DNA from: a virus
Reading direction: 5' to 3' (one strand)
Length of the DNA stretch: 22,257 bases
IMG/VR virus record: IMGVR_UViG_3300032157_000046
Span: 1 to 22,257 of that record
Shown: positions 1-22,257 of the stretch, in pieces
How the letters are laid out: every line of letters begins with the position of its first letter
Numbering within the stretch: the first letter of the stretch is position 1
The notes under the pieces: generated by a model
What the model saw: the letters and a program-made list of their open reading frames with translations, nothing else
The model's database searches: none
Told to the model about the DNA's origin: nothing
Program-made: the position numbers and the translations under genes

Positions 1-2586
1 TCTGATGCAGATAATTATATCACTTCAATCTCTGTACATTTACAATGGATTGATGAAATTATTTGTTTAGCGGTTCCTCCCGAAACACTTACTTGGGAAG
101 AAGCATCTGTTATTGCGGATGAAGTTGGTAGTGTAGTATTATTTAAAACTGAAGGTGAAATGCTAAGTGCATTCATGGATGTTATTGAAGATGCTGATAT
201 TTTAAGTGGTTGGAATAGTGAAGCATATGATATTCCATATGTTGTGAATCGTATCAAGAAAGTCCTTGGCAAACACGAAGCCCGTAAACTATGTCTGTGG
301 GAACAGGAACCTAAGGTTCGAGAATTCGAACGTGGTGGTAAAATCGCATCGACATATGATCTTCTTGGTCGTGTTCATGTGGATTATATGCAAGTCTATA
401 AAAAATATAATTATGAAGAACGCCATAGTTATGCATTGAATGCTATTGCTGAACAAGAACTCGGTGAAACAAAAATTGCATATGAAGGTACGTTGGATGA
501 ATTATATAATGACGACTTTAAAAAATTCTTAGAATATAACATTCAAGACACACGATTACTTGACAGGCTTGATAAGAAACTTCAATTCATTGATTTAGCA
601 AATTCCATTGCACATAGTAATTGTGTGCTTATTCAAACCACAATGGGTGCAGTTGCAGTTACTGATCAAGCAGTTCTATTAGAAGCCCATAGTAAGAATG
701 AAGTCTGTCCAAATAAAAAGCATGATAAAGATGAAGATTCAACACGGGCTGCGGGAGGCTGGGTTGCAACTCCTAGAAAAGGATTCCATAGATGGATTGC
801 ATCTACGGATATGAAGTCGCTATATCCATCTGTTATTCGTGCCTTGAATATGAGTCCAGAAACCATTGTTGGGCAAATCAGGCTTGACCGCACCGACCAG
901 GCTATTAAGGATTTCATTGCTAAAGGTAGCAAATATACATTTGCAGGGTGGTGGAACGATAGATTTAATGTTTTAGAAATGGAAGAATTCTATAATCAAG
1001 ATATTGCTACAAAGATTATACTTGATATGGAAGATGGTTCAGAATTTGAAGTCACTGGTAAAGAACTTTATGACTTAATCTTTAAGGGTGGACAACCATG
1101 GTGCATTAGTGCCAATGGTACAATTTTTAGAACTGATATTGAGGGTGTAATTCCGAGTCTATTAGCACGTTGGTATAATGAACGTAAGGTATTACAGAAA
1201 ATTATGACCAACTATCAAGACATAGAGGACAACGCTAAGATAGAAGGTGTAAAAGTACCCGAAGATTTGTTTATAAACAGTGATATTAGCGATACAGACT
1301 ATAAGGCTAATCCTTATGCTGATTCAGAATCTTATAAACCTGCTAAATTAAAGGAACTTATTGTCGAAGGCCATAAATTGCGTGTTGTTCAATATATGAA
1401 TCACCATAATTTGATGGTTAAGGACGGTAAGGCAATTCACAGGAATCAGAAAGATTTAAAGCGTATCATTGGATATTGGGATAAACGCCAATTGGTTAAG
1501 AAGATTAACTTGAACTCTGCCTATGGAGCTTTGTTAAATGCTGGAAGTCGATTCTTTGATCAGCGCCTTGGACAATCCACTACTTTAACAGGTAGAACCA
1601 TTACCAAACACATGGCGGCTAAAACTAATGAAATGATGACTGGTAGTTATGATCATTATGGAAAAGCCATTGTTTATGGTGATACTGATTCATGTTATTT
1701 TTCTGCATACTCTATTCTTAGAGAAGAAATTGAAAGAGGAGAGATTCTCTGGACAAAAGAGAGTATCATAGATTTGTATAATGATTTAGCGAAAGCAGTT
1801 TCTGCTACCTTTCCTGAATTCTTGCTTGAAAAATTGAATGTGCCTATTAAGCGTTCAACTGGTGTTATTGCAAGTTCGCGTGAAACTGTTTCTGAGACTG
1901 GTATTTGGATGGTTAAGAAGCGTTATGCTTGTTTAATGTATGACAAGGACGGTATTAGGCTTGACGTCGGTGGAAAGCCGGGTAAAGTTAAAGCCATGGG
2001 ATTGGATTTGAAGCGTGCTGATACTCCTAAGTTTGTTCAAACTTTCCTATCAGATATTTTAACTGATGCATTGTGTGATAAGGGTGAAAATGCTGTTATT
2101 GAAAAGATTCGTACATTCAAGGAACAATTTGAAGGTATGAAACCATGGCAGCAAGGAACACCACGTGCTGTTAACAAATTGTCACATTACAGAGATAAAA
2201 TTGAGGCAGCAGGGTTTCAAAAATTAAAAGGTATTGATCCTGGTAATTTGCATGTACCTGGACACGTTTCCGCAAGTCTGGCATGGAATAGACTTAAAGA
2301 AGCAAACATGGATCAACATGCAATGAAAATTATTGATGGACAGAAAATCATTGTATGTAAGTTAAGGGAAACTTCTGAAAATAGATTGAGTAGTATTGCA
2401 TATCCTGTCGATGAAGTTCATTTACCTGAATGGTTCTTAAATCTTCCATTTGACACAGATGGTATGCAAGCAGGTATTGTTGATAAGAAAGTTGAAAACT
2501 TACTAGGTGTTCTAAATTGGGATCTTAGCAGGTCAAATAAAGAACAAGCACATTTGGAAACCTTATTTGACTTCAGCTCTATGTGA
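1..2586 (+). CDS. 43: Family B DNA polymerase, T4 gp43-like (5' partial)
   Basis: This is the replicative phage DNA polymerase with 3'-5' proofreading. The reading frame is open from base 1, so the true start lies outside the window; by comparison with T4 gp43 roughly 120 N-terminal residues, including the ExoI motif, are missing. ExoII is visible as GWNSEAYDIPY (about bases 208-240) and ExoIII as YNIQD (about 535-549). Polymerase motif A is DMKSLYPSVIR (about 808-840), motif B is KKINLNSAYGALLN (about 1498-1540) and motif C is YGDTDS (1675-1692). The flanking order pol-clamp fits a replication module. An internal ATG at 160 would cut into the exonuclease domain, so I do not accept it as the start. 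No frame disruption is seen. The family assignment is secure; the symbol follows T4 usage. Confidence 0.97.
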   Translation, partial: SDADNYITSISVHLQWIDEIICLAVPPETLTWEEASVIADEVGSVVLFKTEGEMLSAFMDVIEDADILSGWNSEAYDIPYVVNRIKKVLGKHEARKLCLWEQEPKVREFERGGKIASTYDLLGRVHVDYMQVYKKYNYEERHSYALNAIAEQELGETKIAYEGTLDELYNDDFKKFLEYNIQDTRLLDRLDKKLQFIDLANSIAHSNCVLIQTTMGAVAVTDQAVLLEAHSKNEVCPNKKHDKDEDSTRAAGGWVATPRKGFHRWIASTDMKSLYPSVIRALNMSPETIVGQIRLDRTDQAIKDFIAKGSKYTFAGWWNDRFNVLEMEEFYNQDIATKIILDMEDGSEFEVTGKELYDLIFKGGQPWCISANGTIFRTDIEGVIPSLLARWYNERKVLQKIMTNYQDIEDNAKIEGVKVPEDLFINSDISDTDYKANPYADSESYKPAKLKELIVEGHKLRVVQYMNHHNLMVKDGKAIHRNQKDLKRIIGYWDKRQLVKKINLNSAYGALLNAGSRFFDQRLGQSTTLTGRTITKHMAAKTNEMMTGSYDHYGKAIVYGDTDSCYFSAYSILREEIERGEILWTKESIIDLYNDLAKAVSATFPEFLLEKLNVPIKRSTGVIASSRETVSETGIWMVKKRYACLMYDKDGIRLDVGGKPGKVKAMGLDLKRADTPKFVQTFLSDILTDALCDKGENAVIEKIRTFKEQFEGMKPWQQGTPRAVNKLSHYRDKIEAAGFQKLKGIDPGNLHVPGHVSASLAWNRLKEANMDQHAMKIIDGQKIIVCKLRETSENRLSSIAYPVDEVHLPEWFLNLPFDTDGMQAGIVDKKVENLLGVLNWDLSRSNKEQAHLETLFDFSSM

Positions 2587-2591
2587 AACGT

Positions 2592-2620
2592 TTGACATTC
2601 TTTATGAAATGTTATATAAT
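2592..2620 (+). promoter_or_regulatory. Consensus sigma-70 promoter for the clamp/modification block
   Basis: TTGACA (2592-2597), a 17-base spacer and TATAAT (2615-2620): both hexamers match the bacterial consensus exactly. It starts six bases after the polymerase stop codon. The predicted transcription start near 2627 leaves about 15 bases of leader, which contain a strong GGAGG (2629-2633) ahead of the clamp ATG. It is likely a strong early promoter read by unmodified host RNA polymerase. Confidence 0.88.
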
Positions 2621-2641
2621 GTGATAATGGAGGAATTTATT

Positions 2642-3373
2642 ATGCTATTAGATTCATTGAAGGATATTGTAAAGCACACTCATTCGTTGGGCTTTATTGA
2701 AATGGTTAAATTAGTAGGAACAGCAAAGGATGCTAAGATTGAAGCAATTGACGCTGATAAGTCAGTTGTATTATATGGGGATTTATATCAACCTCTTAAA
2801 GAAATAGAAGCCACGATAGGATTATCACGTATGGGACTCTTAAAGGGATTTATAGAATTGCATGGTGATTCTAAGATTTCAGTTGAAGTTGAAACTCGTG
2901 GTACTGCATCTGTACCAACAGAATTAAAATTTGATGATGGCGAGGGTGACGTTGCATCTTATCGTTTTATGAGTGAAACAGTTGCAAATGATCAAATTAA
3001 AGTTCCACCATTTAAAGGTGCAGTATGGAATGTGACAGTTAAGCCAGAAAAGGCAAAAATTGATAGACTTAGCAAATATCAAGGTGTTCTTGGAAATAAC
3101 GAAAAGCGTTTTATTGTTTCAACAAAGAATGATGTGTTGAATTTTTCAATAGGAAATGGTCCTACAGATAGAAGTAATCTTCCGTTTGCATTAGGTATTA
3201 CAGGTTCTTTGAAACATCAATGGTCATGGCCATTGGCTCAAGTCTTGAGTATTCTTAAATTAAATGATGGAGGTGATGTCACAATGCATTTCTCGGATAT
3301 GGGTGCATTGAAGATTGACGTTGATAGTGGCGTTGGAAAGTATAGTTACATTCTCCCAGCAACAAAGGCCTAA
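2642..3373 (+). CDS. 45: DNA polymerase sliding clamp, gp45-like
   Basis: Predicted 243-residue processivity clamp that would ring DNA and tether the polymerase; in T4 it is also the mobile activator of late transcription. Support comes from its place directly after the polymerase gene, its length (T4 gp45 is 228 residues), the absence of catalytic motifs, the mixed alpha/beta pattern and a C-terminal YSYILPA strand typical of clamp folds. The start is set by GGAGG at 2629-2633, eight bases upstream. An upstream ATG at 2627 would place the ribosome site inside the coding region, and the 2567 ATG precedes the promoter. The gene is the first of a long rightward block and its TAA overlaps the next ATG. 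Primary-sequence similarity between clamps is low, so the call rests partly on context. Confidence 0.8.
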   Translation: MLLDSLKDIVKHTHSLGFIEMVKLVGTAKDAKIEAIDADKSVVLYGDLYQPLKEIEATIGLSRMGLLKGFIELHGDSKISVEVETRGTASVPTELKFDDGEGDVASYRFMSETVANDQIKVPPFKGAVWNVTVKPEKAKIDRLSKYQGVLGNNEKRFIVSTKNDVLNFSIGNGPTDRSNLPFALGITGSLKHQWSWPLAQVLSILKLNDGGDVTMHFSDMGALKIDVDSGVGKYSYILPATKA

Positions 3374-3537
3374 TGGAATTTCCGGAAAGTATAGATCCAG
3401 ATTCTGAACAGAAATTAGCTGAAAAGCTAAGTATGGATCCGACTGACTATGAATATCTCGAATTTATTCGCAGACATATGAAATATATTGTTGCGGAAGA
3501 AAACAAAAAACAAGATCCAGATAATGACAAACAATAG
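3373..3537 (+). CDS. Small acidic hypothetical protein (54 aa)
   Basis: This 54-residue frame starts at the ATG that overlaps the clamp stop (TAATG) and ends 14 bases inside the next gene. The start/stop coupling on both sides supports it as a real translated gene. The protein is strongly charged: an acidic N-terminus (MEFPESIDPDSEQKLAEKL), a short amphipathic middle (YEYLEFIRRHMKYIV) and a polar tail. No domain is recognised. In T4-like phages the clamp neighbourhood encodes small replication or transcription accessory proteins, but nothing here shows such a role. Confidence 0.7.
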   Translation: MEFPESIDPDSEQKLAEKLSMDPTDYEYLEFIRRHMKYIVAEENKKQDPDNDKQ

Positions 3538-5095
3538 AGTAAATTTTACAGAAAGAAATGATACTGGTGGCTGGGCAAAATATTTGCCAGCCATTAGTGG
3601 TTTTTACACGACGCACCTAGGAAAGGATCTTGCAGATGAAACTTTTGTTCCTGTAAGTCGTTTACCTGAAAAATTTGAATTTGGCCTACAAGGATTAAAT
3701 TTCTTAGATCCAGAATATAGTTATTTCAATTATAAATATGCTCTATTTTCTGCAGGTCACGCAGAAAGAAATTTAGCTAAATGCAATGATAGGGAACCTA
3801 TGATTCACAAGCGTGATCGTAAGAATACTGTTATTATTGGTGATTCGGGTGGATTTCAGATTGCAAAGGGAGTTATTAAACTAGATTGGTCTACGGTTAT
3901 GACTCCAGCCGGTGATAAATTGCGTGAAGAAATTTTACGTTATCTCGAACATACAGCGGACTGGTCTATGACGTTAGATGTTCCAGCATTTGCAGCATCA
4001 CCCGGTTTTAGCGAACGGACTGGACTTACCAAGTTTGAAGATTGTATTGATGTTACAGAATACAATTTAAATTATTTTATGAAACATCGAATTCCAGGTA
4101 AGACTAAGTTTTTGAATGTTATGTCTGGTAGCGATAATGCAAATTCTAAAGTTTGGTATGATCGTGTTAAGAAATATAGCATGCCTAGCGAAGTAGCAGA
4201 TATGGGATATTCAAAAGATCGTACTTTTGAAGGTTGGGCATTTGCAGGTGTTAATATGAGAAATATGCCTACCTTGCTTTCTCGTATGCTTGATTTGCGT
4301 AATGATGGACTACTAGAAGGAAAGGATTGGATCCACTTTCTTGGTGTAGGCAGACTCGACTGGGCATGTTTTCTGACATCAATCGAACGCCAATTAAAGA
4401 AATATGATAATCCTAATATCAATCTTAGTTTTGATGCCGCAAGTCCATTCGTAGCGGCTGGTGGATATGCATTATCTTACACTTATAATAAATTTGCACC
4501 AGATCAACTTACATACTCAATGAGTAAAGGTGTTGATGATAAATCTTTAAAAGGTAATAAACTTGCAATGCCATTTCAAGGTCCAATAATGGAGAGATTA
4601 ACCACTGCTGATATGTGTGTTATGGGTCCTAATGATAAAAACAAGCATGGAAAAGAAGGTAAGACAAGCTGGGATACCACTACCTATGCATTAGTTATGG
4701 CTCATAATGTGTACAACCATATTCAGGCAATTCAAGAAATTAATAGACTTGCTGATATTGAATATGCTACTCAGAAAAATGTAAATTTTAGAGATTGGTA
4801 TCAGAGCCAAAATAAGAAAACAAAACAAAATGATAAAAGTAGATTTATACCTAATACCATAATCTACTTTAACCAGTTTGTCGAAGAATTGTTTGATCCT
4901 TCTAATAAAAATCCGTATAATATGCTTAAAGAGTATAATGCATTCCTTGAATGTTTTAGCTTTGGTGAAAAGAAGAAAGCGTCTGAATTCAATACTTTCT
5001 TTGGTGATGACATTGAAGAAGATGAAGTTCATGAAATTCATGGAGAGGATCTTGCAGGAGAATATGATATGGAGAATCCACCCGAAGATGAATGA
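3524..5095 (+). CDS. dpdA: TGT-like 7-deazaguanine DNA transglycosylase (DpdA-like)
   Basis: This 523-residue protein belongs to the tRNA-guanine transglycosylase superfamily and most likely exchanges guanine in DNA for a 7-deazaguanine base. DSGGFQ at residues 107-112 is the TGT substrate-binding motif. Later segments TLDVPAF, GVNMRN, FLGVG and LSFDAASP follow the TGT barrel order, with D304 a candidate for the catalytic nucleophile. It is longer than bacterial TGT (about 375 residues) and I see no CxCxxC zinc site, which fits the DNA-acting DpdA branch rather than tRNA-acting TGT. QueD-like and QueE genes in the same block support a DNA-modification role. ATG 3524 is preferred over TTG 3488. 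The C-terminus is very acidic. A tRNA-acting archaeosine-type enzyme is the main alternative. Confidence 0.85.
   Translation: MTNNRVNFTERNDTGGWAKYLPAISGFYTTHLGKDLADETFVPVSRLPEKFEFGLQGLNFLDPEYSYFNYKYALFSAGHAERNLAKCNDREPMIHKRDRKNTVIIGDSGGFQIAKGVIKLDWSTVMTPAGDKLREEILRYLEHTADWSMTLDVPAFAASPGFSERTGLTKFEDCIDVTEYNLNYFMKHRIPGKTKFLNVMSGSDNANSKVWYDRVKKYSMPSEVADMGYSKDRTFEGWAFAGVNMRNMPTLLSRMLDLRNDGLLEGKDWIHFLGVGRLDWACFLTSIERQLKKYDNPNINLSFDAASPFVAAGGYALSYTYNKFAPDQLTYSMSKGVDDKSLKGNKLAMPFQGPIMERLTTADMCVMGPNDKNKHGKEGKTSWDTTTYALVMAHNVYNHIQAIQEINRLADIEYATQKNVNFRDWYQSQNKKTKQNDKSRFIPNTIIYFNQFVEELFDPSNKNPYNMLKEYNAFLECFSFGEKKKASEFNTFFGDDIEEDEVHEIHGEDLAGEYDMENPPEDE
3568..3593 (+). other. Strong hairpin early in dpdA
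   Basis: About 45 bases into dpdA, 3568-3578/9 pairs with 3583-3593: an 11-base-pair stem with one bulged G and a 3-base loop (ATA). A run of five T lies at 3601-3605, seven bases after the stem. It could pause or partly terminate transcription, or slow translation of dpdA; the offset T-run makes a true terminator less likely. The sequence also codes for GGWAKYLPAI, so chance is possible. Confidence 0.45.
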
Positions 5096-5321
5096 ATATC
5101 TTCAAAAAGAACTTTCTAGATTAGAATCACTGATTGCAACTCAGGTAGATTGTATAGGTGGTAGCGGAGATGCAATTCAATATATGCATGGAATGGCCAA
5201 TGGAATGATCCTTGCTCATTGCATGTTTGCAAACCAAAAACCTGCATTTATTAAACGTGTACGCAAACCTTATGGAAGAAACATTAGGCATAAATCAGCA
5301 AAATCGAAGAGGCATAGATAA
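5088..5321 (+). CDS. Hypothetical protein (77 aa), basic C-terminus
   Basis: The 77-residue frame starts at ATG 5088, overlapping the dpdA stop by eight bases. The protein is an N-terminal helical stretch (NEYLQKELSRLESLIATQ), a middle with repeated Met/Gly (GDAIQYMHGMANGMILAHCMF) and a strongly basic tail (KRVRKPYGRN...KSAKSKRHR) that could contact nucleic acid. I recognise no family. Longer readings of this frame start inside dpdA and look like out-of-frame dpdA, so the late start is preferred. Confidence 0.65.
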   Translation: MNEYLQKELSRLESLIATQVDCIGGSGDAIQYMHGMANGMILAHCMFANQKPAFIKRVRKPYGRNIRHKSAKSKRHR

Positions 5322-5322
5322 G

Positions 5323-5544
5323 ATGAAATGGGCAGCTAAAGATACGGAAGCTAATTTAGATTCCTGGAGTGAATGGTTTGCTTGGTATCCAGTGAAAATA
5401 GGTTCATCATGGATTTGGTTAGAAATGGTTGTCAGGCAGATGCAAAGACCTTATTATTATAGGCTTATTGATAAGATTTTCTTTATGCCTAGCTACAATT
5501 ATAAAGAATCCATACTTGACGTGATTAAGGATAGAAATGACTGA
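5323..5544 (+). CDS. Small aromatic hypothetical protein (73 aa)
   Basis: ATG 5323 follows the preceding stop by one base (TAAGATG), with AGAGG about a dozen bases upstream. The 73-residue product is rich in aromatic residues: the core WSEWFAWYPVKIGSSWIWLEMVVR has five tryptophans, followed by a Tyr/Phe-rich basic stretch. W..WFAW.PV......W.WL.. patterns are familiar from short phage proteins of unknown function, probably small beta-sheet domains. No catalytic motif is seen. The next small gene starts eight bases before this stop. Confidence 0.7.
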   Translation: MKWAAKDTEANLDSWSEWFAWYPVKIGSSWIWLEMVVRQMQRPYYYRLIDKIFFMPSYNYKESILDVIKDRND

Positions 5545-5683
5545 ATTTTTAATAATAATCGGAATTTCTTTTATAGCATTATGTGTGATACTGACACCAA
5601 TAGTTGCGTTTTCCTTCAGAAAAGAATTAATGGCCGCATATAGGGAATATAAAGATGAGCAAAAAAGAATACCGGAAAGATGA
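5537..5683 (+). CDS. Small single-pass membrane protein (48 aa)
   Basis: ATG 5537 lies eight bases before the preceding stop codon and the frame ends 29 bases inside the next gene. The 48-residue product begins with a long hydrophobic segment (about residues 4-25, FLIIIGISFIALCVILTPIVAF), then a charged helical tail (RKELMAAYREYKDEQKR). This is the layout of a single-pass inner-membrane miniprotein with a cytoplasmic or periplasmic tail. Membrane miniproteins of this type in phages are often linked to lysis control or superinfection exclusion, but no specific homology is seen. Confidence 0.7.
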   Translation: MTEFLIIIGISFIALCVILTPIVAFSFRKELMAAYREYKDEQKRIPER

Positions 5684-6089
5684 TGAAGCACCTTCCGATA
5701 TGTTTATAAATGCATTATCTGGTTATGGTGTCGGTTCTCCAGATTTAACTTGTGGTTGGTGTAATAGAATACACTTATGTCCAACTTCAGACTCATACAA
5801 ATTAGATGAAGATCATGGAAAAGGATGGAAAGAATATTGTGAAGAAGAATATAAAAATAATCCTGAAGGTGTAATACTTCATTGGAACTATGATTCGGTG
5901 TCTGGACAAGAAATAAATGGAATTTTATTTGTCATTGATTGTCCTTGTAACGGATTGATCAGATATGAAAAGTTTATTTGGGCAGAAAGAGATACTATTC
6001 GAAATTATTTAAAAGCTCGCACAGAACAAGAATATCAATGGGCCCAAGAAGAACTAACAAAAAATAAATTAGCAGGAATTAGTAAATGA
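5655..6089 (+). CDS. Cys-rich hypothetical protein (144 aa)
   Basis: The 144-residue protein starts at ATG 5655, inside the end of the membrane miniprotein gene, with AGGGA upstream at about 5642. It has a CGWC..HLC cluster near residues 33-42 and a second CPC pair near residue 98. Together these could bind zinc or iron, or form disulfides. The C-terminal third is helical (RDTIRNYLKARTEQEYQWAQEELTKNK). I do not recognise the family. It sits midway in the rightward block, with a one-base gap to the next gene. Confidence 0.75.
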   Translation: MSKKEYRKDDEAPSDMFINALSGYGVGSPDLTCGWCNRIHLCPTSDSYKLDEDHGKGWKEYCEEEYKNNPEGVILHWNYDSVSGQEINGILFVIDCPCNGLIRYEKFIWAERDTIRNYLKARTEQEYQWAQEELTKNKLAGISK

Positions 6090-6090
6090 T

Positions 6091-6339
6091 ATGGGAAAGG
6101 TAATATCTGATCATCTCGACCTATTAGGACAACCTTTAGCAGAAGGTAATTATGTTGCGGTATCGCATCATAATATGCTACAAGTGTGTCAAATCAAAAA
6201 ATTAAATCCAAAAATGATGCGAGTCATGCCTGTCAGGAATCATTACAGGCATGATGGATTTTTAATTTATTCAAATCAAGCAGTATTATTATCTGGTCAA
6301 GATGCTTTGGCATATATATTAACCTACGCAGGTGTATAA
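6091..6339 (+). CDS. Hypothetical protein (82 aa), SH3-like pattern
   Basis: The 82-residue protein starts at ATG 6091, two bases after the preceding TGA, and its stop overlaps the next ATG (TAATG). The pattern G-x-P-L-x-E-G-x-Y-V-A-V followed by short strands (MLQVCQIKKLNPKMMRVMPV) looks like a small barrel (SH3/KOW-like) fold, which is a weak inference. The middle of the gene carries an inverted repeat followed by a T-run (6224-6263), described separately. No function can be given. Confidence 0.75.
   Translation: MGKVISDHLDLLGQPLAEGNYVAVSHHNMLQVCQIKKLNPKMMRVMPVRNHYRHDGFLIYSNQAVLLSGQDALAYILTYAGV
6224..6263 (+). terminator. Terminator-like hairpin inside a coding gene
   Basis: TCATGCCTGT (6224-6233) and ACAGGCATGA (6245-6254) form a perfect 10-base-pair stem with an 11-base loop; TTTTT follows at 6259-6263, four bases after the stem. 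It lies in the middle of the 82-residue gene, far from any gene end. The T-run is offset, so at most a partial terminator or pause site; it may also be a protein-binding site. Confidence 0.4.
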
Positions 6340-6557
6340 TGGAAAAGAAAATATTAACCGAAGAGGAAGAAGCAGATGAGATTGTAAAAAGACTTGCAAC
6401 TCATCCAGCACCACCAGAATCTTTTAGTAACCGGTATTTTCGCACGGTAATTCTTCCATTAATTAGAAGCGTAGAACCGAAAACAATAGCTGCCGACATT
6501 TTAAGTGTCCAACCAATGTGGCAAGAAAAGGATAAAGATGAAGATTTACATAGTTGA
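6339..6557 (+). CDS. Small acidic hypothetical protein (72 aa)
   Basis: ATG 6339 shares a base with the preceding TAA. The 72-residue product has an acidic start (EKKILTEEEEADEIVKRL), a proline-containing middle (THPAPPESF) and a helical region (YFRTVILPLIRSVEPKTIAADILSVQPMW). It is mostly helical and soluble. The last 20 bases overlap the glycosyltransferase gene, which indicates translational coupling. No family is recognised. Confidence 0.72.
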   Translation: MEKKILTEEEEADEIVKRLATHPAPPESFSNRYFRTVILPLIRSVEPKTIAADILSVQPMWQEKDKDEDLHS

Positions 6558-7617
6558 CTTAGAATCTGTCCCTTCAAGATATACATGTGAATGGAAAACA
6601 TATCTTCCAGAAATGTTAAGAGCCGAAGTTAAAAAATCTGGTAAAGATATTGAAGTTATTAACATTTCTGGAGGAGAACAATCTATTGAAGCCACTCCAG
6701 GAGCATTCTTAAATTTTCAACAAACTAACATATACAAAAACAATCAATTGAATGACATAGCACAGAGATTTTCTACAGAAATAAAACCCGGTGATAAATT
6801 TGTATTTGCAGATGCGTGGCATACTGGTATTTTGCAATTGAAATACATGAGTGAGTTATTAAATATTCCTGTAGAAATACATGCATTATGGCATGCCGGT
6901 AGTTATGATCCACATGACTTTCTTGGACGCTTAATTAAGAATAAGGCATGGACGTATAATACAGAACGAGCATTATATCACGCCATTGATCATAATTATT
7001 TTGCAACAGACTTTCATATTGATTTGTTTGTAAAAACAATTATTGGAAATCAATCGTATATTATGATGGATATATTGACTGAGAAGATTATTCGATCTGG
7101 ATGGCCAATGGATTATATGCCTTCTATCACAAAGGATATAAAAAGTTCTAAAGAAGATATTATTGTTTTCCCACACCGTATAGCTCCAGAAAAGCAAGTT
7201 GATATATTCCGTGATTTAGCAAAAGAAATGCCTCAATATCAATTTATTGTGTGTCAAGATAATAAGCTAACTAAGTTAGAATATCATAAATTATACAGTA
7301 GGTCAAAAGTTATGTGGTCTGCAAATCTTCAAGAAACATTGGGAATTAGTCCATTTGAAGGTGCATTGCATGGTGTTTATCCATTATTACCTAATAGGTT
7401 GAGTTATACAGAAATGTATCCAGATCAGTTTTTATATCCGTCTGAATGGACAGTATCATTCGAAGCATATACAAAGCATAAGGCCGATGTAATTGCAATA
7501 ATAGACAGGGCCATGAAATCCCATTCGTCAATGTTAGATGACATAGAGAAATTATCAAATCATTTATTACAAGAGTATTTTACAGCTACGTCATTAGTAG
7601 AAAAATTAATTAATTAA
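6538..7617 (+). CDS. GT4-like (GT-B fold) glycosyltransferase
   Basis: This 359-residue protein has the C-terminal half of a retaining GT4-type glycosyltransferase. VFPHRIAPEKQVDIFRDLA (about residues 208-226) is the donor-domain start seen in such enzymes. ETLGISPFEGALHGVYPLLPNR contains the EX7E motif (E266 and E274) followed by the G.YPLLP turn that binds the sugar-nucleotide donor. The N-terminal half (MKIYIVDLESVPSRY...FVFADAWHTGILQLKY) would be the acceptor domain. ATG 6538 overlaps the preceding gene by 20 bases; the longer in-frame start at 6505 lies deeper in it. The acceptor is unknown. Position between dpdA, QueD-like and queE suggests modified DNA as one possible acceptor; host surface or protein glycosylation are alternatives. 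Confidence 0.8.
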   Translation: MKIYIVDLESVPSRYTCEWKTYLPEMLRAEVKKSGKDIEVINISGGEQSIEATPGAFLNFQQTNIYKNNQLNDIAQRFSTEIKPGDKFVFADAWHTGILQLKYMSELLNIPVEIHALWHAGSYDPHDFLGRLIKNKAWTYNTERALYHAIDHNYFATDFHIDLFVKTIIGNQSYIMMDILTEKIIRSGWPMDYMPSITKDIKSSKEDIIVFPHRIAPEKQVDIFRDLAKEMPQYQFIVCQDNKLTKLEYHKLYSRSKVMWSANLQETLGISPFEGALHGVYPLLPNRLSYTEMYPDQFLYPSEWTVSFEAYTKHKADVIAIIDRAMKSHSSMLDDIEKLSNHLLQEYFTATSLVEKLIN

Positions 7618-7626
7618 GGGAAAATT

Positions 7627-8427
7627 ATGAAAAGAGATGGACACGAAAAAGCAATATTCTTTATAGGACCAGAAGTAGAACATACTCCTGCGTATTCTAA
7701 GAAGACTTTGTTTGTTGTTGGTAAGCAAGATTTAAATAAAATTGTAGAATTAGCAAGAGAACATAAAGTTCCACATGTTTTTATGGGTGCGAATCATTCA
7801 TTTGATTTTGATCCGGCCGATAATACCCACTATTGGGATCTAACTATTCAAGCATTATTGGATCGTGGATTTTGGGTAACTTTAGATTATGAAGCACATC
7901 AGCATAAATCAGTTCTTAAGATGTTAGGACCACATACTTGGCAATCAAGAATGTTTGTTCCATTGTTAAGTGTTCGTATTCCAAATATTCAAAATTCGAG
8001 CGTTAACTTAACTGTTAAGATGGATGACATTGATTTTAAAGCAACTAATCCAGGTGTATGGTGTATGCACTTTCATGAAGTGACAGATAGCAATCGTTTC
8101 ACTGATTGGATCGAATATGGTAATGACTATGTAATTGATACCGAAATAGTTAAGGAGGAGCCAATAACTCCTGCCGATATGATTGTTACAACACCATCGA
8201 GTCGTTCCAAAGAATTAATTGAAGAATTAAAGAAAAAGGTATCTCCTGTTAAGAATGATGAAAATCTTGGATTAGATCCAGATTCGAAATCTATGCTAAA
8301 AGGTGAGCCAGAAAGGATAATGGAAAAATTAAATATTACAGCACTTGATGCGGCTGAAGCCTATGCTGAAGGTGCAAAAACAGATCCGTTAGGTAAAGAA
8401 ACTCTTACACTTAAGAAAAAGAAATGA
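7627..8427 (+). CDS. Conserved phage protein of unknown function (266 aa)
   Basis: The 266-residue protein opens with GHEKAIFFIGPEVEHTPAYSKKTLFVVG, then a Rossmann-like alternation of strands and helices (DLNKIVELAREHKVPHVFMGANHSF; YWDLTIQALLDRGFWVTLDYEAHQH). A middle part (LLSVRIPNIQNSSVNLTVKMDDIDFKATNPGVWCMHFHEV) is rich in His/Asp/Cys that could hold a metal or catalytic site. The last 70 residues are low-complexity and charged. I recall similar proteins from T4-like phages but no function. It lies nine bases after the glycosyltransferase and overlaps the queD-like start by an ATGA, so it is probably part of the same pathway. No QueC P-loop (SGGxDS) is present. Confidence 0.8.
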   Translation: MKRDGHEKAIFFIGPEVEHTPAYSKKTLFVVGKQDLNKIVELAREHKVPHVFMGANHSFDFDPADNTHYWDLTIQALLDRGFWVTLDYEAHQHKSVLKMLGPHTWQSRMFVPLLSVRIPNIQNSSVNLTVKMDDIDFKATNPGVWCMHFHEVTDSNRFTDWIEYGNDYVIDTEIVKEEPITPADMIVTTPSSRSKELIEELKKKVSPVKNDENLGLDPDSKSMLKGEPERIMEKLNITALDAAEAYAEGAKTDPLGKETLTLKKKK

Positions 8428-8786
8428 TTGAATCAAGACAAATATTTGTAACTTTTCAAAAAGAAGGTATTCATCGTTATCCAGATGCACCAGCAGGGGT
8501 AGAATTTTTACGTCATCCACACCGTCACATTTTCCATTTTAAAGTTAAGGTTGATGTTTTCCATAATGATCGTGATATTGAGTTTATCCTTTTCAAACGA
8601 GAACTTGAGTCACTTTATTCTGCACAAACATTAGAGGTGGATTACAAAAGCTGTGAAATGCTTGCAGAGGAATTAATTGATTACATATCTAAAAAATATC
8701 CTAAGCGCAAAGTTTCTGTCGAAGTCAGCGAAGATGGAGAAAACGGTGCTATCCTGTCCTATTATACCCCCACCAAAGTTTCATAA
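8424..8786 (+). CDS. queD: QueD/6-pyruvoyl-tetrahydropterin synthase-like protein
   Basis: This 120-residue protein resembles QueD, which makes 6-carboxy-tetrahydropterin from dihydroneopterin triphosphate in the 7-deazaguanine pathway. The zinc site can be read as H17, H33 and H35 (HRH), matching the spacing of the QueD zinc ligands. IEFILFKREL stands for the usual DFxxLK helix start, SCEMLAEELIDYI for the PTSENLAxWI helix, and VSVEVSEDGENGAILSYY for the final strand with its Glu. The canonical catalytic Cys before HGH and the DHxxLN motif are both absent, so activity may differ. It starts by ATGA overlap with the preceding gene. Role inferred from the neighbouring dpdA-like and queE genes. 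Confidence 0.72.
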   Translation: MIESRQIFVTFQKEGIHRYPDAPAGVEFLRHPHRHIFHFKVKVDVFHNDRDIEFILFKRELESLYSAQTLEVDYKSCEMLAEELIDYISKKYPKRKVSVEVSEDGENGAILSYYTPTKVS

Positions 8787-8982
8787 AAGATATAAAACTA
8801 TTGTCAAAGTTGATGTCCACAAGGGTATAGAATATGTGTCAATGATGGAATGGATTGATCAGAATAGTAAGGGTTCAGTTGATGTAAAATCAATATCCGA
8901 TGGTTATGGAACTCTTGTTCTCTATTACGGTTTTGAAAATAGTGATGATGCGTTAGTCTTTAAAATAAAATATTCAAAATGA
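8746..8982 (+). CDS. Small protein with C-terminal FKIKY motif (78 aa)
   Basis: The product overlaps the end of the queD-like gene. The start is best placed at GTG 8746, because GGAG at 8736-8739 lies six bases upstream; ATG 8734 in the same frame is the alternative but has no ribosome site. The C-terminus YYGFENSDDALVFKIKYSK matches a motif found in three other small genes of this window (12109, 12508 and 19352). The body shows beta strands (YKTIVKVDVHKGIEYVSMMEW; GTLVLYYGFE). The TGA overlaps the next ATG. Function unknown. Confidence 0.7.
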   Translation: MLSCPIIPPPKFHKRYKTIVKVDVHKGIEYVSMMEWIDQNSKGSVDVKSISDGYGTLVLYYGFENSDDALVFKIKYSK

Positions 8983-9233
8983 GCACAAATAATACAACAG
9001 GTGATAGATGGGTTTTTCGCAAAGAAACAGAAGATTGGGCCGGTCATTATCATGGGGTGAACAATAAATATCCTGTTATGGATATAGATCAAAGATTAAG
9101 GAGAGTTGAGGAACAATTATTACTTGTTGCTCCACCTGTTGATATGCTTGCTAAATATCCTGCACTTGCTGAAGCATACCAAAATTACAAAATAATTGAA
9201 AGGCTAGCATTAGGAAATGATAAAACCACATAA
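8979..9233 (+). CDS. Hypothetical helical protein (84 aa)
   Basis: ATG 8979 overlaps the preceding TGA (ATGA). The N-terminus is polar with a Trp-rich piece (DRWVFRKETEDWAGHYHG), followed by a helical region, IDQRLRRVEEQLLLVAPPVDMLAKYPALAEAYQNYKIIERLAL, that could form a short coiled coil. The pattern RLR.VEE.LLL..P....L.KYPAL..AY..Y..IE is one I associate with small phage proteins of unknown role. It overlaps the epimerase start by 17 bases. Confidence 0.75.
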   Translation: MSTNNTTGDRWVFRKETEDWAGHYHGVNNKYPVMDIDQRLRRVEEQLLLVAPPVDMLAKYPALAEAYQNYKIIERLALGNDKTT

Positions 9234-10212
9234 AGTATTAATCACAGGAGGTGGTGGGTTTATTGGAACCCAGGTATCCTGGGAATTGGCAGAAGCCGGC
9301 CATGATGTTACAATTGTTGATAGAAATCCTCCTATTCATAATTTTCCGGGTGTATATCGAATTGCTGACTTTTTAGATTTCATTCGATCTACCGATCAAA
9401 CATTCGATACAATCATACACCTTGCGGCGGAGCACCTCATTGAGTATAGCGTGTCTGATCCGGAGAAATATTATACAAATAACGTGATAAAAACAAAGGC
9501 ATTGCTTGAAGTTATGCGTGAACGCAGAATAAAAAATATTGTTTTTAGTTCAAGCGGAAATGTATATGGCAGACAAGGTAGCAAAAGTTCTCTCTCAGAA
9601 AATATTTATTATGATCCTGAAAATCCATATGCGGCTTCTAAGGTAACCGGTGAACTTATGGTTAAAGATTATTCTAGAGCATATGGATTAAATTATGTAA
9701 TCTTTAGATATTTTAATGCTTCTGGCGCCGACCCAAAATGTCGATTTGGTTATGTCCAACGACCTGCTACTCATGTTATTCCTGTCCTATGTAATAAAAT
9801 CCTAAATGGAGAAATGTTTCCAATATTTGGAAGTAATTATCCTACATTAGATGGAACATGTGTTCGCGATTATGTTCATGTAGCAGATTTGGCAAGAGCT
9901 CATACCAAGGCTTTAGAATTGTTTGATGGTCAAATAGCAAATCAAACATTAAATCTTGGTGGCGGCAGTGAAGGTATTAGTGTTAAAGAGTTAGTATATC
10001 ATGCAGCAACAATTGTTAAGAAAGATCCTGTTATTGAATATAAGATACGTCGACTTGGTGATTCTGCCAGACTGGTAGCTAATATTTCAAGAGCAAAGGT
10101 TATTTTAGATTGGGAACCAAAATATGACATTAAGTCTATTATTCAACACGCCTGGAATTGGGAGAAAAAATATAATGAGCAAATGGTTGGAAAAATTCAA
10201 GAAGAAATCTAA
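9217..10212 (+). CDS. NAD-dependent sugar-nucleotide epimerase (GalE-like SDR)
   Basis: This 331-residue extended short-chain dehydrogenase/reductase has a TGGGGFIG nucleotide-binding loop at residues 10-17, a catalytic Ser region SSSGNVYG (about 111-118), and YxxxK as Y138 and K142 (PYAASKVTGE). The FRYFNASGADP and GTCVRDYVHVADLARAH segments are typical of UDP-glucose 4-epimerase and related UDP-sugar epimerases. It would interconvert a nucleotide sugar in the cytoplasm, possibly the donor for the glycosyltransferase 1.6 kb upstream. ATG 9217 has AGGA a few bases upstream and overlaps the preceding gene by 17 bases. The exact substrate cannot be read; a dehydratase or other SDR sugar enzyme is possible. 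Confidence 0.9.
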   Translation: MIKPHKVLITGGGGFIGTQVSWELAEAGHDVTIVDRNPPIHNFPGVYRIADFLDFIRSTDQTFDTIIHLAAEHLIEYSVSDPEKYYTNNVIKTKALLEVMRERRIKNIVFSSSGNVYGRQGSKSSLSENIYYDPENPYAASKVTGELMVKDYSRAYGLNYVIFRYFNASGADPKCRFGYVQRPATHVIPVLCNKILNGEMFPIFGSNYPTLDGTCVRDYVHVADLARAHTKALELFDGQIANQTLNLGGGSEGISVKELVYHAATIVKKDPVIEYKIRRLGDSARLVANISRAKVILDWEPKYDIKSIIQHAWNWEKKYNEQMVGKIQEEI

Positions 10213-10756
10213 AATGAATACTAAAACTTCACCTGTTCCTTCTACAGATAGCTTTCAGGGAATCCTTTCAGATCCCATTTATCAAAGTATGTTAACAGAT
10301 ACATTTGTAGGTGCGTCTACTGCTGTATCATATCCATATAATGTTACCTCGGTAGCAGCAACAGCAATGACAACAGCTAATCCTAATTTTACTGGTACAA
10401 TCAATATTAATCCGTCTACATTTAGTATTGGTAATATAAATTATCAGCCGCCATATGTAATTCAATTAAGTAATAATGGAAAAGAAATTGTTAGATTGAA
10501 TAATGATGGTTCAGTTGAGTGGAATAAAGAAATTAATATAGATGAAGCAGCAGAAGCATTCAGTAGAACATTATCTATGGGTGCAGAACTATCTGCAGGT
10601 ATTACCAAGAAAGTTAAACTAAATATGCGAGATAGCGTATTTAATGATCTTATTGCTATTGCCAAAGAAAAAGGAAGTTTAACAGCGGAGGATTTGACTT
10701 TTCTATTAGAGGCGTCTAAAATAGTTGAAAAGCTAAAGGGCAGCAATGACACTTGA
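10175..10756 (+). CDS. Conserved phage hypothetical protein (193 aa)
   Basis: The start at ATG 10175 has GGGAG about ten bases upstream and overlaps the epimerase end by 38 bases; ATG 10214 just after the epimerase stop is the alternative. The N-terminus is basic (MSKWLEKFKKKSK), followed by a Ser/Thr/Asn-rich low-complexity region (about residues 15-85). A conserved-looking part follows: IQLSNNGKEIVRLNNDGSVEWNKEINIDEAAEAFSRTL, then helices ending in LTAEDLTFLLEASKIVEKLKG. The NNGKEIVRLNNDGSVEW piece looks like a small beta module seen in other T4-like phage proteins. No function is known to me. Confidence 0.75.
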   Translation: MSKWLEKFKKKSKMNTKTSPVPSTDSFQGILSDPIYQSMLTDTFVGASTAVSYPYNVTSVAATAMTTANPNFTGTININPSTFSIGNINYQPPYVIQLSNNGKEIVRLNNDGSVEWNKEINIDEAAEAFSRTLSMGAELSAGITKKVKLNMRDSVFNDLIAIAKEKGSLTAEDLTFLLEASKIVEKLKGSNDT

Positions 10757-10925
10757 AGAATTGAAACAGATAAGAGAATCATTAGAAGAATGTGGTCCCG
10801 ATGTAGAGAATTTCTCTTGGGGTCCAACATTGCATTTCGCACAGGAACGCAGAAAACAAGCACTAAAAATACTTAATCGAGAAATAAAGAGAATTAAGGA
10901 AAATAATGAGCAAAAAGAAGACTAA
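10746..10925 (+). CDS. Small helical hypothetical protein (59 aa)
   Basis: This 59-residue frame begins 11 bases before the preceding stop and ends 20 bases inside the next gene, so it is coupled on both sides. The product is almost wholly helical and charged: LEELKQIRESLEECG at the start and FAQERRKQALKILNREIKRIKENNEQKED at the end, with an FSWGPT turn between. It could form a helical hairpin or bind a partner. No family is recognised. Confidence 0.7.
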   Translation: MTLEELKQIRESLEECGPDVENFSWGPTLHFAQERRKQALKILNREIKRIKENNEQKED

Positions 10926-11238
10926 ATACACCCTAGAAGAGCAATTAGAAATAAAGAAGGCAATTATCAAAGAGTTTGGTTTAGTTGAAAAGAAGGTAAC
11001 ACAAGTTTGGTTAGATTCATTTGACATTAAACCTGATCCAGAAAATCCCGATCATTGGGATTTTTTGCTTTATAGTAAAGAAAAAGAATGTTATATTAAT
11101 TTAAAATTCTTTCCAAAGATTACAATCGAGCCTACACATACTACAAATTATCAACTCGGTGTTTTAAATTATGAAAAGAATATGCCAATAGAAACAATTC
11201 TTTGGTATTTGCATAATATATTAGATACAAGGGAATAA
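10906..11238 (+). CDS. Hypothetical protein (110 aa)
   Basis: ATG 10906 has AAGGA a few bases upstream. The 110-residue product starts with a basic helical stretch (KKKTKYTLEEQLEIKKAIIKEFG), then a WDFLLYSKEKECYINLKFFPKITIEP strand region and a C-terminal helix (MPIETILWYLHNILDTRE). No motif is recognised. The middle of the gene contains a complete intrinsic-terminator-like structure at 11042-11066. It lies directly upstream of queE, with one base between stop and start. Confidence 0.78.
   Translation: MSKKKTKYTLEEQLEIKKAIIKEFGLVEKKVTQVWLDSFDIKPDPENPDHWDFLLYSKEKECYINLKFFPKITIEPTHTTNYQLGVLNYEKNMPIETILWYLHNILDTRE
11042..11066 (+). terminator. Intrinsic-terminator-like hairpin inside a gene upstream of queE
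   Basis: AAAATCCC (11042-11049) pairs with GGGATTTT (11057-11064) around a 7-base loop (GATCATT), and T runs continuously from 11061 to 11066. This is the textbook layout of a Rho-independent terminator but it lies within the 110-residue gene, about 175 bases before queE. It could attenuate expression of queE and the genes beyond. It could also be a chance product of coding for PENPDHWDFLL. Confidence 0.5.
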
Positions 11239-11239
11239 T

Positions 11240-12112
11240 ATGTTTGGATCAAATGAAATCGTAGGTCAGAAGTTTTTTAAAGATGCACCAAAGGATAGCT
11301 TGTTTGTTACAAGCATGTTTCTTACATTACAAGGTGAGGGTCCATTAGGTGGATTAGTAGCATTATTCATTCGTCTAACCAAATGTAATCTTGCATGTTC
11401 ATTTTGTGATACGTTCTTTGACGCTGGTGATTGGATGTCATTTGAACAGATTGAAGAAAAAGCAAAAGAAACAATCAGAAATTATTTTAATGGAGACCCA
11501 CCTGATTGGGCAATATCTAATAGAGGTGGACCTTTACATCCAGGTGTTGCGTTAGTTATTACAGGTGGTGAACCTACTTTACAAAAGAATTTAACAGAAT
11601 TCTTAAGAAGACAGGTAGGTGATTACAAAGCAGTTCAAATTGAAAGTAATGGAACAGTCAATTTAGAAATTCCAAAAGGTGTCTTACTTGTTTGTAGTCC
11701 TAAGTGTGCAGAAAAGGATGGTAAACCTACCAAATATCTAGCACCAACTAAACAAATACTTCAACGTGCAGATTGCTTGAAATTTGTAATGAGCGCAGAA
11801 AAGGATAGTCCATATAGTGAAGTACCGGATTGGGTTCATGATTGGAAACATAGAACAAGTGGAGAAGTTTATATTAGTCCAATGAATATGTATAATGATT
11901 ATCCATATAGGGCTAAGATTCTTAGAGCAGAAAAACAAGGTGAAATTACCATGTTCGAACGCTCTACAGTAGATGAAGTTATTAGTTTCTGGGAACCAGG
12001 TTTATTGAATATGCGAGCCAATCAAACCAACCATGAATATGCGGCTAAATATTGTATGTCACATGGGTTTAGATTAAACTTACAGGTACACTTATACGCA
12101 TCATTGGCATGA
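11240..12112 (+). CDS. queE: 7-carboxy-7-deazaguanine synthase, radical SAM (QueE)
   Basis: QueE converts 6-carboxy-tetrahydropterin to 7-carboxy-7-deazaguanine, using a 4Fe-4S cluster and S-adenosylmethionine. The signature is clear: TLQGEGPLGG (QGEG at 31-34), FIRLTKCNLACSFCDTFF with cluster ligands C49, C53 and C56 (CxxxCxxC), VITGGEPTLQ (the SAM-binding GGEP) and VQIESNGT. At 290 residues it is longer than most bacterial QueE (about 210-240), with an insert around NYFNGDPPDWAISNRGG and an extended C-terminus. ATG 11240 lies two bases after the preceding stop, and its TGA overlaps the next ATG. With the dpdA-like gene it argues for guanine-to-deazaguanine modification of phage DNA. Confidence 0.95.
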   Translation: MFGSNEIVGQKFFKDAPKDSLFVTSMFLTLQGEGPLGGLVALFIRLTKCNLACSFCDTFFDAGDWMSFEQIEEKAKETIRNYFNGDPPDWAISNRGGPLHPGVALVITGGEPTLQKNLTEFLRRQVGDYKAVQIESNGTVNLEIPKGVLLVCSPKCAEKDGKPTKYLAPTKQILQRADCLKFVMSAEKDSPYSEVPDWVHDWKHRTSGEVYISPMNMYNDYPYRAKILRAEKQGEITMFERSTVDEVISFWEPGLLNMRANQTNHEYAAKYCMSHGFRLNLQVHLYASLA

Positions 12113-12336
12113 AGAAGGATTACAAATATAAGATAATATCTTATAGTCCAAATAGACAGGTACACGAAAGCAAAAAGAAGTGGCTAGAGACACAAGGGAT
12201 ATTTTTTGGAGGCTACGATTTGAAATCTATTCCTAAATCTTATGAGAAACATTTTCTTGGATTAGATTTTTATTGGTGTTTTGATAATCCAGAAACTGCC
12301 CTTATGTTCAAACTTAAATGGGGAGAGGATAAATGA
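12109..12336 (+). CDS. Small protein with C-terminal FKLKWG motif (75 aa)
   Basis: The gene begins by ATGA overlap with queE. The 75-residue product has a basic N-terminal half (KKDYKYKIISYSPNRQVHESKKKWLETQG) and a C-terminus FYWCFDNPETALMFKLKWGEDK, which matches the motif of three other small genes in this window: a strand, then x-[NS]-x-E-x-A-x-x-F-K-L-K-[YW]-G. It is the most basic of the four. The gene overlaps the next one by ATGA. Function unknown. Confidence 0.75.
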   Translation: MKKDYKYKIISYSPNRQVHESKKKWLETQGIFFGGYDLKSIPKSYEKHFLGLDFYWCFDNPETALMFKLKWGEDK

Positions 12337-12506
12337 GTAATCTGTGGATTAATATTAGATTTGGTGCTTATCATTTACAGCTTGATAATGATTGGAAATG
12401 GTCTTGGAAATACAATGACGCTCATAGTCCAGAAAAAAGAAATTGGAATTTCAAATGGTTTGCTGTGTATGATTTTCCAGGCCTAAATAAATTCTTAAAA
12501 GATTAA
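12333..12506 (+). CDS. Trp-rich miniprotein (57 aa)
   Basis: ATG 12333 overlaps the preceding TGA, and TAA lies one base before the next ATG. The 57-residue product has six tryptophans (LWINIRF, NDWKWSWKYND, RNWNFKWFAVYDF) and reads as a run of short beta strands, so it is likely a small sheet domain. Tight coupling between two members of the FKLKYG family supports it as real. No family is recognised. Confidence 0.65.
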   Translation: MSNLWINIRFGAYHLQLDNDWKWSWKYNDAHSPEKRNWNFKWFAVYDFPGLNKFLKD

Positions 12507-12507
12507 A

Positions 12508-12723
12508 ATGATAATTCCAGATGAATTAGTTGGCCGAGTTGCCAAGACCAGATTAAGCGGCGCAATTAGTGGTTTCAGAAAACTAGATGAGATTAGGAAG
12601 TTGTGGCAGGTAGCCGAGATAGATGTCGTGTATGAAAATCTCGATCCGATCATCGTAGTGGTTTTTGAATCCACGGAGGATTGCCTAGCTTTTAAATTAA
12701 AATACGGAGATGATTATGCCTAA
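12508..12723 (+). CDS. Small protein with C-terminal FKLKYG motif (71 aa)
   Basis: Third member of the small-protein family: the 71-residue product ends in PIIVVVFESTEDCLAFKLKYGDDYA. The N-terminal half is different from its relatives (MIIPDELVGRVAKTRLSGAISGFRKLDEIRKLWQ) and includes a helix and a short strand, IDVVYEN. The start follows the previous stop by one base. The GGAG that serves the next gene lies within this gene's C-terminal codons. Function unknown. Confidence 0.75.
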   Translation: MIIPDELVGRVAKTRLSGAISGFRKLDEIRKLWQVAEIDVVYENLDPIIVVVFESTEDCLAFKLKYGDDYA

Positions 12724-13348
12724 GATTCCATTTGAATGGATGCCAGGTTCATGGGGACTGGCAGGTAAAACGAAAGAAATAGCAAAGGCCGAGTATGAGC
12801 TTACGGGTTTTGATCTTGAAGAAAAACTATTAGAATTAAAGAAATCAGAACTTCCAGAACATGATTATTTAAGACAGATGATTGAACTTAAATATAAATA
12901 TAAGAAGTTGGATGAAGCAGATTATCACAAGAACCTTGCTGCTCTTATACAAGATGAGAAGCAACGAAGTCTCGCATTCCTAGAAATAGATTATAGAGAA
13001 GGTACAATCGGAGAGCTTGATTATAACAAACAACTTGCTACACTAAAGGGCGAGCCATGGGTCAATGTAGTTAATATGGATTTTACCAAAGCCTCATCTC
13101 TTGAAGGCAGCTTTGAATTAGACTGGAACGAACATTTTGTTACAAAGCTGAAGGCCGAAGGATATACGGGACCCACTCCAGATAACATAGTAAATCAGTG
13201 GTTTATGGAACTCTGCCGAAATATAGCGTTAGAGGAATTCGACGGCACAGGAAATTTTACTCCTGATTCGGAAGCCAATCTAGAAGCTGTGAAACGTTGG
13301 AGTTCTGAATCGGAATCCTTTCCAAAAGGTAGAAAAGGTTACAAATAA
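12716..13348 (+). CDS. Conserved hypothetical protein (210 aa)
   Basis: ATG 12716 is chosen because GGAG ends just before 12710, giving six bases of spacing; ATG 12710 would have none. The protein starts PKIPFEWMPGSWGLAGKTKEIAKAEYELTGFDLEEKLLELK, which I associate with unassigned proteins of T4-like phages. It continues as helical, charged repeats in which D-Y-x(0-2)-K/R-x-L-A recurs (about residues 55-105). The C-terminal half has LDWNEHFVTKLKAEGYTGPTPDNIVNQWFMELC. No catalytic motif is seen. Its stop overlaps the next start (TAATG). Confidence 0.8.
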   Translation: MPKIPFEWMPGSWGLAGKTKEIAKAEYELTGFDLEEKLLELKKSELPEHDYLRQMIELKYKYKKLDEADYHKNLAALIQDEKQRSLAFLEIDYREGTIGELDYNKQLATLKGEPWVNVVNMDFTKASSLEGSFELDWNEHFVTKLKAEGYTGPTPDNIVNQWFMELCRNIALEEFDGTGNFTPDSEANLEAVKRWSSESESFPKGRKGYK

Positions 13349-13602
13349 TGGATCATTGGAGAACATATTACGCAATGAAGAGTAGACTAGGTGGAGAGAA
13401 GTTCACTGCTCGCGATAAACTTGTCCATCATTGGAATCCTACGCCAGGATGCAACATGCACAAGAGCATCGTAGGTAACCGCAGAGGTGGAATCCTTTTT
13501 GAGAAGTATTGTGGGTTGGTAACTCGTGGCAATCCAAATCTTATGTATTGGCGTTCACATCCAAAGGAGTGGAGTGAAATCCAACGCAGAGTGAAAATGT
13601 AA
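13348..13602 (+). CDS. Basic hypothetical protein (84 aa)
   Basis: ATG 13348 shares a base with the preceding TAA. The 84-residue product is basic with many His, Arg and Trp: DHWRTYYAMKSRLGGEKFTARDKLVHHWNPTPGC, then HKSIVGNRRGGILFEKYCGLVTRGNPNLMYWRSHPKEW. The mix suggests nucleic-acid contact but no domain is recognised. The two Cys and several His are too scattered to propose a zinc site with confidence. Confidence 0.75.
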   Translation: MDHWRTYYAMKSRLGGEKFTARDKLVHHWNPTPGCNMHKSIVGNRRGGILFEKYCGLVTRGNPNLMYWRSHPKEWSEIQRRVKM

Positions 13603-13604
13603 GA

Positions 13605-13904
13605 ATGAATAAGATAACAATTATTCAAATGTATGATTTCGAAGCAAGAATAAAAACCATAATCGTAACAGCAGACGGCGTTGAAATTATGGAAATACAT
13701 AGAAAAGGATATACTGATTCTATGGTGCTTCAAGATTTACTAAATCGAAATTATTTTCAACACATGAAAGGGGCGTGGTCTATTTCCTTTCAAGGTGTAA
13801 TACATGTTATTCAACGTGATTCATTGGAATCCGCAATAGCAGTTGCACAAGAATATATCTATAATAGGGATAATAAATCCCATTTTATGGATTTATTTGA
13901 CTAA
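13605..13904 (+). CDS. Hypothetical protein (99 aa)
   Basis: The 99-residue product starts two bases after the preceding stop. It alternates strands and helices: NKITIIQMYDFEARIKTIIVTADGVEIMEIHRKG, DSMVLQDLLNRNYFQHMKG, AWSISFQGVIHVIQRDSLESAIAVAQEYIYN. This resembles a small alpha/beta domain. It is the last gene of the first rightward block; the promoter of the exonuclease gene lies over its last codons (13897-13925). No family is recognised. Confidence 0.75.
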   Translation: MNKITIIQMYDFEARIKTIIVTADGVEIMEIHRKGYTDSMVLQDLLNRNYFQHMKGAWSISFQGVIHVIQRDSLESAIAVAQEYIYNRDNKSHFMDLFD

Positions 13905-13925
13905 TCGTCAGAAATCCTGTACAAT
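13897..13925 (+). promoter_or_regulatory. Sigma-70 promoter of the exonuclease gene
   Basis: TTGACT (13897-13902), a 17-base spacer and TACAAT (13920-13925), each one mismatch from consensus. It overlaps the stop codon of the upstream gene. The predicted start site near 13932 lies only about two bases before ATG 13934, and no Shine-Dalgarno sequence is present between them, so a leaderless transcript is predicted. Confidence 0.7.
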
Positions 13926-13933
13926 CACAACAT

Positions 13934-14968
13934 ATGCACACCTTCATTCATACTGACGGGCACAATCTCTTTCACCGTCAAATTAACATGACCAATCCTA
14001 TGCTGGGTATCGATAGCATGATTGGTATGGCCTTTCACATGCTTATTCATAGTATGCGTAAGGAATACACGAAATGGAACGGAACCCATACAATCTTTTA
14101 CCTGGAAGGGCGTAGCTGGCGTAAGGATGTCTATCCTGATTATAAAGCTACCCGAAGACTCGCATTTGCACAACAGACTGAAAAGGAACAAGAAGATCAT
14201 CTACTATTAGTGGAGGCCTTTGATGATTTTGTCAAATACCTTGATGAAAAGACCAATATCACTGTTCTTCAAAATCCGAGAGCTGAAGCTGATGACATGA
14301 TTGCGGTCTTTATTGAAGCTCACCCGGATGACATGCATATTCTTATTAGTTCCGATTCAGACTTCTTTCAATTGTTACGTTATCCTAACGTAATGCTTTA
14401 TGATCCTGTGAAAAATATTCAAATTAAGCAGGATGGCATTTATGATGACGATGGAAAGAAGCTTGCATTCATTGTCGATACCAACGCCAAAATCAAAGTA
14501 GGTAAACCCGACCCTAATTTTGTAGCGGATCCAGACTGGTTTAATTATGCATTGTTTCTGAAATGTGTACGTGGAGACAAAACTGATAATATTTTCAGTG
14601 CTTATCCGGGTGTTCGTGAAAAGGGAACCAAGAATCAAATCGGAATCCGGGAAGCTTATCTGGATACCGGCAAGGGATATGCATGGAATAATTTTATGAT
14701 GCAGAAATGGGTTGACCATAACCAAGCAACAATGGTTGTCAAAGAACGTTACGAATTCAATCGTAAGCTTATCGATCTGGCACAAATTCCGGATGATGTA
14801 AAAATTGGATGCCTTGAAATCATTGCATCAGAAACTGAACGTAAGAATATTCCTGCTGTAGAAATTGGAACTGCATTTATGCGCTTCTGTGGTAAATGGA
14901 ATCTGAAACGAATTGGCGATAATTCAAATGGATTCATGCCAATGTTGAAATCTAAATACAAAGATTAA
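13934..14968 (+). CDS. 5'-3' exonuclease/flap endonuclease (T4 RNase H-like, FEN family)
   Basis: This 344-residue nuclease would remove RNA primers and 5' flaps during lagging-strand synthesis, as T4 RNase H does. The metal-site acidic residues lie in HTDGHNLFHR (D8), PRAEADDMIA (E118, D120, D121), SSDSDFFQLL (D141, D143) and GDKTDNIFSAYPGV, the helix-hairpin-helix-like DNA-binding loop. The FYLEGRSWRKDVYPDYKATR piece is the usual Y-K-x-x-R stretch after the first metal site. It is slightly longer than T4 RNase H (305 residues). It has its own promoter and no ribosome binding site. A DNA polymerase I-type 5' nuclease domain is the closest alternative description, with the same role. Confidence 0.9.
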   Translation: MHTFIHTDGHNLFHRQINMTNPMLGIDSMIGMAFHMLIHSMRKEYTKWNGTHTIFYLEGRSWRKDVYPDYKATRRLAFAQQTEKEQEDHLLLVEAFDDFVKYLDEKTNITVLQNPRAEADDMIAVFIEAHPDDMHILISSDSDFFQLLRYPNVMLYDPVKNIQIKQDGIYDDDGKKLAFIVDTNAKIKVGKPDPNFVADPDWFNYALFLKCVRGDKTDNIFSAYPGVREKGTKNQIGIREAYLDTGKGYAWNNFMMQKWVDHNQATMVVKERYEFNRKLIDLAQIPDDVKIGCLEIIASETERKNIPAVEIGTAFMRFCGKWNLKRIGDNSNGFMPMLKSKYKD

Positions 14969-14979
14969 AAAGAATAAAT

Positions 14980-15477
14980 ATGAGTGTGAGATTAAAACCT
15001 ATTACAGAAACTAGCTGGCTTGTGCTTGGCGATACCGATGAAACACGTATCGGGCTCTTGACTGAAATGCGGGAACAATATGTTCTCATGGCGCAAGGAG
15101 CTAAACAATCCTTCCTAAGTCGCAAAGAAGTAAACAAATACTTCAAGGAAAATGTTTTCGAAAATGTCATTGAAACAACTTCTGAATCCGATTTACAAAA
15201 AGATTATTTTATTAACGGATATCCTGTAGATTTCGATGGTCCGAATGAAGTAATCATCAAAGGAAATAAATTACCGTTATTCAGCAAAAAAGCAACAAGC
15301 GAAGTCTATTATAGTGCTGGATATTATTGTCTAAACTTTCCAAAAAACTGGATGCCTGCGTTCTGCCCTAAACTTTCTACACTCGAAACATATGAATATG
15401 CAGGTCCATATAAATCTGAATTAGAAATGCGATCTGCTTTAATTAAGCTTCGTAAAGAGAAAAATTCAAAGAAATGA
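14980..15477 (+). CDS. Hypothetical protein (165 aa)
   Basis: ATG 14980 lies 11 bases after the exonuclease stop. The 165-residue product begins MSVRLKPITETSWLVLGDTDETRIGLLTEMREQYVLMAQGAKQSFLSRKEVNKYFKENVF, a beta-rich start followed by a helix. It continues with KLPLFSKKATSEVYYSAGYYCLNFPKNWMPAFCPKLSTLETY, a strand-rich part. The order next to the exonuclease suggests a replication accessory protein, but I recognise no motif. The end is helical and basic (LEMRSALIKLRKEKNSKK). Confidence 0.8.
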   Translation: MSVRLKPITETSWLVLGDTDETRIGLLTEMREQYVLMAQGAKQSFLSRKEVNKYFKENVFENVIETTSESDLQKDYFINGYPVDFDGPNEVIIKGNKLPLFSKKATSEVYYSAGYYCLNFPKNWMPAFCPKLSTLETYEYAGPYKSELEMRSALIKLRKEKNSKK

Positions 15478-15483
15478 GAAGCT

Positions 15484-15825
15484 ATGCCTCCTCATATCGT
15501 TATACATTGGATGGGATTTCGCAAAGATTCAGGCCGTGGTTCCGTGTGGGCATGGTTCACTGAAGTAGGTAAGCCAGTTCAACCTATTCCTAATTACGGG
15601 TATGGTAGCTGGCCAGATTATGTAGCATGCCATGTAATATGGGGAAGTATTGGTAAGAAGCCTCAAATCGAAGAGCATGAACTAACTGAACATTTTCTTC
15701 AAGAAGTAAGAGTTCGTTCAAATAATTATAAGCCAATAGATCCTGAAAAAGTTATTCATCGCTGGGGTAAAGTTTTCAATGAGGAACTCAGCATGTATCT
15801 TTTACTGCTGAAAATGAAGGGATGA
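15484..15825 (+). CDS. Hypothetical protein (113 aa)
   Basis: ATG 15484 has GAGAAG just upstream and follows the preceding gene by six bases. The product starts with aromatic, Gly-rich strands (HIVIHWMGFRKDSGRGSVWAWFTEVG; NYGYGSWPDYVACHVIWGSIG), then a helix (EEHELTEHFLQEVRVRSNNY), and ends in a Leu-rich helix (SMYLLLLKMKG). No family is recognised. It is the last gene of its transcription unit; a structured intergenic region and an intrinsic terminator follow. Confidence 0.75.
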   Translation: MPPHIVIHWMGFRKDSGRGSVWAWFTEVGKPVQPIPNYGYGSWPDYVACHVIWGSIGKKPQIEEHELTEHFLQEVRVRSNNYKPIDPEKVIHRWGKVFNEELSMYLLLLKMKG

Positions 15826-15836
15826 CTAAAAGCAAA

Positions 15837-15896
15837 ATCCACTTAAGTGGATGCCGATGAACCTGTTATCATAACTCGAATAATAGATAACGGCGC
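15837..15896 (+). ncRNA. Candidate structured RNA in the intergenic region
   Basis: Two structures precede the terminator in this 98-base gap. A perfect 16-base palindrome, ATCCACTTAAGTGGAT, lies at 15837-15852. A second element pairs GCC (15853-15855) and GTTATC (15865-15870) with GATAAC and GGC (about 15886-15894), with a 9-base bulge and a 15-base loop. Together with the terminator the transcript end would be a series of three stems. It could be a small RNA, a 3' stabiliser or a processing site. I see no tRNA cloverleaf in it. Confidence 0.35.
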
Positions 15897-15898
15897 TT

Positions 15899-15925
15899 AA
15901 TAGGTCTAGAAATAGACCTATTTTT
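15899..15925 (+). terminator. Rho-independent terminator with GAAA tetraloop
   Basis: AATAGGTCTA (15899-15908), the loop GAAA and TAGACCTATT (15913-15922) form a perfect 10-base-pair stem with T-run 15921-15925. It ends the exonuclease transcription unit. Its T-run overlaps the stop codon of the convergent leftward gene (15924-15926). On the minus strand there is no T-run after the stem, so termination is expected mainly for rightward transcripts. Confidence 0.88.
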
Positions 15926-16214
15926 ATACTTCTTTTATTTCTATGTTAACTTTACCTTTTGCTCTTGATGATATTGCATGAGCTGAATTTGAAGCTTTCT
16001 GTTTATTACTAAATGTAACTAATTCACCACCTCTTTTCCATGGTCTAGTATTAACAAGAATATAATATCTAGTTCCTATTATAGGAGGTGTTTTAGGTTT
16101 TTGTACAGGAGGCGCTGGTGTGGGCGGTGCTGGAGGATTGTTCATCCTATCATAATCTGTATCGATTTGCAAATTTTTCAATTTGCCTTCTGGAAGAAAT
16201 TCATGTATTCTCAT
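15924..16214 (-). CDS. Hypothetical protein with Pro-rich linker (96 aa)
   Basis: This leftward gene encodes 96 residues. The N-terminus is MRIHEFLPEGKLKNLQ, followed by a Pro-rich linker (about residues 27-45, PPAPPTPAPPVQKPKTPP) and a C-terminal beta/alpha module (YYILVNTRPWKRGGELVTFSNKQKASNSAHAISSRAKGKVNIEIKEV). That module resembles the end of the divergent neighbour at 16299: VxFSN, then a helix with N.A..., then a final strand. The linker suggests a structural or adaptor protein. A GATAAATA octamer lies seven bases upstream of the start on this strand, and no Shine-Dalgarno sequence is present. The start is fixed by that promoter and the absence of an upstream ATG. Confidence 0.8.
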   Translation of the reverse strand: MRIHEFLPEGKLKNLQIDTDYDRMNNPPAPPTPAPPVQKPKTPPIIGTRYYILVNTRPWKRGGELVTFSNKQKASNSAHAISSRAKGKVNIEIKEV

Positions 16215-16221
16215 AATGTTA

Positions 16222-16229
16222 TATTTATC
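16222..16229 (-). promoter_or_regulatory. Late-type promoter octamer GATAAATA (leftward)
   Basis: On the minus strand GATAAATA (one base from T4 TATAAATA) lies seven bases upstream of ATG 16214. T4 late promoters initiate about six bases after the octamer, which would give a 2-base leader and hence a nearly leaderless mRNA. It is one half of a divergent pair with the octamer at 16264-16271. Confidence 0.6.
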
Positions 16230-16263
16230 TATAGATTGAAAATTCGATTAAAACGCATTTTCT

Positions 16264-16271
16264 GATAAATA
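16264..16271 (+). promoter_or_regulatory. Late-type promoter octamer GATAAATA (rightward)
   Basis: The octamer lies 28 bases before ATG 16299. Initiation about six bases downstream gives a leader of about 22 bases that contains GGAG (16286-16289). It is divergent from the leftward octamer at 16222-16229, with 34 bases between them, and there is no sigma-70-like -35 element. The T4-type late sigma factor and clamp are not both visible here; only the clamp gene is in the window. Confidence 0.6.
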
Positions 16272-16298
16272 AAACTATATTTATTGGAGAATATGAAA

Positions 16299-16595
16299 AT
16301 GGCACGCCCAAAACCAGTTATAATTTTAGAGAATGTCAATTCAAAGACCTATAAAGCTGAACAGGTTCTTGAAGCGGAAGCTATCTATGCGGTATTTTAT
16401 CAAAGTAAACCAGTTAATTTACGAACACTGAATCATTTAGTTTCATACCCTGGACCTAAATATAAGAAAGTTAGTTTTTCCAATTCAGGCCATGCATTTA
16501 ATTTAGCGGAAAGATTAAACAAATTATTCAAAACTACTGAATTTTCTGTTTATAAATTGACAAATGGTGAAGTTTGCTTAGAAAATGACAATTAA
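16299..16595 (+). CDS. Hypothetical protein (98 aa), possible paralogue of the divergent neighbour
   Basis: ATG 16299 is nine bases after GGAG (16286-16289); the in-frame ATG 16293 is only three bases away and so less likely. The 98-residue product has beta-rich segments (KPVIILENVNSKTYKAEQVLEAEAIYAVFYQSKPVN) and a C-terminus KKVSFSNSGHAFNLAERLNKLFKTTEFSVYKLTNGEV. This C-terminus has the same VxFSN / N.A / final-strand layout as the leftward gene at 15924-16214. Its stop codon overlaps that of the convergent metallopeptidase (TTAA at 16592-16595), leaving no space for a terminator. Confidence 0.78.
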   Translation: MARPKPVIILENVNSKTYKAEQVLEAEAIYAVFYQSKPVNLRTLNHLVSYPGPKYKKVSFSNSGHAFNLAERLNKLFKTTEFSVYKLTNGEVCLENDN

Positions 16596-16960
16596 GGAAG
16601 TGTGTCTACAAAATAATCGGGATACATTTTCCCAAATTTTCTCATTATTACTCCAGCCACGGCATTAGCCTCATTTTCAATTTCACTTCCGTCGGAACCG
16701 TCTAGTTCCATTCCTTGATTAAGTTGTTGCCAATGAACTAATTCATGTACTAAAGTTCTCATAACATCCATTGGATGTCTATCCTTAGAAACAACTCTTA
16801 CTGAATTTCCATCGAACTCCCCAAATGAGGTTCCGCCTCCCACAGCAGAATCGTCATCAACAAGATTTATTGGAGGCAACTCATCAATTCCAAGCTCATT
16901 CTTGCAGAGTTGTAACAAATGTGTTATCATATGTTCTTGGACAACTTCGTATAATTTCAT
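16592..16960 (-). CDS. Zinc metallopeptidase, HExxH type (IrrE/ImmA-like layout)
   Basis: This leftward gene encodes 122 residues from ATG 16960. VHELVHWQQ at residues 71-79 gives the zinc-binding HExxH (H72, H76) with catalytic E73. ENEANAVAG (E97) supplies a likely third ligand, in the E-x-AN-x-x-A layout of ImmA/IrrE-type peptidases. The small size and lack of a signal peptide suggest a cytoplasmic enzyme acting on a phage or host protein. The start at 16960 is preferred over those further upstream because a GATAAATA octamer lies at 16966-16973 on this strand, and the predicted start site is the A of this ATG. The first residues (MKLYEVVQ) resemble the MRIHEF start of the other leftward gene. 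Confidence 0.82.
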   Translation of the reverse strand: MKLYEVVQEHMITHLLQLCKNELGIDELPPINLVDDDSAVGGGTSFGEFDGNSVRVVSKDRHPMDVMRTLVHELVHWQQLNQGMELDGSDGSEIENEANAVAGVIMRKFGKMYPDYFVDTLP

Positions 16961-16965
16961 AACAC

Positions 16966-16973
16966 TATTTATC
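16966..16973 (-). promoter_or_regulatory. Late-type promoter octamer GATAAATA (leftward)
   Basis: On the minus strand the octamer lies five bases upstream of ATG 16960. By T4 late spacing (+1 six bases after the octamer) the A of the ATG is the predicted first transcribed base, so the mRNA would be leaderless. It also ends directly at the ATG of the divergent HNH gene (16974). Confidence 0.6.
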
Positions 16974-17519
16974 ATGAACGCCGCAGACAACAAATCCGAA
17001 TGGAAAAATCTAGACACATTAAAGTTCGACGAACTAACTATCGAACAACTTTTAGATTTAAATGAACAATTAGCCTTATTAAGGAAGCATCAAGAAGCAC
17101 TTAAATGGTTGGAAAATTGCCCTAAATGGGCTAAAGAATTTATCCTAACACCTAAGAATGCCGATTCTGCTAAATTAAAATTTCAATTTCTGAAACAGAA
17201 TATATCTAGAGCCAAAAACAGAAAGGATGGTAAAGTAATAGACATAACACCAGAATACGTTTGGTGGGTTGGACATAATCAAGACTGGAAATGTTCCCTT
17301 ACTGGTGTAGAATTAGAATTTACTCGAGGAGGATATCGGTGGGGTGGAAAATGGTGTAATCCGTTTAGTTGTACCATGGATCGAATAGATAGTAAGAAAG
17401 GATATGTAGAAGATAATATTCAATTAGTAACTTGGCAATCCAATTGTATGAAACGTGATATTAGTAATGAGGAATTTATAGCAATTTGTAATGCAGTACA
17501 TTCGCATAATAAGAAATGA
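16974..17519 (+). CDS. HNH-like endonuclease
   Basis: The 181-residue protein has a helical N-terminus (about residues 20-60, FDELTIEQLLDLNEQLALLRKHQEALKWLE). The nuclease-like core follows from about residue 100: W-K-C-S-L-T-G-V-E-L (C107), then C-x-M-D-R-I-D-S-K-K-G-Y-V-x-D-N-I-Q-L-V-x-W-x-x-N (D136-D139) and a terminal helix. This CxLTGxxL...MDRID..KGY..DNI..V...N order is a known HNH variant in phage free-standing endonucleases. ATG 16974 lies 13 bases from the divergent metallopeptidase start. A TATAAT-like element (16950-16955) lies upstream without a good -35, and no Shine-Dalgarno sequence is visible. A homing role is inferred. Its stop overlaps the next start. Confidence 0.82.
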   Translation: MNAADNKSEWKNLDTLKFDELTIEQLLDLNEQLALLRKHQEALKWLENCPKWAKEFILTPKNADSAKLKFQFLKQNISRAKNRKDGKVIDITPEYVWWVGHNQDWKCSLTGVELEFTRGGYRWGGKWCNPFSCTMDRIDSKKGYVEDNIQLVTWQSNCMKRDISNEEFIAICNAVHSHNKK

Positions 17520-17740
17520 ACACAATCATTGAACAGGTTTCTTTTTGGGGTGCAGTGGTTGGTTCGGTCCTATTAGCATTGAACATCCCTATTAGTGGTT
17601 GGGCATATATTCCTTTCCTTATATCTAACATTGCAACCATTTATCTTCTTAAGAGAAGTAATGCACCCAAAATAGTAGCCTGGCAGAGTGGATTTTTCAT
17701 ATTCATTAACATAGTAGGTATTGTGAGGTGGCTGATATAA
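17516..17740 (+). CDS. Small integral membrane protein (74 aa), PnuC-like pattern
   Basis: ATG 17516 overlaps the HNH stop (ATGA). Of 74 residues most lie in about three hydrophobic segments: residues 9-23 (FWGAVVGSVLLALNI), 26-46 (ISGWAYIPFLISNIATIYLLK) and 54-73 (IVAWQSGFFIFINIVGIVRW). The spacing and the terminal FxxxNIVGIxRW pattern recall half-size PnuC-like or related transporters, but a transported substrate cannot be read. No signal peptide beyond the first segment is seen. Confidence 0.78.
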   Translation: MNTIIEQVSFWGAVVGSVLLALNIPISGWAYIPFLISNIATIYLLKRSNAPKIVAWQSGFFIFINIVGIVRWLI

Positions 17741-17743
17741 ATA
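17736..17743 (+). promoter_or_regulatory. Late-type promoter octamer TATAAATA
   Basis: An exact match to the T4 late consensus TATAAATA spans the stop codon of the membrane-protein gene. The predicted start site (+1 at about 17749) is the A of an in-frame ATG for the next gene, so a leaderless transcript would begin exactly at that codon. Chance matches are expected now and then in AT-rich DNA, so confidence is moderate. Confidence 0.5.
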
Positions 17744-17748
17744 AAGAT

Positions 17749-18096
17749 ATGATCACTCCTTTGAAGACAGCTATCTTCGTGGAAATTAGAAATAAGCATG
17801 AAGAGGCAACACCATTAAATGATGAACAAATGAATAAACTATTATTTCATCATCCAGACGGTTTGCGTCTTTCACTCAAAGGGTTTTTGGTTATTAAGAA
17901 TATATTCACTGCATACTCGTTTGAAATGCCAGATACAATAAAATCCAAACATCAAAAAAGTCTGGCTAAATTAGAATATCCATATTTCCTAACTTCAAAA
18001 CGTTTGGTATTATTTTCGGAAATGGATGCTGCTGTTATAAAACTACACGGCAGTATTCAAAGCTTCCTCGAAGCCTTTTGCTTTGTTGACGAGTGA
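17749..18096 (+). CDS. Hypothetical protein (115 aa)
   Basis: The frame is open from GTG 17728, but ATG 17749 is preferred because the TATAAATA octamer (17736-17743) predicts initiation there. A GTG start would overlap the preceding gene by 13 bases and lacks a clear ribosome site. The product is alpha/beta: ITPLKTAIFVEIRNKHEEATPLNDEQMNKLLFHHPDGLRLSLKGFLVIKNIFTAYSFEM, then TSKRLVLFSEMDAAVIKLHGSIQSFLEAFCF. No family is recognised. The next gene's sigma-70 promoter overlaps its stop codon. Confidence 0.72.
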   Translation: MITPLKTAIFVEIRNKHEEATPLNDEQMNKLLFHHPDGLRLSLKGFLVIKNIFTAYSFEMPDTIKSKHQKSLAKLEYPYFLTSKRLVLFSEMDAAVIKLHGSIQSFLEAFCFVDE

Positions 18097-18114
18097 GCGA
18101 CTATGTGTTAGTAT
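18086..18114 (+). promoter_or_regulatory. Sigma-70 promoter
   Basis: TTGACG (18086-18091), 17-base spacer and TAGTAT (18109-18114), each close to consensus. It overlaps the end of the upstream gene. The predicted start site near 18121 is only three bases before ATG 18124, and there is no Shine-Dalgarno sequence, so a leaderless transcript is predicted, as for the exonuclease gene. Confidence 0.62.
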
Positions 18115-18123
18115 TGTACTATT

Positions 18124-18582
18124 ATGGGCAAAAAAGAAGTCATCAATCATGACCACGAAAGACTGTGGGAAGAACTTACCCTTGAAAGAAGTGTTCAGGA
18201 TGGGGAAAGCCCTCCTTACGGCGGCTACGGTGGAAATCATCCGGGCTATAAAAACTATTCCTGGGGTGTTCCTGGAAATGATATTACTTACCGTAATAAA
18301 GAAGGTAAACTGCATCGTATCTACGGGCCGGCTTATGTAAGCACACGCCATGACATGGAACGTTGGTATAAAGATGGCGAGTATCATCGAGTTGGTGGTC
18401 CTGCTGTAAGGCATAAAAATACCATGCTTTGGTATTTTGAAGGTAAGCTTCACAATCTGGATGGTCCTGCAGTTATTGATCCAGGTGGACCTAAACAGTA
18501 TTGGATTGACGGTAATCGTATTTCTCCTAAAGAATTCAAGAAACAAGTTAAAAGTAGACGAAAAAGAGGTTTGTTAAAATGA
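18124..18582 (+). CDS. Repeat protein with HRxxGPA motifs (152 aa)
   Basis: The 152-residue protein has a Gly/Tyr-rich N-terminal region (about residues 30-50) and then tandem repeats of W-Y-x-x-G-x-x-H-R-x-x-G-P-A-V at about residues 56-71 (NKEGKLHRIYGPA), 81-96 (WYKDGEYHRVGGPAV) and 103-118 (WYFEGKLHNLDGPAV), with a fourth partial unit at about 126-131 (YWIDG). Such repeats are familiar from phage proteins of unknown function and resemble MORN-type beta-hairpin arrays. The C-terminus is basic (KQVKSRRKRGLLK). It shares a stop/start overlap with the phosphoesterase. A protein- or membrane-binding role is possible. Confidence 0.82.
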   Translation: MGKKEVINHDHERLWEELTLERSVQDGESPPYGGYGGNHPGYKNYSWGVPGNDITYRNKEGKLHRIYGPAYVSTRHDMERWYKDGEYHRVGGPAVRHKNTMLWYFEGKLHNLDGPAVIDPGGPKQYWIDGNRISPKEFKKQVKSRRKRGLLK

Positions 18583-19352
18583 AAATTAAAGTATGGAGTG
18601 ATCTTCACTTGGAATTTAGAGAATTCTTGTTCGATCATATTCACATTGAACATCCTGACGATAAGGATACCACCTTGCTTCTGGCAGGAGATATCAGTAT
18701 TGGTACGACTGCAAAACCTTTTGTGGAAGCAATGTGCAATCACTTTAAGCATGTATTGATGATCCACGGAAATCACGAATACTACCACCAAGACTTTCTG
18801 AAAGTTGTGAAAGATTGGGAAGATTGGGAAACTGAAGGTGCTCCAAGTAACTTTCATTTCTTATACAACGACTGGCGTATTCTCGATGGTGTTCGTTTCC
18901 TTGGTGGTACTATGTGGACTAACTTCGGTGATGGAGATCCATTGACCATGTCCTACGCCCACAGAGTAATGAATGACTACCAAGAAATACGTGTTGAAGG
19001 TCAACGTATCACTCCGCATTTTATTTTGCGCGAGCATGATAGGTTCATGGATTTCCTCTTACCTAAATTCGAGGAACCATTTGATGGACCTACTGTTGTT
19101 ATGTCGCATCATAGTCCTGGAAACGTCCTGAAGCGTAGAGGATATGCTGGAGATCGAGTCGATGCTTGCTATTTTGCAGACATTGAGGAGATGATTGGTT
19201 ATCATGATAAGGCTGTGTTGTGGGTTCACGGACATACACACGAAAGTTGGGATTACACAATCAATAATACCAGGGTGGTTTGTAACCCTTATGGATACTG
19301 GGGTGAATCTACCAATCCAAATTTTGATAGGGCGCTCATTCTGGAAGTGTAA
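18579..19352 (+). CDS. Calcineurin-like metallophosphoesterase
   Basis: This 257-residue protein has the full metal-site series of calcineurin-like phosphoesterases: SDLHLEF (D8, H10), LLLAGDIS (G37, D38), MIHGNHEYY (N65, H66), then VVMSHHSPG and WVHGHTHESWDY towards the C-terminus. These bind two metal ions and would hydrolyse a phosphoester or phosphodiester. The substrate is not evident: a nucleotide, RNA 2',3'-cyclic phosphate or DNA end are all possible. The nearby rtcB, which joins 2',3'-cyclic phosphate or 3'-phosphate ends, makes an RNA-end role one possibility. ATG 18579 overlaps the preceding stop; its own stop overlaps the next ATG. No signal peptide is seen, so it is cytoplasmic. 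Confidence 0.9.
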   Translation: MKIKVWSDLHLEFREFLFDHIHIEHPDDKDTTLLLAGDISIGTTAKPFVEAMCNHFKHVLMIHGNHEYYHQDFLKVVKDWEDWETEGAPSNFHFLYNDWRILDGVRFLGGTMWTNFGDGDPLTMSYAHRVMNDYQEIRVEGQRITPHFILREHDRFMDFLLPKFEEPFDGPTVVMSHHSPGNVLKRRGYAGDRVDACYFADIEEMIGYHDKAVLWVHGHTHESWDYTINNTRVVCNPYGYWGESTNPNFDRALILEV

Positions 19353-19543
19353 TGCAGGAATACATTGAAGAATGTAAGTATACGGGTATTACCGGAATGG
19401 TGTATACTCCTTATGTACAGGACAACCTGGTAATACCAGGTTGTCCTGTATCTTTTCTTCAATTCGTTTATCTGTGCAATGTTTCAGATGAAGAAGCAAC
19501 TATTCTAAAATTAAAATACGGATCGAAAATTTCAACTGAGTAG
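19352..19543 (+). CDS. Small protein with C-terminal LKLKYG motif (63 aa), hairpin-containing
   Basis: ATG 19352 shares a base with the preceding TAA. The 63-residue product ends FVYLCNVSDEEATILKLKYGSKISTE, which matches the C-terminal motif of the small genes at 8746, 12109 and 12508, so it is a real family member. Its first 35 codons, however, are packed with RNA structure: a 7-base-pair inverted repeat (19377-19408) and a 35-base palindrome with a T-rich tail (19416-19456). The N-terminal half (MQEYIEECKYTGITGMVYTPYVQDNLVIPGCPV) is unlike its relatives. It may be an ancestral family gene reused as a regulatory segment. Confidence 0.65.
   Translation: MQEYIEECKYTGITGMVYTPYVQDNLVIPGCPVSFLQFVYLCNVSDEEATILKLKYGSKISTE
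19377..19408 (+). repeat. Inverted repeat upstream of the palindrome
   Basis: AGTATAC (19377-19383) and GTATACT (19402-19408) form a 7-base-pair stem; the 18 bases between include GGTATTACC, which can fold into a small inner hairpin. It precedes the larger palindrome by seven bases. Alternative pairing between the two elements could give an antiterminator/terminator switch, which is inference. Confidence 0.4.
19416..19456 (+). terminator. 35-base palindrome with T-rich tail (terminator-like), inside a coding gene
   Basis: 17 bases at 19416-19432 are the exact reverse complement of 19434-19450 with one central base; a hairpin would have 15 base pairs and a 5-base loop. The tail TCTTTT (19451-19456) completes an intrinsic-terminator layout. 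It lies between the metallophosphoesterase gene and the promoter at 19545, where a terminator would be expected, except that a translated frame runs through it. A dimeric DNA-binding protein site is another reading. Confidence 0.62.
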
Positions 19544-19544
19544 A

Positions 19545-19573
19545 TTTACACAATCGACAAAGTCACTTATACT
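19545..19573 (+). promoter_or_regulatory. Sigma-70 promoter of the RHH-fusion gene and rtcB
   Basis: TTTACA (19545-19550), 17-base spacer and TATACT (19568-19573). The predicted start site near 19580 leaves about 15 bases of leader, with AAAGG (19584-19588) six bases before ATG 19595, so it is a normal leadered transcript. It most likely also drives rtcB, which starts nine bases after the first gene. Confidence 0.72.
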
Positions 19574-19594
19574 GCTAGTAACTAAAGGCATAAT

Positions 19595-20107
19595 ATGATT
19601 ACGATTAAAGAATTTATGGAACTTATCGAGTATAAGATTTCCGATGGTTCGAGATATCAATGGGATTGTTATGGACATAGTGCCTGGACAATTTCTTACG
19701 AAGATATTGCTAAGAACACCACAATTTTTATTGTGTTTGATACGAATGATCAGACTGTTTTTGAAATGCAAGCATGGGATGGTTTGTATAAGAGAGAATA
19801 TCGTTGGATTAATGAAGCATACATTGAGGATCATGCTGCTGAATGTTATCAGAGGAATGTTCCTGTCCGTCAATCTATTGATGAACGTAACTTTATTGAT
19901 CTTGATGTAGAAATGGATATGATGGAAAAAGCATATGCCATTTTCAAAGGCTTAGAATATGACACTCGTGTTTCTATTCAACTTAACCTTGATAAGGATG
20001 TCGAATACCAATTGATGCAAATGGCTCACGAAAAAGATATGACTTTGAATCAATTTGTTGAAGATTTGCTTCGTGAGTATATCAAAAAAATTAAGTTAGA
20101 GATTTAA
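19595..20107 (+). CDS. Phage protein with C-terminal ribbon-helix-helix domain (170 aa)
   Basis: The last 45 residues (from about 126) read as a ribbon-helix-helix DNA-binding domain: a strand VSIQLNLDKDV, a helix EYQLMQMAHEKD, a turn MTLNQ and a helix FVEDLLREYIKK. The N-terminal 110 residues (TIKEFMELIEYKISDGSRYQWDCYGHSAWTISYEDIAKNTTIFIVFDTNDQTVFEMQAWD...) form a separate alpha/beta domain of the type seen in T4-like phages without known function. A HicB-like antitoxin layout (N-terminal domain plus C-terminal RHH) is similar, but no HicA toxin gene lies beside it. Possible targets include its own promoter. ATG 19595 has a good ribosome site. Confidence 0.8.
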   Translation: MITIKEFMELIEYKISDGSRYQWDCYGHSAWTISYEDIAKNTTIFIVFDTNDQTVFEMQAWDGLYKREYRWINEAYIEDHAAECYQRNVPVRQSIDERNFIDLDVEMDMMEKAYAIFKGLEYDTRVSIQLNLDKDVEYQLMQMAHEKDMTLNQFVEDLLREYIKKIKLEI

Positions 20108-20116
20108 GAGAAAATT

Positions 20117-21310
20117 ATGGAAATTAATAACGTTAAAATGTGGGTCGGAGATATGGAGGTTGAGGATGCTGCTATTCAGCAGATCACTAATATTTCTATG
20201 CTCCCAATCTTGGCAGGGCATATTGCTGTGATGCCAGACGTTCACATGGGTAAAGGAGCCACTGTTGGTTCCGTTATTCCTACTCGTAACGCTATCATTC
20301 CTGCTGCTGTCGGTGTCGACATCGGATGTGGAATGTGCGCTGTTATGACCAATTTGGTTGCAGATGATCTTCCAGATTCATTGTTCGCTCTTCGTAATCA
20401 GATTGAGCGCGATGTTCCTGTCGGCTTCAACGAGCATAAGGCAGGCACTCCGTCTGTGTCGGGTCCTTATGCTGATATCCTTCGTAAGAATTTGAAGAAG
20501 ACAATGGATCGATATGATCATTTGACACTTAAGGCAAAACTTGGACGCGCAGATGAAAATCGTATTGGTCGTCAGATTGGTACGCTTGGAGGCGGAAATC
20601 ACTTTATTGAAATTTGCCTTGACTTGGATAATCGTGTGTGGGTAATGCTGCACTCGGGTTCACGTGGAATTGGTAACCAGATCGGAACTGTTGCGATTGA
20701 ATTGGCGAAAGATCAAGCCAAGGTTCGCGCATGGGGTTTGGCTGACCAAGATCTTGCTTGGCTGGATGAAGGAACTGCTGAATTCGATGCTTATATCGAA
20801 GCTATGCATTGGGCGCAGGATTATGCACGTTTCAATCGTGACACAATGATGAATTTGGTATTAGCTGCGTTGAAGACTCGCTTCTCGAAGATGAAGACAA
20901 TTGGTGAGGTAGTTAACTGCCACCACAACTTTACTTCGTGGGAGGAACACAACGAGCAAGGAATGTGGGTGACTCGAAAGGGTGCTGTTTCTGCTAAGAC
21001 TGGTGAACTTGGTATTATTCCAGGCTCGATGGGTGCTAAGTCATTCATTGTGCGTGGTAAGGGTAATAAGGAAGCTTACTGTTCCTGTTCGCATGGTGCC
21101 GGACGAAAGATGAGCCGTAATCAAGCCAAGAAGTTGTTTACGTCTTTGGATCTGGAAAATCAGACCGCCGGAGTTGAATGTCGTAAGGATGACGCTGTCA
21201 TTGATGAGATTCCAGGTGCATACAAAGATATAGATCAAGTTATGGCAGCACAAGCCGATTTGGTTGATATTGTGCATACGCTCAAGCAAATTTTGTGTAT
21301 TAAAGGATAA
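20117..21310 (+). CDS. rtcB: RNA-splicing ligase RtcB
   Basis: RtcB joins 3'-phosphate or 2',3'-cyclic-phosphate RNA ends to 5'-OH ends with GTP and manganese. All family marks are present: PDVHMGKG (residues 40-47), GVDIGCGM with metal ligand C71, GGGNHFIE with H162, HSGSRGIGN with H179, NCHHNFTSW with H269/H270, and YCSCSHGAGRKMSR, whose H326 is the GMP-accepting nucleophile. At 397 residues it is near bacterial length (about 408 in E. coli). It probably repairs tRNA or mRNA cut by host anticodon nucleases or toxins. It follows the RHH protein by nine bases and is followed by a 34-base inverted repeat. Codon use is richer in G and C than in neighbouring small genes. Confidence 0.97.
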   Translation: MEINNVKMWVGDMEVEDAAIQQITNISMLPILAGHIAVMPDVHMGKGATVGSVIPTRNAIIPAAVGVDIGCGMCAVMTNLVADDLPDSLFALRNQIERDVPVGFNEHKAGTPSVSGPYADILRKNLKKTMDRYDHLTLKAKLGRADENRIGRQIGTLGGGNHFIEICLDLDNRVWVMLHSGSRGIGNQIGTVAIELAKDQAKVRAWGLADQDLAWLDEGTAEFDAYIEAMHWAQDYARFNRDTMMNLVLAALKTRFSKMKTIGEVVNCHHNFTSWEEHNEQGMWVTRKGAVSAKTGELGIIPGSMGAKSFIVRGKGNKEAYCSCSHGAGRKMSRNQAKKLFTSLDLENQTAGVECRKDDAVIDEIPGAYKDIDQVMAAQADLVDIVHTLKQILCIKG

Positions 21311-21343
21311 TCATTAATGTAATGTGTTATTTACATTAATGAT
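21310..21343 (+). repeat. 34-base inverted repeat after rtcB
   Basis: ATCATTAATGTAA (21310-21322) and TTACATTAATGAT (21331-21343) form a perfect 13-base-pair stem with an 8-base loop. There is no T-run after it, so termination would be weak. The last three bases of the right arm are also the first three of the GATAAATA promoter octamer. It may protect the 3' end of the rtcB mRNA or modulate initiation. Confidence 0.65.
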
Positions 21344-21348
21344 AAATA
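21341..21348 (+). promoter_or_regulatory. Late-type promoter octamer GATAAATA of the HNH gene
   Basis: Octamer 18 bases before ATG 21367. Initiation about six bases downstream gives a leader of about 13 bases containing a strong AGGAGGG (21355-21361). It overlaps the right arm of the inverted repeat. A late promoter on a free-standing endonuclease parallels known T4 homing endonuclease genes. Confidence 0.62.
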
Positions 21349-21366
21349 GTCCATAGGAGGGAAACT

Positions 21367-21909
21367 ATGGACTATCCAAAAACAGCAAAAGAGGCAAAAG
21401 AAATAAATGCACACAAATATTTTACAGGATTAGAATGTAAATTTAATCATATATCTCCAAGATATACGCATAATAGTCAATGTGTCGAATGTGGTAAAAT
21501 TGCAGGCAGGAAAGCCAGAAATACGCCCGAAGGTAAAATATATGAAAAAGAATATTATAGAAGAATTCGAACTGAGCGTGTAGAACAGATAATGTTAAAT
21601 TCGGCCAAAGGCAGGGCAAGAAAAAGAAATATACCGTGTTTGATAAATGCAGAAGATATTTTAAATGTATGGCCTTCAAACGGCTTATGTCCTGTGTTAG
21701 GTATTGAATTAAAACATAATTATGATAAGAATGGTGGTCATACTTCCAATTCACCATCATTAGATTGTATAAATCCTAAATTAGGATATATTCCTGGAAA
21801 TATCGCAGTGATGTCACAGAAAGCGAATTTACTAAAAGGGGACGAAATAGATCCAGCTATTTTTAGAAAAATAGCAAATTGGATAGAATCGCAAAACCTG
21901 TTGCGCTAA
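21367..21909 (+). CDS. HNH-type endonuclease with N-terminal zinc motif
   Basis: The 180-residue protein has a zinc-type N-terminus (C24, H28, C39, C42 in CKFNHISPRYTHNSQCVEC), a very basic middle (about residues 47-90) and an HNH-like core: C108-P-V-L-G-I-E-L, then S-P-S-L-D-C-I-N-P-K-L-G-Y-I-x-G-N-I-A-V-M-S-x-K-A-N (D133). The core matches the HNH protein at 16974 in order, though DRID is replaced by DCIN, so activity may differ. It is very AT-rich against the rtcB gene before it and the gene after it, and has its own late promoter and ribosome site, all consistent with a mobile homing-endonuclease insertion. Confidence 0.85.
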   Translation: MDYPKTAKEAKEINAHKYFTGLECKFNHISPRYTHNSQCVECGKIAGRKARNTPEGKIYEKEYYRRIRTERVEQIMLNSAKGRARKRNIPCLINAEDILNVWPSNGLCPVLGIELKHNYDKNGGHTSNSPSLDCINPKLGYIPGNIAVMSQKANLLKGDEIDPAIFRKIANWIESQNLLR

Positions 21910-21951
21910 CATTAGGTCGACTATATAGTATAATTACTGACGTGGTGTCAG
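21901..21951 (+). promoter_or_regulatory. Candidate sigma-70 promoter with 5'-end hairpin
   Basis: TTGCGC (21901-21906), 17-base spacer and TATAGT (21924-21929) form a moderate promoter that overlaps the HNH stop. An overlapping TATAAT (21929-21934) has no -35 at normal distance. Initiation near 21936 would place CTGAC-GTGGT-GTCAG (21937-21951, a 5-base-pair stem) at the extreme 5' end of the mRNA, where such stems protect transcripts. Confidence 0.4.
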
Positions 21952-21979
21952 AAATTAATTATTACACAGAAAGAAAATT

Positions 21980-22257
21980 ATGTCTACTCAACAAATTAGT
22001 GTCGTGGTTGCTGAACGAATCAAGAATATCGCTCCGGTGGTTGCTGACAAGGTGGTTGAACATCTTGTTGCAAAGGAACTTACTCGTCGTTCCGAAGCTG
22101 TTATCAATGGTTTTAGTGAATTGGACAAGATGAAGTCCGACCTGAAGAAGACCAAGCCCGACGTAGTTGCTTACAACCTGGATGGTTCCGTTGCAAGTTC
22201 CAACTGGACCAAGCCCACCCTGGAAGCAAAGAACAAGCTGGAGCAGAAGATCGAGAA
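21980..22257 (+). CDS. Hypothetical protein, 3' partial, distinct codon use
   Basis: ATG 21980 opens a frame that runs off the window after 92 codons and two bases. The product begins STQQISVVAERIKNIAPVVADKVVEHLVAKELTRRSEAVINGFSELDKMKSDLKKTKPDVVAYN and is helical and rich in Val, Lys and Ala. Codons ending in C or G (GTC, ATC, AAG, CCC, CTG, ACC) are far more common than in the small genes of the window, which suggests strong expression or a different origin. I do not recognise the family. The ribosome site (AGAAAG) is weak, and the preceding hairpin may help. Confidence 0.85.
   Translation, partial: MSTQQISVVVAERIKNIAPVVADKVVEHLVAKELTRRSEAVINGFSELDKMKSDLKKTKPDVVAYNLDGSVASSNWTKPTLEAKNKLEQKIE

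Follow-up and report, generated by a model that had tools for sequence, protein, structure and literature searches.

The DpdA2 pathway of Vibrio phage nt-1 (YP_008125322; Hutinet 2019, PMC6884629) combines FolE, QueD, QueE, and QueC with a TGT-fold enzyme that lacks the zinc cysteines. In Enterobacteria phage 9g, the DpdA1 pathway leads to archaeosine by way of Gat-QueC, and the gene order is polB-clamp-dpdA. Cellulophaga phages phiST and phi13:1 carry a cassette of FolE, QueD, QueE, and a QueD-like protein, with no QueC. Phage T4 adds glucose to hydroxymethylcytosine after replication, the modified base having entered DNA as a dNTP.

We analyzed a 22,257-base viral fragment, hereafter the window (IMG/VR record IMGVR_UViG_3300032157_000046, positions 1-22,257), for which no near DNA relative was found among phage records. 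Its gene content very probably specifies a DNA 7-deazaguanine system. The resemblance to nt-1 extends to remote homology between the transglycosylases (Prob 95), but nt-1 lacks both the QueD-like protein and the glycosyltransferase found here, and the window enzyme belongs to a separate, longer subfamily. The polB-clamp-dpdA order is shared with 9g, whereas the two transglycosylases have no detectable sequence relation, and neither QueD-like protein nor glycosyltransferase was found in 9g. No glycosyltransferase of the window type, and no transglycosylase of the window or DpdA2 type, was found in phiST or phi13:1. Post-replicative addition of sugar to a modified base would be a feature in common with T4, although the base differs, base exchange would replace the modified dNTP, and the pathways are unrelated.

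A conserved cassette downstream of polB

Reading rightward, polymerase B is followed by a 243-residue protein in the clamp position, the TGT-like gene, small genes, the glycosyltransferase, gene 7627-8427, the QueD-like gene, a GalE-type epimerase, QueE, a 5' exonuclease, and others (Table 1). A first-pass annotation, made from the sequence alone, described the TGT-like, QueD-like, and QueE genes as dispersed. Instead, this set, all on the plus strand downstream of polB, is found again in 53 non-redundant loci with its order largely kept; the grouping is thus not due to chance, and the genes form one conserved cassette. The same annotation placed them in a rightward block beside the polymerase and clamp. 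Orientation and the adjoining polB are as described; the clamp-position protein (phrog_12062), present in 52 of the 53 loci, matches neither T4 gp45 nor any clamp in the PDB at a detectable level, and its identity as a putative clamp comes from its position and from a Phosso homologue annotated as a sliding clamp. Overall the annotation was right in kind and incomplete, since the glycosyltransferase, the epimerase, and gene 7627-8427 also belong to the conserved set.

Table 1. Features of the window and the basis for each assignment
Feature	Position	Strand	Basis
DNA polymerase B, 5' end cut	1..2586	+	phrog_262, 6.5e-176
Putative sliding clamp	2642..3373	+	Position; annotation of Phosso homologue
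TGT-superfamily transglycosylase, DpdA-like, 523 aa	3524..5095	+	Fold; invariant Asp; no CxCxxC; remote DpdA2 relation
Probable GT-B type (GT4-like) glycosyltransferase	6535..7617	+	PDB profile matches; co-occurrence with QueD-like
Conserved cassette gene, core about 170 aa	7627..8427	+	Present in 40/53 loci
QueD-fold paralogue, phrog_17812	8424..8786	+	PHROG match; fold; residue alignment
UDP-glucose 4-epimerase (GalE) type enzyme	9217..10212	+	TIGR01179
QueE, 7-carboxy-7-deazaguanine synthase, radical SAM	11240..12112	+	phrog_2076; 6nhl; CNLACSFC

A divergent DpdA-like transglycosylase

The TGT-like gene has an ATG at 3524 in a reading frame open from 3488. Searches of its product against Pfam, PHROGs, and NCBIfam returned nothing above chance: phrog_10773 (the DpdA2 family) and PF01702 (tRNA TGT) are both unmatched, PADLOC yields no DpdA match, and PF01702 is also unmatched throughout the records of 22 relatives. 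The AlphaFold model (pLDDT 85.6) nevertheless has the (beta/alpha)8 fold of TGT. All eight PDB matches obtained with Foldseek at E<=0.001 are TGTs, the best being 1q65 (E 5.4e-6, probability 1.00). Alignment with E. coli TGT by hhalign pairs the segments NVMSG, EGWAFAG, HFLGVGR, and SFDAASP. The motifs GDSGGFQ, LDVP, and SFDAAS fall at TGT active-site positions and are invariant, as are the catalytic aspartates D107, D152, and D304 (30 of 30 aligned sequences, with the motifs in 79 of 79). The zinc site CxCxxC is missing from the window protein and from all 79 full-length relatives. The enzyme is therefore, as first described, a TGT-superfamily protein that has DSGGFQ and lacks CxCxxC. Its identity as a tRNA TGT was rejected, both the PF01702 match and the zinc site being absent.

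Relatives of the transglycosylase are encoded by 129 viral stretches, and tblastn finds them in 11 records of PA5oct-type Pseudomonas phages (49%), in Sinorhizobium phage Phosso, and in Vibrio phage 2.275.O. Profile comparison connects the family with DpdA2 (E 3e-8) and gives no link to 9g DpdA1 or to the phi38:2 enzyme. We treat it as a separate, longer, and divergent DpdA-like subfamily, remotely akin to DpdA2, which would act on DNA. The TGT fold with its catalytic residues, the remote relation to DpdA2, and QueE together support the DpdA-type pathway proposed earlier.

A probable QueC-free pathway

QueE is as clear as initially reported: it matches phrog_2076 (1.7e-49) and the solved 7-carboxy-7-deazaguanine (CDG) synthase 6nhl (E 4.4e-11), and carries the radical-SAM CxxxCxxC motif as CNLACSFC. 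The suggestion that the host supplies the missing FolE is not supported: in the majority of relatives FolE, as a rule together with canonical QueD, is encoded elsewhere in the genome. Of the 22 relatives' records, 19 contain FolE and 12 contain canonical QueD, the two genes often lying near each other and distant from the transglycosylase gene. Canonical QueD is present in every relative record of at least 160 kb, except those of the L079 and L080 type, where none is detectable. QueC is absent from the window. Among the 22 relatives, full-length QueC is confined to Vibrio phage 2.275.O, in which QueF, a Vut_1 (YhhQ-type) transporter, QueC, and FolE adjoin the transglycosylase gene; the remaining matches span part of the profile. 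This distribution makes CDG the likely intermediate, in line with the 7-carboxy form raised in the first-pass annotation.

The QueD-like model (pLDDT 92) matches E. coli QueD (4ntk; E 1.7e-6, TM 0.69). Since hhalign against canonical phage QueD gives a partial match (Prob 44), it is this fold comparison that settles the kinship. Alignment with the E. coli enzyme shows that the three metal-site histidines and the base-anchoring glutamate are retained and that the catalytic Cys and Asp-His are absent; the C...HxH pattern occurs in 0 of 142 members. The name "QueD-like" was therefore apt for the fold and not for a working QueD (CPH4 synthase): the protein is a repurposed paralogue. A role as the pathway's own QueD was rejected, given the lost catalytic residues and the co-occurrence of canonical QueD in PA5oct, Phosso, ACP17, X1, phi13:1, RHph_I1_18, and large contigs. 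Because base pocket and metal site are retained, the protein may act on the CDG carboxylate.

The same gene set recurs with another DpdA. In ACP17, X1, and BUCT-ZZ01 the transglycosylase is of another kind, a homologue of nt-1 DpdA2, and a scan with the DpdA2 family added 80 further loci, most of which hold QueE, FolE, DpdA2, QueD-like, glycosyltransferase, and QueD together. With each locus counted once, the 142 QueD-like loci include DpdA in 133, glycosyltransferase in 128, QueE in 116, FolE in 112, and QueC in none; the 15 QueC loci include neither QueD-like protein nor glycosyltransferase (Fisher p 1.6e-9, uncorrected for relatedness or locus choice). Likewise, 19 of 23 records carry the QueD-like protein, and the four without it are exactly those with full-length QueC. 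Given this mutual exclusion, each of the two DpdA lineages has one branch with QueC and another with the QueD-like protein and glycosyltransferase. The FolE-QueD-QueE-DpdA-QueD-like-glycosyltransferase set thus recurs without QueC in two DpdA subfamilies, and no locus holds both QueD-like and QueC, which makes derivation of the product from CDG probable. This supports the earlier proposal of an end product not derived from preQ0.

Glycosyltransferase and accessory genes

The glycosyltransferase profile gives three PDB matches, all to glycosyltransferases and weak (best E 0.006). Its GT-B/glycosyltransferase profile matches are also weak and are consistent, and homologues score higher. Every one of the 15 phage records whose homologue spans 80% or more of the query encodes the QueD-like protein as well. 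The GalE-type epimerase (TIGR01179, 291 bits against a curated cut-off of 262) occurs in 28 of the 53 loci. In some relatives Gfo/Idh-type and zinc alcohol-dehydrogenase-type genes stand beside or replace it, so different phages may use different sugars. Sequence searches gave no identification for gene 7627-8427, which is also present in PA5oct-type phages and lies next to DpdA2 in ACP17. A purine phosphoribosyltransferase, found in 71 of the 142 QueD-like loci and absent from the window, could salvage guanine freed by base exchange.

A related arrangement occurs on bacterial chromosomes. In alphaproteobacterial genome contigs (Sulfitobacter, Shimia, Pseudooctadecabacter, Pelagibacterium), a membrane protein, a glycosyltransferase homologue (39-42%), and a TGT-like protein (31%) are adjoining, and integrase genes are frequent among these loci. 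The small membrane protein of one locus (L266) matches PF02592 (vitamin/queuosine-precursor transporter) just under the cut-off. No synthesis genes were found near the pairs, as would be expected if a precursor is imported. Of all the observations, this side-by-side placement points most strongly to a joint role of glycosyltransferase and transglycosylase.

A polymerase-like motif in DpdA tails

The transglycosylase ends in a tail that is predicted to be disordered and contains the hydrophobic-acidic peptide EFNTFFGDD, of putative clamp-binding type, at about residues 488-496. Such peptides (h-x-x-[LF]-[FW]) resemble the C-terminus of the adjoining polymerase; one locus (L050) has both VMDTFFEF and VMDNFFEF. 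The C-terminus of polymerase B, AHLETLFDFSSM, in turn resembles that of T4 DNA polymerase gp43 (ASLDFLFG), and C-termini of this kind bind the gp45 clamp (PMC2988020, PMC7892883). The motif occurs in 37 of 53 window-type tails against 13.2 expected from shuffles. Because the pattern was chosen after viewing those tails, the DpdA2 enzymes provide a less biased test: 36 of 46 unique DpdA2 tails carry it at the extreme C-terminus, against 1.4 expected and 2.1% among other clustered genes. The 9g DpdA ends in LQDLFDE; the motif is absent from the DpdA2 enzymes of nt-1 and pf16. As the DpdA tail motif resembles the clamp-binding T4 polymerase C-terminus, tethering of DpdA to the putative sliding clamp is moderately likely.

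Model and alternatives

These observations suggest the following model. FolE and canonical QueD, both of which relatives encode at other places in the genome, would together with QueE make CDG, at which the pathway would branch for want of QueC. The DpdA-like enzyme, tethered to the clamp through its polymerase-like peptide so that modification follows replication, would exchange guanine in replicated DNA for a CDG-derived base. Before or after insertion, the repurposed QueD-fold protein would process the C7 carboxylate, by decarboxylation or activation. Finally, the glycosyltransferase, supplied by the GalE-type epimerase, would place a sugar on the base in DNA. The folds, the active-site residues kept or lost, the conserved gene set, the QueC/QueD-like exclusion, and the tail motif were computed directly; from them we infer the enzyme substrates, DNA as the target, the nature of the sugar and the atom that bears it, and clamp binding.

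For glycosylation itself the balance is modestly favorable. Counted against it were the chemistry, a carboxylate being an unusual glycosyl acceptor and a decarboxylated base having no obvious one, and the phages of phiST and RHph_I1_18 type, which have the QueD-like protein without this glycosyltransferase family. The whole explanation, a QueC-free cassette that places a glycosylated, CDG-derived base in DNA through a clamp-tethered DpdA, is the one we prefer, by somewhat better than an even chance. Its broader form, in which this QueC-free branch spans two phage DpdA subfamilies and integrase-linked bacterial islands without synthesis genes, is tentative, a little short of even.

The principal alternative is that CDG or a decarboxylated 7-deazaguanine (dCDG or dDG) enters DNA and no sugar is added. 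The QueD-like protein would then be a CDG decarboxylase, and the glycosyltransferase and epimerase would serve, for example, a change in surface glycan. In 2023 Cui reportedly found phage genomes to contain dCDG and dDG and predicted a decarboxylase, DpdL, which the QueD-like protein possibly represents. Several phages (phiST, phi13:1, RHph_I1_18, D479, and others) do have QueD-like protein without the window-type glycosyltransferase. However, the two co-occur in 128 of the 142 loci, across both DpdA subfamilies, and on bacterial chromosomes the glycosyltransferase pairs with a TGT-like gene where synthesis genes are lacking; we regard a sugar-free product as unlikely.

Rather less probable still is an ordinary preQ0-type modification with QueC from the host. 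Most bacteria do encode QueC, and the window is a fragment. Some phages lack parts of the 7-deazaguanine pathway (Hutinet 2019, PMC6884629). Against this, in both DpdA subfamilies the phages that keep QueC lack the QueD-like protein and glycosyltransferase, and vice versa. The least probable reading, which we consider very unlikely, directs the TGT-like enzyme to tRNA, with the glycosyltransferase making a glycosylated queuosine-like base. Animal tRNA contains sugar-modified queuosine, and the nearest solved folds are tRNA TGTs. Yet the zinc cysteines and any PF01702 match in the 22 records are missing, the remote relation is to DpdA2 and not to tRNA TGT, the tail motif is polymerase-like, and the gene follows polB in 52 of 53 loci.

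Significance

The QueC/QueD-like exclusion offers a simple, genome-based rule for predicting the modification branch, and the clamp motif a concrete mechanism for DpdA access to newly made DNA. The cassette occurs in cultured phages, among them PA5oct-group jumbo phages that infect Pseudomonas aeruginosa (PA5oct and Paride, the latter able to kill dormant cells), Phosso, and ACP17, so the modified base is directly identifiable.

Protection from restriction by such a base is plausible by analogy with described systems (Hutinet 2019, PMC6884629). A literature search covering mainly open-access papers found no report of a glycosylated 7-deazaguanine in DNA. The 7-deazaguanines of phages bear, to our knowledge, small C7 groups. 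If the base does carry a sugar, that group would present a larger barrier to restriction and give modification-dependent nucleases something new to recognize.

In most of the 129 QueE proteins from the recurring phage gene cassette, an insertion of 34-45 residues shifts the third radical-SAM cysteine, giving the pattern CxxxC-x(34-45)-CD, whereas the QueE encoded in the window retains CxxxCxxC. The window also encodes two endonucleases and an RNA ligase of the RtcB family; no such ligase was found in the remaining sampled relative loci.

TGT-like genes are found in bacteria as well, in two settings. At some chromosomal loci they accompany a homologue of the window glycosyltransferase and a transporter-like membrane protein, followed in four of the five loci listed by a protein of unknown function (585-592 aa). 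At 12 proteobacterial loci, a conserved unknown protein (~570 aa) adjoins the TGT-like gene; tyrosine integrases frequently lie nearby, and these 12 loci contain neither glycosyltransferase nor synthesis genes.

The QueD-like domain forms the carboxyl terminus of longer proteins in two phages, Vibrio phage Bakedbeans and Chryseobacterium phage MA9V-3. About half of the loci with QueD-like genes encode a purine (xanthine-guanine type) phosphoribosyltransferase, through which guanine freed by DpdA is possibly recycled.

Features of the window and of compared viral or bacterial loci (L-numbers)
Feature	Locus	Position
QueE with insertion	L026, L044, L065; ~100 further cassette loci	
Transporter-like, glycosyltransferase and TGT-like genes, chromosomal	L260, L261, L266, L270, L259	
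TGT-like and ~570 aa unknown, proteobacterial	L253, L256, L272; others (12 in all)	
Longer protein, C-terminal QueD-like domain	L113	11224-12375
Longer protein, C-terminal QueD-like domain	L117	11431-12312
Purine phosphoribosyltransferase (example)	L081	18937-19371
Purine phosphoribosyltransferase (example)	L114	7456-7917
Endonuclease VII/HNH-type endonuclease	Window	16953-17519
Endonuclease VII/HNH-type endonuclease	Window	21367-21909
RtcB-family RNA ligase	Window	20117-21310

Follow-up and report, generated by a model that had tools for sequence, protein, structure and literature searches.

Phages 9g and CAjan carry the DpdA-type 7-deazaguanine modification of DNA, as described earlier (Hutinet 2019, PMC6884629). 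The α- and β-glucosyltransferases of T4 modify 5-hydroxymethylcytosine, GT72 being a phage-only family (PMC13216743). In animals, tRNA queuosine is glycosylated, with the sugar placed on the cyclopentenediol. The animal enzymes are QTGAL and QTMAN, and GT63 is the phage-only family of the other T4 glucosyltransferase. In S-B43, carboxymethylcytosine is described as a handle for hypermodification (PMC12783734).

The window, i.e., the whole stretch of 22,257 nucleotides of viral DNA that was analyzed, contains genes related to several of these systems (Table 1). The first-pass annotation had placed a glycosyltransferase (GT) and an epimerase amid DpdA-like, QueD-like, and queE genes, and these positions were confirmed. 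Its claim of translational coupling holds in part: a small open reading frame (ORF) at 6339 to 6557 and the GT gene overlap by 20 bases, the galE start overlaps the ORF at 8979 to 9233, and U266 and the QueD paralogue overlap by 4 bases; however, dpdA and the GT gene are 1.4 kb apart, and no deazaguanine gene is coupled to galE. U266, which that annotation did not mention, sits between the GT and the QueD paralogue. The protein encoded upstream of dpdA matches phrog_12062 (E = 4.9e-36) and is a member of an ORF cluster present in 165 loci; it is a putative clamp. The block adjoins the DNA polymerase gene of the phage, and RtcB is also encoded in the window.

Table 1. Positions of the features in the window and basis of their assignment
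Feature	Position	Strand	Basis
DpdA/TGT-like transglycosylase, 523 aa	3524..5095	+	TGT-type motifs and profile match to E. coli TGT
GT, retaining GT-B/GT4-type glycosyltransferase, subfamily A, 359 aa	6538..7617	+	model, fold matches, motifs; ATG at 6538, stop at 7617
U266, conserved protein without earlier description	7627..8427	+	homologues in DpdA loci
QueD paralogue (phrog_17812)	8424..8786	+	PHROG profile, QueD profile match, alignment
GalE-type UDP-glucose 4-epimerase	9217..10212	+	TIGR01179 above cut-off
QueE, 7-carboxy-7-deazaguanine synthase	11240..12112	+	phrog_2076, radical-SAM Cys
Clamp-like protein (phrog_12062, function unknown in PHROGs)	2627..3373	+	directly upstream of dpdA

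The GT was nearly missed by the family libraries, with E values of 0.2 for Pfam Glycos_transf_1, short of its cut-off, and 0.006 for the glycosyltransferase family phrog_4356. Its predicted model (pLDDT 92.9, pTM 0.90) displays a two-domain GT-B fold, and the whole chain matches GT4 enzymes, with Z scores from 25.5 (6kih) to 20.6 among the 50 matches listed. BshA and sucrose-phosphate synthase are structural neighbors at Z 24 to 25 (BshA 3mbo: Z 24.4, 300 residues, 2.8 Å), and enzymes glycosylating small molecules occur among the GT4 matches, including the tetrahydrobiopterin glucosyltransferases 5zes and 9v0l (Z 20.6). As annotated in the first pass, the E-x7-E motif is present (E266/E274), as is R-x4-K (R214/K219), and both motifs, with D-x7-E as a variant of the former, were found in 187 of the 196 GT frames of sufficient length. 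The enzyme can be confidently assigned to the GT-B/GT4 glycosyltransferases, and would transfer its sugar from a UDP-sugar. The T4 glucosyltransferases AGT and BGT were not among the 50 matches listed, which is uninformative on kinship either way; the parallels drawn earlier to these enzymes and to queuosine glycosylation stand as analogies, the structural neighbors of the GT being, as stated above, GT4 enzymes. The acidic isoelectric point of the GT (median pI 5.75, n = 43) does not suggest DNA binding; DpdA is acidic as well.

For the DpdA-like protein, no family scored above the cut-off in Pfam or PHROG, and DpdA in 20 records stayed below that of PF01702. The motifs DSGGFQ, HFLGVG, and SFD are largely kept across 37 DpdA relatives. 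Specifically, the catalytic TGT motifs, DSGGxQ and the later Asp in SFD/SYD, are invariant or nearly so in the 37 sequences and align with those of E. coli TGT. Comparison with E. coli TGT by hhalign gave a probability of 90.7 (E = 1.2e-6) for profile A2 and of just 21.2 for profile A8, and the DpdA profiles did not match 9g DpdA. In Vibrio phage 2.275.O, the DpdA homologue adjoins QueF, a queuosine gene, a COG1738 transporter, and FolE. The motifs and the profile match to E. coli TGT support a DpdA/TGT-like protein, predicted to insert 7-deazaguanine into DNA. Sequence searches of the PDB with DpdA, U266, and the QueD paralogue, as well as PADLOC, returned nothing informative.

The QueD-like protein matches phrog_17812 (E = 4e-33) and the phage QueD profile (probability 86, E = 5e-6), and the metal-binding His triad H17, H33, and H35 is invariant in 9 sequences. 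The alignment shows that the window protein lacks the Cys at what is presumably the catalytic position of QueD, and the 9 members do not match the PTPS family of Pfam; consequently, it is regarded as a paralogue rather than as QueD itself. QueE matches phrog_2076 (E = 1.7e-49), and its radical-SAM cysteines C49, C53, and C56 are invariant in 31 sequences; the NCBIfam QueE models match it with scores below their own cut-offs. QueC was not found in Paride, ACP17, Phosso, and BUCT-ZZ01, and the search in X1 gave a partial match below the cut-off. U266 features a conserved core (approximately residues 1 to 170) and a variable tail (model pLDDT 85.6). Among the DpdA loci whose downstream flank reaches 5 kb or more, 47 of 49 carry a homologue of U266 (scan of the best 80 of >500 relatives), and in one contig (L162) it is fused to DpdA. 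A weak fold match to 5th5 (Z 6.2, 131 residues, 3.4 Å) would be in line with a degenerate QueE, for which profile comparison gave no support; Foldseek returned nothing under E 0.1.

Scans of viral contigs with DpdA, the GT, and the QueD paralogue, each covering the best 80 of >500 relatives so that distant GT relatives are poorly sampled, revealed very strong genomic linkage. Some of the counted loci are near-copies, and the flank-filtered counts leave out loci with short flanks (34, 37, and 32 of 80 per scan). Every one of the 49 DpdA loci that extend 5 kb or more downstream has a GT within 5 kb, and a deazaguanine gene is present in 80 of 80 GT loci. DpdA was found in 42 of the 44 GT loci with >9 kb upstream; for one of the remaining two, L055, it is encoded at another place in the contig, and the contig of the other, L089, gave no DpdA match. 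Among the QueD-paralogue loci flanked by 4 kb or more on each side, 38 of the 39 that contain DpdA also have the GT, against 0 of 9 that lack DpdA, and the contig of the single deviating locus (L205) encodes a GT elsewhere. The expectation that GT and epimerase are not found apart from deazaguanine genes was thus borne out for the GT, always linked in these 80 loci; for the epimerase the case is weaker, GalE being missing near most subfamily-A GTs.

The link extends to the cultured phages PA5oct/Paride, ACP17, Phosso, and X1, in ACP17 and X1 with a second DpdA class that is about 19% identical. All 15 phage records in which the GT matched over nearly its full length have the QueD paralogue, and 12 of them have the DpdA class of the window. 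Annotated neighborhoods were read for 5 of the 19 GT-bearing phage records, the other Pseudomonas records being placed by match coordinates; PhiXhv-15, PhiXhv-16, and Ep032 lie outside this reading. In PhiXhv-12, the GT is located beside Gat-QueC; the genome further contains a gene annotated as QueD and a weakly matching DpdA-like sequence. A candidate amino-sugar synthase in this phage was discarded, as the gene beside the GT annotated as L-glutamine-D-fructose-6-phosphate aminotransferase is Gat-QueC. Along the DpdA tree, the GT subfamily, with A and B being about 20% identical, changed 11 times, at least six times on starred branches. Outside viruses, a search across 84,980 species yielded one GT relative, which adjoins DpdA and the QueD paralogue. 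A chance operon is ruled out by recurrence in other phages, and membership of the GT in the deazaguanine pathway is strongly supported.

The annotation of the epimerase as GalE-like was upheld, with 291.3 bits against the TIGR01179 galE equivalog cut-off of 262.3. GalE is found near GT subfamily B in 46 of 54 loci and near subfamily A in 4 of 74 (p = 1e-21; scans of the best 80 of >500 relatives), an association that is not significant after control for phylogeny (sign test, median p 0.5); the GT of the window belongs to subfamily A and is accompanied by GalE. Other subfamily-A loci carry genes for a UDP-sugar dehydrogenase or oxidoreductases, and the 27 distinct loci with the dehydrogenase are all of subfamily A, none with GalE. 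The partner enzymes of subfamily A thus vary as though the sugar differed between phages, and the epimerase is an accessory that tracks one GT subfamily and is not gained or lost with dpdA.

We propose that the block is probably a DNA hypermodification cassette for a glycosylated 7-deazaguanine. QueE, with FolE and QueD from phage or host, would provide 7-carboxy-7-deazaguanine, and since the complete genomes of the class contain no clear full-length QueC, the phage branch would diverge from the standard pathway ahead of preQ0. The QueD paralogue may then process the carboxylated base, by analogy through decarboxylation; Cui et al. reportedly identified DpdL in 2023 as a 7-carboxy-7-deazaguanine decarboxylase. 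DpdA, with U266 as a putative partner, would exchange guanine in DNA for the processed base, and the GT4 enzyme would subsequently transfer a sugar from a UDP-sugar to its presumed substrate, the deazaguanine, with GalE possibly extending the donor supply of the window phage to UDP-galactose. Counting against the proposal, plain 7-deazaguanine, if released by the QueD paralogue, would offer no hydroxyl for glycosylation; the bond to the bare base could in that case even be a C-glycoside on C7.

The same DNA product could arise in another order: the GT would first glycosylate free deazaguanine, as base or nucleotide, and the finished base would then be installed by DpdA or the polymerase. This route appears rather unlikely: BshA, which acts on malate, and the tetrahydrobiopterin glucosyltransferases are among the nearest folds, and the GT is acidic, but the 7-deazaguanines known from phage DNA enter via DpdA as small bases, and a bulky glycosylated base may not fit DpdA. 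The structural match to the tetrahydrobiopterin enzymes, together with FolE and the QueD-family paralogue in many blocks, would also accommodate glycosylation of a pterin intermediate (FolE/QueD products), as in cyanobacteria. Many other GT4 enzymes match better, however, the GT tracks DpdA (38 of 39 against 0 of 9 QueD-paralogue loci, best 80 of >500) while FolE is present in 8 of those 9, and the GT of PhiXhv-12 adjoins Gat-QueC, downstream of the pterin steps, which makes a pterin glycoside highly improbable.

An equally slight chance is given to a surface- or virion-glycan function of GT and GalE in a merely shared operon. GalE is frequent in phages (334 records match), and some blocks contain genes typical of glycan clusters, encoding dehydrogenases and aminotransferases; on the other hand, the GT family is, among the relatives sampled, almost confined to deazaguanine phages, and its slot is kept despite repeated subfamily exchange. 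That transglycosylase and GT modify tRNA in a queuosine-like, glycosylated manner is very unlikely; RtcB and the galactosylated and mannosylated tRNA queuosine of animals fit this explanation, whereas the 2.275.O relative of DpdA lies within a phage deazaguanine cluster and the block adjoins the DNA polymerase.

If glycosylated 7-deazaguanine DNA is indeed the product, the exchange of guanine for deazaguanine and the glycosylation of bases, both known ways of camouflaging DNA, would be combined, with a set of GTs fed by differing sugar supplies. Candidate sugar enzymes beside the GTs comprise GalE, a UDP-sugar dehydrogenase, a MocA-like and alcohol-dehydrogenase-like pair, and a PIG-L deacetylase (PhiXhv-12). 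It is an evenly balanced possibility that a widespread, hitherto unrecognized class of phage DNA has guanine replaced by glycosylated 7-deazaguanine, the sugar being exchanged through swaps of GT subfamily and UDP-sugar enzymes. The many phages with a GT beside deazaguanine genes suggest a so far unseen sugar-bearing DNA nucleoside, also in cultured phages; one of these, Paride, kills dormant P. aeruginosa (PMC10761892). The literature yielded no base analysis of member phages, and the open-licence PMC literature no description of a glycosylated-deazaguanine cassette, although prior mention is possible.

Among known systems, the class of Cellulophaga phage phiST shares the QueD paralogue, in phiST with QueD, QueE, and FolE beside it; within 14 kb, DpdA or GT of these classes were not seen, and a MazG-like gene is present instead. 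S-B43 resembles the proposal in using a carboxylated base as a handle, but there the base is cytosine and glycine is ligated, without sugar (PMC12783734). Queuosine glycosylation likewise places a sugar on a 7-deazaguanine nucleoside; it occurs in animals, on tRNA, and at the cyclopentenediol, and queuosine itself is not made by the window cassette. The DpdA systems of 9g and CAjan (PMC6884629) resemble the window in that the FolE/QueD/QueE pathway and a TGT-type transglycosylase are encoded together in a single region of the phage; where they have QueC, QueF, or Gat-QueC, the window class has the GT, U266, and the QueD paralogue, and 9g has no GT of the window family. With T4, the window shares a phage GT-B enzyme; the enzymes of T4 are members of GT families confined to phages and act on cytosine, whereas the GT of the window resembles GT4 and would put its sugar on a modified DNA base.

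Three scans of viral contigs, anchored on the glycosyltransferase (GT), the DpdA-like transglycosylase, and the QueD paralogue and each comprising the best 80 of more than 500 relatives, were used to assess the linkage of GT with the deazaguanine genes; with near-copies merged, the 257 loci form 229 groups. Among these best 80, the DpdA scan placed GT within 5 kb in all 49 loci whose downstream flank reached 5 kb or more, and the GT scan had at least one of DpdA, the QueD paralogue, QueE, FolE, or QueD in 80/80 loci. When at least 4 kb was required on both sides of the anchor, the DpdA scan contained GT in 43/43 loci and the GT scan contained DpdA in 44/46; in one exception (L055) DpdA is located elsewhere in the same contig, and in the other (L089) no DpdA was found in the contig. 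Under this filter, the QueD-paralogue scan contained GT in 38 of the 39 loci with DpdA, the exception (L205) carrying it elsewhere in the same contig, and in 0/9 loci without DpdA.

In the window (22,257 bases of an IMG/VR virus), the DNA polymerase is followed by a clamp-like gene, the DpdA-like gene, several small open reading frames (ORFs), and GT, whose start overlaps the end of the preceding ORF by 20 bases; U266, a conserved family, the QueD paralogue, a small ORF, GalE, further ORFs, and QueE come next. The structural-protein-like gene 3′ of QueE has the same position in phage Paride, and its cluster is present across 91 loci. An RNA ligase gene and two nuclease-like genes were also noted.

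Features of the window and of compared loci
Feature	Location	Match
DNA polymerase	window, 5′ of clamp-like gene	phrog_262
DpdA-like	window 3524-5095	
GT	window 6538-7617	
U266	window 7627-8427	
QueD paralogue	window 8424-8786	phrog_17812
GalE	window 9217-10212	
QueE	window 11240-12112	
Virion structural protein-like	window 12710-13348	phrog_13349
Endonuclease VII/HNH-like	window 16902-17519, 21367-21909	phrog_3322 (both)
RtcB RNA ligase	window 20117-21310	PF01139, E 2e-127
Gat-QueC	L006:9753-11273 (PhiXhv-12)	PF06508
Xanthine/guanine-type phosphoribosyltransferase	L012:11025-11558	
In-frame DpdA-U266 fusion	L162:6975-9005	
QueD paralogue without nearby DpdA/GT	L005, L007, L009, L010, L176-L184, L186, L189, L209, L228	

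GT is hardly detected by family libraries. A structure model computed from 37 sequences (window and viral contigs) displayed a pLDDT of 92.9 and a pTM of 0.90, and its best-ranking structural matches were GT4-type enzymes. Superposition gave a Z of 25.5 with sucrose-phosphate synthase 6kih (317 residues, 3.3 Å) and 24.4 with BshA 3mbo (300 residues, 2.8 Å); tetrahydrobiopterin glucosyltransferases ranked lower (Z 20.6). Together with the R-x4-K and [ED]-x7-E motifs present in 187/196 long GT frames, the GT4-type matches make it very likely that GT is an active nucleotide-sugar transferase of the retaining type; fold and motifs leave its sugar donor unspecified.

Two GT subfamilies, A (including the window) and B, are approximately 20% identical. 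In a tree built from 149 DpdA sequences, every one from a GT-bearing locus, the subfamily switches 11 times, at least 6 of them on starred branches. GalE lies within 4 kb downstream in 46/54 B loci but in only 4/74 A loci, often with overlapping frames; the window, an A locus with GalE, is of the rare type. Joint change of subfamily and GalE on the tree was not significant. A gene for UDP-sugar dehydrogenase is present at 27 distinct loci, each of them A and without GalE (Fisher p 2e-5, kinship ignored), and a MocA-like gene (26 loci) and an alcohol-dehydrogenase-like gene (29 loci) are likewise confined to A.

The DpdA-like protein of the window matched no Pfam family above cutoff, and PF01702 stayed below its cutoff in all 20 records searched, indicating a strongly divergent class. 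The motifs DSGGxQ, HxLG, and S[FY]D are kept in its relatives and align partially with E. coli TGT. Of two profiles of this class, A2 matched TGT with a probability of 90.7 (E 1.2e-6), whereas the larger A8 reached just 21.2; no match to DpdA from phage 9g was obtained with either profile. In Vibrio phage 2.275.O, a DpdA relative lies beside QueF, a COG1738 transporter, a queuosine biosynthesis gene, and FolE. U266 has a core of about 170 residues, and structural comparison of the U266 fold gave no clear match; its presence in 47/49 DpdA loci and in phage ACP17, and a natural fusion to DpdA, make it a probable working partner of DpdA. The QueD paralogue resembles phage QueD in profile comparison (probability 86, E 5e-6), retaining the His triad and lacking the catalytic Cys. 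A phosphoribosyltransferase gene near the block in 87 loci could serve salvage of guanine released by DpdA.

In a phage collection, 19 records matched GT, 15 of them over at least 80%; the QueD paralogue occurred in 27 records, including all 15. Paride carries DpdA, GT, the QueD paralogue, and QueE consecutively, in ACP17 and X1 the DpdA that accompanies GT shares about 19% identity with the window protein, and in Phosso GT adjoins the QueD paralogue, with DpdA 170 kb distant. The most distant GT relative (PhiXhv-12, 23% identical) adjoins a PIG-L deacetylase close to Gat-QueC (PF06508, E 2.3e-49), whose annotation as glutamine-fructose-6-phosphate aminotransferase was rejected; elsewhere, this phage has a gene annotated as QueD and a weak match to DpdA. 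In a scan of 84,980 bacterial and archaeal species, the single GT relative found adjoins DpdA and the QueD paralogue. GT was not found in 12 of 16 records searched, namely, 9g, 2.275.O, four phages, and six contigs, the latter ten all with the QueD paralogue. One class of phages has this paralogue, mostly with FolE and QueE, without nearby DpdA or GT of these classes; in phiST, of the same kind, a MazG-like gene adjoins it. In such phages, the modification could conceivably take place on nucleotides.

QueC was not found in Paride, ACP17, Phosso, or BUCT-ZZ01; X1 gave only a partial match below cutoff, and 5/11 contigs gave partial matches, 2 of these below cutoff only. With QueE present, these results suggest that the pathway branches at 7-carboxy-7-deazaguanine. 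The QueD paralogue would act on this compound, perhaps by decarboxylation, which is reportedly the activity of DpdL; DpdA would insert the deazaguanine into DNA, with sugar transfer by GT either preceding or following the insertion. The weak point of the proposed mechanism is the attachment atom: a sugar on the carboxylate would form a glycosyl ester, and on bare 7-deazaguanine the sugar would have to be attached as a C-glycoside or at some other site.

Searches of open-licence papers did not find a DpdA system combined with glycosylation, and the portions consulted of a 2021 survey describing a deazaguanine system in phage PA5oct tie no glycosyltransferase to it. Already known individually are DpdA systems, T4 glucosylation, and queuosine glycosylation.
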